Below are positions 1 through 64,000 of a stretch of 64,000 nucleotides of DNA, piece by piece (positions within the stretch are counted from its first letter, which is position 1; each line of letters starts with the position of its first letter). The notes under the pieces are model-generated. The model saw nothing but the letters and a program-made list of their open reading frames with translations. It did not search any database and was not told the DNA's origin. The translations under genes were made by a program, and so were the position numbers. The stretch is from contig MGTV01000007.1 of assembly GCA_001799635.1 (NCBI GenBank), forward strand, positions 1 through 64,000. Direction: 5' to 3'. The stretch is from Elusimicrobia bacterium GWA2_62_23. Its GTDB lineage: Bacteria > Elusimicrobiota > Elusimicrobia > Elusimicrobiales > UBA9959.

Positions 1-89
1 TTGGCCCGGCCGCACTGCGGTGTCGCTGCGCTCCACCCCCGATCCGCCTGCGGCGGCCGTACAACAAAGAAATTTATTCCCCGCGCGCA
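1..89 (+). repeat. Left copy of 89-bp inverted repeat
   Basis: This segment is the exact reverse complement of 5855-5943, 89 of 89 bases as read by hand. It begins at the window edge, so the repeat may extend further left. The copies flank an AT-richer block of accessory genes. They could be termini of a mobile element or two copies of a dispersed element in opposite orientation. No flanking target duplication can be judged because the left flank is outside the window. Confidence 0.9.
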
Positions 90-126
90 TCAATTCTTCG
101 CTGTTATAAGATGCAGTTTACCAGCC

Positions 127-867
127 TTATTTCGTGCCAAGTTTTGACCCCATTAACTCTGCAAGAAGCTTATTCCCATAAAAGAAACCACTTGCTAGCA
201 TAAGCCAATTCGCAAATCGTGTTTTGCCATCAAGCCGAAACACTTTGTCATAACCCAAATCCGAATGCATGGCTGCAACTGGTGAAGAAGCATACCGTTT
301 TAAATACGCTGCTTGGGAATAGGTTTTATAGGCGCCATCTATATGTGTGAATATTCGCTCTTCTCGGGAATATTCCGCGTGTAAGAATTTATTTTTAATC
401 ACAGGTTGGCTTACAGAGAATGATGAGAGTTCTTCTAAGTATAGGACTGTTACGCCGTCCTCCCTAGGATAAACACCCAATGATATTTTCTCTGGGTTTT
501 CTAAGCCTGAGGATTCATCATAATGAACCGCATACTTTACACCGAGACTTTGCAGTGTTTCCTCCGAAAAGTTTACCCCATACATCTTTGCCCCATATTT
601 CATGAACCCACGGGGGAGATCGCTAAGAGTGCCTAAGTCGACCAGCACAGAAATCACATTGCCCTTCCGTGACGCATTCAAACTGTCCCAAAGCCCGCCA
701 TCCAACTGATACTGAGTGCTTGCTGAATCGCCAAAAAATCGGAAACAGTATTTCCCATCAATGATTACACCTCGTTTCTCTAGAGTGCAATCACTTGAAA
801 GAGTGAGAAGCCGATCTCGGACACACAAGCCGTAGGTATCTAACACGTCCTTCGGATTAGCGGGCAT
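127..867 (-). CDS. Hypothetical protein, last gene of island operon
   Basis: This is a 246-aa protein that I do not recognise. It has no signal peptide, no clear metal or nucleotide motif, and one mildly hydrophobic stretch near the C-terminus (about residues 220-232). It starts 3 bases after the stop of the Cys-rich gene, so the two are probably co-translated. Base composition is clearly lower in GC than the chromosome beyond 6.3 kb, consistent with recent acquisition. Coding status is supported by length, codon texture and operon position; function is unknown. Confidence 0.7.
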   Translation of the reverse strand: MPANPKDVLDTYGLCVRDRLLTLSSDCTLEKRGVIIDGKYCFRFFGDSASTQYQLDGGLWDSLNASRKGNVISVLVDLGTLSDLPRGFMKYGAKMYGVNFSEETLQSLGVKYAVHYDESSGLENPEKISLGVYPREDGVTVLYLEELSSFSVSQPVIKNKFLHAEYSREERIFTHIDGAYKTYSQAAYLKRYASSPVAAMHSDLGYDKVFRLDGKTRFANWLMLASGFFYGNKLLAELMGSKLGTK

Positions 868-870
868 TTA

Positions 871-1278
871 TCACTGCTCTCTGTGAACTAAACAACACAC
901 TATTTCTGAGTCAATCCATGGGGCGGAGATGCTGGGGTTGTTTACATCTTTTTCCACTTCTGCACCGTATCGAGCCTGCCAACCGACAACAATCTCACGG
1001 TTGCCGCATATATCCTTTTTGGGACAATGCTCACACAAGCGCCAATGTGTTTTTGGGACTCTCGATTTCTTTTCAGATAATTTTGCGTCTCCAATTTTTA
1101 AAGCGCAGTACTTGATAATCTTGATGCCCTTCAATATTTTACTGCCGAGAATTTCATCGAGAAATCCTTCGCCCTGAAGTCTATGTGTCAATTCTTTTGT
1201 GTAAAGGACAATCCCTTCTTCACAAAATGTTTTATTTTCACATTTAGAACAATCAATATTCACAGCAAATCCTTTCAT
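871..1278 (-). CDS. Small Cys-rich protein, possible zinc-binding
   Basis: Starting at the ATG at 1278, which has a GGAG about 7 nt upstream, the product is 135 aa; a GTG four codons earlier is the alternative. Near the N-terminus it has CxxC followed by a third Cys, and around residues 75-92 a second group with CxxC spacing, then Cys residues near the C-terminus. This pattern suggests one or two zinc-binding knuckles. It lies between the Sel1 gene (24-nt gap) and the terminal hypothetical gene (3-nt gap). I do not recognise the family. Confidence 0.7.
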   Translation of the reverse strand: MKGFAVNIDCSKCENKTFCEEGIVLYTKELTHRLQGEGFLDEILGSKILKGIKIIKYCALKIGDAKLSEKKSRVPKTHWRLCEHCPKKDICGNREIVVGWQARYGAEVEKDVNNPSISAPWIDSEIVCCLVHREQ

Positions 1279-1302
1279 AATTATCTCCACAATAAAACAG
1301 AA

Positions 1303-3201
1303 TTAGCGGGGCTTTATGGTTTCGTCGATTACCTTGCTTCGCTTTAACAACTCCTCCAACCTAATTTTTCCGTCCGCATATTGATCGATAACTCTCGTAG
1401 AACAAGCAAACAACCTTTTTGTGGGAACCACATATTGAGACCCATCCCCGTAGGTGTAAGTGGTTTCAGAAATGGCAATTTTAGCCGTCACTACTGGAAA
1501 AGTTCTGTGCTCACCGCCTTCGGTTTCAAAAGAAATATCTTCAATCCGTTTTACGTGCAACTTCTTTTTCAGGGAAATGAGTCTATCGATTATTGCTTCA
1601 AATAACCCACTACAATTTGTCTCGACCTCAAACCCTAAGCCGGAATAACTTCCCCAATTGTCCCCTTTAATTGCAGCCGGGCATTTTGCCGCCGCATTGA
1701 CGTCCTTTAAGAACTCAGACAAAGATGACCGCGTAACACCCTGGGTCCTTTGTGAAAACTCTATCGCGGCATCTTGGCGTTCCTGTTCTGCCTTTTGCTT
1801 GGCCAGGGTGTCATATTTAAAAGCGAGATTTGGATTAGCTGTTGCGCCATCCGGAGGTATAATTTCGGACAATTCGCCTAAAGCTTTTTTTGCCGCTTCG
1901 CTTCCTTGCTCAGCTGCCTTCCGATACCACTTCATGGCTTCAACATTGTTTTGCGACACGCCGCGGCCCCGATCATACATGAAGCCCAAATAAAATTGAG
2001 CATTCATGTTCCCTTGGACTGCGGCCTTACGATACCAATTCACGGCCGCTTTGTAATCTTGAATGACCCCATGACCTGTTTGACACATAATCCCTAAATA
2101 CACCTGAGCATTCGTGTTTCCCTGCTCCGCCGCTTTGCTGAACCATTTAAAAGCTTGGCTATAATCTTGGGACACTTCTGATCCGGAATAATACATTACC
2201 CCTAAATTGTATTGGGCACTATCATTCCCTTGCTCTGCTGCCTCGATATACCATTGCCCTGCTTCGATGTAATCTTTGGGGACCCCTAGCCCTTTTTCGT
2301 ACATAAGGCCTAAATTATATTGGGCATTAGCGTCCCCATGTTCAGCGGCTCTCCTGGACCATTTCAATGCTTCAGCGTAGTCTTGCGCGACCTTCTGCCC
2401 CTCTTGATATATTGCCCCTAAAGCGGACTGCGCATCCGTTTCATTTTGTTCGGCCGCCTTGAGATACCAGTTCAGTGCCTCAGTATAGTTTTGCGCGATA
2501 TGTTTGCCTTCCCAATTCATGTACCCCAGATAGTATTGCGCTTTTGGATAGCCCTGCTCTGCCGCTTTTTGAATCCACTTCACGACCTCAGAAGAATCTT
2601 GAGGCACACCACGACCATCCTCATACATACCAGCTAAGCTAAATTGCGCCGCCGCATCATCCTGCTCTGCGGCCTTGCGATACCATTTTACTGCCTCGGT
2701 GGAATTTACAACTATTCCTTTGCCCTCATCATACATATCCCCAAGGATGCGCAGAGCATTTAAGTCTCCACGTTCAGCACACTGCCGGTATTGTGTGAAA
2801 GCAAGTTTGTACCATTTTGCGGATTCAATCTTGCTTTTCTTAACGCCACAACCGGTATCATACATCTCTCCAATAGAATACTGCCCGCGAGGCACTCCTT
2901 TCTCAGCGGCAATTTTCGACAGTTTCAGCGCCTTTTCGCAGTCTTTTGCAACTCCCAACCCATGCAAATACATCCGGCCTAATAACCCCTGCGCTGGGCC
3001 ATATCCCTTTTTAGATAATATAACTACTATTGGCACACCTTGCTCATAGTTGCCATGGTAATAAAGTCGTTCGGCTTCCTTGAAATTTTCTTCATTTCCT
3101 GTGTTTTCCGGATTTGCGAATACTATGCTAAAATCAGATAGCATCGTTAAGAACACTATTATAAATCCAACTCTCAAGAAAAAACTTCGGCTGTTGCGCA
3201 T
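1303..3201 (-). CDS. Secreted Sel1-repeat protein
   Basis: The ATG at 3201 has a strong GGAGGGAG just upstream and is preferred to the in-frame TTG at 3213, giving 632 aa. A Sec signal peptide (about residues 1-30) is followed by roughly ten Sel1/TPR-like repeats of about 36 residues, seen as recurring WY-KAAEQG and AQ-LG-MY-G-GV segments up to about residue 440. A C-terminal domain of about 170 residues with several cysteines is unfamiliar. Sel1 repeats form alpha-solenoids used for protein binding, so an extracytoplasmic scaffold or inhibitor role is plausible. It is the second gene of the HTH-led operon and is AT-richer than the genome around it. Confidence 0.88.
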   Translation of the reverse strand: MRNSRSFFLRVGFIIVFLTMLSDFSIVFANPENTGNEENFKEAERLYYHGNYEQGVPIVVILSKKGYGPAQGLLGRMYLHGLGVAKDCEKALKLSKIAAEKGVPRGQYSIGEMYDTGCGVKKSKIESAKWYKLAFTQYRQCAERGDLNALRILGDMYDEGKGIVVNSTEAVKWYRKAAEQDDAAAQFSLAGMYEDGRGVPQDSSEVVKWIQKAAEQGYPKAQYYLGYMNWEGKHIAQNYTEALNWYLKAAEQNETDAQSALGAIYQEGQKVAQDYAEALKWSRRAAEHGDANAQYNLGLMYEKGLGVPKDYIEAGQWYIEAAEQGNDSAQYNLGVMYYSGSEVSQDYSQAFKWFSKAAEQGNTNAQVYLGIMCQTGHGVIQDYKAAVNWYRKAAVQGNMNAQFYLGFMYDRGRGVSQNNVEAMKWYRKAAEQGSEAAKKALGELSEIIPPDGATANPNLAFKYDTLAKQKAEQERQDAAIEFSQRTQGVTRSSLSEFLKDVNAAAKCPAAIKGDNWGSYSGLGFEVETNCSGLFEAIIDRLISLKKKLHVKRIEDISFETEGGEHRTFPVVTAKIAISETTYTYGDGSQYVVPTKRLFACSTRVIDQYADGKIRLEELLKRSKVIDETIKPR

Positions 3202-3238
3202 ATCTCCCTCCAATCCGTGAAAAACACTTTGGCAAGGC

Positions 3239-3418
3239 CTATCTGATATTACTTCTGGATTTTATGAATCGTTCCAAATCTCTCGGATGTATTTTCCACT
3301 GGCCTATTTTAACAGCCTTAATTTCTTTTTTTGATATCAAATCTCTAACCCATTCCTCAGTAATTCCAAGCCTTCTCGATACCTGACGGACAGTCAGATA
3401 TTTCGCGATATCATCCAT
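3239..3418 (-). CDS. Small helix-turn-helix protein, excisionase/HTH_17-like
   Basis: This is a 59-aa protein with an AGGAG ribosome site 8 nt before its ATG. The sequence starts MDDIAKYLTVRQVSRRLGIT and continues with a recognition-helix-like segment ending in the K-x-G-x-W-K-I-H wing and a PRDLERF helix. This layout is typical of the MerR/excisionase small winged-helix family that includes Xis and AlpA-like regulators. It heads the minus operon and sits beside two divergent promoters, so it may regulate both directions or serve as a recombination directionality factor. No integrase is visible. It ends 37 nt before the Sel1 start. Confidence 0.82.
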   Translation of the reverse strand: MDDIAKYLTVRQVSRRLGITEEWVRDLISKKEIKAVKIGQWKIHPRDLERFIKSRSNIR

Positions 3419-3466
3419 TGAATAACTCCTGATTTAGCAAATCCCCTCTAATCCCTATTAGTCCAT

Positions 3467-3496
3467 ATTCTATTGCTTTACTCTTTAAGGTGTCAA
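3467..3496 (-). promoter_or_regulatory. Promoter for HTH-led operon
   Basis: On the minus strand a perfect TTGACA (3496-3491) is followed after 18 bp by TAGAAT (3472-3467). The start codon of the HTH gene lies about 48 nt downstream. It is an unusually consensus-like sigma-70 type promoter. Confidence 0.7.
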
Positions 3497-3518
3497 CGCT
3501 AGATTCACAAAAACATAA

Positions 3519-3562
3519 AGCCGGCCAGGGCGGGGGCGGCGGCCCTCACGCGGCAAGCCGCT
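3519..3562 (+). repeat. GC-rich dispersed repeat, copy A
   Basis: This 44-bp GC-rich patch inside AT-rich intergenic DNA closely matches 5572-5616 (about 40 of 45 positions with one gap). Copy B is completed into a hairpin, whereas copy A lacks the closing arm. It looks like a small mobile or conserved intergenic element. Confidence 0.65.
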
Positions 3563-3613
3563 CTCACTTCCACTTTTGCTGAACCGCACGAGGTGCGCCA
3601 AATTAATTAAAAA

Positions 3614-3643
3614 TTGACATCACTTCTCGCATTTTGCTACAAA
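3614..3643 (+). promoter_or_regulatory. Promoter for secreted peptidase operon
   Basis: TTGACA at 3614-3619 is followed after 18 bp by TACAAA at 3638-3643, with a TG one base before the -10 (extended -10). The start codon at 3682 is about 38 nt downstream, preceded by an AAGGGGA-like ribosome site. It diverges from the HTH-operon promoter, with the intergenic repeat between them. Confidence 0.7.
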
Positions 3644-3681
3644 AGTTTTAGCAGTGCATATCATCGGGTTAAGGGGACAAC

Positions 3682-4872
3682 ATGAAACCAGTACTCTGGG
3701 CAGTATTATTTCTCGGGACCGTCACGCCCTCATTCAGTGCGATGCCGTCGGTTGATTTTGACGGCAAAAGTAAAGAGAAACAAGACATAACCGCTTTTCC
3801 GGGAGAGGAATCTTCTGAGATTGTGGTTCCTCCAACAAAGCCGGTTGCTGATTATGATCTGGTAAAGAAACCGGGGATTATAAATGAAAATGGTGAATTT
3901 ACGCCTCTTGAGCCAGTCAAGAGCTGGCGCGGAGAAGACGGCATAATTAGGACTCAGTACCAGTATTGGCCTACACAGAAAATAAGCTGGGTGTTAGAGT
4001 GTAAAGGGACCTCCCAGCCCACTTGGAACGCCAAGGAAACGTACACCTTCACGTCTGACCAAAATGCTGGACACCATCACTATGATCCGCCGGCCCCTCC
4101 GCTTAAGGTAAGCACGTTGTACGACAACAACGCGACCGCACCGGCAGATAACGCGTTTTATCCGAAACCCAGCCCCTTTTATTTTCCTTCAATGCCTGTG
4201 AACACAAAAAAGTACTATTGGGAGTGGATGCCGGTCTTTGCGACAACACTTGTGGAAGAATTCCAATCCTTTGGCGCATGCGCCAACACCCAGATAGACA
4301 TGATTGACGTTAAAGTTCCGAATCTTGTGGAGATGAAATCAGGCACTGGATATATTGTGGATGGCGATACAGCAGAGCACCCTGCGACGCATTTTGTGAC
4401 GCCAGATTTTAAGGCGCAACTTTTGGCGATAGCCGCAACCTGGAAACAGACCTGCCCAAACTCCACCAAACCATATCCTTTGACGTTCCTCCAGATGAGC
4501 CTGCCATGGGGAGGGATGTTTGACATAAATGATAACTGGAATGCGCCCCATAGCGCGCACAGGTATGGTAATAATGCCGATGTTTCCAAATGGCGGGTTA
4601 GAAAAGGAAACCGGGCTAAGCTGGTAAAAACGATGTGCGAATACGCGCATGTGTATTCCGAAGGGGATGCCACAGGGGAAAATCCGCATTATCATTTGGC
4701 GCTACGCACCTCAAAACATACTGACGATATCCCGGACCCTTTAGACACAAGGTACCAATACTGCTGCCCAACCCCGATGCCGGATGTCCCGCAGGTCTGC
4801 ATTGATCTGGAAACCAACGGGAATCCGTCCTCAGAGCATCCTGAAGTGCCAGTAGAAACAGATTGTCCGTGA
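3682..4872 (+). CDS. Secreted M15-like zinc peptidase
   Basis: This 396-aa protein has a Sec signal peptide (about residues 1-20). A C-terminal segment holds H290-S-A-H293-x-x-G296-x-x-x-D300 and H336-Y-H338. The HxxGxxxD plus HxH arrangement is the zinc and catalytic signature of the M15/LAS peptidases (D-Ala-D-Ala dipeptidases, VanX/VanY, MepA-type murein endopeptidases). A peptidoglycan or other D-amino-acid target in the envelope is therefore likely but not shown. The first 250 residues are unfamiliar. The next gene follows by 7 nt. The segment is AT-rich and island-encoded. Confidence 0.72.
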   Translation: MKPVLWAVLFLGTVTPSFSAMPSVDFDGKSKEKQDITAFPGEESSEIVVPPTKPVADYDLVKKPGIINENGEFTPLEPVKSWRGEDGIIRTQYQYWPTQKISWVLECKGTSQPTWNAKETYTFTSDQNAGHHHYDPPAPPLKVSTLYDNNATAPADNAFYPKPSPFYFPSMPVNTKKYYWEWMPVFATTLVEEFQSFGACANTQIDMIDVKVPNLVEMKSGTGYIVDGDTAEHPATHFVTPDFKAQLLAIAATWKQTCPNSTKPYPLTFLQMSLPWGGMFDINDNWNAPHSAHRYGNNADVSKWRVRKGNRAKLVKTMCEYAHVYSEGDATGENPHYHLALRTSKHTDDIPDPLDTRYQYCCPTPMPDVPQVCIDLETNGNPSSEHPEVPVETDCP

Positions 4873-4879
4873 GGGCAAT

Positions 4880-5551
4880 ATGGTGAAAACTATTTGCGGT
4901 GGATGCTTGTCCCTGCTGATTTTTCAGGGTTTAGCAACGGGAGCCGATTTAAGAACTATTACAGAACAAGATCGGCAGGAATGCCCCCAATGCTTTCACG
5001 AATATGTGAAGTATTCCTATCAGGTATTCCTGCCCGCCGGGATGCGTATTGCCTTGAAAGAATATTCTCCGACTTTCAAGATTTTTGGGCTTGATGATTA
5101 CCAGGATGAACTTCGGCTTGAGCTTCAGCCCTGGGCCACAAACCTGATGTGCTATTCGGCAGTATTCAGAGATTTTAACGGCGATGGCGTATTTGATGCC
5201 GCCGTTCTGGGCGAATACACGGAAAGTCCATCTAGTAATGAGCCGGAACTCAACCTGGGTTCCGGGATTGCTGGTAAAAACTCTAAAAAGACTGCGGTAC
5301 TAGCTATCTTGTCTCAAAGTTCGACGACATACATGGTTACAGAGGTAGTCAGAATCGGGAGTGGCAAAAAAGTGTCCACGTATCTTGGCCTTTCCACTCC
5401 TGGCAGGAAATCTGAGGTCGGCTCCGATGGTGCCAGTGCCTTTGAATCTGAGAACTATGGAATAAGTGTTACTAAAGGGGTTGGCTCTACAGCATATCAC
5501 TGGGATAATAAGCAGCGACGGTTTAGGGAGATTGTGACCGGTGGGATGTAA
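4880..5551 (+). CDS. Secreted protein with DxNGDGxxD calcium-type loop
   Basis: This 223-aa protein has a hydrophobic N-terminal signal of about 22 residues. Around residues 97-107 it carries DFNGDGVFDAAVLG, the DxNGDGxxD loop typical of FG-GAP, dockerin or EF-hand-like calcium sites. Two Cys residues (CPQC) lie just after the signal. It is probably co-transcribed with the upstream metallopeptidase and exported with it, perhaps as an inhibitor, immunity or accessory protein; that is inference. The rest is unrecognised. Confidence 0.72.
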   Translation: MVKTICGGCLSLLIFQGLATGADLRTITEQDRQECPQCFHEYVKYSYQVFLPAGMRIALKEYSPTFKIFGLDDYQDELRLELQPWATNLMCYSAVFRDFNGDGVFDAAVLGEYTESPSSNEPELNLGSGIAGKNSKKTAVLAILSQSSTTYMVTEVVRIGSGKKVSTYLGLSTPGRKSEVGSDGASAFESENYGISVTKGVGSTAYHWDNKQRRFREIVTGGM

Positions 5552-5571
5552 AGATACTACCCCTGACGTAT

Positions 5572-5616
5572 AGCCGGGCCAGGGCGGGGGCGACGGCCAT
5601 CACGCGGCCAGGCGCT
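5572..5616 (+). repeat. GC-rich dispersed repeat, copy B
   Basis: It is related to 3519-3562 and lies directly after the last island gene, where it overlaps a terminator-like hairpin. Confidence 0.65.
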
Positions 5617-5628
5617 ACCGCCCTGGCC
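5577..5628 (+). terminator. Hairpin after island plus operon
   Basis: The arms GGCCAGGGCGG (5577-5587) and CCGCCCTGGCC (5618-5628) are perfectly complementary over 11 bp and are followed by a short pyrimidine run. The loop of about 30 nt is long for a factor-independent terminator, so this is a tentative call. Confidence 0.5.
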
Positions 5629-5686
5629 TTTCCTTATTTTCTTCGCTGTTAACTCCCCGCGTGGCTACGAATCAATAACAGAAAAG

Positions 5687-5729
5687 ACCGCCGCGGCGGC
5701 CGCAGCAGCGGACGCCGGGGCGGTTTTTT
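5687..5729 (+). terminator. Factor-independent terminator
   Basis: ACCGCC and GGCGGT close a very GC-rich hairpin (5687-5724) followed by six T residues. In the other direction it is followed by a TCTTTT run, so it may work both ways and insulate the island from the right flank. Confidence 0.65.
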
Positions 5730-5854
5730 ATCAAGTCGGGGCCACCGGCATAAATGCTGTTGAACATTATCAGTAACAGGCCCGCGCCGCGAGTGGCAGC
5801 AGCCACTGGCGAGCGCGGGTAAAATCTGTATATAATAAACTCAGTTCTTTGCAG

Positions 5855-5943
5855 TGCGCGCGGGGAATAAATTTCTTTGTTGTACGGCCGCCGCAGGCGG
5901 ATCGGGGGTGGAGCGCAGCGACACCGCAGTGCGGCCGGGCCAA
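5855..5943 (-). repeat. Right copy of 89-bp inverted repeat
   Basis: This segment is the exact reverse complement of 1-89. The match stops at 5855 on the island side, where the base corresponding to position 90 differs. The outer side cannot be tested because the left copy reaches the window start. GC content rises sharply to the right of this copy. Confidence 0.9.
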
Positions 5944-5976
5944 GGCCCACGTTTATTGGGCCGGCCGGCCGCGCAA

Positions 5977-6007
5977 AAGGAGGTTTTTGTAAGATGCAGA
6001 CCTCCTT
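5977..6007 (+). repeat. Perfect 8-bp stem-loop
   Basis: AAGGAGGT (5977-5984) pairs with ACCTCCTT (6000-6007) around a 15-nt loop. The left arm is a Shine-Dalgarno sequence that the hairpin would hide. No ORF with a good start follows, so the role is unknown. Confidence 0.5.
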
Positions 6008-6307
6008 GGGAGCAGGTGCAAGGCGCGCAAGTGCCGCCGCCCTGCGAACCACCTTCTAAGCGGCAAGCATGGACGGCCGCGAAGTGGCCGGCCGTGCGGC
6101 ATCTCGCGGATAAGATTCCCCGTACCGCAGAGATCCAGGAGAGAAAGCGGAATTTATAATGATTCCGCAGGGTGTGACGCAAAGTAGTCTCGAACTTTCT
6201 CCCTGAGTCTCCGCCAGATTTTTTCGGTATATACCGGACACATCGGTAAGGTATTGGCGCAGTGTCCGTAGTGACGCAGGATAGTGTAGTCCACCCCGAA
6301 GAAAAAT

Positions 6308-6331
6308 AAAAAGCCCCGAAAGGGGTTTTTT
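6308..6331. terminator. Bidirectional terminator
   Basis: AAAAAGCCCC and GGGGTTTTT form a short hairpin with a GAAA loop, flanked by A and T runs on both sides. On the plus strand it would stop transcription coming out of 5944-6300, just before the regulator genes. Confidence 0.8.
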
Positions 6332-6365
6332 ATTTTCCAGGCATCAGCGCCCAACGCCGATTTTT

Positions 6366-6371
6366 TATACA
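6366..6371 (+). promoter_or_regulatory. Putative -10 element for the kinase gene
   Basis: TATACA lies only 9 nt before the ATG at 6381, and no Shine-Dalgarno sequence is visible. Transcription would start within a few bases of the start codon, giving a leaderless or nearly leaderless mRNA. No clear -35 element was found. Confidence 0.4.
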
Positions 6372-6380
6372 ATTCTGGAC

Positions 6381-7931
6381 ATGACCGCGAAAGCCCATAT
6401 CCTTATAGTGGACGACGAAGCCCAGATAGCCGAGATGATCCTGGCCTCGCTGGAGGCCAACGGCTATACCGCCGCCGTGGCCTACAACGGCAGCCAGGGC
6501 CTGGAGCGCGCGTCCAAAGAAAAATTCGACCTCGCCATCATGGACATCCAGATGCCCGAGATGGACGGCATCACCGCCCTCGGCGAGATCAAGAAGATAG
6601 ACCCCGAGATAGAGGTCATCATAGCTACCGGCCACGGCACCATGGGCACGGCCATCCAGAGCATGCGCAAAGGCGCCTTCGACTACCTGCACAAGCCGTT
6701 CGAACTGAAGGAACTGCTCAAGGTGGTGGAGCGCGCGGTGGAGAAGCGCAAGTTCAACGACATCGCCAAGGTCATTTTTTCCACCCCCAAGCCCGAGGAC
6801 CAGCTGCGCGTCATCATAGACGCCGTCACCCGCATCCTCAAGGCCGACGAGTCCCTGCTGGTGCTGCCCGACCGCGACGGCAAGCCCCGGATAGCCGTTT
6901 CGGAAGGCCTCGACGACGACGCGGGGCGCGCTTCCCGCCTGGAGATGTGCTCGCGGGTGATGCTGCAGCCGGCCAGCGCCGCGAAATCCCTGCAGCTGGT
7001 AGAAAGCCCTTCGCTCGACAAGAAATTCTCCGACATCAAGGGATTGGAAAGGGTCAAGTTCTCCCTCTTCCTGCCGCTGGTGGAGGACAACAAGCCGGTC
7101 GGGCTCATCAATATCAACCGCGACGCGGACGAGGCCTACTTCACCGAGGACGACATGCAGCGGGCCCGCATCTTCGGCTCGCTCGTGAACCTGGCCCTGC
7201 GCAACTCCAGCCTCTACCGCCAGCTGCAGGAAACGCAGGGGCAGCTCATCCAGGCCGAAAAGATGTCCGCCCTGGGCCAGCTGGCCGGCGGCCTCGCGCA
7301 CGAGATCAACAATCCGCTCTCCGGCATCCTGGGCCTGACCCAGCTGGTACTGGAAAGCACCGACAAGAACAGCCAGAACTTCGCCGACCTCAAGGAGATA
7401 GAGAAAGCCGTCTTCCGCTGCAAGAAGATCATAGTCTCGCTGCTGTCCTTCTCCCGGCAGGAGAAGACACGCACCGAACCGGTCAACGTCAACGAGGTCA
7501 TAGAGGAGACCCTGACCCTCTGCGCCCGCCAGATGGAGCTCAAGCACGTGAAGATAGTCCGCCGGCTGGCGCCCGGCCTGCCCATGGTGAACGCCGATTT
7601 CCAGCAGCTCATGCAGGTGTTCCTTAATATGTTCACCAACGCCAGGGACGCCATGCCCGACGGCGGCGAGCTGGCCATAGAGACCCGTCTGCTGAAAACA
7701 CCGGCCGGCTCCGAGGTCATCATGACCTCCATTTCCGATACCGGCGCAGGCATCAACCCGGACATCGTGGACAAGATCTTCGACCCGTTCTTTACCACCA
7801 AGCCGGTGGGCAAAGGCACGGGCCTCGGCCTGTCGGTGTGCATGGGCATCATTCACAAGCACAACGGCAGCATAAAGGCCCAGAGCGAACCCGGTAAGGG
7901 TTCCACTTTCACCGTCAGCCTGCCGGTCTGA
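6381..7931 (+). CDS. Histidine kinase with N-terminal receiver and GAF domains
   Basis: The 516 aa contain a receiver domain (about 1-120, phospho-acceptor D55 in MDIQMPEMDG, K105), a GAF-like sensory domain (about 135-275), a HisKA dimerisation domain with H307 in the HEINNPL motif, and a HATPase_c domain with N, DTGAGI and GTGLGL boxes to the end. There are no membrane segments, so it acts in the cytoplasm. Putting the receiver before the kinase suggests that phosphorylation from elsewhere controls kinase output. A REC-only protein starts 2 nt downstream and is the obvious phospho-transfer partner. The signal is unknown. Confidence 0.93.
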   Translation: MTAKAHILIVDDEAQIAEMILASLEANGYTAAVAYNGSQGLERASKEKFDLAIMDIQMPEMDGITALGEIKKIDPEIEVIIATGHGTMGTAIQSMRKGAFDYLHKPFELKELLKVVERAVEKRKFNDIAKVIFSTPKPEDQLRVIIDAVTRILKADESLLVLPDRDGKPRIAVSEGLDDDAGRASRLEMCSRVMLQPASAAKSLQLVESPSLDKKFSDIKGLERVKFSLFLPLVEDNKPVGLININRDADEAYFTEDDMQRARIFGSLVNLALRNSSLYRQLQETQGQLIQAEKMSALGQLAGGLAHEINNPLSGILGLTQLVLESTDKNSQNFADLKEIEKAVFRCKKIIVSLLSFSRQEKTRTEPVNVNEVIEETLTLCARQMELKHVKIVRRLAPGLPMVNADFQQLMQVFLNMFTNARDAMPDGGELAIETRLLKTPAGSEVIMTSISDTGAGINPDIVDKIFDPFFTTKPVGKGTGLGLSVCMGIIHKHNGSIKAQSEPGKGSTFTVSLPV

Positions 7932-7933
7932 AC

Positions 7934-8311
7934 ATGGACAGGAAGATACTGATAATAGACGACGAGGCCCTGGTCCGCAATTACGTGCGGCGGGCCCTGG
8001 CCAGCCGAGGCTGGGCCGTTACCGAGATGGATAACGGCGCCTCGGCGCTGGACCTCCTGCGGCGCGAAACCTTCGACGTGGTGATCTGCGACCTGAAGAT
8101 GCCGGACATGCGCGGGGAGGAAGTGGTGAAGCGCATCCGCGAAAGCCTGCCCGCCGTCAGGGTCATAGTCATAACCGGCTCCGTCTCCAATATCACCAGC
8201 CCCATCGTGCCTGGGGTCAGCGTGGACGGCTTCCTTATAAAACCCTTCGGCATAGACGAGATCCGCGACCTGGCCGAAAAAGTCCTGAAAAACGAAGGCC
8301 CGCGGGGATAA
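7934..8311 (+). CDS. Single-domain response regulator
   Basis: This 125-aa protein is a complete receiver domain with acidic pocket D9/D10, phospho-acceptor D53 in CDLKMPD, T81 and K103 in the KPF motif, and no output domain. It begins 2 nt after the kinase gene and is probably co-translated with it. Such stand-alone receivers work as phosphate shuttles or act by binding a partner protein, as CheY does. No target is indicated locally. Confidence 0.92.
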   Translation: MDRKILIIDDEALVRNYVRRALASRGWAVTEMDNGASALDLLRRETFDVVICDLKMPDMRGEEVVKRIRESLPAVRVIVITGSVSNITSPIVPGVSVDGFLIKPFGIDEIRDLAEKVLKNEGPRG

Positions 8312-8326
8312 AACCCGCGGACCCTT
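8300..8326 (+). terminator. Weak terminator-like hairpin
   Basis: CCGCGGG (8300-8306) pairs with CCCGCGG (8314-8320) around the stop codon of the receiver gene, followed by ACCCTTCTCC. The T tract is poor, but the position between convergent genes supports a termination role. Confidence 0.35.
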
Positions 8327-8345
8327 CTCCCCGCCCGCTATCGGC

Positions 8346-9269
8346 TCAGTGCAGCCCGCACTCGTCGGAGATCCTGTTCTCCTCGTCCATCAGCCCGGTC
8401 ACCGCGGCCAGTTCGCCGCCGTCCAGCTCGCGCACCGAGCCGTCCCGGTGGTAGCCGTTGAGCATGTTGTAGAATTTCTGCCTTGCCGCCGCTTCTATGA
8501 TCTCGCCGCCGGGATTGCGCTTGAGGCCGGAAGTGCTGAAGCCGGGCTGACGCATGCGCAGCGCCCAGTACCGGGCCTTGAGCTCCAGCGCGCCCAGCTG
8601 GCGGGCCGCCAGCTGCGCCTTGCGGGCGCCGCAGGCCCCTTCCTTAACGGGCACGGCGGCCGGGGCGGGCGCGTCGCGGAAGTCCACCATCACCGGCTTT
8701 ATGTCCTCGTCGCCGAACATGGCGGCCAGCTCCTTCAGGTCGGGCACGTCGAACTGGAACTCGGGGCGCTCGGGCAGGATGTCCCACTGGCGGTCGGTCT
8801 GCGCCTCCACGGTGTGCAGCACGGCCCCGGTCAGGGGGTCTATCATCTTGGCTATTATCATGAGGTGGTCTTTGGTGCCGAAGATGGTGCCCACTATGAT
8901 GGCGTCCGAAGGGTTTATCCGCCTGGGCGAGCCCTCGGGGGCCTCGTCGGTCACGCCCGAGGCGGCCAGGCGGCGCTCCTCCAGCACCTTGTCGAGCTGC
9001 GAGCGCTCCAGCAGGTTCACCTTGCCGGAAGCCACCAGGCCCGACAGCAGCTTCTCCGAGATGTAGTCGCTCTCTTCCCGCGAGGTCCTGGCCTTGCGGG
9101 AGAAGCCTATCACGGCCACGTTCTTCACTTTCTTGTTGGTGGAGTACTTGGCGAAGTCGTTCGCCATTTTCTTGTAAACGTCTTCGGCGGCGGGAGCGGA
9201 GCCGGAACACAGGAGCAGAGCCGCGGCGGCTGCGAAGGTCAGTTTTAAAGCTGGTATCATCCTTTTCAT
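8346..9269 (-). CDS. Secreted FlgO/CsgG-like protein
   Basis: The 307-aa product has a Sec signal peptide (about 1-27) with a Cys at 21 but a poor lipobox. Residues about 45-155 read as the FlgO/CsgG-type fold: a VAVIGFS strand, an SEKLLSGLV helix, LLERSQLDKVLEE and DAIIVGTIF. In CsgG, FlgO and the related Curli/LpoB families this domain sits in the periplasm or outer membrane and helps secretion or envelope assembly. The C-terminal half is unfamiliar and has three Cys. It is convergent with the two-component pair. GGGAGGGG precedes the ATG. Confidence 0.72.
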   Translation of the reverse strand: MKRMIPALKLTFAAAAALLLCSGSAPAAEDVYKKMANDFAKYSTNKKVKNVAVIGFSRKARTSREESDYISEKLLSGLVASGKVNLLERSQLDKVLEERRLAASGVTDEAPEGSPRRINPSDAIIVGTIFGTKDHLMIIAKMIDPLTGAVLHTVEAQTDRQWDILPERPEFQFDVPDLKELAAMFGDEDIKPVMVDFRDAPAPAAVPVKEGACGARKAQLAARQLGALELKARYWALRMRQPGFSTSGLKRNPGGEIIEAAARQKFYNMLNGYHRDGSVRELDGGELAAVTGLMDEENRISDECGLH

Positions 9270-9340
9270 AACCCCTCCCGGTCCTCTGTGGATAGTCTAC
9301 CGCACCGGGCTTACTGAAAAGGACAAAAAAACGTCAAATC

Positions 9341-10030
9341 TTAGTCAAATTTGTAGCCGTGCCCCGTGACGCTGGTAATGTGGGCGCCTATGTCGGCCCC
9401 CAGTTTCTTGCGCAGCGAGGACACGTGCACGCCCACGGTATGCGGGTCGTTGTAGCTGGCCGGGTCGTAACCCCACACCGTCTCCAGCAGGTACGGCACG
9501 GACAGCAGGCGGCCCTCTTCGGTTATCAGGGCCATCAGCAGGTCGAATTCCTTGCGCGTGAGGTTGATAGTGGAATTTTTTATGGTCACGCCGCGGGCGG
9601 CCGGGTCTATCACCATGCCCAGCTTCTTTATCTTCTCGGTCTTGGCGGCCACGCCCTCGTAGCGCTTCATCACGGCCTTCATCTTGGCCAGCAGCACCGG
9701 GAACGAGAACGGCTTTATGATATAGTCGTCGGCGCCCTTGTTGTAGCCGGCCAGGATATCCTCCTCGCTGACCTTGCGCCCGGACACTATTATTACCGGG
9801 ATGCGGGAAAAGCCCTCGGTCTCCTTGAGCGCCCTGCACAGGGCGAAGCCGTCCAGGCCTTTCATCTCCACGTCGGTCACCACCAGGTCGGGGCCGAAAT
9901 CCTTCACCATCGCCACGGCCTCGGCGCCGTTCTCGGCCGCGGCCACGTTGAAGCCCTGGCCTTCCAGGTACCTGCGGGTGGAATTCAGCACCAGTTTATC
10001 GTCGTCTACCAGAAGTATTTTTTTGAACAT
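9341..10030 (-). CDS. OmpR/PhoB-type response regulator
   Basis: The 229 aa comprise a receiver domain (about 1-122; D53 acceptor in VTDVEMKG, K106) and a C-terminal winged-helix domain (about 130-229) with the KEFDLLMAL and GYKFD motifs of the Trans_reg_C family. It is a DNA-binding transcription regulator activated by phosphorylation. No histidine kinase lies next to it on the same strand; the nearest kinase is at 6381-7931 on the other strand. Its start is 9 nt after the end of the GDPD-like gene. Confidence 0.93.
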   Translation of the reverse strand: MFKKILLVDDDKLVLNSTRRYLEGQGFNVAAAENGAEAVAMVKDFGPDLVVTDVEMKGLDGFALCRALKETEGFSRIPVIIVSGRKVSEEDILAGYNKGADDYIIKPFSFPVLLAKMKAVMKRYEGVAAKTEKIKKLGMVIDPAARGVTIKNSTINLTRKEFDLLMALITEEGRLLSVPYLLETVWGYDPASYNDPHTVGVHVSSLRKKLGADIGAHITSVTGHGYKFD

Positions 10031-10039
10031 AGCCGGTCC

Positions 10040-10777
10040 CTAAACGTATTTCGCCGCCATTTCCACGTCCGTCGTCCAGACGGCCCGCGCGCCGATCTCC
10101 TTAAGCCTGCGGACGTCCCGGGGATGCGAAGCCGGCCCCGCGGAGATCTCTATCCCGGCCGCTTCGGCCTCGTCCGCCTGGGTTTTGAGATCGAAGAACG
10201 AGGCGCCCAGGTAGAACGCCTCCCGGGAGAGGCAGCCGCCCTTCCAGCCGGTGACCACCCGGGAGGCGCCGGCCTTCCAGGCCTTGTCCAGCAGGCCGTA
10301 ATTGCACTTGGGAGCCACGGCCGCGCCCAGCCCGGGCACGGCGTTCCTGGCCGCCGCCAGAAGATGTTTGCGGCAGGGGCCCGTGGTGAAGAACACCCGG
10401 TCCTGCACGCCGGCCTTGGCGATCTGCAGGGCCAGCTCTACGGCCTCGGCCTCCACGCCGCCGTGCGGCCGGAAAAAGAATTCCCCGGAGGGGTTTAGGA
10501 TGAGCAGGTTGAGCAGGTCGTCCAGGTGCGCTATCCGTTCCCTGCCCGCCACCCGCAGCGTTTTCAAATGCCCCCACTCCGTGGCGGCTATCTGCCAGTC
10601 CCGGCCGCACAGGCGGCCGGTGCCGGCGTCGCGGAAAGCCACGAACTGGCCGTCGGCGGTGCGCCGGATGTCGCAGACCGCGGCGTCGGCGCCGGCGTCG
10701 AAAGCCGCCTTGAAAGCGGCCGCCGTATTCTCCGGGCCGCAGCAGCCGCGGCCCGCGTAGATCTTTATTTGCGCCAT
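10040..10777 (-). CDS. GDPD-fold protein lacking catalytic residues
   Basis: The ATG at 10777 opens a 245-aa protein aligned from its first residues with glycerophosphodiester phosphodiesterases: the GPENTAAAF, GADA and T-x-DG segments and the C-terminal WTTD segment are all there. The first catalytic His of the HRG motif is Gly (AGRG), the Glu of the ExD metal site is Val (VCD), and the second His of the HD motif is Arg (FRD). Only the Asp remains. The protein is therefore unlikely to hydrolyse glycerophosphodiesters and may bind a ligand instead. It follows the methyltransferase by 47 nt and may be expressed from its own TATAAT at 10790-10795. Confidence 0.8.
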   Translation of the reverse strand: MAQIKIYAGRGCCGPENTAAAFKAAFDAGADAAVCDIRRTADGQFVAFRDAGTGRLCGRDWQIAATEWGHLKTLRVAGRERIAHLDDLLNLLILNPSGEFFFRPHGGVEAEAVELALQIAKAGVQDRVFFTTGPCRKHLLAAARNAVPGLGAAVAPKCNYGLLDKAWKAGASRVVTGWKGGCLSREAFYLGASFFDLKTQADEAEAAGIEISAGPASHPRDVRRLKEIGARAVWTTDVEMAAKYV

Positions 10778-10789
10778 AGTATTGATTCT

Positions 10790-10795
10790 ATTATA
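10790..10795 (-). promoter_or_regulatory. Putative -10 element close to GDPD-like start
   Basis: On the minus strand TATAAT lies 12 nt before the ATG at 10777, and no ribosome-binding site is visible. It implies a very short leader. No -35 match was found. Confidence 0.4.
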
Positions 10796-10824
10796 AACAG
10801 GCCCAGCCGCGCAGGGCAAAGGCC

Positions 10825-11829
10825 TTATTTTACCCTGTAAACCGCCACCAGCGAAGTCCCCCTGTGGCCGGCGGCGGAGTAGGAAAGCCACAACGGCAGG
10901 TATACCGGCAGCAGCAGCGCCCTGAAAAAAAGTTTTAGCGCCGCCGCCGGCAGCCGGCGCGCCAGCCTGAAGCGCAGCACCCCGGCGGCGCCTGCCGCGC
11001 CGGAGGCTACTATTTCGTCCATGCTGGCCGCGGCTTTCCCGCCGAAAAGCAGTCTCTTTACCGCCGCAATGGCGCCTTTCACGGCGGCGTCGAGCTTGAC
11101 TCCGAAAAGCTGGTTATAAACGTGCTCCGCGGGCAGTTCCGAATCTTTCAGGACCACTTTTTCCAGGCCCAGGCCGGCCAGGAAGCGGTCCAGCCGGCCC
11201 GCGTCCCAGCGGGTCAGATGATGCGGCGGATAGTCCCAGGCCTCCCGCCCGCCGAACAGAAGCGGCCGGGCGGCGTTGGGCACGCTCAGCATCAGCAGCC
11301 CTCCCGGAGCCAGCAGGCCCTTGAGTCTTTTCACGAAGTCGGCCGGAGCGGGCTGGTGCTCAAGCACTTCAAAAGCCGAAACCAGGTCGAAAGAGCCGTC
11401 CCTGCCGGGCAGGAACTCCTCGAGGCTGGCCACGGAAATATCCTCCAGGCCGGAGTTCTCCCGGGCCAGGCGCACCTGGGCCGGGCTGAAATCTATGCCG
11501 GAACAGCGGGAGTAGCCTGCCCCCGCGGCCAGGGCCAGGAATTCCCCCGCACCGCAGCCCACGTCGAGCAAGCGCGCGTCCTTCGCCAGCCCCAGTTCAA
11601 GGAAGACCCCGCCGCGCAGCCGCGCGGCCGCCCCGGAGCGGCAGGCGTCCTCGTTATAGAACGCCGCCTTGGCGTACCACTCCGGGCCAGGGTTCTCCAT
11701 GGGGTCCGCGAACTCCCCGCCGCAGCCGCCGCAGCGGACAAAAGCGTAACTCCTGCCGGAAACAGGGTCGGTGGAAAGCTCAAAAGGGACGCAGCGGCCG
11801 CCGCCGCAAAGAGGGCAAGCAGGTGTCAT
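10825..11829 (-). CDS. SAM-dependent methyltransferase with N-terminal zinc ribbon
   Basis: The 334 aa begin with C5-x2-C8 and C33-x2-C36, a zinc-ribbon pair common in sugar and polyketide methyltransferases. The class I SAM-binding motif DVGCGAGEF follows near residue 90, then a GIDFS acidic loop. The PPHHLTRW segment is typical of methyltransferases in polysaccharide loci. The C-terminal region is hydrophobic (about 285-320) and may associate with membrane. It is divergent from the flippase (96-bp gap), so it probably methylates a sugar or glycan intermediate of this locus; the substrate is unknown. Confidence 0.85.
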   Translation of the reverse strand: MTPACPLCGGGRCVPFELSTDPVSGRSYAFVRCGGCGGEFADPMENPGPEWYAKAAFYNEDACRSGAAARLRGGVFLELGLAKDARLLDVGCGAGEFLALAAGAGYSRCSGIDFSPAQVRLARENSGLEDISVASLEEFLPGRDGSFDLVSAFEVLEHQPAPADFVKRLKGLLAPGGLLMLSVPNAARPLLFGGREAWDYPPHHLTRWDAGRLDRFLAGLGLEKVVLKDSELPAEHVYNQLFGVKLDAAVKGAIAAVKRLLFGGKAAASMDEIVASGAAGAAGVLRFRLARRLPAAALKLFFRALLLPVYLPLWLSYSAAGHRGTSLVAVYRVK

Positions 11830-11906
11830 TCAATCGGTAATACTACAATTTTGACCGCTCCCGGTAAACCCCGCGGCCGGCGGGCGAAACCGCCTTTTAT
11901 TTTTAG

Positions 11907-11912
11907 TATACT
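11907..11912 (+). promoter_or_regulatory. Putative -10 element for the flippase operon
   Basis: TATACT lies 13 nt upstream of the ATG at 11926, with no Shine-Dalgarno sequence in between. It is the likely start of transcription of the polysaccharide operon. Confidence 0.4.
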
Positions 11913-11925
11913 TCACTAATCCACC

Positions 11926-13365
11926 ATGACCGCCGGGCGCACTATCTTCAAGAATTTCATCTCGCTGACCTTCTCCAACGCGGTCTCCAAAGCCTCCGGC
12001 CTGCTTACCGTGGTCTACCTGGCGCGCGTGCTCGGCCCCGAGGATTTCGGCAGCATCAATTTCGCCCTGGCCCTGGTCAGTTATTTCGCCATCCTGGCGC
12101 ACCTGGGCCTGGCCACCATCGGGGTGCGGGAGCTGGCGCAGCGCCAGGAAAACCAGGGCGCCTGCGTTAACAGCATCACCAGCCTGCGGCTGCTGCTGGG
12201 CCCCGCCGCCTTCCTGTTGCTGGGGCTCTTCGTTTACCTCATGCCCCAGACCTCCGACCTGAAATGGCTTACGGTCTTCTACGGGCTCACCATGTTCACC
12301 TCCAACGTCCTGAACTTCGACTGGGTGTTCCAGGGCATAGAGAAGATGGAATACCTGGGCGCCGCCTCGGTGATCCAGGCCCTTTTCTACATGGGGGCCA
12401 TCTTCCTTTTCGTGGGAGGCAACGCCGACCTGCCGGTGATCCCCTTCCTGCTCTTCGCGGCCCAGGCGGCCGCCGCCCTTTTCCTGTTCCTGGTCTACCG
12501 CCGGCTGAACCCCGGCTACCGCTTCAGCTTCGACCCGCGGCTCTCCAGGGAACTTTTCCGCCAGGCCCTGCCGGTGGCGGCCTGGGGCGTCATGACCATC
12601 ATCATCCTGAACTCCGGCGTGACCATCCTCGGTTTCTCGCGCGGCACTGAGGAAGTCGGCTATTTCGCCGCGGCCTACAAGATAGTCTGGATCTTCGTGG
12701 AGGCCATGGTGGCCTACGCGGTGGCGGTGTTCCCCTCCATCTCCAAACATTACCTGCAGAACCCTGAAACCTTCAAGAAGATCATGGACGCCACGCTTAA
12801 ATGGATGGCCATAGCCAGCTACCCGGCGATGACCGGCCTGTTCATGCTGGCCGCCCCCATTATCACCCTCGTCTACGGCAGCAAATTCCACGAAGCCGGC
12901 CTGCTGCTCCGGCTGCTGGCGGTGCTGCCTTACCTTATCTTCCTGAGCAACGTCTTCTCCCTCTCGCTGCTGGCCGCCCACCGCCAGCAGAAGAACCTCT
13001 GGATCAGTTCCTTCCAGGCGGCCTTCTCGGTGCTGCTGGGCCTGGCGCTCATCCCGCTTTACGGCGCGGCCGGTCTCGCCGCCTCCGCGGTGATCTCTTA
13101 CGGCGTCACCAACGCCGTCTACGCCTTCCAGAGCCGCGACGTCTACCACCTTTCGCCCGCGCACGCGGTAAAACCGCTGCTGGCCTCGGCGGTAATGGCC
13201 CTGGCGCTGGCCGCGCTCTCCGGCCGGAACGTCTTTTTCCTGGTGGGGACGGGCGCCGCCGTTTACACGGCCGCCCTGCTGCTCCTTAAAGGCGTGACCA
13301 GGGAAGATCTCGACCTTATCTCGCGCACCGCCGGGTTCTGGCGCGCCGACGGGGGCGGCCAGTGA
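11926..13365 (+). CDS. Polysaccharide flippase, Wzx/MATE-like
   Basis: This 479-aa protein has about 12-14 hydrophobic helices and the polysaccharide-synthesis flippase pattern: an SNAVSKASGLLTVVYLARVLGPEDFG start, then FDWVFQG and repeated long membrane segments. Proteins of this family move undecaprenyl-linked oligosaccharides across the inner membrane. It opens the polysaccharide operon and overlaps the next gene by 4 nt. This supports a Wzx-dependent pathway, although no Wzy polymerase is visible in the window. Confidence 0.9.
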   Translation: MTAGRTIFKNFISLTFSNAVSKASGLLTVVYLARVLGPEDFGSINFALALVSYFAILAHLGLATIGVRELAQRQENQGACVNSITSLRLLLGPAAFLLLGLFVYLMPQTSDLKWLTVFYGLTMFTSNVLNFDWVFQGIEKMEYLGAASVIQALFYMGAIFLFVGGNADLPVIPFLLFAAQAAAALFLFLVYRRLNPGYRFSFDPRLSRELFRQALPVAAWGVMTIIILNSGVTILGFSRGTEEVGYFAAAYKIVWIFVEAMVAYAVAVFPSISKHYLQNPETFKKIMDATLKWMAIASYPAMTGLFMLAAPIITLVYGSKFHEAGLLLRLLAVLPYLIFLSNVFSLSLLAAHRQQKNLWISSFQAAFSVLLGLALIPLYGAAGLAASAVISYGVTNAVYAFQSRDVYHLSPAHAVKPLLASAVMALALAALSGRNVFFLVGTGAAVYTAALLLLKGVTREDLDLISRTAGFWRADGGGQ

Positions 13366-14330
13366 AGATCTCGGTTATCATAGGCACCTACAATTACGGC
13401 CGCTACATAGAGGAGGCCGTGGACAGCGTGCTGGCGCAGGATTATGCCGGCCCCATAGAGCTGATAGTGGTGGACGACGGCTCCACCGACGACACCGAGA
13501 CGCGCCTGGCCAGGTACGGCCGGGCCGTCAAATACCTTTACCAGGAGAACGCCGGCCAGGGCGCGGCTTTCAACGCCGGGCTCAAGGCCGCCTCGGGCGA
13601 ACTGGTCTGCCTGCTGGACGCCGACGACGCCTGGAAGCCGGAGAAGCTGCGGCTCGTAGCCGAAGCGTTCCGGGAAGACCCCGACGTGGGCATGGTGCAG
13701 CATTTCATGATGGACGTGGACCCGGAGGGCCGGCCGCTGAGCCAGCAATTCGACAGCCGTCCCGCATACTACGCGCTGCAGGACCTCCTGGACGGCCGCG
13801 CCAGTTTTACCGGCACCAGCGGCCTGGCCTTCAGGCGTTCTTTCCTGGACAAAACGCTGCCAGTGCCCGACGGGCTGTTCTACTGCGCCGACGAGTACCT
13901 CTACCTCGCCATTCTCTTCCACTCGCGGGTCCGCTCGCTGAACTCGGTGCTTGGCTTCAAGAAGATCCACGGCGCCAACTGGTTCGCCGGCACCATGAGC
14001 GACACCCGCCGGCTGGGCAACTACATCAAGGTCAAGACGCTGATCTTAAAAGAGCTGGCCGCCCTGATGAAAAAGAACGGCGTCGATATCGCCGGGACCC
14101 GGATACAGCTGCCCATGGAACTGACCAAGGCCCGGGTCCTGTATCATTCCCGTCGCGCTGAGCGCGGAGAGGCCCTGAAAATTATTTTAAGGGAAATACT
14201 CTTCAACCCGACCGCCCCGCGCAAACTCTTCAACTCCCTTACGCTGGCCTTGTCGGCACTGAGCCCCGCGCTCTACCTGCGCCTGCACAAGTTCTATTCC
14301 GGGCTGCGCTCCCGGAAAACCCCGCAATAA
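13362..14330 (+). CDS. Family 2 glycosyltransferase
   Basis: The 322-aa product starts with GTG inside the flippase stop. It has the GT2/GT-A fold: a VIIGTYNYG strand, VVDDGSTDDTE, and the nucleotide-metal motif DADD in CLLDADDAWKPEKL. The catalytic-base region and a C-terminal helical tail (about 240-320) complete the typical length. It probably adds a sugar to a lipid-linked intermediate on the inner face of the cytoplasmic membrane. Donor and acceptor cannot be read from the sequence. Confidence 0.9.
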   Translation: MKISVIIGTYNYGRYIEEAVDSVLAQDYAGPIELIVVDDGSTDDTETRLARYGRAVKYLYQENAGQGAAFNAGLKAASGELVCLLDADDAWKPEKLRLVAEAFREDPDVGMVQHFMMDVDPEGRPLSQQFDSRPAYYALQDLLDGRASFTGTSGLAFRRSFLDKTLPVPDGLFYCADEYLYLAILFHSRVRSLNSVLGFKKIHGANWFAGTMSDTRRLGNYIKVKTLILKELAALMKKNGVDIAGTRIQLPMELTKARVLYHSRRAERGEALKIILREILFNPTAPRKLFNSLTLALSALSPALYLRLHKFYSGLRSRKTPQ

Positions 14331-14426
14331 GCCCTCTCTGAAAGCCAGGCGCCCCCCGCCCCGTCTTATTTGAATGTCCTATAATTATTATTATATTATT
14401 GGGAACGGCGGCTCCGGCCGCACGCT

Positions 14427-15428
14427 ATGATAATAACCAAGACCCCGCACAGGATCTCCTTTTTCGGCGGCGGCACCGACTATCCGTCCTGGTACCTTAA
14501 GAACGGCGGCAAGGTGCTGGGCGCGGCCATAGACAAGTATTGCTACCTCATAGTCCGGGAACTTCCACCTTTCTTCGAACACAAGCACCGCATAGTCTAT
14601 TCGCGCATGGAGAACGTCAGCGCCATAGAGGAGATAGCCCACCCCTCCGTGAAGGCGGTGCTCAAGCGCATGAAGTACCAGAAGGGCATCTCCATCCACC
14701 ACGACGGCGACATCCCGGCCCGCTCGGGCATGGGCTCCAGCTCGGCCTTTACCGTGGGCCTGCTCAACGCCATGTACACCCTGGAAGGCCGGGCCATCTC
14801 CAAGGACGACCTCGGCGAGCTGGCCATCGACGTGGAGCAGAACGATATCAAGGAGAACGTCGGGTCCCAGGACCAGATCTTCGCCGCGCACGGCGGCTTC
14901 AACCGCGTCGAGTTCCTGCCCAGCCGCGAGATCGTGGTCTCCCCCGTGGTGATGAAGCCCGAGAACGCCCGGGCCCTGGAACAGCGGCTGATGCTGGTTT
15001 TCACCGGCCTGTCGCGCAACGCTTCCGACATAGCGCAGGAACAGATAGCCAACGTGGGGCGCAACGCCGCGGAACTGGCCCGCATGGCCGGCCTGGTGGA
15101 CGAGGCTTACGGCCTCATCACCGCGCCCAAGCCGGACCTCCCGGCCTTCGGCCGCCTGCTCAACGAGACCTGGAAAATGAAACGCGCGCTCTCCAGCAAG
15201 ATCAGCAGCTCCCATATCGACGGCATCCACGAGGCCGCGCTCAAGGCCGGCGCGGAAGGCGGCAAGCTGCTGGGCGCCGGCGGCGGCGGCTTCATGCTCT
15301 TCTCGGCCGAGCCTGAGCGGCAGGCCCAGGTCCGGGAAGCGCTCAAAGGCCTCCTGCTCATCCCTTTCAAGTTCGAATACTTCGGCAGCCAGATCATTTA
15401 CTACTCGCACGGGGCCGAGCGCCAATGA
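14427..15428 (+). CDS. hddA: D-glycero-D-manno-heptose 7-phosphate kinase
   Basis: This 333-aa GHMP-family kinase has RISFFGGGTDYP near the start, the ATP loop PARSGMGSSSAFTVGLL (about residues 95-110) and the C-terminal GAGGGGFMLF. The start and loops match the HddA group, which phosphorylates D-glycero-D-manno-heptose 7-phosphate at C1 for GDP-heptose synthesis. The adjoining nucleotidyltransferase with a 4-nt overlap supports this role. GmhA and GmhB are not in the window. A related sugar kinase is the main alternative. Confidence 0.85.
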   Translation: MIITKTPHRISFFGGGTDYPSWYLKNGGKVLGAAIDKYCYLIVRELPPFFEHKHRIVYSRMENVSAIEEIAHPSVKAVLKRMKYQKGISIHHDGDIPARSGMGSSSAFTVGLLNAMYTLEGRAISKDDLGELAIDVEQNDIKENVGSQDQIFAAHGGFNRVEFLPSREIVVSPVVMKPENARALEQRLMLVFTGLSRNASDIAQEQIANVGRNAAELARMAGLVDEAYGLITAPKPDLPAFGRLLNETWKMKRALSSKISSSHIDGIHEAALKAGAEGGKLLGAGGGGFMLFSAEPERQAQVREALKGLLLIPFKFEYFGSQIIYYSHGAERQ

Positions 15429-16123
15429 CCGCGCCGGACGCCGTGATCCTCTGCGGCGGCCTGGGCAAACGCCTCAGGAGCGCCGTAAAGGACGTGCCCA
15501 AACCCATGGCGAAAGTGGCCGGCCGGCCTTTCCTGGACATCCTGCTGGCGCACCTGCGCCGCCAGGGACTGCGCCGGGCCGTGCTGTGCGCGGGTTACCG
15601 GGCCGGGGCCATAAAGCGCCACTACGCCGGAGACAAGGACGTTCTCGTTTCGGCCGAGCCGCGGCCCCTCGGTACGGCCGGCGCCGTAAAGCACGCCGCG
15701 CGGCTCATAAAGTCCGGCCGTTTCCTGGTGCTCAACGGGGATTCTTTCTGCGCCGCCGACCTCAGGCGCTTCCAGGCCTTCCACCGCAGGAAAAAGGCCG
15801 AAGCCTCCGTGGTGCTCACCCGGCCGGCGGGCCGCGGGGACGTGGGCGCCGTCCGCCTGGGCTCCGGCGGCAGGATCAAGGATTTCAGGGAGAAGGCCGG
15901 CGCGGCCCCGGGCGCCCTGGTCAACGCGGGCATCTACCTGTTGGAGCGCGGCGTGCTCGCCAGGATCCCGGCCGGGAAGAAGTATTCCTTCGAATACGAC
16001 CTCTTCCCCGCGCTGCGCAGCTGCTACGGGTTCAGGACCGCCGCCGCGCTGCTCGACATCGGCACGCCGGAAAGGTACCGGGCGGCGGAAAAGATCTTAA
16101 GGAAGTCAGGACAACTGCCATGA
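15425..16123 (+). CDS. hddC: Heptose 1-phosphate guanylyltransferase-like nucleotidyltransferase
   Basis: The 232-aa protein has the NTP-transferase signature GGLGKRLRS followed by the KPM lysine, then the VLNGDSF metal site and a D-I-G-T-P ending like other HddC/RfbA-type enzymes. Length and pairing with hddA indicate it activates a heptose 1-phosphate to the GDP sugar. It overlaps hddA and the next gene through ATGA junctions at both ends. Specificity for GTP and heptose is inferred from context; a mannose- or other hexose-1-phosphate enzyme is possible. Confidence 0.78.
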   Translation: MTAPDAVILCGGLGKRLRSAVKDVPKPMAKVAGRPFLDILLAHLRRQGLRRAVLCAGYRAGAIKRHYAGDKDVLVSAEPRPLGTAGAVKHAARLIKSGRFLVLNGDSFCAADLRRFQAFHRRKKAEASVVLTRPAGRGDVGAVRLGSGGRIKDFREKAGAAPGALVNAGIYLLERGVLARIPAGKKYSFEYDLFPALRSCYGFRTAAALLDIGTPERYRAAEKILRKSGQLP

Positions 16124-17322
16124 AAAAACTACGCTATCCTTTCGGCACCATCACCATCACCGACAAGACCAAGAAACTCGTGAACGGCGCGCTGGACTCC
16201 GGACGCATCTCCGGCGGCCGGCTCGTACGCGAGTTCGAGCAGGGTTTCGCCAGGCTGGTAGGCACGAAAGAAGCCGTAGCCATGTCCTCGGGCACCGACG
16301 CCGACGCCCTGGCGCTGGCCGTGCTCTACGACCGCGGCGCGCAGCGCGGCGACGAGGTGATAGTCCCCTCCCTCTCCTTCGTGGCCACCGGCAACGCCGT
16401 GCTCCAGGCCGGCTTCATTCCCAGGTTCGTGGACATAGAGCGCACCACGCTCAACATAGATCCCCGCAAGATAGAAGCCGCCGTCGGCCCCCGCACCCGC
16501 GGCATCATGCCCGTGCACCTCATGGGCAAGCCGGCGGACATGGACGCCGTCAACGCGGTGGCCAAGAAGCACGGACTGCTGGTGGTGGAAGACGCGGCCG
16601 AGGCCCAGAGCGCCACCTATAAGGGGAAGAATATAGGCACCCTGGGCGACATGGCGGCCTTCAGCCTCTACATCGCGCACGTTATCTCCACCGGCGAAGG
16701 CGGCATAGTGGCCACCGACAACCCGGACTACGCCAATACCCTGCGCTCGCTGCGCGCCCACGGCCGGGCCTGCAAATGCTCCTCCTGCATGATGAGCGTC
16801 AGCGGCGGCCACTGCGACAAGCGCTTCAAGCACGGCACGGACATCCGCTTCATCTTCGAACGCGTCGGCTTCTCGGCCAAGATGAACGAGCTGGAAGCCG
16901 CCATCGGCCTGGGCTACCTGGACATCTACCCGGAGATCTACAACGCCCGCCTGCGGAACTTCAACTACATCCACAAAAAGTTCGCCTCCCTCAAGCCGCA
17001 CCTGCTCACCATAGACCCGGTGGCCGGAGAGGAGATGGCCCCCTACGCTTTCCCGGTGCTGGTGCCGCCCGGCGCGCGCTTCACGCGCGACCAGCTGATG
17101 ACGTACCTGGAAGACAACGGCGTGGACACCCGCAGCCTGTTCCTCTCCATGCCCACGCAGTGCCCCGGCTTCGCCTTTCTCGGCCACAAGCTCGGGGAAT
17201 TCCCGGAAGCGGAATACTGCGCGAACAACGGCCTGCATATCGGCCTGCACCAGGACATCAACGAGGAACACCTGGACTATTTCATAGAGCTGACTAAGAA
17301 GTTCCTGGAAAGCAGACTATAG
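16120..17322 (+). CDS. RfbH/ColD-like 3-dehydrase of the DegT/DnrJ/EryC1 family
   Basis: The ATG at 16120 (overlapping the hddC stop) gives a 400-aa fold-type I PLP/PMP enzyme. The cofactor Asp is D158 in VVEDAAE. The position that holds the Schiff-base Lys in aminotransferases is H187 (SLYIAHVISTGEGG), as in ColD and CDP-sugar dehydrase E1. Four cysteines, C218, C220, C223 and C232, precede KRF, as in the [2Fe-2S] segment of RfbH/AscC. It should therefore remove the C3 hydroxyl of a 4-keto-6-deoxy nucleotide sugar rather than transaminate it. The dedicated E3 reductase partner is not seen here. Confidence 0.85.
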   Translation: MKKLRYPFGTITITDKTKKLVNGALDSGRISGGRLVREFEQGFARLVGTKEAVAMSSGTDADALALAVLYDRGAQRGDEVIVPSLSFVATGNAVLQAGFIPRFVDIERTTLNIDPRKIEAAVGPRTRGIMPVHLMGKPADMDAVNAVAKKHGLLVVEDAAEAQSATYKGKNIGTLGDMAAFSLYIAHVISTGEGGIVATDNPDYANTLRSLRAHGRACKCSSCMMSVSGGHCDKRFKHGTDIRFIFERVGFSAKMNELEAAIGLGYLDIYPEIYNARLRNFNYIHKKFASLKPHLLTIDPVAGEEMAPYAFPVLVPPGARFTRDQLMTYLEDNGVDTRSLFLSMPTQCPGFAFLGHKLGEFPEAEYCANNGLHIGLHQDINEEHLDYFIELTKKFLESRL

Positions 17323-17358
17323 CGGGCCGCCCGGGGCGGGCCGCGACGGAGAACAAAA

Positions 17359-18297
17359 ATGGGACACAATATCCTCGTCACCGGCGGGGCCGGTTATCTT
17401 GGTTCGGTGCTGGTGCCGCAGCTGCTCTCGCTGGGGCACAAGGTCACCGTGCTGGACAATTTCATGTACTCGCCCAACTCCCTGGCCGAGTGCTGCCGCA
17501 ACAAGTCCTTTAACGTGGTCCGCGGCGACGCGCGCGACCCGCGCAAGGTGAAGCCCCTGCTCAAGAAGGCGGACGTGATCATCCCCCTGGCCGCCCTGGT
17601 GGGCGCCCCGCTCTGCGACAACGACGTCACCGCGGCCAAGACCGTGAACTTCGAGGCCGTCAGGTGGCTGGCCAGGAACGCCGCCCCGGCGCAGCGCATA
17701 GTCTACCCTACCACCAACAGCGGCTACGGCATAGGCGCCGCGGACAAGTTCTGCACGGAGAAAACCCCCCTCAACCCCATCTCCCTCTACGGCCGCGTGA
17801 AAGTGGACGCCGAGAAAGCGGTGCTGGCGCGCCAGAACTCGGTCAGCCTGCGCCTGGCCACGGTGTTCGGGATGTCGCCCCGCATGCGCCTGGACCTGCT
17901 GGTCAACGACTTCGTCTACCGCGCCGTCACCGACCGTTTCGTGATCATCTTCGAAGGCCACTTCCGCCGCAACTACATCCACATCATGGACGTGGCCAAG
18001 GCCTTCTCCCACGTGCTCAATAAATTCCCCAAGATGCGCGGCGAGGCCTACAACGTGGGGCTCAGCCAGGCCAACCTCTCCAAGCTGCAGCTGTGCGCCA
18101 AGATCAAGGAGCACCTGCCCAAGTTCGTCTACCTGGAATCCCCGGTGGGCGAGGACGTGGACAAGCGCGACTACATAGTCTCCAACGAGAAGATAGAGAA
18201 GACCGGTTTCAGGCCCGGCTATTCCCTCGACGACGGGATCGAAGAGCTCATCAAGGGCTACGCCATCCTGCGCAATTCCAGATACGGCAACGTTTAG
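17359..18297 (+). CDS. Extended SDR nucleotide-sugar epimerase/dehydratase
   Basis: The 312-aa protein has the NAD-binding TGGAGYLGS loop at residues 8-16, the D37-type acidic residue after VTVLDN, and the catalytic YGRVK (YxxxK) motif near residue 150 preceded by a TTNSG segment. It belongs to the NAD-dependent epimerase/dehydratase family. In this locus it may be a 4-ketoreductase or epimerase acting after the dehydrase, but the sequence does not reveal which. GGAG lies about 7 nt before the ATG; the 36-nt gap before it is GC-rich. Confidence 0.85.
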   Translation: MGHNILVTGGAGYLGSVLVPQLLSLGHKVTVLDNFMYSPNSLAECCRNKSFNVVRGDARDPRKVKPLLKKADVIIPLAALVGAPLCDNDVTAAKTVNFEAVRWLARNAAPAQRIVYPTTNSGYGIGAADKFCTEKTPLNPISLYGRVKVDAEKAVLARQNSVSLRLATVFGMSPRMRLDLLVNDFVYRAVTDRFVIIFEGHFRRNYIHIMDVAKAFSHVLNKFPKMRGEAYNVGLSQANLSKLQLCAKIKEHLPKFVYLESPVGEDVDKRDYIVSNEKIEKTGFRPGYSLDDGIEELIKGYAILRNSRYGNV

Positions 18298-18304
18298 GCT
18301 GAAC

Positions 18305-19297
18305 ATGAAGAACAGAAAATTCAAGAAGATTGTAATTACCGGCATTACCGGCTCCGGCGGCAGCTACCTGGCCGACCATATAGCCGACAACCGGCCTGGC
18401 ACGGCCATCCACGGCATCTCCCGGTGGCACAGCACCTCTTCCGCCCGGAACCTGGCCAGGTCCCGCTCCAGGGTGACCCTGCACGAATGCGACCTGCTGG
18501 ACTTCAAGTCCGTGCTGGACGTGCTGCGCGAGGTGAAGCCGGACGGGATTTTCCACATCGCCTCCCACGCCAACGTGCGCGCCTCTTTCGCCACGCCGCT
18601 GGCGGTGCTCAACAACAACATCATGGGCACGGCCAACCTCTTCGAGGCGGTGCGCGCCGCCGGCCTGGACCCCGTGATCCAGCTCTGCAGCACGTCGGAG
18701 GTTTACGGCCAGGTACAGAAGAAGGACGTGCCGATAACCGAGGAGTGCCGGTTCCGGCCGGCCAGCCCCTACGCCGTCTCCAAGGCCGCGCAGGACATGC
18801 TGGGCCACACCTATTTCGCCAACTACGGCATGAAGGTCATCCGCACGCGCATGTTCGCCTACCTCAACCCGCGCCGGGCGGACCTGTTCGCCACCTCCTT
18901 CGCCATGCAGGTGGCCCGCATAGAGGCGGGCCTCCAGAAAACGCTGCTGCACGGCAACCTGGACTCCACCCGCACCCTGATAGACGTGCGCGACGCCATG
19001 GAATCCTACTGGACCGCCATGAGTTGCTGCGACTTCGGCGAGGCCTATAACATAGGCGGCACCACGGTCATCAAGGTAGGCGAGTTCCTGGCGCTGCTCA
19101 AGAAGCTCGCCCGCTGCCCTGTCCCCTCCAAGGCGGACAAAACCCTGTTCCGCCCCACCGACGTCACCCTGCAGATACCCGACGTGGGCAAATTCCGCCG
19201 GTGCACCGGCTGGAAGCCCCGCTACTCCTTCAAGGAGAGCGTGGCCTTCCTGCTGGAGCACTGCCGCGCCGAAGTGAGCCGCGAGGCCCGCAAATGA
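18305..19297 (+). CDS. Gmd-like GDP-sugar 4,6-dehydratase
   Basis: This 330-aa extended SDR has TGITGSGGSYLADH at the NAD site, the active-site run CSTSEVYGQ, and YAVSK. The Glu in the SEVYG segment is characteristic of 4,6-dehydratases, and overall it resembles GDP-mannose 4,6-dehydratase. Next to hddA/hddC its substrate could be GDP-D-glycero-D-manno-heptose, as in 6-deoxyheptose pathways of Yersinia and Campylobacter. The 4-keto-6-deoxy product would feed the 3-dehydrase. It overlaps the next gene by an ATGA. Confidence 0.8.
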   Translation: MKNRKFKKIVITGITGSGGSYLADHIADNRPGTAIHGISRWHSTSSARNLARSRSRVTLHECDLLDFKSVLDVLREVKPDGIFHIASHANVRASFATPLAVLNNNIMGTANLFEAVRAAGLDPVIQLCSTSEVYGQVQKKDVPITEECRFRPASPYAVSKAAQDMLGHTYFANYGMKVIRTRMFAYLNPRRADLFATSFAMQVARIEAGLQKTLLHGNLDSTRTLIDVRDAMESYWTAMSCCDFGEAYNIGGTTVIKVGEFLALLKKLARCPVPSKADKTLFRPTDVTLQIPDVGKFRRCTGWKPRYSFKESVAFLLEHCRAEVSREARK

Positions 19298-20217
19298 CGG
19301 CCGCCTACGAGGCCATGTTCCGCCAGGCCCTGCGCATCCGCCTGGCCGAGGAAAAGATAGCCGAGATCTACCCGAGCGACAAGATCCAGAGCCCGGTGCA
19401 CCTCTCCATAGGCCAGGAGCCGCATACCGCGGCCCTCATAGCCTCGCTCGCCCCGGGCGACCAGCTCTACACCACCTACCGCAGCCACGCCGCCTACCTG
19501 GCCAAGGGCGGCGACATGCGCCTGATGTTCGCCGAACTTTACGGCAAAGCCTCCGGCATCTCCAAAGGCAAGGCCGGCTCCATGCACCTGTGCTCGCCGG
19601 AGCACGGCCTGATGGGCTGCTCGGCCATAGTGGCCGCCACCATCTCCCACGCCGTGGGCGCGGGGTACGCCTTCCAGCTGCTGGGCCGCAAGGACATCGT
19701 GGTCTCGCTGACCGGCGACGGCTCCACCGAGGAAGGCGTCTTCCACGAATGCCTCAATTTCGCGGCCCTCAGAAAACTGCCGGTACTCTTCGTGATAGAG
19801 AACAACGGGCTGGCCATCCACGCCCATCTCGCCGGGCGGCAGGCCTTCTCGCTGGAAAAACTGACCGCGGCCTACGGCATTCCCTATTTCCTCTCCCCCG
19901 ACGGGCTCGATATGCCGGCCGTGGCGGCGCAGACCGCAAAGATAGCGGCCGCCGTGCGCGGCGGGGCCGGGCCCGCGGTCTACGAGATCCGCGCCTGCCG
20001 CTACATGCAGCACGTGGGCGTGGCGCAGGATTTCGACAAGGGCTACCGCGACCGGGCCGAATTCGAGGCGTGGCGCGCGAGGGACCCGCTCGTGCGGGAG
20101 AAGGCGCTGATAGAAAAATTCCGCCCCGAGCTGGACCGCGAGATAGCGGCCGCCGTTGACTTCGCCGAGAAAGCCCCCTTCCCCGCCTGCGAGGAAGTGC
20201 TCAAGGACGTATTCTGA
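19294..20217 (+). CDS. Thiamine-diphosphate E1 alpha subunit
   Basis: The ATG at 19294 overlaps the preceding stop and gives 307 aa. The protein matches the alpha subunits of pyruvate/acetoin/2-oxoacid dehydrogenase E1: HLSIGQE, YRSHAAYLAKGG, and the ThDP motif GDG (141-143) to NN (170-171). With the following beta subunit it forms an alpha2-beta2 enzyme that decarboxylates a 2-oxoacid and transfers the resulting acyl carbanion. No E2 lipoyl or E3 gene is near, so it probably transfers a two-carbon unit to a sugar rather than to lipoate. Confidence 0.88.
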   Translation: MTAAYEAMFRQALRIRLAEEKIAEIYPSDKIQSPVHLSIGQEPHTAALIASLAPGDQLYTTYRSHAAYLAKGGDMRLMFAELYGKASGISKGKAGSMHLCSPEHGLMGCSAIVAATISHAVGAGYAFQLLGRKDIVVSLTGDGSTEEGVFHECLNFAALRKLPVLFVIENNGLAIHAHLAGRQAFSLEKLTAAYGIPYFLSPDGLDMPAVAAQTAKIAAAVRGGAGPAVYEIRACRYMQHVGVAQDFDKGYRDRAEFEAWRARDPLVREKALIEKFRPELDREIAAAVDFAEKAPFPACEEVLKDVF

Positions 20218-21275
20218 TGAAGACCATGACCTACAGGGAAGCCATAGCCCGGAGCATGCGCGGGGCGCTGGAAAAGAACCCCCGGTCGATCATCTACGGC
20301 CTGGGCGTCACGGATTTCACCGGTATCTTCGGCACCACCCTCGGCCTGGAAAAGGAGTTCGGCTCCGGCCGCGTCTTCGACACGCCGCTGTCCGAGGACG
20401 CCATGACCGGCTTCGCCGTGGGCGCCGCCTTGAACGGCCTCTATCCCATCCACATCCATATCCGCGCGGACTTCATGCTGCTGGCCATGAACCAGCTGGT
20501 GAATTCCATAGCCAAGTACAAGTACATGTACGGCGGCCTGTTCGAACTGCCCCTGCTGGTGCGCGCCGTGATAGGCCGCAGCTGGGGCCAGGGCGCGCAG
20601 CATTCCCAGAGCCTGCAGGCGCTGCTCTCGCACGTGCCTGGGCTCACGGTGGTGATGCCGGCCTCGGCCCAGAGCGTGCTGGACACCTACGAGTACGCGG
20701 CCACCAAGGCCCGCTTCCCGGTGATCTCGCTGGAACACCGCCTGCTCTACGACTATTCCTTCAACCTGGACGCCGGCGCGCGGCCGGCGGACCCGTTCAC
20801 CTCGCGGCTGGTGCGCGAAGGGCGCCACGTGACGGTGGCCGCCACCTCGGTCATGGTGGCCGACGCCGTCAACGCGGCGAAATTCGTCTCGGAGAAGGCC
20901 GGCATCGAGGCCGAGGTCATAGACCTGCACTGCCTCACCCGCCCCGACTCGAAGCTGCTCCTGGACAGCGTGCGCAAGACCGGCCGCCTGATAGTGGCCG
21001 ACGCCGGCTGGGCCCCTTTCGGAGTCTGCGCCGAAATTTCCCGCCTGGTGGCCACCTCCGACCCCGGCCTGCTCAAGGCCCCGGTCCAGGAAATAGCGCA
21101 GGCGCACTCGCCCTGCCCCACCGCCAAGACCCTCGAGAACCATTTCTACCCGGACATGGGCACCGTCGCCGACGCGATCTGCCGCCTGGCCTCGGGCAGG
21201 AAGGACCACGGCGTGGAACTGCCTTCGGCCGACTACAAGCGCCGCCTGTACAAGGAATTCAAAGGACCTTTCTAG
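20217..21275 (+). CDS. Thiamine-diphosphate E1 beta subunit
   Basis: The 352-aa protein has the transketolase pyrimidine-binding and C-terminal domains of E1 beta, including the DTPLSEDAMTGFAVGAAL segment with the cofactor-activating Glu and the YDYSF region. It begins on the last base of the alpha subunit stop (1-nt overlap), indicating strict co-translation. Together with the alpha subunit it resembles the split E1-type enzymes that add two-carbon branches to sugars, for example AviB1/AviB2 of avilamycin synthesis. The partner 2-oxoacid is likely pyruvate, by analogy only. Confidence 0.88.
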   Translation: MKTMTYREAIARSMRGALEKNPRSIIYGLGVTDFTGIFGTTLGLEKEFGSGRVFDTPLSEDAMTGFAVGAALNGLYPIHIHIRADFMLLAMNQLVNSIAKYKYMYGGLFELPLLVRAVIGRSWGQGAQHSQSLQALLSHVPGLTVVMPASAQSVLDTYEYAATKARFPVISLEHRLLYDYSFNLDAGARPADPFTSRLVREGRHVTVAATSVMVADAVNAAKFVSEKAGIEAEVIDLHCLTRPDSKLLLDSVRKTGRLIVADAGWAPFGVCAEISRLVATSDPGLLKAPVQEIAQAHSPCPTAKTLENHFYPDMGTVADAICRLASGRKDHGVELPSADYKRRLYKEFKGPF

Positions 21276-21278
21276 CGG

Positions 21279-22721
21279 ATGGACATAGTACTTATCAACC
21301 CGGGGAGCCGGACGCAGACCTACCAGAAGCTCGGCGGCGAGATCGCCGCCATAGAGCCTCCGTACTGGGCCGCCGTGATAGCGGCCTGGCTGCGCGGTCG
21401 CGGCTTCACAGTGAGCGTAATAGACGCCAACGCCCTGGACCTCACCCCGGAGGAGACCGCCGCCCGGGCCGCCGCCCTCAAGCCGCTGGCGGCGGCGGTG
21501 ATGGTTTACGGCTCGCAGCCTTCCGCCTCCACCCAGAACATGACCTGCGCCTCGGCCACGGCCGCCGCGCTGCGCGAAACTTCGGGGACTTTCGTGCTGA
21601 TGGGCGGCCTTCACCCCACGGCCCTGCCTGAGCGCACCCTGAAAGAATCCGGGGCCCACGCCGTGCTGATGGGCGAAGGCCACCGCCCCCTGCTCGCCCT
21701 GCTCGAAAAACTCCGCGCCGGCCTGGAGCCGGGAGAGGTCCCGGGCCTGTATACCGGCGGGACACCGGGCCCGCTGCCGCCGTCTTCCAAAAATCTCGAC
21801 GAGGACCTCCCCCTGGCCGCCTGGGACCTGCTGCCCATGGAGAAGTATCGCGCCCACAACTGGCACTGCTTCGACGACATCAACGCCCGCAGCCCTTATG
21901 CCGCGCTCTATACCAGCCTGGGCTGCCCCTACAGCTGCGCCTTCTGCTGCATCAACGCCCTGTTCGGCCGGCCGGGTATCCGCTACCGCTCCCCCGGCGC
22001 GGTGCTGGCCGAAATAGACGAACTGCGTAACCGCTACGGCGTGCGCAACCTCAAGATCATAGACGAGCTCTTCATTTTCGACGAGAAACACTACATGCCC
22101 ATAGTGGAAGGGCTGCGGGAGAGGAACTACGGCCTCAATATCTGGGCTTACGCCCGGGTGGACACCGTCAGGCCGGAGCGCCTGCCCGCCCTCAAGCAGG
22201 CCGGCATCAACTGGCTGGCGCTGGGCATAGAGTCCGCAGACCCGGCCGTGCGCGACGGCGCGCAGAAGAACATGCGCGAGCGCGATATCAAGAGCCTGGT
22301 GCGCGCTATCCAGGCCGCCGGCATCCGGGTCATCGGCAACTACATCTTCGGCCTGCCCGAAGACACGCCGGAAAGCATGCGCCGCACCCTGGACCTGGCC
22401 AAGGACCTCAACTGCGAATTCGCCAATTTCTATTCGGCCATGGCCTACCCGGGTTCCGCCCTGTACCGCCAGGCCGCGGCCGAGGGCTGGGCGCTGCCGG
22501 CGGAGTGGAGCGGTTTCTCGCAGCACTCCTACGACGCGCTGCCCCTCCCCACCAGGACGCTCACCGCCGCGCAGGTCCTCCGGTTCAGGGACGAAGCTTT
22601 CACGGAGTATTTCACCTCCCCCGCCTACCTGGGCCTGCTGGAGACCAGGTTCGGCCCCGGGGTCAGGACCCACGTCGAGGCCGTAGCGGCGCACCGGCTC
22701 AAGCGCCGCCTGCTGGAATAA
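21279..22721 (+). CDS. B12-binding-domain radical SAM protein
   Basis: The 480 aa contain an N-terminal Rossmann-like B12-binding region (about 1-165) and a radical SAM domain with C216-x3-C220-x2-C223 for the [4Fe-4S] cluster. A GIES segment and GNYIFGLPED, typical of this class, follow. The N-terminal domain lacks an obvious DxHxxG cobalamin motif, so cobalamin use is uncertain. It starts 3 nt after E1 beta and probably belongs to the same operon. Members of this class methylate, rearrange or oxidise diverse metabolites; the substrate here is unknown. Confidence 0.85.
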   Translation: MDIVLINPGSRTQTYQKLGGEIAAIEPPYWAAVIAAWLRGRGFTVSVIDANALDLTPEETAARAAALKPLAAAVMVYGSQPSASTQNMTCASATAAALRETSGTFVLMGGLHPTALPERTLKESGAHAVLMGEGHRPLLALLEKLRAGLEPGEVPGLYTGGTPGPLPPSSKNLDEDLPLAAWDLLPMEKYRAHNWHCFDDINARSPYAALYTSLGCPYSCAFCCINALFGRPGIRYRSPGAVLAEIDELRNRYGVRNLKIIDELFIFDEKHYMPIVEGLRERNYGLNIWAYARVDTVRPERLPALKQAGINWLALGIESADPAVRDGAQKNMRERDIKSLVRAIQAAGIRVIGNYIFGLPEDTPESMRRTLDLAKDLNCEFANFYSAMAYPGSALYRQAAAEGWALPAEWSGFSQHSYDALPLPTRTLTAAQVLRFRDEAFTEYFTSPAYLGLLETRFGPGVRTHVEAVAAHRLKRRLLE

Positions 22722-22729
22722 GGAACCCC

Positions 22730-23953
22730 ATGGAAACACCGGTCTTCCCCGACAAGAAAGTCCTGATCGTCTACCCCACCGACTACAACGGTTACCGGGA
22801 GCGCTTCGCCCCCCTCGTGCCTCATTTCAGCTCCGTGGTCTATTTCAACTACACCTCCGCCTGCGACGAAGCGGGGCCCGCCGGGGTGGAGCCCCGCCTG
22901 GCCGCCCTGGCCGCCGCGGAGCGGCCCGACATCGTGCTCTGCTGCTTCTTCGCGAGCGACCACCTGGTGTCCGTGGAATTCCTGGCCGAACTGCGAAAGA
23001 AGACCGCCGTGGTCTTCTGGTTCGCCGACGACGCCACCTATTTCGAGACCTACAGCCGCTACTACGCCCAGGCCGCGGACGCCGTGGTTACCGCCGACCC
23101 GTCCGCGGTGCAGGCCTACGGCCGCCTGGAGATCCCCGCCGTTTTCTGCCCGGAAATAGTGGCCAACAACAAACTGGCCCCGCTGGAGCTCGAGCGGGAC
23201 ATCGACGTGCTTTTCATAGGTGACGTTTCCAAACGCGGCCGCGCCGAATACCTGGAGCACCTGCGCGCCAACGGCGTATCACCCGTGGTCTACGGCTTCG
23301 GCTCGTCCAACGGCTACCTGCCTTTCGACAAGATCTCCGAATATTTCTGCCGCAGCAAGATAGTCCTGAATTTCTGCCAGGTCGGCGAGCTCAACTGGAT
23401 CAACGAAGACGAACCGCTGCTCGCCAGGGTGCGCCAGAACCCCGGCCGGCCGCGCGAAATCGCGCTCACCCGCTCATTCTGCCTCTCCGAATACTCCCCC
23501 TCGCTGGAAGCCTCCTTCAAGCTTGGGTCCGAGATCGACACGTTCCGCGACAAGGAAGAACTCCTTGAAAAAGTCCGCTACTACCTTGCCAACCCCGGCC
23601 GCCGCGGCGAGATAGCCGCCGCCGCGTATAAGCGGGCCGAACCCGCGTACCAGGTGCCGGTCTACATCGCCAGGACCCTGCGGGAAACCGCCGCCATCCT
23701 CGCCGCCGGCAGGCCGCGGCTGCCTTCCGGCGGACAGCTCTTTCTCAGCGCGGCCTTCAAGGCCAAGGCCGTGAATTCGCTCACTTTCTCGCTCTACTCC
23801 CAGCTGGCCCGCGGGCACGCGCTAAAGGCCGCCGCCTCGCTGCCGCGCCTGCTGCGCTACGGTCCCGCCGCCTTCCTGCGCGGCTTCTACGGCGGCACCA
23901 GGCGCGCCCTGGCCCTGCTGGGCCGCAAACTTTCCGCGGGCGGCCGCTCATGA
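22730..23953 (+). CDS. CgeB-like glycosyltransferase
   Basis: The ATG at 22730, with AAGGA upstream, opens a 407-aa protein of the GT-B type. The N-terminal half has a VLIVYPTDYNGY strand and a VFWFADDATYF segment. The C-terminal half carries the group-1 transferase 1_2 pattern (a GSEIDTFRDKEEL region followed by YYLANPGRR), as in CgeB/YkvP proteins. It begins 8 nt after the radical SAM gene and overlaps the next gene. It probably adds one sugar of the exported glycan. Confidence 0.82.
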   Translation: METPVFPDKKVLIVYPTDYNGYRERFAPLVPHFSSVVYFNYTSACDEAGPAGVEPRLAALAAAERPDIVLCCFFASDHLVSVEFLAELRKKTAVVFWFADDATYFETYSRYYAQAADAVVTADPSAVQAYGRLEIPAVFCPEIVANNKLAPLELERDIDVLFIGDVSKRGRAEYLEHLRANGVSPVVYGFGSSNGYLPFDKISEYFCRSKIVLNFCQVGELNWINEDEPLLARVRQNPGRPREIALTRSFCLSEYSPSLEASFKLGSEIDTFRDKEELLEKVRYYLANPGRRGEIAAAAYKRAEPAYQVPVYIARTLRETAAILAAGRPRLPSGGQLFLSAAFKAKAVNSLTFSLYSQLARGHALKAAASLPRLLRYGPAAFLRGFYGGTRRALALLGRKLSAGGRS

Positions 23954-24945
23954 GCCCGCTGTTCACGGTCATCATCCCGGCCTACAACCGCGCCGACCTG
24001 CTGCGCCTGACGCTCAAAAGCCTGGACGCGCAGACCTTCCGGGATTACGAGGCCTTCATCCTGGACGACGGGTCCACCGACGCCACGCCGGAAGTGTTCA
24101 AGGAGTTCGCCGGGCGCCCCGGCTGGAACTTCGTCCGTTTCGAGGCGAACCGCCGCCAGGGCGGCTGCCGCAATTACGCCATGGAGCGCGCCGCCGGCGA
24201 CTACGTCACTTTCCTGGACGCGGACGACCTCTGGCTGCCCCGGCGCCTGGAGAAGTTCGCGGAGCTCATAGCGCGCAACCCGGCCGCCGGCTTCGTCTTC
24301 TCCAACGGCTACATCCTGCGCGAAGGGCGCCTCACCGGCAAATTCTTCGACGAGGGCCGCGCCGTCCCGCGCGGCAAGCTCCCCCCTTACATGGCCATTT
24401 CCGACAAGTGGCTGCCCTACGTGACCACCAACGTGGCCTTCAAGCGGACCGTCCTGGAAAAGACGGGCCCCTTCCGCCAGGACCTCAGCCATCTGGAGGA
24501 CATGGAACTTTATGTGAAGATACTGCGGGACTGGGAGGCCGACTTCATAGCCGAACCGCTATCGGTCTACCGCATACACTCGCTCACCTCCAACCCGGCC
24601 AGCCTCACCCTAAAATGGGACGACGGCGTGGCGGATTTCCGCGAAGCCCTGAAGACCGCGGCCCCCGACCCGGCCGCCCGGCGGGAGCTGGAGGACTACG
24701 TCTATCTGAAGCAGGCGGAGGTCTACCTGAAGAACCTGCAGCCCGGCAAGGCCAGGGAGTATCTCAGGCTCGCGCATTCGCGCGGCCCCGCGTGGCTGAA
24801 GCTTTTCGCGGGCTCGCTGCTGCCCGCCTCCTCGCTGGCCCTCCTGCGCGGCCTCTACGCCCTCAAAAGAAAAGCGGCGCCCTCGTCGGACGCCGCCATG
24901 GCCGAGGCCGAAGCCTGGGTCAAAGAACTGGAAAATCCCCGCTAA
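23950..24945 (+). CDS. Family 2 glycosyltransferase
   Basis: This 331-aa GT-A enzyme has VIIPAYNRADLL, LDDGSTDATPE and the metal motif DADD in FLDADDLWLPRRL. The later HLEDMELYVKILR segment contains the catalytic-base ED typical of the family. The helical C-terminal part contains a possible TPR-like region. It is the last gene of the polysaccharide operon and ends directly against the stop of the convergent deacetylase gene. Donor and acceptor are unknown. Confidence 0.9.
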   Translation: MSPLFTVIIPAYNRADLLRLTLKSLDAQTFRDYEAFILDDGSTDATPEVFKEFAGRPGWNFVRFEANRRQGGCRNYAMERAAGDYVTFLDADDLWLPRRLEKFAELIARNPAAGFVFSNGYILREGRLTGKFFDEGRAVPRGKLPPYMAISDKWLPYVTTNVAFKRTVLEKTGPFRQDLSHLEDMELYVKILRDWEADFIAEPLSVYRIHSLTSNPASLTLKWDDGVADFREALKTAAPDPAARRELEDYVYLKQAEVYLKNLQPGKAREYLRLAHSRGPAWLKLFAGSLLPASSLALLRGLYALKRKAAPSSDAAMAEAEAWVKELENPR

Positions 24946-26073
24946 CTATTCCCCTCTGTAAGCTTTCACTATCCGCTCGGGCGACACCACTTTATAGCCG
25001 TTCTCGGCCAGCCACTTCACGAGCCGCTTGGAAGCGGTGCGGCTCTGCGCGTGAATGTCGTGCATCAGCACTATGCCCTTGCCCCGCTGCTGTATCATGG
25101 AAACGGTCTTATTAAAGAGCGCATCCGGGTCCTTGGTTGACCAGTCCAGGGTATCTATGGTCCAGCCGACGGGGATCAGGCCCAGCTCGGAATCGGCGGC
25201 CTTCAGCTGTTCCACCGTGATTATGCCGTAAGGCGGCCTGAAGAACTTGACCGGGGCGCCGGTGGTCTCCCAGATGGCCCCTTTCACGCCGCCTATCTGC
25301 CTGCTGGCCTCCTCGGTGGACATGGCCGTGAAAGGCTTGTCCCCGGCGGCCGCGTGGTTATAGCCGTGCACCGCCACGGAGTGGCCGTCGGCCGCTTCGG
25401 CCTTTATGCGGGCCTTGCCGGTCTCGCCGGCGATGTTGCGGCCGAGCACGAAGAAAATGGAGGGAGCGTTGCCTTCCTTCATCGCCGCGGAGACCTCCTC
25501 GGTCAGCGCGCCGGGACCGTCGTCGAAAGTGAGGATGACCTCGCCCTTGGCGAGGAAGCCGTCGTACTGCACCAGGAAAGGCACGTTGTTCTTGACGTAA
25601 TTGATCTGGCAGTAGCCAGGCTTCACGGGCACGCCGCGCGTGGCTTCGCGGCCCTCCGGGGGGGCGTAGAAGCCGAAAGCGTCGTTGAGCTCGCTGAGCA
25701 CGCTCCAGGAAACCGGCGAGGCCTTGCGGCGGGCGGTGAGATGGTTAAGGGTTTCGCGCGAAACGCCGGCCTCGCGGGACAGGCGGCCGCCCATTTCCTC
25801 CACCCTGCCGCGCAGGTACTGGCCGGCGGCGGCGGCCTCCAGGAAGGCCGGGCTGCCCTGCGGCGACACGAAGGCGATCTCGGAATAGGTCTTGAGGGCG
25901 GAATAGTAGTCGAAATAGTCGGCCAGCAGCGCGTTCTGGTCCCGCGCGGGGGGCGGCACGGCCGGCACCTCTACGGAGGCGGGCTCCTGCGGCAGGCGCA
26001 GGTCGGAAGCGTTGGCGGCGGAAAACGGGAGCAACGAGAACAGGCAGGCGAGCGAAAGGTTGATCTTTTTCAT
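24946..26073 (-). CDS. Secreted polysaccharide deacetylase (NodB domain)
   Basis: The 375-aa protein has a Sec signal peptide (about 1-22), a helical N-terminal region of about 140 residues, and a C-terminal NodB domain. The catalytic and metal residues are present: TFDDGP with D184/D185, H236-x3-H240, a RPPYG loop, and LMHDIH near the end. It is a CE4 carbohydrate esterase that probably removes N-acetyl groups from peptidoglycan or from the glycan made next door. AAGGAG precedes the ATG. It is convergent with the polysaccharide operon with no gap. Confidence 0.9.
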   Translation of the reverse strand: MKKINLSLACLFSLLPFSAANASDLRLPQEPASVEVPAVPPPARDQNALLADYFDYYSALKTYSEIAFVSPQGSPAFLEAAAAGQYLRGRVEEMGGRLSREAGVSRETLNHLTARRKASPVSWSVLSELNDAFGFYAPPEGREATRGVPVKPGYCQINYVKNNVPFLVQYDGFLAKGEVILTFDDGPGALTEEVSAAMKEGNAPSIFFVLGRNIAGETGKARIKAEAADGHSVAVHGYNHAAAGDKPFTAMSTEEASRQIGGVKGAIWETTGAPVKFFRPPYGIITVEQLKAADSELGLIPVGWTIDTLDWSTKDPDALFNKTVSMIQQRGKGIVLMHDIHAQSRTASKRLVKWLAENGYKVVSPERIVKAYRGE

Positions 26074-26184
26074 TAGCGGCTCCTTGATACTTATATTATG
26101 CCGCTAATTTAAGGGGCCCAGTAGAGCCGAAAGGGCAGGAAGAGGTTGTTTTTAGGCCCAGGCCGGAATGGGCCGACAGGGAAA
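26074..26184. other. Short intergenic region with one hairpin
   Basis: A 6-bp stem GGCCCA/TGGGCC lies at about 26154-26174 next to a T run on the plus strand. It is not placed as a normal terminator for either neighbour. There is no sign of YbbR-domain coding sequence in any frame, so the small gene upstream is not simply a frameshifted CdaR. Confidence 0.5.
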
Positions 26185-26283
26185 TCAGATATTGCTGGTG
26201 ATGAAATACCAGATCAGCAGCGCTATGATGAGCGAGAGCAGCTTTATCTGCCAGTTGCGGGTGAAGAGTTCCTGTATGTTCAT
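26185..26283 (-). CDS. 32-aa membrane peptide resembling the CdaR N-terminal anchor
   Basis: The ATG at 26283 overlaps the CdaA stop (ATGA). The peptide starts MNIQELFTRNWQIKLLSLII and ends after one hydrophobic helix and a few polar residues. The NW-x-x-KLLSL start followed by a single membrane helix with a W-Y-F end is how CdaR (YbbR), the usual partner of CdaA, begins. Here a stop codon follows at residue 33 and no YbbR repeats follow in any frame. It may be a stripped-down regulator of the diadenylate cyclase or a relic. Confidence 0.65.
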   Translation of the reverse strand: MNIQELFTRNWQIKLLSLIIALLIWYFITSNI

Positions 26284-27116
26284 GCTTTAGGGGGCTGCTG
26301 GGGCGGGGTCTGGGGCTGCGCGGCCGGGGCCGGGGCGGCTTCGGGGCGGCTGGCCTTGCGCAGCAGGGTCTTCTCCGCCTTGGAGCGGTAGAGCTGGTAG
26401 AGCATGGCCTCGAGGTCTTTCGGGTCCACGTTCTGCTGCAATTTCCCGTTGCGGGCCAGCGAGAGGGTGCCGGTCTCCTCGGAGACTATGACGATGATGG
26501 CGTCGGCGGCCTCGCTGAGGCCCAGGGCCGCGCGGTGGCGCATGCCAAGGATCTTGGAGAGTTCCTGCTGCTCGGTCAGCGGCAGGATGCAGCCGGCGGC
26601 CACCAGGCGGTTATTGGCTATCACGGCGGCTCCGTCGTGCAGCAGGGTGTTCTCGTGAAAAACGGTAAGCAGCAGTTCCTTGGAGACCGCGCCGTTTATG
26701 CTCACGCCGGTCTCCACGATGTCGCGCAGGGCCATGTCCTGTTCGAGCACTATCAGCATGCCCATCTTCTCGGCCATGGCCGAACGCACGCCTTCCATCA
26801 TCTCTCCGATAAAGCGGTACTCCTGGGAAACCATCACGCGGCCCAGCGGGTTGGAGCCGATGTTGGCCAGGGCGAAGCGGATCTCCGGCTGGAAGACCAC
26901 GATGAGCAGCAGGATGCCGGCCAGCCAGAACTGCTGCATCAGCCACACGGTGGCGGCCAGGTGCAGCGCCTGGGCAATGGCGGTAATGACGGCGAGGATG
27001 AACACGCCCCAGATGACCTGCATGGCGCGCGTGCCCTTGAGCAGCAGGATCAGCCTGTAGACGATGTAATAGACGGCCAGTATGTCGGCCAGGTCACGTA
27101 TGTATTTGAGGTACAA
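26280..27116 (-). CDS. cdaA: Diadenylate cyclase CdaA
   Basis: This 278-aa enzyme has three N-terminal membrane helices (about 12-75) and a DAC domain with D161-G162-A163 and R193-H194-R195, the residues that bind and join two ATP into cyclic di-AMP. A Pro/Ala/Gln-rich tail of about 25 residues ends the protein. The start appears to be TTG at 27116, just after GGGGGAG. It follows ftsH by 15 nt. The family usually regulates turgor, potassium uptake and cell wall balance. The gene order cdaA then cdaR-like peptide is as expected. Confidence 0.93.
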   Translation of the reverse strand: MYLKYIRDLADILAVYYIVYRLILLLKGTRAMQVIWGVFILAVITAIAQALHLAATVWLMQQFWLAGILLLIVVFQPEIRFALANIGSNPLGRVMVSQEYRFIGEMMEGVRSAMAEKMGMLIVLEQDMALRDIVETGVSINGAVSKELLLTVFHENTLLHDGAAVIANNRLVAAGCILPLTEQQELSKILGMRHRAALGLSEAADAIIVIVSEETGTLSLARNGKLQQNVDPKDLEAMLYQLYRSKAEKTLLRKASRPEAAPAPAAQPQTPPQQPPKA

Positions 27117-27131
27117 TTCTCCCCCGTCTTT

Positions 27132-28948
<1,817 letters not shown>

Positions 28949-28949
<1 letters not shown>

Positions 28950-29491
28950 TATTTCTTCCCTTCGATGATGTCTTCGCGCAGGACTCCGACGTAAGGGAGG
29001 CTGCGGTAGATCCCGTTATAATCCAGGCCGTAGCCCACCACGAACTTGTCCGGGATGGTAAAGCCGGTGTATTTTATGGGCACCTGGGCCCGGCGGCGGC
29101 TGGGCTTGTCCAGCAGCGTGCAGACTTCCAGGGACTTCGGCCCGCGCGTCCCCAGGTTCTTGAGCATATACTGCATGGTAAGGCCCGAGTCCACTATATC
29201 TTCCACTATCAGCACGTCGCTGCCCTCTATGCTCTCCTTGAGGTCCAGCAGGATGCGCACCACTCCGGTGGAACGGGCCCCCGAGTAGGAGGACAGCATC
29301 ATAAAATCCAGGCGCACGTCGGTGCTGATGTGCCGGGCCAGGTCCGTCAGGAAGAAGACGCTGCCTTTCAGCACGCCCACCAGGGTAAGGCAGCGGCCGG
29401 CGTAGTCCGCCGAGATCCGCTCCCCCAGCTTTTTAACGCCGGCGGCCAGCTCGCCCTGGGAGATCAGGATCTCCTGAAGGTCCTTGTGCAT
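28949..29491 (-). CDS. hpt: Hypoxanthine phosphoribosyltransferase
   Basis: This 180-aa purine salvage enzyme converts hypoxanthine or guanine plus PRPP to the nucleotide. The PRPP loop VLIVEDIVDSGLTM (about 94-107) and the later KFVVGYGLDYN segment are diagnostic. It is translationally linked to ftsH. An AT-rich stretch with a TAAAATATACC run just before the start probably contains its promoter, with little room for a leader. Confidence 0.95.
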
Positions 29492-29524
29492 AGGTATATT
29501 TTAGATTTTTTAGCGGCTTTTGCC

Positions 29525-29562
29525 TATGAAAAAGAAAAGGCCGGGGCCTTTCGGCCCCGGCC
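29525..29562 (-). terminator. Terminator of the phospholipase D-like gene
   Basis: On the minus strand GGCCGGGGCC and GGCCCCGGCC form a 10-bp stem with a GAAA tetraloop, followed by TTTTCTTTTT. It lies 19 nt after the stop of the upstream gene and separates it from hpt. Confidence 0.9.
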
Positions 29563-29581
29563 CTTCCTGGCGGGCAGGCGC

Positions 29582-31162
29582 TTACTTCTGCAGGGGGATC
29601 CTCACGCCGGGGGTGGCCGGGCGGCCGAGCTGCGCGTAGAAGTACTGGGAAACCACGGAGGACAGCCAGCCGGGCTTCTGGCCCAGGTCCGCGGAGCTCT
29701 TCACCTTGCGGGCGTTCTTTATGTCGTTGGCGAAGGCCGCGTCCAGCTGCGCCACGGCGCCGCGGTCCAGCACGTTCACGTTCACTTCGGTATCGTAGCG
29801 CTCGCCGCGGGGGTGCAGGTTATAGGAGCCGATGTCGGCGAACAGGCCGTCCACGGTCATGAACTTGGAGTGCACGGTGTCGCCGGGGGAGCGGAAGCCG
29901 TTGTAGAGGTAGATGTTGGCGCCGGCTTCGGCCAGGGGGATCAGGCACTTGTACATGCCGTCCACTATCACCAGGCCCTCGGGGTCGATGCTCTCTTTGG
30001 AGTTGGTCAGGATGTTCACTTCCACGCCGCGGGCGCGGGCGTCGAGCACGGCCTGGGTCACCACGGGCAGGGACACGAAGTAGGCGTTCTCGATGTTGAT
30101 GCGGGTGGTAGCGGCGTACATGGCCTTGATGATGCTCACGAGGATGTTGGAATCGTTCGGGGGGTTCTGCATGACGGTGGCCACGCGGGCGCTGCCGCCT
30201 TCGAAGGACATCCCGGTGACGGGGGCGCCTATGGTCCGGAGGCCCTCTTTGGCGGCCTTGGCGTTCCACACGTCCACGAGCAGCTTGCGGGCGGAGAGCA
30301 CGGCCGGGCCGGAATAGACCACGTCGGTGTCGCGCCACAGGATGGTGCCGCCCTTATGGGAGTACACATCGCCGAAATTCATGCCGCCGGCTACCGCGTA
30401 CTGGTCGTCGGCTATCATCACCTTCACGTGCCAGATGTCGTTGGCGCGGTCCTCGGTGTGGGCCAGGATCTCTATCCCGGCGTCCTTCATCATTTTAACG
30501 ACTTTCTTGCCGTGGCCGGCCAGGATCTTCTTGTCCAGTATGATCTTAACGTCCACGCCTTCTTTCTTCTTGGCTATGAGCATCTGGGCGGCCTGGTAGC
30601 CGGTGGTGTCGTCGTAGAAGGCCCAGCTGGAGATCAGCAGGCTCTTCTTGGCGCTGCGGATCAGGGCGTCCTTCACCTCGAAGGAGGCGGGGCCGTTGAT
30701 AAGAAAGCGGGCGGAGTTGCCGGAATAGAAGCGGCCGTTGGTGGCCTGCTCGTACTCGCGGATGAAGCCCTCATCGCTGAACAGCGAGGGCTGGCCGGCC
30801 TTGCGGGCGGGATAAGCGGCGGACTTGGCCAGCTTCATCACGCGGTCGGAGATGGCTTCGAAAGTAGGGGTATTGGTCCACGGCACATTGTCGTTGATCT
30901 GGGCGCCCAGGGCGTACCAGACGGTGACGGCCGTGCCGGAGTAGGACACGGGCTCGGCGCCGGCGAATTCCTGGGGCACGGCAGGTTTGACGGCCTTGGG
31001 GTCGGGTATGGGAGAAGCTTTGACGGAGTTGAGGTCTATGCCTAAGGCGGCGGCTTCGGCCCCGAGGCTCTCCAGGGCGGTGCCGCTGTACTGGGCGGCG
31101 GAGAACCCGGGGAGAACGGCGCAGGAAACCAGGATCGCGAGAGCAAGTTTTTTGTTCGTCAT
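29582..31162 (-). CDS. Secreted phospholipase D-like protein with two HKD motifs
   Basis: The 526-aa product has a Sec signal peptide (about 1-23) and two PLD catalytic motifs, H245-x-K247-x4-D252 and H431-x-K433-x4-D438, each followed by the usual G-x-x-N segment (GGMNFGD, GSYNLHP). Two motifs in one chain are enough for an active site. The family includes cardiolipin synthases, but the cleavable signal and lack of membrane helices suggest a periplasmic or secreted phospholipase or transphosphatidylase. A TATACT lies only 6 nt before the ATG. Confidence 0.88.
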   Translation of the reverse strand: MTNKKLALAILVSCAVLPGFSAAQYSGTALESLGAEAAALGIDLNSVKASPIPDPKAVKPAVPQEFAGAEPVSYSGTAVTVWYALGAQINDNVPWTNTPTFEAISDRVMKLAKSAAYPARKAGQPSLFSDEGFIREYEQATNGRFYSGNSARFLINGPASFEVKDALIRSAKKSLLISSWAFYDDTTGYQAAQMLIAKKKEGVDVKIILDKKILAGHGKKVVKMMKDAGIEILAHTEDRANDIWHVKVMIADDQYAVAGGMNFGDVYSHKGGTILWRDTDVVYSGPAVLSARKLLVDVWNAKAAKEGLRTIGAPVTGMSFEGGSARVATVMQNPPNDSNILVSIIKAMYAATTRINIENAYFVSLPVVTQAVLDARARGVEVNILTNSKESIDPEGLVIVDGMYKCLIPLAEAGANIYLYNGFRSPGDTVHSKFMTVDGLFADIGSYNLHPRGERYDTEVNVNVLDRGAVAQLDAAFANDIKNARKVKSSADLGQKPGWLSSVVSQYFYAQLGRPATPGVRIPLQK

Positions 31163-31168
31163 GCCTAT

Positions 31169-31174
31169 AGTATA
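31169..31174 (-). promoter_or_regulatory. Putative -10 element touching the PLD-like start codon
   Basis: TATACT on the minus strand ends 6 nt from the ATG at 31162. Transcription from it would start at or next to the A of the start codon. No ribosome-binding site is present. Confidence 0.45.
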
Positions 31175-31221
31175 CGGCCTGGACGGCTTTTCTTAAAGGG
31201 CCGTAAAGGCCAGAAAGGCCC

Positions 31222-31251
31222 AAAAAAGGGCCCAGTAAAATCTGGGCCCTT
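31222..31251 (-). terminator. Terminator of the queC-queE-zinc ribbon operon
   Basis: A perfect 10-bp inverted repeat (AAGGGCCCAG at 31226-31235, CTGGGCCCTT at 31242-31251) is followed by TTTTTT on the minus strand. It ends the minus transcript of the small zinc-ribbon gene. Confidence 0.88.
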
Positions 31252-31358
31252 GGGGCAAAATTAAGTGGGGTCCCGCTATGTACCCGCGCGCGCCCGGGCG
31301 CTAAAACGCGTTCCCGCCTTAATTATAATTATCTATATTATAGCGCCCCCCCTTATAA

Positions 31359-31667
31359 TTAATCCAGATCCCACGGGTTTTCGGGTCTTGAGGTATCCCC
31401 GGACTCCTCAATGCGCTTCTTTTCGGCCTCGAACTTGGCCTCCAGCTCCTTCTTTTTCTCCTCCATGGACTTGCCGGCGTTGGAGAAATAGTCGTCCAGG
31501 CGGCTCTTGTCGGCCTGCAGCTTCTTCATGGCTTCCTGCATCAGGTCGCCGCCCGGCTGTTTGGGCTGCGGCTTATCCCAGTGCTTGAGCACCTTGCCGG
31601 TCTTGCGGTCCACCTCTATGCGCGCCTTGCAGCAAGGGCAATCGATAAGAAAAGTTCCTTCGCTCAT
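31359..31667 (-). CDS. Small zinc-ribbon/coiled-coil protein
   Basis: This 102-aa protein begins with a cysteine knuckle (C10-P-C12-C13) in a short beta-ribbon-like segment, IEVDRKTGKVL, and continues as a charged, Lys/Glu-rich helix of about 60 residues that is probably a coiled coil. Similar uncharacterised proteins exist in several Gram-negative phyla, but I do not know a function. It starts 8 nt after the queE stop and may be co-transcribed with the 7-deazaguanine genes. Confidence 0.7.
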   Translation of the reverse strand: MSEGTFLIDCPCCKARIEVDRKTGKVLKHWDKPQPKQPGGDLMQEAMKKLQADKSRLDDYFSNAGKSMEEKKKELEAKFEAEKKRIEESGDTSRPENPWDLD

Positions 31668-31675
31668 ATCCCCTC

Positions 31676-32377
31676 CTACTTCACTCCCCAGATCGGGTGC
31701 TGCTGAGGCAGCACTTTTACCCGCGTCAATTTTTCGGCGGCCAGGCAGCAGGCTTCACGCACGAACCGCGCGGAAGGCGGCCTGGCGCCGGCGCCCCTGG
31801 TGGCCGGCTGGATGAAGAACGGTACTCCCGGACCGGCCGCGGAGGCCAGCGCTACCGCCTTCTTCAGGTCTGCCAGCGTGGTGGCCGAAGTCACAACGGC
31901 TTTTATGAAAGTTTTGCCTGGGGCCACGGCCAAAAATTTTTTATGCTCGGCCCAGCGCCCTTTCTGCCCGGTAGAGGACGGCAGCTTGAGGTCCATCGCT
32001 ATCACGTCGGCCAGCGCGGCCACCTTCGCCAGCTCGGCGGGCAGCGTGCCGTTGGTCTCCAGGTGGATACACAGACCGGCTTTCTTCAGCCTGGGAGCGA
32101 GCGCCTTTATGAAGCGCCAGCGCAGCAGCGGTTCCCCGCCGGTCAGCGACACGTCCTTGGCCTTCTTCGCCCTGGCAAGTTTAATGACCGCGGCGGCCGC
32201 GGCGGGCGCGTCCAGTTCCCGGGCCCCGGCCTGGTCCAGCGCGGCGGGCTCGTCGCAGTAGCCGCAGCGCAGGTTGCAGCCGGCGAAGCGCAGGAACACC
32301 TGGCGCTGGCCCAGGTACAGGCCCTCGCCCTGCAGCGAGCAGAAGATCTCGGCTACCGGCGCGATGTTCTTTTTCAT
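31676..32377 (-). CDS. queE: 7-carboxy-7-deazaguanine synthase
   Basis: The 233-aa radical SAM enzyme has C34-x3-C38-x2-C41 in AGCNLRCGYCD and the SLQGEG substrate segment near residue 15, both characteristic of QueE. It converts CPH4 to 7-carboxy-7-deazaguanine in queuosine and archaeosine-type nucleobase synthesis. It lies 3 nt after queC, which uses its product. QueD and QueF are not in the window. Confidence 0.93.
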   Translation of the reverse strand: MKKNIAPVAEIFCSLQGEGLYLGQRQVFLRFAGCNLRCGYCDEPAALDQAGARELDAPAAAAAVIKLARAKKAKDVSLTGGEPLLRWRFIKALAPRLKKAGLCIHLETNGTLPAELAKVAALADVIAMDLKLPSSTGQKGRWAEHKKFLAVAPGKTFIKAVVTSATTLADLKKAVALASAAGPGVPFFIQPATRGAGARPPSARFVREACCLAAEKLTRVKVLPQQHPIWGVK

Positions 32378-32380
32378 GAT

Positions 32381-33055
32381 CTAAAGGGCCGGGTCTTCTA
32401 ACCCGGCGTCGGCGAAACCTTTGGCGCGCAGCTTGCAGGAATCGCAATGCCCGCAGGGCTTCCTGCCGCCGCTATAGCAGGACCAGGTGAGCGCCAGCGG
32501 CGCGCCCAGCTTCACGCCAAGGCGCGCGATGCCGGCCTTACTGAGCTTTATCAGCGGGGTCAGGATCTTTATGGGCCGGCCGTTGGCGCCGCGGCGCGTG
32601 CCGAAAGCGGCCGCCTTCTGCAGCGCCCGGTAGAACTCGGGGCGGCAGTCGGGGTAGCCGGAGTAGTCCACCACATTGGGCCCCAGCACTATGGCGTCCG
32701 CGCCCTCGGCGTCGGCCAGCGAAAAACCCACCGAGGCGAAAACGAGGTTGCGGCCGGGCACGTAGGTGGAGGGGATGTCGCCCTTGCGGCCTATCTTCGA
32801 AAGCTTCACGTCGGGCAGTTTGAGCTTCTTGTTCACCAGGGAGCAGGTTTCGAACCAGGGGAAAGCCAGTTTTATCTCATGGAGCTTCACGCCGAGGCGG
32901 CGGGCGATGGCCCGGGCGGCGGCGTTCTCCCGGTCGTGGCGCTGGCCGTAATCGAAAGAGACGGCCAGGCACTCGTAGCCTTTTTTCAGCGCCCAGCAAA
33001 GGGCGGTGGTGGAATCCAGCCCGCCGGAGAACAGCACCACGGCTTTCTTTTTCAT
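32381..33055 (-). CDS. queC: 7-cyano-7-deazaguanine synthase
   Basis: This 224-aa PP-loop ATPase has FSGGLDSTT (about 9-17) and a C-terminal zinc site made by the cysteines in CYSGGRKPCGHCDSC. It turns 7-carboxy-7-deazaguanine into preQ0 using ATP and ammonia. Its start overlaps the stop of the ComB-like gene by 4 nt. Length and motifs are normal for the family. Confidence 0.95.
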   Translation of the reverse strand: MKKKAVVLFSGGLDSTTALCWALKKGYECLAVSFDYGQRHDRENAAARAIARRLGVKLHEIKLAFPWFETCSLVNKKLKLPDVKLSKIGRKGDIPSTYVPGRNLVFASVGFSLADAEGADAIVLGPNVVDYSGYPDCRPEFYRALQKAAAFGTRRGANGRPIKILTPLIKLSKAGIARLGVKLGAPLALTWSCYSGGRKPCGHCDSCKLRAKGFADAGLEDPAL

Positions 33056-33750
33056 GCGGCGTTCTCCACTATGCCGGCCCCGGCCTTGAACTTTATGCGC
33101 GGCACGGCCTTGAGGTGCCCCTTCTTCAGCACCAGCTCCATGTCGCGCTTGCCGGTCTCGGGCCGGAAGGCCATGAAGTCCAGCACGCGGCCGCTGGCGT
33201 GGATCTCGCCGAGGGCGGCCTCGAAGGAGTCGCGTCCCTCCAGCTCGTCCACCAGGGCCCGGGCGCAGATCATGTCCTCCACGTGCCTGGCGTCGTAGAA
33301 CAGGCAGGCGGGCACTATCAGGGTGGGCTTGGGGTCCTTGCGGCAGTAGGCCGCCAGCGCGGGGAAATTGGCGAAGCAGGCCACCAGGATCTCGTCGGCC
33401 AGCAGCAGCGAGGCCGCGGCGGGCGAGCCGGAGTTGGTCACGGACAGGGCGGGGCGCGCCGGGTCGGAATCGAACAGGGCGGTGTACGGGGAATTATCGT
33501 AATGCTCCGCCTCCAGGTCCATCTCGGAGAAGAGGTCGGAGCCGGCGGCCTGGCGCCGGGCGGACAGGGCCAGGGCCGGCGTGGCGTAAACGCGCACGTC
33601 CTTGCGGCCGCTTTCCACGAGGGCGCAGATGGTATTGGAGAACCTGAACAGGTCTATGACTATGCCGCGGCCGCGCCAGGTCCGGGCTTCGGCCTGGTCG
33701 AGGGCGATGCGGAGCTCACTTCGCGGCGGGAGTTGAGGTTGAGACGACAT
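33052..33750 (-). CDS. ComB-like 2-phosphosulfolactate phosphatase family protein
   Basis: The 232-aa protein matches the ComB family in IVIDLFRFSNTI (metal-binding Asp near residue 33), TNSGSPA and EDMICARALVDEL. Characterised ComB enzymes dephosphorylate 2-phosphosulfolactate in coenzyme M synthesis, but most bacterial members have no known substrate. No other coenzyme M gene is present. The start overlaps the upstream lipoprotein gene by 35 nt and lacks a clear ribosome site, so a slightly different start is possible. It overlaps queC by 4 nt. Confidence 0.78.
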   Translation of the reverse strand: MSSQPQLPPRSELRIALDQAEARTWRGRGIVIDLFRFSNTICALVESGRKDVRVYATPALALSARRQAAGSDLFSEMDLEAEHYDNSPYTALFDSDPARPALSVTNSGSPAAASLLLADEILVACFANFPALAAYCRKDPKPTLIVPACLFYDARHVEDMICARALVDELEGRDSFEAALGEIHASGRVLDFMAFRPETGKRDMELVLKKGHLKAVPRIKFKAGAGIVENAA

Positions 33751-34114
33751 ATTTGAAGGCCAGGGCGCTCACGAAAAGTTCCGGTTCCTGATAAACGCCC
33801 AGCTGCGGGCCGGCCGCGGCGGAATCCACCGCTATGATGACCCCGTCGGCGCCCATGGAGGCGGCGGCCTTGCGGGCCTGCAGCTTCATGCGCTCCAGCT
33901 CGGCCTGGCCGGTCTCGGCGCTCACCCTTGGGCTGTGGATTATTCCTATGGCGCCCCAGGGGCGGAGGGTCTGTTCGCGCGAGGAAAAAACCTCCACCTC
34001 GCGCCAGCTGCGGCCGTCGAACCAAGGCCCCACCTGTATGACGTCCAGCCGCGCCGCGGAAGCGCAGGCGCAGGCAAGCAGTAAGACTGGAACTAAAGCG
34101 GCTTTATTCGGCAC
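33716..34114 (-). CDS. Putative lipoprotein
   Basis: The 132-aa product starts with a short lipoprotein signal ending LLAC15, so it is likely lipid-anchored. The mature part has an alternating strand-helix pattern with a long basic-acidic helix (about 68-90) and the segment MGADGVIIAVDS, loosely like the YbjQ/heavy-metal-binding fold. I do not recognise it firmly. It overlaps the ComB-like start by 35 nt and follows the HicA-like gene by 21 nt. Confidence 0.72.
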   Translation of the reverse strand: MPNKAALVPVLLLACACASAARLDVIQVGPWFDGRSWREVEVFSSREQTLRPWGAIGIIHSPRVSAETGQAELERMKLQARKAAASMGADGVIIAVDSAAAGPQLGVYQEPELFVSALAFKYVVSTSTPAAK

Positions 34115-34135
34115 TATTGGAGCCGTCCGGGGAGA

Positions 34136-34321
34136 TCAGGGCTGGTCTATGCCCAGGTCCCTGCAGATCTTGCGGACCGTGAAATCCGCGATCTCGGGAT
34201 GCCGGGTGACCGGCACTTCCTTGCTGGTGACGGGATTCATGAAGACGGAGTATTTGCCGCCCTCCCGTGAGAGCACGCAGCCCTTGCCGACAAGATGTCT
34301 AACCAGATCCTTGCGTTTCAT
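34136..34321 (-). CDS. HicA-family protein without the catalytic histidine
   Basis: From the ATG at 34321 (AAGAGG 5 nt upstream; a GTG lies two codons earlier) the protein has 61 aa. It shows the HicA double-stranded-RNA-binding-like fold: a KRKDLVRHLVGKGC helix, SREGG turn, SVFMNP strand, VPVTRH strand and the final helix. In active HicA toxins a His follows the Gly-Ser of the turn (GSHH or GGSHS); here the site reads GGKYS. No HicB antitoxin gene adjoins it. It may be inactive or repurposed. Confidence 0.78.
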   Translation of the reverse strand: MKRKDLVRHLVGKGCVLSREGGKYSVFMNPVTSKEVPVTRHPEIADFTVRKICRDLGIDQP

Positions 34322-34368
34322 ATACACCTCTTATGGGTATATTTTAGCAGTTTGGGAGGCGGCCGGAA

Positions 34369-34399
34369 ATAAAAACCGGCGGCCTTGCGGGGCCGCCGG
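34369..34399 (-). terminator. Terminator of the murI operon
   Basis: On the minus strand CCGGCGGCC and GGCCGCCGG form a 9-bp stem, followed by TTTTTATTT. It lies 22 nt after the stop of the Pro/Ala-rich secreted protein gene and ends the long array coming from the ribosomal operon. Confidence 0.88.
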
Positions 34400-34421
34400 C
34401 GCTCAAAGGCCTTTTCGCCCC

Positions 34422-34922
34422 TCAATCCAGGCTGCGCGGAACGCGGTCCACCAGTTTCCAGGAAACCCCCGCCTTGCCGGCGATGACCTGCACGAAGGTG
34501 ATGGTTCCATCGTCGGGGCTCTCCAGTACCAGCAGCGTGCGGCCGCCGTCGTTCATGACGCCTTTCAGCTGCCCGTACGAGGACGGCATGCCGCCGGGCA
34601 CCGCGGGCTGCTCCTCCTGGTCGGGCGCGTAGCCGGCGGCGGAGAAACGGCCGATCTCTTCCGGCTCGGCCTTCGAATCTATCATCACCACCGATTCTTC
34701 CGGTTCCTCGGCGGGCTTGGCGGGCTCCTGCTTTACGGCCTTCCTGGCCGGCGCGGGCTGGGCGGCGGCCTGGGCCGGGGCTGGTTTCGCCTTGGCCCGG
34801 GTGGTCTTTTTCTGCGGCGCGGCCGCCTCGGTTTTACCGGGCTGCGCGGCCGGCTGGGCCTCCTGAGCGAAGGCCGGGGCGGCGCAGGCCGCCAGCAGCA
34901 GCGCGAATAAGGTGTTTTTCAT
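34422..34922 (-). CDS. Secreted Pro/Ala-rich protein of unknown function
   Basis: The ATG at 34922 has GGAGG 7 nt upstream and gives 166 aa, although the frame stays open further upstream inside murI. A signal peptide (about 1-19) is followed by a low-complexity Ala/Pro/Lys/Gln stretch (about 20-75) that could span the periplasm, then a small globular domain with strands such as TLLVLES and ITFVQVI. I do not recognise it. It follows murI by 11 nt. Confidence 0.75.
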   Translation of the reverse strand: MKNTLFALLLAACAAPAFAQEAQPAAQPGKTEAAAPQKKTTRAKAKPAPAQAAAQPAPARKAVKQEPAKPAEEPEESVVMIDSKAEPEEIGRFSAAGYAPDQEEQPAVPGGMPSSYGQLKGVMNDGGRTLLVLESPDDGTITFVQVIAGKAGVSWKLVDRVPRSLD

Positions 34923-34933
34923 GACTACCTCCG

Positions 34934-35737
34934 TTAGAAACGCTTTACGGCCACTTTCCCGGTCCTGATCCCGAGAAGCTTGAACGCGAGGATGGAAAAT
35001 TTTTCCGGCGCGTCGCTGACTATGAATTGGGACTTCCCCTTGCGCCCGCTGTTGAGCTCTCCCCGCTCGGCCAGTTCCAGCCGGGCGCGGGCCGCGGCCG
35101 CGTGGGCGGAGTCCACAATGCGGGTCCGGGGGCCCATCACCTTCGAAATGATCTTCTTGAGCAGCGGGTAATGAGTGCAGCCGAGGATCACCGCGTCTAT
35201 CTTCTTTCCCCGGAAAGGCAGCAGGTATTCGCGCGCCACGGCCGAGGCCACTGGTTTGGAACACCAGCCCTCCTCCACCAGCGGCACGAAGAGGGGGCAG
35301 GCCTTCTCCAGCACCCGCACCCGGGCGCCGGTGGCGGCGAGCGCCTTGGAATAGGCGCGGCTGTTCACCGTGGCCGTGGTGCCGGTCACCAGCACCTTGC
35401 CGCCGGCAGGAGCCGCGGCCAGGGCCGCTTCCACGCCGGGGAGTATCACGCCCAGCACCGGCACCGGCGACACCTTGCGGACCGCGTCGAGCGCCAGCGA
35501 GGAGGCCGTGTTGCAGGCCACCACGAGGAGTTTTATTTTCTTCTTCAGCAGGAAAGCGGTTATTTCGCGGGAGAAAGCTATCACGGCCTCGGCCGACTTG
35601 GTGCCATAGGGCACCCGGGCGGTGTCGCCGAAATAGATCAGGTTCTCGCCGGGCAGCTGGGCGCGGAGCTCCTTGAACACGGTGAGCCCGCCCAGCCCCG
35701 AATCGAAAACCCCTATCGGCCTTTCGCTTCTCTTCAT
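34934..35737 (-). CDS. murI: Glutamate racemase
   Basis: The 267-aa enzyme has GVFDSGLGGLTV at the start, the catalytic Cys in ACNTAS (about residue 75) and the second in LGCTHYPLL (about 185). It makes D-glutamate for peptidoglycan. It begins 1 nt after the amidase stop, so the two are co-translated, which places wall precursor and wall cleavage functions in one unit. Confidence 0.96.
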   Translation of the reverse strand: MKRSERPIGVFDSGLGGLTVFKELRAQLPGENLIYFGDTARVPYGTKSAEAVIAFSREITAFLLKKKIKLLVVACNTASSLALDAVRKVSPVPVLGVILPGVEAALAAAPAGGKVLVTGTTATVNSRAYSKALAATGARVRVLEKACPLFVPLVEEGWCSKPVASAVAREYLLPFRGKKIDAVILGCTHYPLLKKIISKVMGPRTRIVDSAHAAAARARLELAERGELNSGRKGKSQFIVSDAPEKFSILAFKLLGIRTGKVAVKRF

Positions 35738-35738
35738 C

Positions 35739-37295
35739 TTATTTCCACTGCTTGGTCTCCGCGTACTTCATCACGCCCCGGTAGATGGCGTTGGCTATCT
35801 TCTTGCGGGTACCCTTGTCGTTAAGGTGCTTCTGGTCGGAAGAGTTGGTCATGAAGCCCATCTCCACCAGCACGCCGGGGGCGTAGGTGCCGCGCAGCAC
35901 GTAGAAGGCGGCCTGCTTCACGCCCCGGTTCACGAAGGGCGTGCGCTTCTCCATCTCGGCGGTGATGAAGCCGGCGAGGCGCCCGCCCTCGTTGAGGTAT
36001 TCGTTGCGGGCCATGGAGTGCAGCAGCATCGCGGCGGGGTCGCTCTGCCCGGCCCCGTCCTCCAGCCCGATGACCGAGTTTTCGTAGTCGGCCACTTCGG
36101 CGGCCCAGGGGTCGGAAGCCTTCTCCGACATGAAATAGATCTCGAAGCCCTTTTCGCGCCGGTCGCGGGAAGCGTTGGCGTGGATGGAGATGAAGATATC
36201 GGCCTTGGCGTTGTTGGCGATCACCGAGCGGTCGGCCAGCGGGATGAACTCGTCGGAATCGCGGGTCAGCATGACGTCGAACATCCCCTCGGCCTTGAGC
36301 TGCTCGTAGAGCTCCCGGGCCACCAGCAGGTTCATCTCCTTTTCCTTGAGGCCGAACAGTTTCTTGCCGCCCGGGTCCTTGCCGCCGTGCCCGGCGTCTA
36401 TCACCACTTTCTTGCGGGCCGAGCGGTCCAGGACCATCTTGTCGGGGATGTTCAGGGCCCCGCTGGGAACGTCCGTACCCTGCCAGCCGGGCGGGGGCGC
36501 CGGCGGGATGACCTCCGGCGCGTTGCCGTCCCCGTTAATGGACTGGGAGATGGAGCTCTTCTGCTTGGCCACGTCTATCACCACGCGGTCCGGGTCGGTG
36601 AGTTTGAACACGTTCACCCCCCCGAAATTCTCGTCGGGGTCTATCACCAGGCGGGCCATCTTGTTCTCCTGCATCAGGTCCACGCCGCGCACGGCGCCGT
36701 CGCCTATCTTGATCTTCTCCTCGCCGGCTATCACGCCGCCCAGGATGGTCACCTTGAAGAGGTTGTTCTCCTTCTGCGTGGTCTGCAGTTCCAGCGGCTC
36801 CTCCATGTAGACCACTATGCGGGTCTTGTCCTGGTAGGAGAAATAGTTTATCGAGGTGATGTTCACGTCGCGCTGGGCGCCGAGCGAGCCGGTGGCCTTG
36901 TTGTATTCCAGCCTGAAGCCGAACGCTTCCGCGAACTGTTTGGAAACGAAGAATTCCAGCGCGAGGAAGGCCTTCCCGCCGCGCACTATCAGCGGGTTCG
37001 GGAATTCCTGCTTCTCGTCGTTAATCATCACCGAATCCGACTTCATGAAGAAGACGACCTTGTTGCCCTTGATCTGCAGCAGCAGTTTGCCGGAGACCGG
37101 GTACCAGTAGATCTTGCCGCCTATCAGCCTGGACGCCTCGGAGGCGTTGAGGTAGGGCACCCCGTTAAGGCTGTAGGTGCCTATCTTGCCGGCGTAAACT
37201 CCGTTCTTCATGTAGGTGATCTCGTCCACCCGCGCCAGGGCCGGCGCCGCCAGCGCCGCCGCCAGGAACAGGAACGTCAGAACTTTTTTAAGCAT
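35739..37295 (-). CDS. N-acetylmuramoyl-L-alanine amidase with AMIN domain
   Basis: The 518-aa secreted protein has a signal peptide (about 1-21), a copper-amine-oxidase-N-like domain (about 25-130), an AMIN domain (about 140-245) for envelope targeting, and an Amidase_3 domain (about 295-518). Zinc and catalytic motifs are visible: VIDAGHGGKDPGG, the Glu in the KEKEMNL segment, SIHANAS and the final Glu in EMGFMTN. It cleaves the peptide from MurNAc during cell separation. It lies 35 nt after rng and 1 nt before murI. Confidence 0.93.
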   Translation of the reverse strand: MLKKVLTFLFLAAALAAPALARVDEITYMKNGVYAGKIGTYSLNGVPYLNASEASRLIGGKIYWYPVSGKLLLQIKGNKVVFFMKSDSVMINDEKQEFPNPLIVRGGKAFLALEFFVSKQFAEAFGFRLEYNKATGSLGAQRDVNITSINYFSYQDKTRIVVYMEEPLELQTTQKENNLFKVTILGGVIAGEEKIKIGDGAVRGVDLMQENKMARLVIDPDENFGGVNVFKLTDPDRVVIDVAKQKSSISQSINGDGNAPEVIPPAPPPGWQGTDVPSGALNIPDKMVLDRSARKKVVIDAGHGGKDPGGKKLFGLKEKEMNLLVARELYEQLKAEGMFDVMLTRDSDEFIPLADRSVIANNAKADIFISIHANASRDRREKGFEIYFMSEKASDPWAAEVADYENSVIGLEDGAGQSDPAAMLLHSMARNEYLNEGGRLAGFITAEMEKRTPFVNRGVKQAAFYVLRGTYAPGVLVEMGFMTNSSDQKHLNDKGTRKKIANAIYRGVMKYAETKQWK

Positions 37296-37330
37296 AGCCT
37301 ATCCTCTCAGTCTCCGCAGTCTGGCCGAAA

Positions 37331-38779
<1,449 letters not shown>

Positions 38780-38806
38780 GATAAGAACTCTCCTTGAAAA
38801 CAGTAG

Positions 38807-39484
38807 TTAGAACACTTCCAGTTTACCGCTAGAATCGAACCAGTACAGCTCTTTGCGCACTATGCGCCTGAAAACGGGCTTGCCGCCGCTCATCAGCTCC
38901 GCGACGGTCTCGGGCTTCACGTTCCGGCCGGGCACCAGCTTCAGGGTCAGCTTCAGCAGCGCCCCCTCCGGGTCGTAGGAGGCGGCCAGCACCGGCAGGC
39001 GCGCGTCCAGCGTCTTGCGCTCGCCCGAAGGCTTCACCTTCTCATAGGACAGGGTCTTGAGCGCCAGGAAGGCGTCCACCGCGGCCTGCGAGAACCCGGC
39101 GGGGAACTCCGCCTCCATGAAATATTCTGCCGCGTTCACCGCGGCTTCTATCGACGGGAAAAAGACCGGGATGCGGCGCGCCGACAGCAGGCGGAAACGC
39201 TCGTCGTCGAGCGGGTGCAGCTTCTCCATGGCCTCCGCGGCCTGGGCGAACTCCTCCAGATAAAGGTCCGCGTACTCGCAGAGGCTCTCGTGCCCCACCG
39301 AGACCGCCGGGCCGAAAGCCATCTTGGGCACGGCCGCGGCGCCCACCTTGGCGGGCCAGGCCTTGAGGCCGCAGCCGGCCGCCCGGCCGCGCAGCACCTT
39401 GATCTGGTCGAGGTGGCTGAGGTCCTTCGCCCCGGCGAGCCGGGCGAACTTCAGGCGGATCCTGGATTTGGGCCCTTCGTTCAT
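38807..39484 (-). CDS. DUF2344 (TIGR03936) radical SAM-associated protein
   Basis: The 225-aa protein starts IRLKFARLAGAKDLSHLD, the usual opening of the TIGR03936/DUF2344 family, and keeps its typical length. Family members are usually fused to or next to a radical SAM protein (TIGR03960), which is not in this window, and are often found near rng, rplU and rpmA. Its function is unknown; an RNA-modification role has been suggested from context. It overlaps rodA by 4 nt. Confidence 0.85.
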   Translation of the reverse strand: MNEGPKSRIRLKFARLAGAKDLSHLDQIKVLRGRAAGCGLKAWPAKVGAAAVPKMAFGPAVSVGHESLCEYADLYLEEFAQAAEAMEKLHPLDDERFRLLSARRIPVFFPSIEAAVNAAEYFMEAEFPAGFSQAAVDAFLALKTLSYEKVKPSGERKTLDARLPVLAASYDPEGALLKLTLKLVPGRNVKPETVAELMSGGKPVFRRIVRKELYWFDSSGKLEVF

Positions 39485-40821
39485 ACCAGCGCATACCTCC
39501 GCGCGTAAACCGACTCGGCTATGCCCACCGCGGCCATAGTGGCCACCAGGTTGGACCCGCCGTAGCTCAAGAGCGGCAGCGGGACGCCAGCCACCGGCGC
39601 GAATCCCAGCAGCATGCCGAAATTAATGCAGAAATAGACCAGGAACATGGCGAAGATGCCGCAGTTGACCAGGTACCCGAACCGGTCGCGCGCGAGGCGC
39701 GCCCCCTGCATCACCCTGCGCATCACCAGCACGTAAAGCCCCATCACGAGCAGCATGCCCCAGAAGCCGGTCTCCTCGCCCACCACCGCGAGGATGAAGT
39801 CGGTGTGCCTTTCCGGCACGAAGCCGAGGCGCGACTGGGTACCCGAAAACACGCCGCGCCCGAAGATGCCGCCGGACCCTATGGCGATGCGGGCCTGCAG
39901 CAGATTGTAGCCGGCCCCGCGCGGGTCGGACTCCGGCGACAGGAAGACTTCCAGGCGCTTCTGCTGGTAATCCTTCATCTGGTTCTTCACGAGCATGCCC
40001 GAGAAGAAGCCCAGGATCAGCACCAGCGCCGTCCCGACGAAGATCACGCCGGTCACGTTGGCGTAGAGCCGCACCGACAGCCGCCACATGGCCCAGGCGG
40101 CCGCGCCCACGGCGGCCACAAAGCCCAGGGCGCTCAGCCAGTTATTCGACAGGTTGAAGAAGTAGCTCACCAACGCGTTATCCATCAGTTCCGGGTTCAG
40201 CGCTATGATGGTCCACAACACCGGGAACAGCCCCGCGATGAACGCGTAGCCCAGGATGATGGACAGGTGGAAGACGCTGGCCCCGGCGGCGAACAGCATG
40301 ATCAGCGCCACGGGGAAAGTTATGAGGATAGCTGAGAAGTCCGGCTGCTTTATCAGCAGGAAGAAGACCGGCAGGCACAGGGCGAAAGCACCCAGCACCG
40401 TCTGGAGTTCCTTGATCTTGCCCATGCGTTTGTCCAGGAAGTTGGCGAGGGCCAGGATCAGGCCCACGCGCGCGAATTCGGAAGGCTGGATGGAGAAGAA
40501 CGGCAGGCGGTACCAGGAGCGGGCCCCCTTGTCCACCACGCCGAAGAGCAGCACTCCGGCCAGGAACAGCAGCAGGAAGCCGTAAACGTATTTCCACTGG
40601 TCCTGGTAGATCTGGTAGTTCAGGCTCCAGGCCACGCCGAAGGCTATCAATCCGAACGGGATGGCTATGAGCTGGGTGCGGATGATGCGGGCCTGCTGCG
40701 GCAGCACGGCCACGGAGGAGAAGACCGCGATGGTCCCCATGGCCAGCAGCGCGAGCACGGCCAGGAACAGCACCCAGTCCATGCGGTTCTTTTTGAGCCC
40801 GGCCTGCGCGGTAGTGATCAT
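39481..40821 (-). CDS. rodA: Rod-shape SEDS glycosyltransferase RodA
   Basis: The 446-aa membrane protein has about ten helices and the SEDS ending seen in RodA/FtsW, with FVPERHTDFILAVVGEE and the final GVPLPLLSYGGSN segment. It polymerises lipid II during elongation together with PBP2. A middle segment (about 205-275) is longer than in E. coli RodA and carries extra hydrophobic helices. It overlaps mrdA by 4 nt. Confidence 0.95.
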   Translation of the reverse strand: MITTAQAGLKKNRMDWVLFLAVLALLAMGTIAVFSSVAVLPQQARIIRTQLIAIPFGLIAFGVAWSLNYQIYQDQWKYVYGFLLLFLAGVLLFGVVDKGARSWYRLPFFSIQPSEFARVGLILALANFLDKRMGKIKELQTVLGAFALCLPVFFLLIKQPDFSAILITFPVALIMLFAAGASVFHLSIILGYAFIAGLFPVLWTIIALNPELMDNALVSYFFNLSNNWLSALGFVAAVGAAAWAMWRLSVRLYANVTGVIFVGTALVLILGFFSGMLVKNQMKDYQQKRLEVFLSPESDPRGAGYNLLQARIAIGSGGIFGRGVFSGTQSRLGFVPERHTDFILAVVGEETGFWGMLLVMGLYVLVMRRVMQGARLARDRFGYLVNCGIFAMFLVYFCINFGMLLGFAPVAGVPLPLLSYGGSNLVATMAAVGIAESVYARRYALV

Positions 40822-42677
40822 AAGGCGCTCCTCACGGCCGGGACTGGTACGGAGGCGGGCGGGTTTTTGGGAGCGGCGGCGCGCGACGCGCGGTCGGCCT
40901 CGCGCTTCTTCTTCAGGTCGTCGCGGAGGACGGCCTCTATGACGTTGCGGGCTATCGGGGCGGCGGCGGAAGCGCCGTGCTCGCCGTGCTCCACCAGCAC
41001 GGCCACGGCCACCTTGGCCGGCTCGTCGCCCACGGTGGCGTAGGCCACGAACCAGGCGTGGTCCTTGCCATGCGGGTTCTGGGCGGTGCCGGTCTTGCCG
41101 TACATCTCGGCGCCCTCTATCTTGGCGGCCTGGCCGGTGCCTTCCTGCACCACGCTGTGCAGGCCCTCGCGCACCAGGTCCCAGGTGGCGGGTTTAAGGT
41201 CCACCCGGCTGAGGGTCTCTGACTTGCCCTCGAAAATGGTCTCCCCGTCGCTGCGGGTGATGCGGGCCACGTAATAAGGGCGGTGGAAAACGCCCTTGTT
41301 GGCCACCGCGGCTATCAGCCCGGCCGCCTGCATCGGGGTCATCAGCGTCTCGCCCTGGCCGATGGCCAGGTTCAGCGTGTCGCCTATGAACCAGTAGCTC
41401 TTCTTGGCGGCCCGGGGGCTGGGGCCGAAAACGTTGCCGCCCTTCTCGTCGGGCAGGGCTATGCCGGAGGCCTGGCCCAGGCGGAAAGCCCGCGCGTATT
41501 TCTCGATATTGAGCGCGCCGGCGCGCTGGCCGTTGATGTAGAAGTAGACGTCGCAGGATCTGGCCAGGCCCTCGGTGAAATCCACGCTGCCGTGGCCGCG
41601 CTTTTCCCAGCACTTGAAGATCCTGCTGCCCGCGTCGTAGAAGCCGGGGCAGACCGCCCTTTCCTCGGGGCGCACGCGCCCGGACTCCAGGAGCGCGGCC
41701 GCGGTGACTATCTTGAAGATGGAGCCCGGCGGGTAGGTGCCCTGCAGGGCCACGTTGAACTCCGGGAGTATCTTGCCGGCGGGCAGGCCTTCCCGCTCGG
41801 AACCGCTCAGCACGAACATGTTGGGGTCGTAATCCGGGGCCGAGGCGAAAGCCAGCACCCGTCCGTCGCGCGGGTCCAGGGCCACCACGGCGCCCTTGCC
41901 GCTGATGGACTTGGCCAGCCCTTCTTCCGCGGCGGCCTGCGCCTTGGAATCTATCGTCAAAAAAATGTCGGCGCCGGGCACCCACTTGCGGCTTTCCAGC
42001 ACGCGGTTCAGCTTGCCCCGCGAGTCCACCTCGAGGTAGATGCCGCCGTCCTTGCCCTTCAGTTCTTTCTCGTAGGTCTTCTCCAGCCCCGCCTTGCCTA
42101 TGCGGGAATCCATGGAGTAATTCTTATCCTTGGAGCGGGCGGTCCAATCCTTCGCGTCCATCTTGCCGATATAGCCCATCAGGTGGCTGAGGTACGGGCC
42201 GAAGGGGTAATAGCGCCTGGCCTCCACGATGATGTCCACGCCGGGATAGATCGCCTTCAGTTCGGAGAGCGCCAGCATGATCCTGGGCGGCAGGTTTTCC
42301 GCCAGGCGCACCGGCTTCTCGCGCGAGGCGGCCTTGAAAATGGAATTGCGCAGCGTCTCGTAGTCGGCGCCGAGCGGGCGGGCGAGGGCCCGCGCCATGC
42401 GCTCGATCTCGGAATTCTTGCGGGCCTGGTCGGGGAAATAGATGAGGCTGAAGGAGGGCTTGCTGGTGGCCAGCGCCACCTCGTCGGAAGAGAAGATGCG
42501 GCCGCGAGGGGCGGCCTGGGCTATGACCTGGGTGCGGTTCTTTTCCGCGATCTCGCGGTAGTGGGCGGCCCCGATGATCTGCAGGTTCACCAGCCGCAGC
42601 AGGAAGAGCAGCGCGGCGCCGTAGGCCAGGACCCAGACGAGTTCCAGCCGTTCCTGCGGGATCTGCCGGTCGATCAT
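40818..42677 (-). CDS. mrdA: Penicillin-binding protein 2, elongation transpeptidase
   Basis: The 619-aa protein has one N-terminal membrane helix (about 14-35), the PBP dimerisation domain and a transpeptidase domain with S319-x-x-K322 (PPGSIFK), an SxD-type second motif in ARSCDVYF, and KTG in MYGKTGTAQ. It cross-links new glycan made by RodA. A basic Ala/Lys/Pro-rich tail of about 50 residues follows the catalytic domain. It overlaps mreD and rodA by 4 nt each. Confidence 0.96.
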   Translation of the reverse strand: MIDRQIPQERLELVWVLAYGAALLFLLRLVNLQIIGAAHYREIAEKNRTQVIAQAAPRGRIFSSDEVALATSKPSFSLIYFPDQARKNSEIERMARALARPLGADYETLRNSIFKAASREKPVRLAENLPPRIMLALSELKAIYPGVDIIVEARRYYPFGPYLSHLMGYIGKMDAKDWTARSKDKNYSMDSRIGKAGLEKTYEKELKGKDGGIYLEVDSRGKLNRVLESRKWVPGADIFLTIDSKAQAAAEEGLAKSISGKGAVVALDPRDGRVLAFASAPDYDPNMFVLSGSEREGLPAGKILPEFNVALQGTYPPGSIFKIVTAAALLESGRVRPEERAVCPGFYDAGSRIFKCWEKRGHGSVDFTEGLARSCDVYFYINGQRAGALNIEKYARAFRLGQASGIALPDEKGGNVFGPSPRAAKKSYWFIGDTLNLAIGQGETLMTPMQAAGLIAAVANKGVFHRPYYVARITRSDGETIFEGKSETLSRVDLKPATWDLVREGLHSVVQEGTGQAAKIEGAEMYGKTGTAQNPHGKDHAWFVAYATVGDEPAKVAVAVLVEHGEHGASAAAPIARNVIEAVLRDDLKKKREADRASRAAAPKNPPASVPVPAVRSAL

Positions 42678-43153
42678 AGTATACCGGTCCGCCGTTTCAG
42701 CCCGTAGAAGACCTGGAACACGACCGGCACCGCCAGCGCGTTCAGGAAAGGTTCCACGAGGAAAATTTTAAGCCCCAGCGGGTTGATCTTGGCGAAGGCC
42801 AGGCTCAGCCCCTGGTAGAAGAACATGCTGACCCACGAGAGCGCCAGCGCCGCCACTAATTGCGGGAACAGCCCGGCCATGTCGAAATGGCGCTTGAGCG
42901 TGTGCACCGCGTAGGCCATCAGCGAATAGGTCAGCGCGTAGCCGCCGAACATGTTGGCCCCGAGCATGTCGGCGTAAAGCCCCAGGAAGAAACCCCAGGC
43001 CACCGCCTTCACGGGCCCGGCCAGGATGGCCGCGCAAAGGGCGGCCGCGAACAGCAGGTTGGGCGCCAGCCCGAAGACGGTCAGGTTCTGGGTCCACCAC
43101 CAGTAACCGGTGCCGGCCGCCAGGTAAAGGAAGATCTCGAGGAAAAAGCTCAT
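42674..43153 (-). CDS. mreD: Rod-shape protein MreD
   Basis: The 159-aa protein is almost entirely hydrophobic, with five or six predicted helices, and has the family's loosely conserved features, including the GLYADMLGANMFGGYALTYS segment. It helps to link MreB to the wall machinery. The call rests on its position between mreC and mrdA, its 4-nt overlaps with both, and its length. Confidence 0.93.
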   Translation of the reverse strand: MSFFLEIFLYLAAGTGYWWWTQNLTVFGLAPNLLFAAALCAAILAGPVKAVAWGFFLGLYADMLGANMFGGYALTYSLMAYAVHTLKRHFDMAGLFPQLVAALALSWVSMFFYQGLSLAFAKINPLGLKIFLVEPFLNALAVPVVFQVFYGLKRRTGIL

Positions 43154-44013
43154 TTCTTTTCCCCCTGCCCGCGGCCGGTCAGGTCGCCGGGGATGTTGCG
43201 GCGCACCACGAAGACCTCTTTGAGGGTGTTAACGTCCACGGCCGGGGCCACGTCGGCCGTTATGAAATTCATGAAAGATTCGCGGGGATAGACCTTGGTG
43301 ACCTTGCCCACGGAGATCCCCGCCGGGAACAAAAGCCCGCCGGGCGAGGTGAGCAGTTCCGAGCCGGCCTCCACCGAGGCCTCTTCCGGCACGTAGTTCA
43401 TCTTGAGCAGCCACGTGCCCTTGCCCTCCACCAGCGCCTCGAGGCCGCCGGGCGAGATGGCGCAGACCGCGGAGGCGGCGCTGTTGGTCAGGAGCAGCAC
43501 CTTGGAGAATTTGGGATAGACTTCCAGCACCCGGCCGGCCAGCCCGGCGCGGTCGTCCTGCATGCCGAGCACGGTGTCGTTGACGGCGATGCCGTCGTCG
43601 GACCCCTTGTCGATGAAGAAGGAGCCGTACCAGTCGGCGGGCGTCTTGTTCACGATACGCGCCCAGGACCCGGCCCACGGCAGCGAGCGCGACAGGCGCA
43701 GCGCCGAGGCCAGCCGCTCGTTCTCGGCCGTCAGGGCGGAGGCGTTGCGCAGCTTCACCTCCAGGTCACGGACCTTGTTCTTGAGGGCTCGGTTCTCCTG
43801 GTCGGTCTCCAGCAGGGACACGAAGTTGGCAGGCACGTTGCGGATGAAGTGGCCGTACTTGGCCCCGTAATGCATGGAGGGATAAAGGCTGTAGCTGACG
43901 GCGATGCGCGCGGTATGGGCGAATTTAGAGGCGGGGAACAGCAGGAGAAGGACCGAAAGGGCGGCAAAAAAAACTAGGGCGTAGTTGGCTGCGTCTTTTT
44001 CTCTGCTCATCAC
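43150..44013 (-). CDS. mreC: Rod-shape protein MreC
   Basis: The 287-aa protein has one N-terminal membrane helix (about 10-27), a coiled coil (about 68-100) and a periplasmic double beta-barrel with the conserved GSDDGIAVND and SVGKVTKVYP segments. It activates PBP2/RodA during elongation. It overlaps mreD by 4 nt and lies 49 nt after mreB. Length and order are standard. Confidence 0.95.
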   Translation of the reverse strand: MMSREKDAANYALVFFAALSVLLLLFPASKFAHTARIAVSYSLYPSMHYGAKYGHFIRNVPANFVSLLETDQENRALKNKVRDLEVKLRNASALTAENERLASALRLSRSLPWAGSWARIVNKTPADWYGSFFIDKGSDDGIAVNDTVLGMQDDRAGLAGRVLEVYPKFSKVLLLTNSAASAVCAISPGGLEALVEGKGTWLLKMNYVPEEASVEAGSELLTSPGGLLFPAGISVGKVTKVYPRESFMNFITADVAPAVDVNTLKEVFVVRRNIPGDLTGRGQGEKK

Positions 44014-44062
44014 GATCCCTGGTTGGGACCCGCCTGAAAAGCCGCACCCCCCTGGCGGGGGG

Positions 44063-45109
44063 TCAGTTGCGGTATGACTTCAGGAATTCGGGCCTCTGCT
44101 GGATCTTGTCCAGCTCCTCAAGATACTTACCGCAGCCCAAGGCGACACAGCTGAGAGGATCGGCGGCCCTGTGGACGGGCAGTTCAGTTTCCTGGCGGAT
44201 GAGTTCGGGGAAGCCGCGCAGCAGCGACCCGCCGCCGGCCAGCACCATCCCGCGGTCCACGAGGTCCGAGGAAAGCTCCGGCGGCGTCTCTTCCAGCACC
44301 TGCTTGATAACGTCCACAATAAGCTGGACAGGCTCCATCAGGGCCTGCCTTATCTCTTCCGAAGTCACGAGAATCGTCTTGGGCAGGCCTTTCGCCTGGT
44401 CCCGGCCTTTTACTTCAATGGTCTTTTCTTCTTTTAACGGGAAAACCGATCCGATCTGTATCTTTACCTCTTCCGCGGTAGTTTCGCCTATGACTAAATT
44501 GTGCTTGCGCCGGAAATACTGCACTATGCAGTCGTCCATCTCGTCGCCGGCCACGTCGAGCGACTTCGCCACCACCATGCCGCCCAGGGAGATGACCGCC
44601 ACTTCCGTGGTGCCGCCGCCTATGTCGCAGATCATGCTGGCGTGCGGTTCGGAAACCGGCAGGTCCGAGCCGATGGCGGCCGCCATGGGCTCCTCTATGA
44701 GCGCCACTTCGCGCGCGCCGGCCTGTTCGGCCGATTCCTGCACCGCGCGCTTCTCCACTTCGGTGATGCCTGACGGGATGCCTATGACTATCCGCGGGTG
44801 CAGCAGGCTGCGCCTGTTATGCACCTTGCGGATGAAATACTTGATCATTTCCTGCGTGACTTCGAAGTCCGCTATCACGCCGTTGCGCAGCGGGCGCACG
44901 GCCGTAATGTTCGACGGGGTGCGGCCCAGCATCAGCTTGGCCTCCGCGCCCACCGCCAGCACCTTCCGCCTGTTCTTGTCTATAGCGACCACGGACGGCT
45001 CGCGCAGTACTATCCCCTTGCCCTTGACGTAGACGAGGGTGTTAGCGGTGCCGAGGTCAATGCCGATGTCGTTGGAGAACAGGCTGAAAAAGTAGTCGAA
45101 CATTCCCAT
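44063..45109 (-). CDS. mreB: Rod-shape actin homologue MreB
   Basis: The 348-aa protein begins with an amphipathic helix ([11 protein letters not shown]) and [12 protein letters not shown], the actin-type phosphate-1 motif, and has the DIGGGTTE phosphate-2 and GGGSLLRG adenosine motifs. It polymerises on the membrane to guide elongation. It starts only 12 nt after rplQ, with no terminator or clear ribosome site in between, so it is probably read from the ribosomal operon. Confidence 0.97.
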
Positions 45110-45121
45110 GTTTTTTTGTCG

Positions 45122-45463
45122 TTAGACCAGTTTTACCAGGGCCGCTTCGGCGGCGTCGCCCCTGCGGGCGCCCAGCTTGAGGATGCGGGTGAAGCCGCCG
45201 GCGCGTTCTTTGTAGCGCGGGGCTATCACGTCGAAGACCTTGTGGTACACGGCCTTGTCCTTGATCACGCGGCGCACTTCTATGCGCCGGTTGTTCTTGG
45301 CGTCGGCTATCACGCGCTCGGCCACCTTCACCAGTTCCTTCGCCTTCGGGAGGGTGGTCTCCACCTTCTCGTGCAGCAGCAGGCTGGTCGCCATGTTGGA
45401 GAACATCGCGCGGCGGTGAGAGCCGGTCCTTGAAAGTTTTCTTGCGCCCAGGTTTCTTATCAT
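45122..45463 (-). CDS. rplQ: 50S ribosomal protein L17
   Basis: The 113-aa protein carries the L17 core: KLSRTGSHRRAMFSNMATSLL at the start, cut here by a Gly-Ala-Arg N-terminus, and the TLPKAKEL segment. It binds 23S rRNA near the exit tunnel. It is the last ribosomal gene of the array, 26 nt after rpoA and 12 nt before mreB. Confidence 0.95.
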   Translation of the reverse strand: MIRNLGARKLSRTGSHRRAMFSNMATSLLLHEKVETTLPKAKELVKVAERVIADAKNNRRIEVRRVIKDKAVYHKVFDVIAPRYKERAGGFTRILKLGARRGDAAEAALVKLV

Positions 45464-45489
45464 AGCGGTTCCTTAAATGCGGTCTGGAG

Positions 45490-46464
45490 TCAGTCGATCT
45501 TCATCCCGAGGTCAAGGCCCATTTCCTTGAGCTTTTCCTTGATCTCGTCCAGGGATTTCTGACCGAAATTCTTAACGGCCAGCAGGTCGTCTTCCGACTT
45601 GCGGACCAGCTCGCCGATGGTGCGGATGCCGGCCACTTTGAGGCAGTTGGAAGCGCGGGAGGAGAGTTCTATCATCTCCACGCCCTGCTCCAGCTTGGAG
45701 GTCATCCCGTCGGCGCCCTCTTTCTTGGCGGCCTCGGCCTTCACCGGTTCCTTGGCGGCCTCTTCGGCGGGCAGGAACGGCATGATCGAGCGGCGCAGCA
45801 GCGCGGCGGTGTTGCTCACGGCGTCGATCGGGCTCACGGTCCCGTCGGTCCAGACCTCGAGCACGAGCTTGTCGTAGTCGGTGCGCTGGCCCACGCGGGC
45901 GTTGTCCACGGTATAGTGCACTTTCTGCACCGGGGAGAAGATGGCGTCCATCGGGATGAATTCCATCGGCAGGTTCATGTTGCCGCGGATCTCTTCGGAG
46001 GTGCGGTAGCCGGAACCCTTGGCGATCTCGAGTTCGGCCTCGAACTCGGCGCCGGATTCCACGTGGGCTATCACGAGGTCCTTGTTGATGATCTCGACGT
46101 TGGCGTTCTCCTTGATGTCGGAAGCTTTCACTTCCTTCTTGCCCTTCACGCTGATGAGCAGCGTCTCGGGGCCGTCGCCCTTAAGGCGCACGCGGAGCTT
46201 TTTGAGGTTCAGCACGACGTTGACCACGTCTTCCTGCACGCCGTTGATGGCGGCGTACTCGTGCCGGGCGCCCTTGATGCGCACGGCCACCACGGCCGCG
46301 CCCTCGAGGGAGGACAGCAGGATGCGGCGCAGGGAGTTGCCGATGGTGTGGCCGTAGCCCTTTTCATAAGGTTCGGCGATGAACTTGGAGTAATTCTCGG
46401 TCTTGGACTTTTCGTCCACCTCGAACTTCTCCGGGATAACGAGCGTTTTTGAGAAAGTAGCCAT
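45490..46464 (-). CDS. rpoA: RNA polymerase alpha subunit
   Basis: The 324-aa protein has the N-terminal assembly domain (about 1-230, with ITGVQEDV-like AAINGVQEDVVNVVLNLK and the LRRILLSSLEG motif) and the C-terminal domain (about 255-320) with helix-hairpin-helix segments for UP elements and activators. The linker (about 230-250) is Lys/Ala/Glu-rich. It follows rpsD by 16 nt, the conserved alpha-operon order. Confidence 0.96.
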   Translation of the reverse strand: MATFSKTLVIPEKFEVDEKSKTENYSKFIAEPYEKGYGHTIGNSLRRILLSSLEGAAVVAVRIKGARHEYAAINGVQEDVVNVVLNLKKLRVRLKGDGPETLLISVKGKKEVKASDIKENANVEIINKDLVIAHVESGAEFEAELEIAKGSGYRTSEEIRGNMNLPMEFIPMDAIFSPVQKVHYTVDNARVGQRTDYDKLVLEVWTDGTVSPIDAVSNTAALLRRSIMPFLPAEEAAKEPVKAEAAKKEGADGMTSKLEQGVEMIELSSRASNCLKVAGIRTIGELVRKSEDDLLAVKNFGQKSLDEIKEKLKEMGLDLGMKID

Positions 46465-46480
46465 TAATGAAGAACCTCGC

Positions 46481-47119
46481 TTACTTGGAATAGTACTCGA
46501 CGATCATCTGTTCGTCGGCGTTGATGCTGGACTCGGCGCGGTCGGGCCAGCGTACGAGCTTGCCCTTCTTGGTGCCGGCGTCCCACGACAGGAAGCTGGG
46601 GCGCTGGGTGGTCTTTTCCGCGTGCTCGAGGCCCTGCTTCACCAGCACGGTCTCGGCGGTCTTGGAATTTATCGAGATCTCGTCGCCGGGCTTGAGGATG
46701 ACGGACGGGATGTCGACGCAGCGGCCGTTCACGCTGATGTGGCCGTGGCAGACCAGCTGCCGGGCCGCTTTCAGCGACACCGCGAAACCGAGCCTGCGCA
46801 CGACGTTGTCGAGGCGGACTTCCAGGAAGCGCAGCAGCGCCGCGCCGGTCTGGCCCTTGTCCTTGGCGGCCTTGTCGAAGAAGCGCTTGAACTGCGCCTC
46901 GGTCACCTGGGCGGTCAGGCGGGCTATCTGCTTCTGGCGCAGATGCTTGGCGTAGTCGGACATCTTGTTGGGGCGTCCGCCGCCGCCGAAGCGCTTTTCC
47001 TTCTCGGCCCTCTGGGCCTTGTCCACCTGGCAGTTGGTGTGGCACTTGGTTCCCTTAAGGAACAGTTTCTGGCTGACTTTCGTGCATTTCTTGCAGCTGG
47101 GTCCGGTATATCTCGACAT
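46481..47119 (-). CDS. rpsD: 30S ribosomal protein S4
   Basis: The 212-aa protein has an S4 RNA-binding domain (about 100-165) and an N-terminal zinc-binding cysteine set (C9, C12, C26 and C30), the C-plus form of S4. It nucleates 30S assembly and in many bacteria represses the alpha operon. It follows rpsK by 30 nt. Confidence 0.95.
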   Translation of the reverse strand: MSRYTGPSCKKCTKVSQKLFLKGTKCHTNCQVDKAQRAEKEKRFGGGGRPNKMSDYAKHLRQKQIARLTAQVTEAQFKRFFDKAAKDKGQTGAALLRFLEVRLDNVVRRLGFAVSLKAARQLVCHGHISVNGRCVDIPSVILKPGDEISINSKTAETVLVKQGLEHAEKTTQRPSFLSWDAGTKKGKLVRWPDRAESSINADEQMIVEYYSK

Positions 47120-47149
47120 TGTAAAGGTCTCCTTCGAATTTCTCTGCTG

Positions 47150-47581
47150 TTACACGCGGCGGGCTTTCGGGGGCCTGCAGCCGTTGTGCGGGATCGGGGT
47201 CACGTCCTTAATGGAGACCACGTGGATGCCGCTCTGCGCCACCGCGCGGATCGCGGTTTCGCGGCCGGGGCCGGGGCCGCTCACGAACACCATGGCCTGC
47301 CTCACGCCGTAGTCGGCGGCCTTGGCCGCCGCCTTGCTGGCGGTGATCTGGGCCGCGAAGGGGGTGCCCTTCTTGGTGCCGCGGAAGCCGTTGCCGCCCG
47401 AGGTGGACCAGGCTATCACGCCGCCCTTCTCGTCGGTAAAGGTTATGATGGTGTTGTTGAAGGAGCAGTTCACGTACACGCGGGCGAACGCCACGGTGCG
47501 GTAACGGCGCTTGGGCGCGCCCTTCTGCTCGGGTTTCTTGGCCCCGTCCTGGGGCTGCGGGTTCTTGTTTTCTTCTGCCAT
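47150..47581 (-). CDS. rpsK: 30S ribosomal protein S11
   Basis: The 143 aa comprise an N-terminal Lys/Gln/Pro-rich extension of about 20 residues and the S11 core with [16 protein letters not shown] and the C-terminal [10 protein letters not shown]. It forms part of the 30S platform. The low-complexity extension is longer than usual. It follows rpsM by 49 nt. Confidence 0.95.
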
Positions 47582-47630
47582 ATTAAATCATCCTCCGTAA
47601 TTTCCCCCCTCCTCTCGGAGGGGGCTGCCG

Positions 47631-48029
47631 TTAGGCGGCCTTAGCCGGCGCTGCCGCCGCCTTAGAGGCGCCCACGGTCCGGCGTCTGCCGCGGCGGGTG
47701 CGTCCGTTGGTGCGCGTGCGCTGCCCGCGGACGGGCAGGTTCCGGCGGTGCCGGTAGCCGCGGTAGCTGTTGATTTCCACGTAGCGCTTCAGGTTGGCGG
47801 TTATCTCCCTGCGGAGCTCGCCTTCCACCTTGTACTCTTTGGAAATGACGGTATTCAGAAGACCGATCTGGTCTTCGGTGAGGTCTTTGACCCGGATCTC
47901 GGGGTCGACCTGGTTCTTCACGCCGGCGAGTATTTTCTCGGCCATCGGGCGCCCGATGCCGAAAACATAGGCCAGGGCGATCCTGATCTTTTTATCTCTG
48001 GGTAAGTCCACACCTGCTATACGTGCCAT
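47631..48029 (-). CDS. rpsM: 30S ribosomal protein S13
   Basis: The 132-aa protein has the S13 start [13 protein letters not shown], the helix-hairpin-helix segment and the basic [16 protein letters not shown] tail that contacts tRNA, extended by an Ala-rich end of about 12 residues. GAGGAG precedes the ATG. It follows rpmJ by 36 nt in the conserved order. Confidence 0.96.
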
Positions 48030-48065
48030 ACATTCTCCTCTTTGAACGCGGTAATCGGTATTCGA

Positions 48066-48179
48066 TCAGCCCTGCCGCTGCTTGTGGCGGGGGTCGTCGC
48101 AAATGACGCGGACTACGCCCTTGCGCTTGACTATTTTGCATTTTACGCAAATCTTCTTTACGCTCGCTCTGACTTTCAT
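48066..48179 (-). CDS. rpmJ: 50S ribosomal protein L36
   Basis: This 37-aa gene starts at the ATG at 48179 behind AGAGGTG. The peptide [20 protein letters not shown] continues with a third Cys and a His, giving the C-x2-C-x12-C-x4-H zinc-binding form of L36. It lies between infA and rpsM as in most bacteria. Confidence 0.96.
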
Positions 48180-48220
48180 TGAAGCACCTCTAACCTTTGG
48201 TTGTGCCGTCGTGAAACGGC

Positions 48221-48442
48221 CTATTTTTCCCTGTATACTATCCGGCCCTTGCTCAGGTCGTACGGCGAAAGTTCCAGCTTCACCTTGTCGCCCGGGAGTA
48301 TCTTTATGTGGTGAATGCGCATCTTGCCCGAAATGATGCCCAGGATGGTCTTCCCGGGGGCGATCTCAACTTTAAAAGTCGCGTTGGGGAGGGACTCTTT
48401 TACTATGCCCTCGACCTCTATTTTTTCGCTGTTTTCTGACAT
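48221..48442 (-). CDS. infA: Translation initiation factor IF-1
   Basis: The 73-aa OB-fold protein has the IF-1 pattern: [34 protein letters not shown] and [15 protein letters not shown]. It occupies the 30S A site during initiation. The start codon has no Shine-Dalgarno sequence and lies 8 nt from a TATAAT (48451-48456), suggesting its own promoter and a leaderless or nearly leaderless mRNA. Confidence 0.96.
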
Positions 48443-48450
48443 ATTTATAT

Positions 48451-48456
48451 ATTATA
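48451..48456 (-). promoter_or_regulatory. Putative internal -10 element upstream of infA
   Basis: A perfect TATAAT on the minus strand lies in an AT-rich 28-nt gap between map and infA. The expected start of transcription is within about 2-3 nt of the infA ATG. No convincing -35 hexamer is present. Confidence 0.45.
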
Positions 48457-48470
48457 CAAAATATCGGGCC

Positions 48471-49229
48471 CTAAACCTTGCCCGCCGCCGTGAGTATTTC
48501 GCAGCCGTCCTCCGTGACGGCGACCGTATGTTCGAAGTGGGCCGCCAGGCTCCCGTCCGCGGAAACCGCCGTCCACCCGTCGTTCTTCACCACCACGTCC
48601 GCCCTGCCCAGGCAGAGCATCGGTTCTATCGCCAGCGTCATGCCGGCCTTCAGCACGGGGCCGGAACCGGGCCGGCCGAAATTCGGTATCGAGGGCTCTT
48701 CGTGGAGCCGCCTGCCTATGCCGTGTCCGGTGAACTCCCGCACCACCGACATGCCGCGCTCTTCGGCGTACTTCTGCACCGCGTTCGAAACGTCCCCCAG
48801 CCTCGCCCCGGCCTTTACCGCCGAGAGGGCCCGGCCCAGGGATTCGCGGGTCACGTCCATCAGGCGCCGCGCCTCGGGGGAGATCCCCCCCGCCGCCACG
48901 GTCAGGGCCGCGTCGCCGTAAAAACCGTCCGCCACCGCGCCCATGTCCAGGCTCACTATGTCCCCGGCCTTCACGAACCGTTTCGGGCTGGGAATGCCGT
49001 GCACGATCTCCTCGTTGATGGAGACGCAGAGCGTGGCGGGGTAGCCGCGGTAGCCCAGGAACGCCGGGACCGCGCCCAGTTCGCGCACGCGCTTCTCCGC
49101 GAACTTGTCCAGCTCCGCCGTGCTCACGCCCGGCTTCACCAGCGGCTGCAATTGTGAAAGAACCTCGGCCACCACTCGGGAGGCCCTGCGCATGCTCTCC
49201 AGTTCTGCGGGCGTCTTTATCTCTATCAC
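48471..49229 (-). CDS. map: Methionine aminopeptidase type I
   Basis: The 252-aa enzyme has the two-metal site ligands of type I MetAP: SLDMGAVADGFYGDAA (Asp pair), the His in GHGIGRRLHEEP, and Glu residues in IEPML and EHTVAVTEDG. It removes the initiator Met from new proteins. It overlaps adk by 4 nt. Confidence 0.95.
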   Translation of the reverse strand: MIEIKTPAELESMRRASRVVAEVLSQLQPLVKPGVSTAELDKFAEKRVRELGAVPAFLGYRGYPATLCVSINEEIVHGIPSPKRFVKAGDIVSLDMGAVADGFYGDAALTVAAGGISPEARRLMDVTRESLGRALSAVKAGARLGDVSNAVQKYAEERGMSVVREFTGHGIGRRLHEEPSIPNFGRPGSGPVLKAGMTLAIEPMLCLGRADVVVKNDGWTAVSADGSLAAHFEHTVAVTEDGCEILTAAGKV

Positions 49230-49870
49230 GGTTTAACGCGCAACAGACCCAACACGTCCTTGGTGACTTCGTCCGGCGTCTTGCCGCCGTCGGCCTCCAG
49301 GAAATTCCCCGAGGCCCGGTAATAGGCCAGCAGGGGTTCGGTCTGGTCCTTGTAAACCTGTATGCGCTTGGCGATGACCTCGGTCTTGTCGTCCTCGCGC
49401 GTCATCAGCGGCTTGCCGCAGGCGTCGCACACGCCTTCCTTGGCCGGGGGGCTGGAGATCACGTTGTAGATCTTGCCGCAGCCGGTGCAGGTGCGCCTGG
49501 AACCCAGGCGGGCCATCACCACGCTTTCCTCGACGTTGAGGAACACGATGGCGTCCAGGTCCTGCCCGCGGGAGGTGAACCACCCGTCCAGCATTTCCGC
49601 CTGCGCCACGGTGCGCGGGAAACCGTCGAACAGCAGGCCCCGGGTCTCCGCGCCCAGGCGGGACTTCAGCATGTCCATCACCAGGCGGTCCGGCACCAGG
49701 CGGCCGCCGGCCATGTAGGCCGAGGCTTCGAGCCCGAGCGGGGTCTTCTTCGCCATCTCGTCGCGGAGGATGTCCCCGGTGGAGACGTGGACCAGGTCCA
49801 GCGTTTTAGAAAGATCTTTGGCCAGGGTTCCTTTTCCGGACCCGGGATACCCCAACAGGATAATATTCAT
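49226..49870 (-). CDS. adk: Adenylate kinase, zinc-type lid
   Basis: The ATG at 49870 gives 214 aa beginning MNIILLGYPGSGKGT with the P-loop. The long-type lid domain contains C-x2-C (CTGCGKIY) and a second C-x2-C (CDACGK), a structural zinc site. It equilibrates AMP, ADP and ATP. The longer open frame upstream (to 49933) has no homology and is not used here. It sits between secY and map as usual. Confidence 0.95.
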   Translation of the reverse strand: MNIILLGYPGSGKGTLAKDLSKTLDLVHVSTGDILRDEMAKKTPLGLEASAYMAGGRLVPDRLVMDMLKSRLGAETRGLLFDGFPRTVAQAEMLDGWFTSRGQDLDAIVFLNVEESVVMARLGSRRTCTGCGKIYNVISSPPAKEGVCDACGKPLMTREDDKTEVIAKRIQVYKDQTEPLLAYYRASGNFLEADGGKTPDEVTKDVLGLLRVKP

Positions 49871-49951
49871 TGTCACCCGCGGGCGGCGTGCCGGAAAGGG
49901 TACAGCTTCCGGCGGACGGCGCCCGCGCCTCACGGTCCGCGCCCGGCGCGG

Positions 49952-51280
49952 TTAATTCCCGACGTTGAACCAGCGGCCCTTGATCCTGGAGTTCTTGTAG
50001 AAGCCCTCGTAGTTGCGCATCACCAGGTGGGCCTCGGTCTGCGCTATGGTATCGAGCGCCACGCCTACCACGATCAGCAGCGACGTGCCGCCGAAATAGA
50101 ACGGAACGTTGAACTTGGCCCGCAGGTAGTCGGGCAGCACGGCGATCGCCGAAACGAACAGCGCGCCGCCGAGGGTGATCCTGTTGAGCACCGATTCAAT
50201 GTGGGCGGCGGTAGGCTCGCCCGGGCGTATGCCGGGGATGAAACCGCCCCACTTCTTCATGTTCTCGGCCAGGTCCTTCGGGTTGATGCTGACCGAGTTA
50301 TAGAAGTAGCAGAAGAAGATGATCAGCGCCACGTAGACCAGCTGGTACAGGATGCTGGAATGGTTCATCAGGCCCATCAGCTTCTGCGCCCAGGGGGCGC
50401 CGGGGTTGAAGGAACCTATGGTGTACGGCACGGAAAGCAGGGACACCGCGAAGATGACGGCGATGACGCCGCTCTGGTCCACCTTCAGCGGCAGGAACGT
50501 GGAGGCGCCGCCGTACATCTTGCGGCCCACCATGCGCTGCGCGTACTGCACCGGGATCTTGCGCTGGGCGGTCTCCACCCAGATCACGAAGCCGATGATG
50601 GCCGCCACCAGGGCGAGGATCAGCAGGCCCGAAAGCAGGCTGATCTCGTCTATCTGGATGAGCTTCACCAGGCCCATGGCCGCTGAGGGGATCTCTCCCA
50701 CGATGCCGGCGAAAATGATGAGCGAAATGCCGTTGCCGATACCGCGCTCGGTTATCTGCTCGCCCAGCCACATCACGAACATGGTGCCGGTGACCAGCGT
50801 CAGCACGGTCACGAAGTAGAACCCGAACGTGGGGTTGGTGACTATGGACGGGCCGCCGCCGGCCTGCATCTTGGTCAGGGCTATGGTGAGGCCCAGCGAC
50901 TGGAAGGCCGCCAGGAACAGCGTGAAGACGCGCGTGAACTGCGTTATCTTCTTGCGGCCGGATTCCCCTTCCTTCTGAAGGCGGTCCAGCACCGGGAAGA
51001 CGTGCGCGCCCTGCACCAGGCTCATGATGATGGACGCGTTGATGTAAGGCATCACGCCCATCGAGAAGATGGAGAACCTGCCGAGAGCGCCGCCGGAGAA
51101 GATGTCCAGGAAGCCCAGCAGCGAACCCTTCTGCGCCTCGAATATGGCCTGAAGCGCCGCGGTGTTGATGCCGGGGATCGGGATGGAGGCGCCGAGCCGG
51201 TACACGGCCAACGCCCCGAGCACGAAGAATATCCGTTTCTTAAGATCCTGAATCTTAAAGATGTCGGTTATCTGCTGCAT
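49952..51280 (-). CDS. secY: Protein translocase subunit SecY
   Basis: The 442-aa membrane protein has ten predicted helices and the SecY signatures PIPGINTAAL near the start (plug region) and GSFLALIA-like and FFCYFYNSVSINP segments later. It forms the translocation channel in the inner membrane. Its start overlaps the rplO stop by 1 nt. Confidence 0.96.
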   Translation of the reverse strand: MQQITDIFKIQDLKKRIFFVLGALAVYRLGASIPIPGINTAALQAIFEAQKGSLLGFLDIFSGGALGRFSIFSMGVMPYINASIIMSLVQGAHVFPVLDRLQKEGESGRKKITQFTRVFTLFLAAFQSLGLTIALTKMQAGGGPSIVTNPTFGFYFVTVLTLVTGTMFVMWLGEQITERGIGNGISLIIFAGIVGEIPSAAMGLVKLIQIDEISLLSGLLILALVAAIIGFVIWVETAQRKIPVQYAQRMVGRKMYGGASTFLPLKVDQSGVIAVIFAVSLLSVPYTIGSFNPGAPWAQKLMGLMNHSSILYQLVYVALIIFFCYFYNSVSINPKDLAENMKKWGGFIPGIRPGEPTAAHIESVLNRITLGGALFVSAIAVLPDYLRAKFNVPFYFGGTSLLIVVGVALDTIAQTEAHLVMRNYEGFYKNSRIKGRWFNVGN

Positions 51281-51804
51281 TATTTTTTATCCGTTCTGGA
51301 CTTTTTCTTGGCGGCGGCCTGGGCGATCACTTCCGCGATCTTGGCGGCCTTCGCGCCGGCGAGGAGGTCGGTCTTGCCGCCGGCCTTCTCGATCTTTTCC
51401 TTGGCCGACGCGGAGAAGGCGTGGGCCTTCACGGTCAGGGCTTTCTTCAGTTCCCCGTCGCCGAGGATCTTGATCTGGCCGGTGTGCTTGACCAGGCGGG
51501 CCTTCACGAGCGCCTCGGGGGTCACTTCTTCGCCGGCCTTGAAGCACTTTTCGAGCGAGGAGATGTTCACCCACTCGTACTTGGTCTGGAACCGCACGTT
51601 GCTGAAGCCGCTCTTGGGGATGCGCCGCAGCAGCGGCATCTGCCCGCCCTCGAACCCGTCCGGCTTGGCGCCGCCCGAGGTGGAGTTCTGGCCTTTCTGG
51701 CCGCGGGTAGAGGTCTGCCCGTGTCCGGAACCCTGGCCGGTGCCGAGGCGCTTCTTGCGGTGCACGGAACCGTACTTGGGCTTGAGATTGTTCAGTCCGA
51801 CCAT
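51280..51804 (-). CDS. rplO: 50S ribosomal protein L15
   Basis: The 174-aa protein has the Gly-rich L15 start (LGTGQGSGHGQTSTRGQKGQ) and the conserved GGQMPLLRRIPKSGF segment. An Ala/Lys-rich C-terminal tail of about 30 residues extends past the normal end. It follows rpsE by 46 nt; rpmD (L30), normally between them, is absent. Confidence 0.95.
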   Translation of the reverse strand: MVGLNNLKPKYGSVHRKKRLGTGQGSGHGQTSTRGQKGQNSTSGGAKPDGFEGGQMPLLRRIPKSGFSNVRFQTKYEWVNISSLEKCFKAGEEVTPEALVKARLVKHTGQIKILGDGELKKALTVKAHAFSASAKEKIEKAGGKTDLLAGAKAAKIAEVIAQAAAKKKSRTDKK

Positions 51805-51850
51805 AGTGATTCTCCTGTATTCTGCCTGGATGTTAAAACCTGAGCGCGGC

Positions 51851-52402
51851 TTATTCGAGGCCGCGGATCTTCATCACTTCTTCCCGGCTCTTGAGCCGCT
51901 TGAGGGCGTCGAGCGTGGCGTACACGGTATTGAACGCGTTGCGCGTGCCGAGGTTCTTGGTGAGGATGTTCTTGACGCCGCCGGCTTCGAGCACGGCGCG
52001 CACGCCGCCGCCGGCGATCAGGCCGGTGCCGTCCACGGCGGGCTTCATCCAGACCTTGCCGGCGCCGAACCTGCCTTCCACCTCGTGGGGGATGGTCGAG
52101 TTCAGCAGCGGGAACTGGAACATATCTTTGCGGGCGCCGGCGGTGCCTTTCTGTATGGCGCCCTGGACCTCGTTGGATTTGCCGAGGCCCACGCCGACCT
52201 TGCCGTTATTGTCGCCCACGACCACGAGGGCGTTGAAGGAGAAGCGCTTGCCGCCCTTGACCACCTTCGTTACGCGGTTGATCACCACGGTGACGACTTT
52301 CTCTTCCTTCGCGTCGGTCAGGTCGAGTTCCATCGCCTCGCCGGGCTTTCCCTGGGCGCTGAGTTCTTTGCTGGTCTTGAGCTGTTTCTGGTTTCTGAGC
52401 AT
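51851..52402 (-). CDS. rpsE: 30S ribosomal protein S5
   Basis: The 183-aa protein has the S5 double-stranded RNA-binding domain with [20 protein letters not shown] and the C-terminal domain with [15 protein letters not shown]. It contributes to decoding accuracy. It follows rplR by 14 nt. Confidence 0.96.
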
Positions 52403-52416
52403 TTTGGCAGTCTCCC

Positions 52417-52779
52417 TTAGAATTTGAGGCCGGCTTCGCGGGCAGCGTCGGCCAGGGCCTTGATGCGGCCATGGTATATCCGGCCGCCGCGGTCGAAGCA
52501 GACGGCTTTCACGCCCTTGGCTACGGCGCGCTTGGCCAGCAGGGTCCCGACGGCCTTGGAGGAGTCGAGGTTCTTGCCGGACTTCAGCTTGCCCTTCAGT
52601 TCCTTGTCGAGGCTGGAAGCCGCGGCCAGGGTGACGCCCTTCAGGTCGTCGACGACCTGGGCGTAGATGTGCTTGGCGCCGCGGTAGACGCTCAGGCGCG
52701 GCATCTTAATGCCGTGCTCGAACAGCCTGTTGCGGGAGCGGATCTTGCGGAATTCGTAGCGTTCCTGTTTGCTTATCAT
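52417..52779 (-). CDS. rplR: 50S ribosomal protein L18
   Basis: The 120-aa protein has the L18 pattern: [18 protein letters not shown] and the end segment [20 protein letters not shown]. It binds 5S rRNA. It follows rplF by 41 nt. Confidence 0.96.
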
Positions 52780-52820
52780 AATTTAATCCTGTTTCTCCTG
52801 AATTGTGCTTGCGCACCCCG

Positions 52821-53399
52821 TTATTTCTTGGCCGCTCCGCCGCCAGCGCCCGCGCCGGCCCCGGCCGCGGTCTTGCCGGCCTTGCGGATGATGTGTTCGC
52901 CCTGGTACTTTATGCCCGTGCCCTTGTAAGGCTCGGGGCGCTTGATCCTCTTGATCTGGGCGGCCAGGTTGCCCACGGCTTCCCGGTCTATACCTTTTAT
53001 GGTCAGCACGGTCTGCTTGGGGTCGAAAGACATTTTAATGCCGGCGGGAATGTCCACCAGCACGGGGTGGGAGAAGCCGAGCTGCATCGAAATGCGGTTG
53101 CCCTCCACGGCGCCCTTGAAACCGACGCCGGTGATCTCCAGCACCTTCTCGAATTCCTTGGTCACGCCGGCCACCATGTTGTTGATGCGGGCGCGGCAGG
53201 TCCCGAACAGCGCGCCCTTGTCCATGGCGCCCTGCGCGATGCTGATATTGATGACGTTGGCGGCCACCGCGGCGTTGATGCCGTCGGGCAGGTTATAGGC
53301 CAGCTTGCCCAGGGGGCCTTCCACGTGCACGGTGCGGCCGTCCACGCGGGCCTTCACCTTCTCGGGCATATTGATCGGCATTTTTCCAATTCTGCTCAT
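52821..53399 (-). CDS. rplF: 50S ribosomal protein L6
   Basis: The 192-aa protein has MSRIGKMPINMPEKVK and the conserved PEPYKGTGIKYQGE end of L6, followed by a Gly/Ala/Lys tail of about 20 residues not typical of the family. It binds near the sarcin-ricin loop. It follows rpsH by 26 nt. Confidence 0.95.
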   Translation of the reverse strand: MSRIGKMPINMPEKVKARVDGRTVHVEGPLGKLAYNLPDGINAAVAANVINISIAQGAMDKGALFGTCRARINNMVAGVTKEFEKVLEITGVGFKGAVEGNRISMQLGFSHPVLVDIPAGIKMSFDPKQTVLTIKGIDREAVGNLAAQIKRIKRPEPYKGTGIKYQGEHIIRKAGKTAAGAGAGAGGGAAKK

Positions 53400-53425
53400 G
53401 TTTTTTACCTCTTAATAGCTTTTCG

Positions 53426-53833
53426 TTACCACACCTGGCAGAGCACTTCGCCGCCGAGCTTCTGCTTCTTGGCCTCGGCGTCGGTCAGCAGGCCCTTGGA
53501 GGTGGACACTATGGTCACGCCGAACGCGGCGCGGACCTTGGGCATCTCGTCGTGCCCGCGGTAGATGCGCAGGCCGGGCTTGGACACGCGGCGCAGGCCG
53601 TTGATGACCGGCTGCTTGTCCGTGGTGTACTTCAGCGTGATGCGGATCACGCCGCGCCGGTCTATGGTCTTGTCCAGTTTGGGATCGAGCACCTTGAAGT
53701 TGGAGACGAAGCCCTCGTCCTTGAGGAGCTTCACCAGACCGGCCTTTATGCCGGAAAAGGGCACGTCCACGCGCTCTTTCTTCTTGGATGTGGCGTTCTT
53801 TATCGCCGACAGCATGTTAGATATGGGATCCAT
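53426..53833 (-). CDS. rpsH: 30S ribosomal protein S8
   Basis: The 135-aa protein has the S8 opening DPISNMLSAIKNA and the C-terminal GVTIVSTSKGLLTDAEAKK. It binds 16S rRNA helix 21 and in E. coli is the repressor of the spc operon. It follows rpsN by 29 nt. Confidence 0.96.
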   Translation of the reverse strand: MDPISNMLSAIKNATSKKKERVDVPFSGIKAGLVKLLKDEGFVSNFKVLDPKLDKTIDRRGVIRITLKYTTDKQPVINGLRRVSKPGLRIYRGHDEMPKVRAAFGVTIVSTSKGLLTDAEAKKQKLGGEVLCQVW

Positions 53834-53862
53834 TAGTTTCTCTCCTTAAGATCTTTTCAGCG

Positions 53863-54048
53863 TTACCAGCTAGACTTCTTCAGGCCGGGGATCAGACCCT
53901 CGTGAGCCATTTTGCGCAGGCAGATCCTGCAGAGACCGAAGTCCCGGTAGTAGCCGCGCGGCCTGCCGCAGATCTGGCAGCGGTTGCGGAAGCGCGTAGA
54001 GAACTTCTGGGGTTTGCGCATCTTCGCCATCCAAGCGTATGTAGCCAT
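53863..54048 (-). CDS. rpsN: 30S ribosomal protein S14, zinc type
   Basis: The 61-aa short form has C-x2-C and C-x2-C in [10 protein letters not shown] and LCRICLRK, a zinc site. The ending [12 protein letters not shown] is typical of type Z S14 proteins. The first few residues (MATYAW) are longer than usual. It follows rplE by 24 nt. Confidence 0.95.
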
Positions 54049-54072
54049 TTCTTTCTCCTATATCCTTAGATC

Positions 54073-54765
54073 TTACTTAGCCGGAGCCTGCTTGACTTCG
54101 GGTTTCTTGAAGGGCATGCCGAGGTATTCCAGCAGGGCCTTGCCTTTCGCGTTGTCGCCGGCCGTGGTCACGAACGTGATGTTCATGCCGCGGGCCTTCG
54201 GGGACTTCTCCATGTTGACTTCGGGGAAGATGTGGTGTTCTTTCAGGCCGATGTTCAGGTTGCCGCGGCCGTCGAAGAACCGGGGGTCTACGCCCTGGAA
54301 GTCGCGGATACGGGGCACCGACACGGACACGAACCGGTCGAGGAACTCGAACATGCGCGCGCCGCGCAACGTCACGCGCACGCCTATCGGCATGCCCTCG
54401 CGCAGCTTGAAGTTCGAAATGGACTTCTTGGCGCGGCGGACCTGCGGGGCCTGGCCGCTGATCATCGTCAGGTCTTCCTTGGCGAGGTCGAGGGCCTGGA
54501 TGTTCTCCTTGGCCTCGGACACGCCGATATTGATGACGATCTTGACCATTTTAGGAGCGGCCATGGGGGAGCTCAGGTTGAAATCCTTCATCAGGGCCGG
54601 CTGCACCTTGGTGGTGTAGACGTCCGCGAGGCGGGGCCGGTAGCCTTTCGGCATCGGGGCGACCGCGCCCTTGGGAGCTTCGGTCGCGTGGAACTTGTGC
54701 TGTTCCTTCTTCGCGGCCTTGATCTGCTCTTTGGAACCTTCTTTCGGGGGTGTATCCTTCGCCAT
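54073..54765 (-). CDS. rplE: 50S ribosomal protein L5 with N-terminal extension
   Basis: The L5 core begins near residue 40 (PRLADVYTTKV) and is about 180 residues long, while the full 230-aa frame adds a Lys/Ala/Pro-rich N-terminus with no homology. The start at 54765 has GAGGTAATTC before it, and no better internal start was seen, so the extension is probably real. L5 binds 5S rRNA and tRNA. Confidence 0.93.
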   Translation of the reverse strand: MAKDTPPKEGSKEQIKAAKKEQHKFHATEAPKGAVAPMPKGYRPRLADVYTTKVQPALMKDFNLSSPMAAPKMVKIVINIGVSEAKENIQALDLAKEDLTMISGQAPQVRRAKKSISNFKLREGMPIGVRVTLRGARMFEFLDRFVSVSVPRIRDFQGVDPRFFDGRGNLNIGLKEHHIFPEVNMEKSPKARGMNITFVTTAGDNAKGKALLEYLGMPFKKPEVKQAPAK

Positions 54766-54779
54766 ATTGAATTACCTCG

Positions 54780-55088
54780 TTAAACTATCGCTTCGCCGCA
54801 CTTCTTGCAGGAGCGCAGCTTTTCGCCGCCCTGCACGCCCACTTTCACGCGGGCGGGCTTGCCGCACTTGGGGCAGACCAGCTGCACGTTGGAGATGTCC
54901 AGGGGGGCTTCCACTTTGTGGATGCCGCCGGGCTTTTCCTTGGTGGTCTTCTTGTGCTTGGAGACTATGTTGATGCCCATCACCACGACCTTGCGGTCGT
55001 CGGGCATGATTTCCTTGATCTCGCCTTTCTTGCCTTTGTCCTTGCCGGCGAGCACTATGACAGTGTCTTTTTTCTTGAGTTTCAGCAT
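54780..55088 (-). CDS. rplX: 50S ribosomal protein L24
   Basis: The 102-aa protein has the KOW segment (VLAGKDKGKKGEIKEI) and a C-terminal zinc-binding set of four cysteines (CPKCGKPA and SCKKCGE). It starts 23S rRNA folding during assembly. It follows rplN by 13 nt. Confidence 0.96.
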   Translation of the reverse strand: MLKLKKKDTVIVLAGKDKGKKGEIKEIMPDDRKVVVMGINIVSKHKKTTKEKPGGIHKVEAPLDISNVQLVCPKCGKPARVKVGVQGGEKLRSCKKCGEAIV

Positions 55089-55101
55089 ATTTACCGCCTT
55101 A

Positions 55102-55470
55102 TTAAATTACTTCCGGCGCGAGCGAGACGATCTTGAGGAAGTTCTTGCCGCGCAGTTCACGGGCCACGGGGCCGAACACGCGGGTACCCTTGGGTTCGCC
55201 GTTCTCGTCTATCACGCAGACGGCGTTATCGTCGAAGCGGATGTAGGAACCGTCGGGGCGGCGCACTTCTTTGGCTACGCGCACCACCACGGCCTTCACC
55301 ACGTCGCCCTTCTTGATGGCGCCGTGCGGGATGGCGTCCTTCACCGAGCAGACTATGGTGTCGCCCAGGAAAGCGTATTTGCGGTAGCTGCCGCCCATCA
55401 CGTGGAAACACATAAGCTTGCGGGCGCCGGAATTGTCGGCGACGTTGAGCATGGTTCTAAGCTGTATCAT
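55102..55470 (-). CDS. rplN: 50S ribosomal protein L14
   Basis: The 122-aa protein starts [19 protein letters not shown] and ends with [23 protein letters not shown]-type L14 sequence (truncated here in quotation). It lies at the subunit interface. It follows rpsQ by 23 nt. Confidence 0.97.
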
Positions 55471-55493
55471 GGTCTTTCTCCGTTAGGCCAGGC

Positions 55494-55766
55494 TTACCTG
55501 GACGCCTTCTCGACTATGCGGCTCACGCGCCAGCGCTTCAGCGCGGACAGCGGGCGGGTGCTGACGATCTCGACCAGGTCGCCGGCCTTGGATTCATTGG
55601 CCTCGTCGTGGGCGTAGAACTTGCGGTTGCGCCGGAGGGTCTTGGAGTACACGGCGTGGCTGATGACGTGGTCCACGCTGATCACGCGGGTCTTGGTCAT
55701 CTTGTCGGACACGACCACGCCGCGCAGCACTTTGCGGTTCGATCTCTTTTCGGTATTTTCGGTCAT
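55494..55766 (-). CDS. rpsQ: 30S ribosomal protein S17
   Basis: The 90-aa OB-fold protein has LRGVVVSDKMTKTRVISVD and the VEIVSTRPLSALKRWR ending. It contacts 16S rRNA helices of the body. Its start overlaps the rpmC stop by 4 nt. Confidence 0.96.
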   Translation of the reverse strand: MTENTEKRSNRKVLRGVVVSDKMTKTRVISVDHVISHAVYSKTLRRNRKFYAHDEANESKAGDLVEIVSTRPLSALKRWRVSRIVEKASR

Positions 55767-55990
55767 TTTTTAGCCTCGGCGGTCTTGGATTTAGCGAGCT
55801 CGCGCTGCCGCAGCCAGGTATTGATCATGGCTATCTTGCGGCGGGCGGTGCGCAGCACCAGCGGGTTCTCCACCGGCGCGGTAGTGCGCTTGAACTTGAT
55901 CTGGAAGAGCTGTTTCTTCAGGTCCGCGACCTGCGCCTTCAGCTCGGCGTCGCCCATGTTCCTCAGGGTTTCTCTGTCTTTGCTTTTCAT
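55763..55990 (-). CDS. rpmC: 50S ribosomal protein L29
   Basis: The 75-aa helical protein has AELKAQVADLKKQLFQIKFK and TARRKIAMINTWLRQRE, the two helices of L29. It lies by the exit tunnel. It follows rplP by 19 nt and overlaps rpsQ by 4 nt. Confidence 0.95.
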   Translation of the reverse strand: MKSKDRETLRNMGDAELKAQVADLKKQLFQIKFKRTTAPVENPLVLRTARRKIAMINTWLRQRELAKSKTAEAKK

Positions 55991-56009
55991 AATATTCGGC
56001 TGCTCCTTC

Positions 56010-56423
56010 TTAATTCTCGCGGCTCACGAACTTGGTCTTTATCGGCAGCTTGTGGCCGGCGCGGGTGAAAGCTTCTTTGGCGGAGACGAGGTCCAGGCCT
56101 TCGACCTCGAACAGGATCCGGCCGGGCCGCACGACGGCTACCCAGTGGTCCGGGGCGCCCTTGCCCTTACCCATGCGGGTTTCGGCGGGGTGCTTGGTCA
56201 CGGCCTTGTCGGGGAAAATGCGGACCCAGATCTTGCCTTTCTTGCGCAGGTAGCGCACGATGGTCACGCGGCAGGCCTCTATCTGGCGGGCGGTGATCCA
56301 GCGGGGCTCGAGGGCCTTCAGGCCGTACTCGCCGAAGGACAGCGAGAAGCCGCGCTTCGCGACGCCCTTAATGCGGGGCGCGGAATGCGTCTTGCGGTAT
56401 TTTACTCTCTTGGGCATCAACAT
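56010..56423 (-). CDS. rplP: 50S ribosomal protein L16
   Basis: The 137-aa protein has MPKRVKYRK at residue 3 onwards and the conserved [20 protein letters not shown] segment. AAGGAG is 8 nt before the first ATG, so the start at 56423 is kept, although many homologues start at the next Met. It organises the tRNA binding sites of the 50S subunit. Confidence 0.96.
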
Positions 56424-56447
56424 AGTTATAGCTCCTTAAAAGAAGTC

Positions 56448-57188
56448 TCAGGCCGTCGGGGTGGCGTTCCTGCGGGCGGCGCCGGATTCGTCCATCACCG
56501 GGATCTCGGTGGGGTTCTCGGCTTCCATCTTTATCAGCTGCTCGCGCAGCTCGCGGGGAGTCTTCGCGAAGAAGAGTTTCTTGAAGATCCACACTTTTAT
56601 GCCGATCTTGCCCATCGAGGTGTGCGCCTCGGTGAGACCGTAATCGATGTCGGCGGAGATGGTCTGCAGCGGCACGCGGCCTTTGCGGAACCACTCGCGG
56701 CGGGCGATCTCGGCGCCGCCGAGGCGGCCGGAGGCCATGACCTTGATGCCCAGGGCGCCGGAGCCCATGGTGCGCTCCATGGCGCGCTTGATGGCGCGCT
56801 TGAAGGAGATGCGCTTTTCGAGCTGCTGCGCCACCGACTGGCCGACGAGGCGCGGGTCGAGCTCGGGGATCTTGATCTCGGAAACGTTGATGAACACCTT
56901 GCGCTTCGTGAGGCGCTCGACGTCCTTCTTGAGGTTCTCTATGTCCGCGCCCTTGCGGCCTATGACGACGCCGGGGCGGGCGGTGTGGATGGTCACCTTT
57001 AGGTAGGCGCCGGCGCGCTCGATGTCCACCCAGCTGACGGACGCCATGGCGAACCGCTCGGTCACCATGTGCCTGATCTCGAAATCTTCACGGATGAGCT
57101 CGGGCATCTTCTTGGGGGAGAACCAGCGGGACTGCCAGTCCTGGATGTAGCCGAGGCGTAAGCCCTTAGGATGTATTTTCTGACCCAT
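56448..57188 (-). CDS. rpsC: 30S ribosomal protein S3
   Basis: The 246-aa protein has [13 protein letters not shown], a KH domain with [14 protein letters not shown], and the C-terminal [13 protein letters not shown] segment. It forms the mRNA entry site. It follows rplV by 1 nt. The tail (about 25 residues) is of variable type. Confidence 0.97.
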
Positions 57189-57189
57189 A

Positions 57190-57546
57190 TTATTTCCGCT
57201 CCTTGGTATCCGACACGGCCACGTGGATGTGGCACATCTTGCGCTTGAACGGCATCGCGCGGCCCTGGGGGCCGGGCTGCACGCGGCGAAGGAACTTCAT
57301 CGGGCCCTGGTCGGCGAAGCATTCGGTGACCCAGATCTGTTTGAGATCCAGTTTCTTGCCGAGCTTCACGCTCAGGTTGGCGCCCGCGGACTTGATGGCC
57401 TTACCGACGATGTCGGTGGCGATGCGGGGCTGCGCGGCCAGTATGTACTGGGCCTCGAAGAGGGACTTGCCCCGGACCGCGTCGAGCAGCTGGGCTACCT
57501 TGCGGCGGCCGTAGCGCTGATATCTGAGATGGCATTTAGCTTCCAT
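57190..57546 (-). CDS. rplV: 50S ribosomal protein L22
   Basis: The 118-aa protein has [17 protein letters not shown] and the beta-hairpin end with [14 protein letters not shown]. Its loop lines the exit tunnel and is where macrolide resistance changes arise in other bacteria. It follows rpsS by 24 nt. Confidence 0.95.
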
Positions 57547-57570
57547 GATTTTCTCCCTTAAATAGCACCG

Positions 57571-57858
57571 TTAGGTGAGGTCCGTCGCTTCCTTGGTATG
57601 CGACTGGCCGTGGCCCTTGAAGAGGCGCGGGAACGAGAATTCGCCCAGCTTGTGGCCTACCATGCGCTCCGTGACGTACACCGGCAGGAACTTGCGGCCG
57701 TTGTGTACCATCAGGGTCTGCCCGACGAACTCGGGGGTTATCGTGCAGGCGCGGGCCCAGGTCTTGATCTGGACTTTGGCGCCGCTCTGCGCGGCGGCCT
57801 GTACTTTGGCCAGCAGCTTCTGGTCTACGAAAGGTCCTTTTTTAGACGATCTGCTCAT
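57571..57858 (-). CDS. rpsS: 30S ribosomal protein S19
   Basis: The 95-aa protein has [16 protein letters not shown] and [13 protein letters not shown], both highly conserved. It contacts S13 in the 30S head. It follows rplB by 13 nt. Confidence 0.97.
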
Positions 57859-57871
57859 TTATATTCCTCCG

Positions 57872-58714
57872 TTACGCGCTGACCTGCGACTTGCGCCGGT
57901 CCTGCACTATCATCCAGCCCCAAATCTTGGATTTGGTCCTGGTCTTGAAGCCCTTGGAAGGCTGGTTCCACGGCGAGCGGGGCACGTTGTTGCCCTTGGA
58001 GTGGCCGCGGCCGCCGCCGAGCGGATGGTCCACGGCGTTCATCGCGGCGCCGCGCACGGTCGGCTTCACGCCGATGTGGCGCTGGCGGCCGGCTTTGCCG
58101 AGGGTGATGGTGTTGTGCTCGATGTTGCCCACCTGGCCGATGGTGGCCATGCAGTTCTTGAGCACTTTGCGGATCTCGCCGGACGGCATCTTGACGAGGG
58201 CGTAGTCGCCCTCTTTCGCCATCAGCTGCGCCTGGGTGCCGGCCGCGCGGACGAACTGCGCGCCCTTGCCGGGGATCATCTCTATGGCGTGGATGAAGGT
58301 ACCGTCGGGGATATTGGCCATGGGGAGGGCGTTGCCCAGGCGGATCTCAGCCTTGGGGCCGCTCATCACGGACGCGCCCACGCCGAGCCCGAGGGGGGCC
58401 GGGATGTAGCGCTTGTCGCCGTCCGCGTAAACGAGGAGGGCGATGCGGGCGTTGCGGTTGGGATCGTACTCGATGGCGGAAACCTTGGCGGGCACGCCGT
58501 ATTTCTCGCGCTTGAAGTCTATGGCGCGGTAGCGCCGGCGGTGGCCGCCGCCGTGGTGGCGGACCATGACCATGCCGGTGTTATTGCGTCCGCCGTTCTT
58601 GCGCATGCCGCGGGTGAGCTGCTTCTCGGGCTCCGTCTTGGTGATCTCCGAGAAGTCGGCGATCTGGAGGGTGCGCCTCGAGGGGGTGTAGGGTCTGTAT
58701 GATTTAATGGGCAT
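57872..58714 (-). CDS. rplB: 50S ribosomal protein L2
   Basis: The 280-aa protein has the L2 start [11 protein letters not shown], the central [12 protein letters not shown] segment and the [13 protein letters not shown] region close to the peptidyl transferase centre. It bridges the subunits. It follows rplW by 24 nt. Confidence 0.97.
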
Positions 58715-58738
58715 ATCTTTCTTTCCTGTTCTCTCGCC

Positions 58739-59029
58739 TTATTTCGGCAGGTCGGTCATGTCTATCTTCTGCCCGGCCTTCACGGTGACCACCGCTTTCT
58801 TCCAATCGGAGCGGTAGCCTTCGTGGCGGCCGACCCGGTGCAGCTTGCCCGGGAGGTTGGCGGTGCGGACCGCCGTAACTTTGACCTTGAAGAGGGTCTC
58901 TATGGCCTTCTTGATCTCGGTCTTGTTGGATTTGGGGTTCACGCGGAAGGTGTAGCGGTTCTGCTCGTCCTTCGTTATGACGCTTTTCTCGCTGAGTATC
59001 GGGGCTATGAGGACTTCTGCGAAGTTCAT
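58739..59029 (-). CDS. rplW: 50S ribosomal protein L23
   Basis: The ATG at 59029 overlaps the rplD stop and gives 96 aa, a normal length; the longer upstream frame lies inside rplD and is discarded. LIAPILSEKSVI and the YRFRV-like TFRVNPKSNKTEIKKAIE segment are diagnostic. It docks trigger factor and SRP at the tunnel exit. Confidence 0.95.
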   Translation of the reverse strand: MNFAEVLIAPILSEKSVITKDEQNRYTFRVNPKSNKTEIKKAIETLFKVKVTAVRTANLPGKLHRVGRHEGYRSDWKKAVVTVKAGQKIDMTDLPK

Positions 59030-59649
59030 TTGACCTCCTTGACGCTGGCGGCCAGGGCTTTCAGGCCGGCGGCGGTGAAAACGAGCTTGGTGTTGCGCAT
59101 CGCCTCGTAGGCGTTCAGGTTCTGCGCCAGGCACCAGCCGAAATCGGCTATGTTCTTGGACGCGGCCTTGAAGTTCTTGTCCATCTTGTCGGTGACGAAG
59201 AGGACGCTCTTGGCGTTAAGACCTTTGCGCAGGTCGTTGAGGGAGCTGGTCTTGGGGGCCGCGAGGGCGAGGTTCTCCATCACCAGCACGGCGCCGTCGG
59301 CGGCGCGGGCGGAGAGGGCCTCTACCAGGGCCTGGCGGAGCTTCTGCTGCGGCAGGTACTGGCGGAAGGAGCGCGGCTTGGGGCCGAACACCACGCCGCC
59401 CTTGCGCCAGATCGGCGAGCGGGTGGAACCGTGGCGGGCGCGGCCGGTGCCCTTCTGCTTCCAGGGCTTCTTGCCGCCGCCGGACACTTCGGAGCGGGTC
59501 TTGGTGCAGGCGGTGCCGCGGTGCTTGTTGGCGAGGTAATGCTTCATTACCTCGTGTATGAAGTGGGGGTCGGGCTTAACGGAGAACAGCTCCGGCAGGT
59601 CGAACTTGCCTACTTCCTTGCCTTTCAGATCTAAGAGTTTGGTTTCCAT
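59026..59649 (-). CDS. rplD: 50S ribosomal protein L4
   Basis: The 207-aa protein has the long tunnel loop with TRSEVSGGGKKPWKQKGTGR and GVVFGPKPRSF. In E. coli L4 represses the S10 operon by binding its leader. It follows rplC by 21 nt. Confidence 0.96.
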   Translation of the reverse strand: METKLLDLKGKEVGKFDLPELFSVKPDPHFIHEVMKHYLANKHRGTACTKTRSEVSGGGKKPWKQKGTGRARHGSTRSPIWRKGGVVFGPKPRSFRQYLPQQKLRQALVEALSARAADGAVLVMENLALAAPKTSSLNDLRKGLNAKSVLFVTDKMDKNFKAASKNIADFGWCLAQNLNAYEAMRNTKLVFTAAGLKALAASVKEVK

Positions 59650-59670
59650 GGTTTATCCTCTCTCGGGCCT

Positions 59671-60453
59671 TTACTTCTTGGCCGCGGGCTTGCCGGCGGC
59701 TTTGACCACGTCCTTCTTCGCCTTCTTGCCTGAAGGGGGAGCCGGCGGTTTCGGGGTCTTCTTGTTGGTAAGGGTGATGTACACCATGCTGCCGGTGGCG
59801 CCGGGAATGCCGCTGTTCACCAGTATCAGGTTTTCTTCGGGGATGATCTTGAGCACCTTCACCTTCTGCACGGAGCAGGTCTCAACGCCCCAGTGGCCGG
59901 CCATGCGCTGGCCGGGAAGCACGCGGCCCAGGGAGCGGCGGGAACCCAGCGAACCGGGAGCGCGCTCGCGGTCGGAGGCGCCGTGGGAGGCGGGACCGCC
60001 CTTGAAGTTGTGGCGTTTCATGCCGCCGGCGAAGCCGTGGCCCTTGGTGACGCCCTGCAGGTCCACCCACTCGCCCGCGGTGAAGCGTTCGACGCTGGCG
60101 GTCTGGCCTTCGGCCGCGCCCTTCAGGTCGTTCACGCGGAACTCGCGGAGATGGCGCAGCGGGGCGGAGGAAAGTTTCTTGGCGAGACCCTTCTCGGCGG
60201 CGTTGGCGCGGTGCTCTTTCTTGTGGCCGAAGCCGAGGCAGACGGCCTGGTAGCCGTCCTTTTCCTTGGTGCGGGTGTAAGCCACGCGGCAGGGGCCGGC
60301 CTTCACGACCGTAGCGGCGTGGAGGTTGCCGGCGGCGTCGAAGATCTGGGTCATGCCCATCTTCTGGCCGATCAGAAATTTATGGACCACGGGAAGCTGC
60401 TGCGCTTCCGGCTTGGCCTCGGGGGCTTTGTTCTCTTTGTTTTCTTCTGTCAT
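59671..60453 (-). CDS. rplC: 50S ribosomal protein L3 with terminal extensions
   Basis: The 260-aa protein has an N-terminal Glu/Lys/Ala-rich extension (about 22 residues), the L3 core from FLIGQKMGMTQIFD to about residue 225, including KGHGFAGGMKRHNF, and a Pro/Lys/Ala C-terminal tail of about 30 residues. AAGGAG lies 9 nt before the ATG. It is the first gene of the array; rpsJ (S10), which normally precedes it, is missing. Confidence 0.95.
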   Translation of the reverse strand: MTEENKENKAPEAKPEAQQLPVVHKFLIGQKMGMTQIFDAAGNLHAATVVKAGPCRVAYTRTKEKDGYQAVCLGFGHKKEHRANAAEKGLAKKLSSAPLRHLREFRVNDLKGAAEGQTASVERFTAGEWVDLQGVTKGHGFAGGMKRHNFKGGPASHGASDRERAPGSLGSRRSLGRVLPGQRMAGHWGVETCSVQKVKVLKIIPEENLILVNSGIPGATGSMVYITLTNKKTPKPPAPPSGKKAKKDVVKAAGKPAAKK

Positions 60454-60770
60454 GTCAGTCCGCTCCTTAAGACGCCGTCTCCGACGTGGAAACGCCCGGC
60501 TGTGACGCCGGGGCCTCCGCGGTCGGAAAACAGACGAACAAACCGCGCCGGAACTTTTTCAGCTCCGGTCCTGGTACTTCTATATTTTTAGTTTCTATGA
60601 TTAAGCCCGCAGGTGAAGGGAATCAAGGCCGCTTCATCTATAGGGCCGCTGTCCGTATTCTTTCGAACGCGACAGCGTAATAAAAACTGCTTTTTCAAAG
60701 AAACCGCGGCGTTGCCGCGATTAACTACAGGATTATTATAACAAAAGGGCCATTTTATGTAAAGCGTTTT
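60454..60770 (-). promoter_or_regulatory. 317-bp leader and promoter region of the ribosomal array
   Basis: On the minus strand the promoter (60763-60735) is followed by about 275 nt of untranslated leader before rplC. Just after the expected start the leader has CGCGGC-AAC-GCCGCG followed by GTTTCTTT, a hairpin like an attenuator. A second AT-rich stretch (AAAAATATAGAA near 60580) could be a further -10. No rpsJ-like ORF is present. Any L4-type feedback would act here, but no known L4-binding structure can be confirmed by eye. Confidence 0.6.
60735..60763 (-). promoter_or_regulatory. Main promoter of the S10-spc-alpha array
   Basis: On the minus strand TTTACA (60763-60758) and TATAAT (60740-60735) are separated by exactly 17 bp. 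It is the best sigma-70 type match in the housekeeping part of the window, as expected for ribosomal protein genes. It begins 8 nt after the stop of the VOC gene. Confidence 0.85.
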
Positions 60771-61148
60771 CTAGAGGGGGGCCGCGAAGGCCAGCACGTG
60801 GCCGTCCGGGTCCAGGCTGTAAGCCGCCTTATCCCCCCACCCCCTGGGTTCCAGAGGGCTCAATTCCCTGGCCCCCGCGGCCAGCGCCCTGGCGTGGCTC
60901 GCGCCCGGCTCCGGCACGGTCAGGTAGACCTCCGCCCTGGGGATCCCGGCCCCGGCAACCGGGTCCGGCATGGCCGGCAGCAGGCGCTTTATGCCCTTTT
61001 CAGGCATCAGGCCCAGCACGCAGCCGGGCGCCAGTTCGAATTCTGTCATGCCGGGCACGTCCAGCCGCGGAGCCAGCCCAAGGGCGGCAGCGTAGAAATC
61101 CCGGCTTTTCGCCTGGTCTCCCACATAAAGAATGAAATTCACCTTCAT
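60771..61148 (-). CDS. VOC-family (glyoxalase/bleomycin-resistance fold) protein
   Basis: The 125-aa protein has two beta-alpha-beta-beta-beta modules: NFILYVGDQAKSRDFYAAAL near the start and the AYSLDPDGHVLAFAAP ending with a Glu-replaced metal position (family proteins end DPDGN-x-xE). The missing final Glu suggests altered metal binding. Members bind small molecules or act as lyases and dioxygenases; no substrate can be given. It is upstream of the ribosomal array but separated by the array's promoter. Confidence 0.82.
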   Translation of the reverse strand: MKVNFILYVGDQAKSRDFYAAALGLAPRLDVPGMTEFELAPGCVLGLMPEKGIKRLLPAMPDPVAGAGIPRAEVYLTVPEPGASHARALAAGARELSPLEPRGWGDKAAYSLDPDGHVLAFAAPL

Positions 61149-61187
61149 ATCCCAATGATATCAATATTTATATTATTCTTCAATCCT

Positions 61188-61466
61188 TTAAAAGACCCCG
61201 CAAGCGGCCGCGACCAGGGCTACGAATAGCACCATAGGCCAGGTCTTCAGCAGGCCGCGCTTATCGTCCACATCTATAAAGTCGTCCTCTTTCTCCTTCC
61301 CGGCCTCCGCCTTCTTGCCCGCCTCCCGCAGCAGCTCTTCCCGTGCCGCAGACCTCTCTAGCGAAGCGGATGCCCGCTCCGGGGAATGCGCCGGCTGGTT
61401 ATGGGCGCAACCGGCAGCCAGCAGTGGGACAAAAAGTAGCGGATATATGTGTTTTCGCATATCCAC
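61188..61466 (-). CDS. Small lipoprotein with C-terminal membrane segment
   Basis: The 92-aa product (GTG start at 61466; ATG two codons later is an alternative) has a lipoprotein signal ending LLAAGC20, an Ala/Glu/Lys-rich middle likely to be helical, and a hydrophobic C-terminal segment (TWPMVLFVALVAAACGVF). Having both a lipid anchor and a membrane helix is unusual. It is unrecognised and lies 39 nt upstream of the VOC gene. Confidence 0.65.
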   Translation of the reverse strand: MDMRKHIYPLLFVPLLAAGCAHNQPAHSPERASASLERSAAREELLREAGKKAEAGKEKEDDFIDVDDKRGLLKTWPMVLFVALVAAACGVF

Positions 61467-61590
61467 TGAACGGCCGGGAATGTCATTTTATTGCCAAGCA
61501 TGCACGACACCACGCTCGCCCAGGCAGAAAAACACCGCGCAGCTGACACCCTCTGCCCCGGCGCCTGCCCCAGATAAACCCCGCGGGGAC

Positions 61591-61629
61591 AAAAAAAAGG
61601 GCCCGGCTGTTAAGCCGGGCCCTTTTTTT
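61591..61629. terminator. Bidirectional terminator
   Basis: GGGCCCGGC and GCCGGGCCC form a 9-bp stem with a 6-nt loop, flanked by eight A residues and seven T residues. It terminates the minus-strand trypsin gene, whose stop is at 61640. The remainder of 61467-61639 contains nothing else I can name. Confidence 0.9.
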
Positions 61630-61639
61630 GCCGCCTGGA

Positions 61640-62491
61640 TTACTTGGCGGTGGCGTTGATCCAGGGGAGCCCGAGGCTCACCTTGGAGTACACGCCGTAC
61701 TTGTTGGGCTGGGCGCAGCCTTCGCCCCAGCTCACCACGCCCGCGAGGACGCGATTGGCGCCGGTGCCGGTGATCAGCGGGCCGCCGCTGTCGCCCTGGC
61801 AGGAATCCTTGCCGCCCTGGGGGTAGCCGGCGCAGAGCATGCTGTTGGTAATGCCGTCGTAGGCCTTCTCGCAGGTCGCCTTGGAGACCATGGGGACGGA
61901 CACTTTAAGGAGGATCTTGGACACACTGCCGCCCTCGCTGGTGGTGCCCCAGCCGGCGGTGACGAAGTCCACGCTGCCGGTGAGTTCCCTGGCGTTGAGC
62001 GCTATGGGCTCGTACTTGGAGTCGCCGGAGAGTTTAACGAGCGCGAAGTCGTAGTCCATGGTGTTCTTGTTCCACTTGGGGTGCTTCACGATCTGGGTGA
62101 CGGTGAACTTCTCCACGCCGGCGGTGTCGCTCTGGTGGTGCAGGCCGATGTTCACGCCCTTGAGGTAGCCGCCCTCGACGCAATGCGCCGCGGTGAGCAC
62201 CCAGTTCTTCTTTATCAGAGAGCCGCCGCAGAAGTGGCCGTAGGAGCCGGCCTGCAGGGACACTATGAAGGGGAATTCACCCTTGACGGCTTCCACGCCG
62301 CCTACTATCTTCTCGGAGCCGAACAGCGCGTAGCCGTTATCGGTCTCGGGGGCCGGGTAGGCCTGGGCGGGCACGTCGAGCGCCTTCGCCGCGGACAGCA
62401 GGCTCGCGCCATGGCTGTCGAAAGTTACGTTAGCCGCATTCGCCGCGACCGGGGCTATGGCCAGGGCCAGGACGACGATCATCTTTATCAT
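61640..62491 (-). CDS. Secreted trypsin-like serine protease (S1)
   Basis: The ATG at 62491 behind AAGGAG gives 283 aa; the longer frame is less likely. A signal peptide (about 1-19) and a propeptide to K61 precede IVGG, the activation site. The triad is H103 (TAAHC), D148 (MDYDFAL) and S235 (CQGDSGGPL). D229, six residues before the Ser, predicts cleavage after Lys/Arg. Six Cys make the expected disulfides. It is a classical, animal-like trypsin fold in a bacterium, secreted as a zymogen and activatable by trypsin-like cleavage. Confidence 0.93.
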   Translation of the reverse strand: MIKMIVVLALAIAPVAANAANVTFDSHGASLLSAAKALDVPAQAYPAPETDNGYALFGSEKIVGGVEAVKGEFPFIVSLQAGSYGHFCGGSLIKKNWVLTAAHCVEGGYLKGVNIGLHHQSDTAGVEKFTVTQIVKHPKWNKNTMDYDFALVKLSGDSKYEPIALNARELTGSVDFVTAGWGTTSEGGSVSKILLKVSVPMVSKATCEKAYDGITNSMLCAGYPQGGKDSCQGDSGGPLITGTGANRVLAGVVSWGEGCAQPNKYGVYSKVSLGLPWINATAK

Positions 62492-62616
62492 TCGCTGCTC
62501 CTTGAACTCTTCGCTTGGTTTTACCGCTTCTGGGAATTGTGCAAAAATCAATTGACGCAAGTCAACAGAAAATTTCCCTTTGGGCCCAGCCGGTCCCGGG
62601 CCCTAAGGCCCGGCAT

Positions 62617-62645
62617 AAAAAAAGCCGCCGGGTTTCCCCGGCGGC
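62617..62645 (-). terminator. Terminator of the second protease gene
   Basis: On the minus strand GCCGCCGGG and CCCGGCGGC form a 9-bp stem followed by TTTTTTT. It lies 26 nt after the stop of the upstream protease gene. The rest of 62492-62670 holds only the upstream region of the trypsin gene. Confidence 0.9.
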
Positions 62646-62670
62646 GTTCAGGCCCCTGAAGGCGTCTCTT

Positions 62671-63696
62671 CTACGGGATATATTTCTCCAGGACCTCTAT
62701 CTTGGTCACGGACTCGCCTTTGCCGCCGCCCTGGGGCAGCACGTAATGAATGTTGCAGCCGGCCGGGGACGGGATGAAATCCCTGCCGCCCCGCACCAGT
62801 ATGCCTTCTATCCGGTTATTGCGGGCGTTGAAGACCGCGCTGCCGGAATTGCCGCCGAAGGTGTCCAGGTCGGCGAGGAAGAAATACTTGGCCGCGGTGT
62901 CGCGCACGTGGGCGTTGCCCGCCACCTTGACCGGCAGCCCCACCGGGTGGCCGATCACGAAGAGCGGCGTGCCCACGGCGGCGCCGCCGCGGTTGACGCT
63001 CAGCGGCTTATGGTTCTGCGCCTTACGGTCCAGCTGGATCAGCGCGTAGTCCGGACCGGGCCCGCCGTTGACGAAATTGTGATAGAGCAGCCCCACCGTG
63101 CTGGTGGTCAACGCCCTTTTCACTATGCGCTTGCAGCCGTAAACCTCGCTCTCCGGCACCGAGCTGGGGTAATCCCCCGCCTTCTTCAGGCCGAAGCCGA
63201 AGATGAACTTGGTGTCCGCGCACTTGGCCTCGTCGGTAATGCAGTGGCCCGCCGTCATTACCAGGTCCGGGCCCACCAGCGTGCCGGAGCAGAAGGCCCC
63301 CGCCGGCTGTTCGGCGAACCTTTCTCCCGGGCAGAGGTCGGCGGCGGACTTCAGCGAGACCACGAACAGGTTGGCCTTGCCCAGCTCCGGGCGCACCCAG
63401 CGGGAGCTCCACATGGACACCACCGAATCCGCCAGCGCCCGCCTGTCGGCCGGCGCCTCGAAATATTCCAGCCTGTCATCCTCGCCGTAAATTGATTTGC
63501 CGGCCGAGGGTTCGGCCCGCTCGGGCAGGGCTTCAGGCGCGGCCGCCGCGCCGGCGGAGCCTGGCAGTTCGTCGAAAGCGCCCGACGGGCCGGGCGCGTC
63601 GCGCAGGTCGGAGGGAATGGACGCGGAACGCGGCGAAAGGACCGCGTAAGCCGCGGCCAGCGCCGTCAGAGCAAGGAAGGTCTTTAAAATTTTCAT
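62671..63696 (-). CDS. Secreted trypsin-fold protease (S1B/V8-like)
   Basis: The 341-aa protein has a signal peptide (about 1-20), an Ala/Pro-rich propeptide-like segment (about 21-80) and a chymotrypsin-fold domain with H151 (TAGHC), D216 (PDYALIQLD) and S284 (GGNSGSAVF). The GNSGS form and His-rich region are typical of the S1B/glutamyl endopeptidase-like group rather than classical trypsin. It is unlike its neighbour in sequence, so the pair is not a recent duplication. AGGA lies 8 nt before the ATG. Confidence 0.9.
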   Translation of the reverse strand: MKILKTFLALTALAAAYAVLSPRSASIPSDLRDAPGPSGAFDELPGSAGAAAAPEALPERAEPSAGKSIYGEDDRLEYFEAPADRRALADSVVSMWSSRWVRPELGKANLFVVSLKSAADLCPGERFAEQPAGAFCSGTLVGPDLVMTAGHCITDEAKCADTKFIFGFGLKKAGDYPSSVPESEVYGCKRIVKRALTTSTVGLLYHNFVNGGPGPDYALIQLDRKAQNHKPLSVNRGGAAVGTPLFVIGHPVGLPVKVAGNAHVRDTAAKYFFLADLDTFGGNSGSAVFNARNNRIEGILVRGGRDFIPSPAGCNIHYVLPQGGGKGESVTKIEVLEKYIP

Positions 63697-63740
63697 ATAT
63701 ATATCCTAGCAGACGTTCGGCCGTCCCGCCAGCCCCCCGC

Positions 63741-64000
63741 TCAGCGCGGGCCCAGGGACCGGAAGCAGCCGTGGGCGGTGAAGGCCAGCGCGGCCAGGGC
63801 CGCCAGCAGCGGCGCGGCCGGGAACCAGCGCCAGCCTTTGCGCCAGCCGTGCCCGGCCAGCCACAACAGCACGCCTGCCGACATCAGCCCCTGCCCTATC
63901 AGCCGGCCTTCTTTGAAAGTGGCCATGCCCGCCATCACGCCCGCCACGCCCAGCAGCAGGCCCACGGCCCGCAGCGTGGTTTGGGACCGCTCTTGCCCGT
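63741..64000 (-). CDS. Partial small membrane protein, cut by the window edge
   Basis: An open frame runs from the window edge to a stop at 63741. A GTG at 63965 would give 74 aa, but the frame stays open upstream, so the true start is probably outside. Three hydrophobic helices are visible (GLLLGVAGVMAGMA, GLMSAGVLLWLAG and PLLAALAALAF). I do not recognise it. It precedes the protease by 44 nt. Confidence 0.55.
   Translation of the reverse strand, partial: GQERSQTTLRAVGLLLGVAGVMAGMATFKEGRLIGQGLMSAGVLLWLAGHGWRKGWRWFPAAPLLAALAALAFTAHGCFRSLGPR

Follow-up and report, generated by a model that had tools for sequence, protein, structure and literature searches.

The window analysed here, 64,000 nucleotides of contig MGTV01000007.1 of Elusimicrobia bacterium GWA2_62_23, contains a tightly packed plus-strand operon (11926-24945) that probably makes a GDP-linked, C-branched deoxy-heptose and uses it for a cell-surface polysaccharide. 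In the proposed pathway, SDR1 would oxidise C4 of GDP-heptose and an RfbH-like PLP enzyme would remove the C3 hydroxyl, yielding GDP-3-deoxy-4-keto-heptose. The E1-alpha/beta pair would decarboxylate pyruvate and add a two-carbon unit to the C4 ketone, and the product would be a 4-C-acetyl tertiary alcohol with nine carbons. The branch may then be reduced by a ketoreductase, possibly GmdL, which alternatively could give a 6-deoxy group; a radical-SAM protein may modify the branched sugar further, and glycosyltransferases and a flippase would use the finished sugar. We infer the action of the E1 pair on the ketone of GDP-3-deoxy-4-keto-heptose, its donor and all later steps, including the branched product.

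The genes between 11926 and 24945 are real and form one tight operon. All six gene types named by a sequence-only reading of this DNA (HddA, an HddC-like guanylyltransferase, a Gmd-like dehydratase, a 3-dehydrase, a two-subunit ThDP E1 enzyme and an extra SDR) were found in the window, each with an open frame. That reading had let the run begin at 10825; the genes from 11926 onwards are indeed coupled, but 10825-11829 lies outside the run on the opposite strand. The HddA/HddC, HddC/RfbH and GmdL/E1-alpha genes overlap by 4 bp and E1-alpha/E1-beta by 1 bp, while the gaps between RfbH and SDR1, SDR1 and GmdL, E1-beta and the radical-SAM gene, and the latter and the next glycosyl transferase gene measure 36, 7, 3 and 8 bp, respectively. 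The start of the RfbH-like gene was corrected to the ATG at 16120, which overlaps the HddC stop. The features are as follows:

10825-11829, minus strand: methyltransferase ORF, not in the operon
11926-13365, plus strand: Wzx-like flippase, named from reading its translation; 74% homologue in locus L031
13362-14330, plus strand: family 2 glycosyltransferase-like protein, named from reading its translation, no family search; 74% homologue in L031
14427-15428, plus strand: HddA-like GHMP kinase of the D-glycero-D-manno-heptose-7-phosphate kinase type (PDB neighbours, NCBIfam)
15425-16123, plus strand: HddC-like sugar-1-phosphate guanylyltransferase (PDB neighbours, NCBIfam)
16120-17322, plus strand: RfbH-like PLP-dependent 3-dehydratase with His replacing Lys and a four-Cys loop (NCBIfam, alignment, fold search)
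17359-18297, plus strand: SDR1, C4-dehydrogenase homologue (best PDB match 6vo6)
18305-19297, plus strand: GmdL, Gmd/GDP-heptose-4,6-dehydratase-like SDR, dehydratase or ketoreductase (PDB neighbours, tree)
19294-20217, plus strand: E1-alpha, probable standalone ThDP carboligase subunit (PF00676; GDG...ENN motif, H-x-G loop)
20217-21275, plus strand: E1-beta subunit (PF02779 and PF02780)
21279-22721, plus strand: B12-binding radical SAM protein, probable tailoring enzyme (PF02310 and PF04055)
22730-23953, plus strand: glycosyl transferase-like protein (PF13524)
23950-24945, plus strand: family 2 glycosyltransferase (Pfam-type domain search)

Heptose activation by the HddA- and HddC-like proteins is a rather firm prediction from homology. 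The best PDB matches of HddA are 4usk, 3k85 and 4n3o (E 6e-40 to 5e-38), a sugar kinase (4usk) ranking before two labelled heptose-phosphate kinases; its top NCBIfam model is HddA, yet with 148 bits against a cut-off of 600. HddC matches 6jq8 and 5xhw best ("putative 6-deoxy-D-mannoheptose pathway protein", E 2e-34), and scores 148.6 bits with the NCBIfam model for Rv-type mannose-1-phosphate guanylyltransferases versus 130.8 bits with the HddC equivalog (cut-off 300), both under cut-off. Elsewhere in the genome there are GmhA (C22:29270; 199.8 bits, slightly below the model cut-off of 209), a GmhB-like HAD ORF (on C39; TIGR01656 above cut-off) and an HldA-like gene. Homology and context support the GDP-heptose base that had been proposed, as the PDB neighbours of HddA, HddC and the SDRs are mostly heptose enzymes, 6vo6 presumably among them.

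SDR1 matches 6vo6 best in the PDB (E 5.9e-113 across residues 2-311), which we take to be Campylobacter Cj1427, a GDP-heptose C4-dehydrogenase; enzymes of the Cj1427 type depend on 2-oxoglutarate for this oxidation. This close match turns the "extra SDR" of the sequence-only reading, which is indeed present, into a C4-dehydrogenase homologue, and C4 oxidation of GDP-heptose by SDR1 is rather firmly predicted. Because of this resemblance a 4-keto sugar could arise without 6-deoxygenation, so that the product may be 3-deoxy, and not 3,6-dideoxy as had been suggested; the 3-deoxygenation is supported, while the 6-deoxygenation is not settled, 4,6-dehydration being unnecessary given SDR1. In loci L058, L059, L073, L215 and L216, SDR1 occurs with an RfbH-type enzyme and without GmdL in range, and is therefore the likely source of the 4-ketone. 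In L044 and L251, SDR1 was not seen nearby, and their genomes (G170 and G164) are absent from the SDR1 list; there, an E1 pair and HddA lie beside an SDR that is 46% and 53% identical, respectively, to GDP-heptose 4,6-dehydratase, and a 3-dehydratase was not found in L251. GDP-heptose 4,6-dehydratase also makes a GDP-4-keto-heptose.

C3 deoxygenation by the RfbH-like enzyme is predicted rather firmly as well; the earlier proposal of a His-type PLP enzyme for this step is supported by homology and context. The protein scores 270 bits with the NCBIfam RfbH model (cut-off 423), and its fold search matches are GDP-perosamine synthase (best), E1 dehydrase and ColD. The "His and cysteine signature" that had been read from the sequence holds for the histidine, which replaces the PLP lysine in 10/10 aligned rows, the window's own included; the cysteines are arranged differently. 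Eight of these rows, again including the window, have the four-Cys loop, the other two lacking all four cysteines, and the pattern in the window's enzyme is CxCx2Cx8C. The position of the upstream, cluster-binding cysteine of the CDP-sugar E1 dehydrase 3bcx is not a cysteine here (EDAAEA versus EDCCDA). The [2Fe-2S] motif of RfbH is C-57X-C-1X-C-7X-C, and it is not matched in the window's enzyme, with its missing upstream cysteine and its own loop. The idea that the loop forms a [2Fe-2S] site of the classical RfbH type was dropped, as the cysteine pattern does not support it. In the AlphaFold model (mean pLDDT 80), the pLDDT falls below 50 in the Cys loop (213-229), so that the loop geometry is uninformative. 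A genome search for an RfbI/AscD-type E3 reductase yielded a single frame, of 285 aa, that matches PF00970.

The E1 pair is probably a standalone carboligase, a reading based on the missing E2, the separate grouping of E1-alpha and its different loop. The absence of E2 noted for this locus extends to the genome, in which, at 91.8% completeness, a profile search with PF00198 found none; the close cassette-bearing relatives G057, G221 and G114 have no E2 either. E2 is missing in 14 of the 26 genomes with such loci (this one included) and lies on a different contig in the other 12. The H-x-G loop is present in 31/31 E1-alpha rows without an adjoining E2 and in 0/6 rows from E2-linked E1s or human PDH. 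These 31 rows form one group (support 99/96), apart from a clade made up of the E1 pairs that adjoin E2 in four relatives. A two-subunit E1 without E2 inside a deoxy-keto-sugar cluster is also what characterises the sugar-branching alpha-KADH2 enzymes. Homology and context support the split E1 as a C-branching enzyme; its suggested use in place of YerE is not itself new, since C2 branching of antibiotic sugars is already known, or has been proposed, for alpha-KADH2 enzymes of two subunits. Several members of the E1 clade have other surroundings, namely, a region of a Streptomyces plasmid that contains no sugar genes, and clusters with Lys-type DegT enzymes. Outside the phylum, the only cases of full E1 together with SDR1 came from plasmids retrieved by the E1 search.

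A search of other genomes revealed that the combination recurs in same-phylum SDR1 loci and in part of those from other phyla, and this recurrence argues that it is beyond chance. SDR1 was found in 41 of 294 genomes of the phylum, and the 40 phylum loci comprise all of these, the window included, minus G226 (L232, 43% identity), where the DegT is of the Lys type and no ThDP enzyme was matched. The same-phylum controls were 20 of 24 lower-identity matches, three of the stretches being shorter than 8 kb; the four left out are G170 (L044), which has the cassette, G024:C68, itself an SDR1 locus, and also G021 and G081. Within 10 kb of SDR1, a two-gene ThDP enzyme is present in 36/40 phylum loci (35/39 without the window) versus 1/20 controls, and a His-type 3-dehydratase in 33/40 versus 0/20, with 7/40 having none in range; HddA is near SDR1 in 33/40. 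The four loci without a counted pair include L229, which has both E1 ORFs but an E1-alpha frame that reaches far upstream and so failed the 1.7-kb pairing rule, and L214 of G114, with an E1 pair about 10 kb off, outside the counted stretch. For other phyla, 21 SDR1 loci (L054-L074) and 50 controls (L084-L133) were taken from the same best 80 matches, nine (L075-L083) being left out. Among these matches listed, the ThDP pair occurs in 6/21 SDR1 loci versus 0/50 controls, the His-type 3-dehydratase in 8/21 versus 0/50, and HddA, HddC and GmhA are near SDR1 in 11/21, 13/21 and 7/21, respectively; 15/21 are without a ThDP pair, several contigs being short, and the full E1 type is present in 0/21.

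The ThDP slot contains E1-alpha/beta, a divergent E1-like pair, a split transketolase (replacing the E1 pair in 11/40 phylum loci) or, in other phyla, a mini-E1; such an interchangeable slot fits C2 transfer to a ketone. The profile seeds came from five counted loci for the transketolases, all three mini loci for the mini-E1, and this phylum for E1; the profiles were applied identically to control loci, and most seeds were also recognised by Pfam, L071 lying outside the Pfam check. The full gene set is present on a plasmid (pDMC1) of Solidesulfovibrio magneticus RS-1, for which a literature search found no link to such a sugar. The B12 radical-SAM protein is a probable further tailoring enzyme; a homologue with at least 40% identity lies within 10 kb of SDR1 in 19/40 phylum loci (18/39 without the window) and in 0/70 control loci among the matches listed. 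Tentatively, these loci might represent a large, unrecognised class, GDP-linked C-branched 3-deoxy-heptoses with at least nine carbons, made in many phyla by one modular pathway, often with a radical-SAM step. The C4-dehydrogenase and the His-type 3-dehydratase would present a ketone to interchangeable split ThDP enzymes, and the variants (E1-alpha/beta, split transketolase, mini-E1 without the C-terminal domain) would each write a different branch.

GmdL is possibly the branch ketoreductase, or else the supplier of a 6-deoxy group. Its best PDB match is the GDP-heptose 4,6-dehydratase 7us5 (E 6e-53), followed by the reductase 2pk3 (E 8e-50), and its identities of 34% to 7us5 and 32% to the 4-reductase put it at about equal distance. 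An assignment based on motifs was dropped, as the Glu motif is common to dehydratases and one reductase. A close GmdL was found in 23 genomes, and every one of them is on the SDR1 list. The presence of SDR1 and GmdL together would be odd if GmdL were a 4,6-dehydratase. The sequence-only reading has exactly this, namely, a true dehydratase GmdL, a 3,6-dideoxy branched heptose as product and SDR1 as the final branch reductase. GmdL indeed groups with 7us5 in the tree, apart from the reductases (support 97/88 for the larger and 81/82 for the inner group; the reductase branches are long), it keeps the STSEVYG and YxxxK motifs, and L044 and L251 rely on more similar homologues of the 4,6-dehydratase, with no SDR1 seen nearby. 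However, its near-equal identities to dehydratase and reductase, the far closer similarity of SDR1 to 6vo6 (E 6e-113) and the loci in which SDR1, as likely 4-ketone source, accompanies RfbH-type enzymes without GmdL make this version unlikely.

The same branching might occur on a GDP-hexose, in a colitose-like route from GDP-mannose with HddA and HddC mis-assigned. This would fit the slight preference of the HddC-like protein for the Rv-type mannose-1-phosphate model, the HddA score far under the equivalog cut-off and a fold search in which the RfbH-like model matches GDP-perosamine synthase best; yet, in the PDB, the neighbours of HddC, those of GmdL and the second and third of HddA bear heptose labels (and 6vo6 is such an enzyme, as we assume), and the occurrence of GmhA in 7/21 other-phyla SDR1 loci among the matches listed and of HddA in 33/40 phylum loci also renders a hexose quite improbable. 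The view that the E1 pair belongs to a normal pyruvate or acetoin dehydrogenase and lies here by chance was rejected on the basis of the missing E2, the tree and the loop. The overall family assignment of the pair is PDH E1, an E2 could be missed at 91.8% completeness, and 12/26 locus-bearing genomes have one on a different contig; against the lack of E2 here and in three relatives, the separate clade of E2-adjoining pairs, the 4-bp and 1-bp overlaps with sugar genes and the recurrence of the cassette, this explanation has very little probability. That the RfbH-like enzyme is an aminotransferase, and the sugar an amino sugar and not 3-deoxy, seems highly improbable in view of the histidine in all ten rows, as in ColD and RfbH, and the His-type enzyme in 33/40 SDR1 loci, even with aminotransferases such as perosamine synthase among the top sequence and fold matches.

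The preferred reading, a branched 3-deoxy-heptose, implies that polysaccharide loci of many genomes in one phylum, a number of loci in other phyla and the S. magneticus plasmid encode a family of surface sugars that may have escaped the attention of carbohydrate chemists. It also supplies enzymes that can be tested directly, among them ThDP enzymes of several architectures as candidates for acting on ketones, and joins two literatures, those on Campylobacter GDP-heptoses and on ThDP sugar branching. The chemistry is known piecewise; a search of the literature for GDP-heptose, a 3-dehydratase and ThDP branching in combination found no report, in agreement with the earlier remark that no such pathway is described. 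The word "branched" is absent from PMC10680097, and in a 2025 review of ThDP branching enzymes no word begins with "heptose" or "GDP".

The pathway of yersiniose A (YerE) is similar in that a ThDP enzyme places a branch on C4 of a 4-keto deoxy nucleotide sugar, reduction follows, and the sugar goes into a surface polysaccharide. However, yersiniose is a CDP sugar and YerE a single chain, according to PMC4753412 and PMC12247030, whereas GDP-heptose-type enzymes and a two-subunit E1 (PF00676 with PF02779/02780) or a transketolase are found here. Section 2.2 of PMC12247030 deals with the two-subunit alpha-KADH2 enzymes of antibiotic sugars; those of aldgamycin, kibdelomycin (KbDH), AviB1/B2 and Pau11/12 are split E1 enzymes with a known or proposed role in placing a C2 branch on a keto sugar. 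They act on antibiotic sugars, in contrast to the glycosyltransferase/flippase locus with heptose activation described here. For the split transketolases of miharamycin and amipurimycin, transfer of two carbons to a keto sugar is likewise proposed, in a review whose 13 named candidates all stem from Streptomycetes, while those here belong to phylum SDR1 loci. ColD and the RfbH/E1 3-dehydratases share the His-type DegT fold and 3-deoxygenation; ColD uses a GDP-hexose and RfbH has another cysteine arrangement, whereas the substrate here is probably a heptose. In Campylobacter jejuni, GDP-heptose undergoes C4 oxidation (Cj1427) or 4,6-dehydration and PLP-dependent 3-deoxygenation (HS:5 C3-dehydratase); PMC10680097, with a Cj1427 structure paper in its reference list, describes GDP-3-deoxy-heptoses made by enzyme mixing in vitro, Cj1427 and the C3-dehydratase yielding GDP-3-deoxy-4-keto-heptose. 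The C. jejuni route, as described there, has epimerisation at C5 and reduction at C4 as its last steps, whereas branching of the ketone is proposed here.

The gene content claimed by the sequence-only reading (HddA, HddC-, Gmd- and RfbH/ColD-like proteins, a split E1 enzyme and an extra SDR) was fully borne out by the ORF and family checks of the window. The span, drawn at 10825-24945, has to be shortened: the methyltransferase ORF at 10825-11829 lies on the opposite strand, and a one-strand gene run extends over 11926-24945, in which neighboring genes mostly overlap by 1 to 4 bp or are separated by short gaps and the RfbH-like gene starts at 16120. Three features are central:

17359-18297, forward strand, the extra SDR (SDR1)
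18305-19297, forward strand, the Gmd-like SDR (GmdL)
19294-21275, forward strand, the two-gene ThDP enzyme (E1-alpha and E1-beta)

The G+C content is 0.44-0.45 in 1-4000, versus about 0.59-0.67 from 6001 onward.

Of 294 genomes of the phylum, 41 carry SDR1 and 23 a close GmdL (at least 60%), one of the GmdL matches being partial; all 23 also belong to the SDR1 list. Neighborhoods of 10 kb on either side of SDR1, where the stretch allowed, were compared for 40 phylum loci including the window. They contained a ThDP pair in 36 cases, a His-type dehydratase in 33, both in 30, HddA in 33, HddC in 21 and GmdL in 20; without the window, the first three counts were 35, 32 and 29 of 39. Among 20 control loci of Gmd/reductase-like SDRs from the same phylum, a ThDP pair occurred once (L251), a His-type dehydratase and GmdL never, HddA seven and HddC five times; 50 distant-SDR controls yielded only one HddC. 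SDR1 loci of other phyla (n = 21) had six ThDP pairs (three mini-E1, three transketolase, no full E1), eight His-type dehydratases, both in five, 11 HddA and 13 HddC. Fisher p values for the ThDP pair were 8e-11 (same phylum) and 4e-4 (other phyla), with loci taken as independent although the genomes are related. Genomic context lends good support to the idea of the sequence-only reading that a ThDP enzyme branches a GDP-heptose, although it does not prove it.

The closest solved structures of HddA are 4usk (labelled sugar kinase), followed by 3k85 and 4n3o (heptose-phosphate kinases), those of HddC are 6jq8 and 5xhw, both labelled 6-deoxy-D-mannoheptose pathway, that of SDR1 is 6vo6 (E 6e-113; labelled putative sugar-nucleotide epimerase/dehydratase), which corresponds to the Campylobacter GDP-heptose C4-dehydrogenase Cj1427, and that of GmdL is 7us5, a GDP-heptose 4,6-dehydratase. 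Evidence against a GDP-heptose base is that HddA and HddC fall far short of the curated cut-offs and that the HddC-like protein fits a mannose-1-phosphate guanylyltransferase model slightly better than the HddC model. GmhA is encoded in the genome outside the cluster; at 35% identity or more it was near SDR1 in none of 40 phylum loci and in 7 of 21 from other phyla. Elsewhere in the genome, on contig C39 (L136), a GmhB-like HAD ORF adjoining an ORF read from its translation as LpxK-like clusters with an HldA-like kinase (342.8 bits, just under the cut-off of 345); because these genes lie together, an ADP-heptose route for LPS probably exists alongside the GDP route.

A histidine replaces the PLP lysine of aminotransferases in all ten aligned 3-dehydratase rows. 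The best match of the His-type enzyme in the 33 phylum loci was ColD-like in 21 and RfbH-like in 12. The Cys loop was absent from the ColD-like enzymes whose sequences were inspected, the rows of L058 and L059 lack the cysteines, and the window's RfbH-like enzyme differs from RfbH in its Cys pattern. The proposed 3,6-dideoxy sugar should read 3-deoxy, perhaps 3,6-dideoxy. Loci with SDR1 and an RfbH-type enzyme but no GmdL within range include L058, L059, L073, L215 and L216, and SDR1 is therefore the likely source of the 4-ketone. According to PMC10680097, Cj1427 followed by a C3-dehydratase forms GDP-3-deoxy-4-keto-heptose in vitro. A GDP-heptose 4,6-dehydratase is an alternative maker of GDP-4-keto-heptose, and its homolog takes the place of SDR1 in L044 (46% identity) and L251 (53%), the latter locus having no detected 3-dehydratase. 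GmdL itself is 34% identical to the GDP-heptose dehydratase and 32% to a reductase, and a tree groups it with the dehydratase; on sequence, its assignment as dehydratase or reductase is ambiguous. It accompanies 13 of 19 full E1 pairs and 3 of 11 transketolase-only pairs, which hints that GmdL acts on the product of the E1 pair; two of the six full-E1 loci without it (G274, G210) carry it on a different contig. The rSAM, a B12-binding radical-SAM protein (21279-22721 in the window, 5907-7412 in L223, and in further cassettes), was near SDR1 in 19 of 40 phylum loci (18 of 39 without the window), 3 of 21 from other phyla and none of the 70 controls, a recurrence that suggests a further tailoring step such as C-methylation.

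The E2 family (PF00198) is missing from 14 of the 26 genomes supplying E1 loci, including that of the window, and in the other 12 always lies on a contig different from the E1 locus. Among ten regions retrieved to survey E2 surroundings, four contained an E1 pair next to the E2 gene, and the E1-alphas of these pairs form their own clade (support 100/100), while all 31 E1-alphas lacking an adjoining E2 (20 SDR1 loci, seven other phylum loci, four plasmid regions) cluster in one group (99/96). An H-x-G loop motif is present in 31/31 of these and in 0/6 E2-linked plus human PDH E1. Not every member of the 99/96 clade belongs to this pathway. One such pair (L220, 8986-11032) lies on a Streptomyces griseofuscus plasmid beside condensation-domain and regulatory genes, with no sugar genes annotated in the fetched stretch. 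In L039, L040, L041 and L222, which have no close SDR1, same-clade pairs adjoin DegT proteins of the Lys type, perhaps another branched-sugar route; L222 additionally encodes a PfkB kinase and a protein resembling GmhA.

The ThDP slot of the 40 phylum loci is occupied by a full E1, alone or with another pair, in 19 cases, by transketolase halves alone in 11, and by a divergent E1-like pair without a full type in six; no pair was detected in the other four. Pfam confirmed split transketolases in L200, L201, L212, L213 and L218. The divergent second pair (about 300 residues each) directly follows the first E1 pair in L034 and also occurs in L199, L201, L202, L205, L210 and L211. Mini pairs with SDR1, HddA, HddC and a His-type dehydratase nearby gave no match to the transketolase C-terminal domain; Pfam recognized E1_dh/Transket_pyr (about 205 + 178 residues) in L058 and L064, both Transket_pyr matches at or just under the cut-off, and L071 was recognized through similarity only.

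L034, 11774-13548, divergent second E1-like pair
L058, 7819-8992, mini E1-like pair
L064, 15101-16248, mini E1-like pair
L071, 11546-12708, mini E1-like pair

Two named plasmids came from the E1 search and therefore do not represent blind recurrence. Solidesulfovibrio magneticus RS-1 pDMC1 encodes SDR1 (59%), an RfbH-type enzyme with the Cys loop (56%), E1-alpha (37%), E1-beta (44%), HddA (52%), HddC (39%) and rSAM (49%), together with an Fcl-like SDR that matches a protein from a sister locus at 36%. The Azospirillum ramasamyi plasmid has a partial set, with SDR1 (67%), a ColD-type enzyme (58%), E1-alpha (47%), an E1-beta annotated as transketolase C-terminal domain-containing protein and an HddC-like match (38%); HddA is missing from the surrounding 10 kb.

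No report of a branched GDP-heptose was found in the literature searched, which was open-licence only, so that absence in print is not proven. Word searches found none starting with "heptose" or "GDP" in the review PMC12247030, and none starting with "branched" in PMC10680097. For branched antibiotic sugars, two papers describe or propose two-subunit E1 enzymes (PMC12247030, PMC4753412), and split transketolases have been proposed for two antibiotics, with 13 of 13 candidates from Streptomycetes (PMC12247030).
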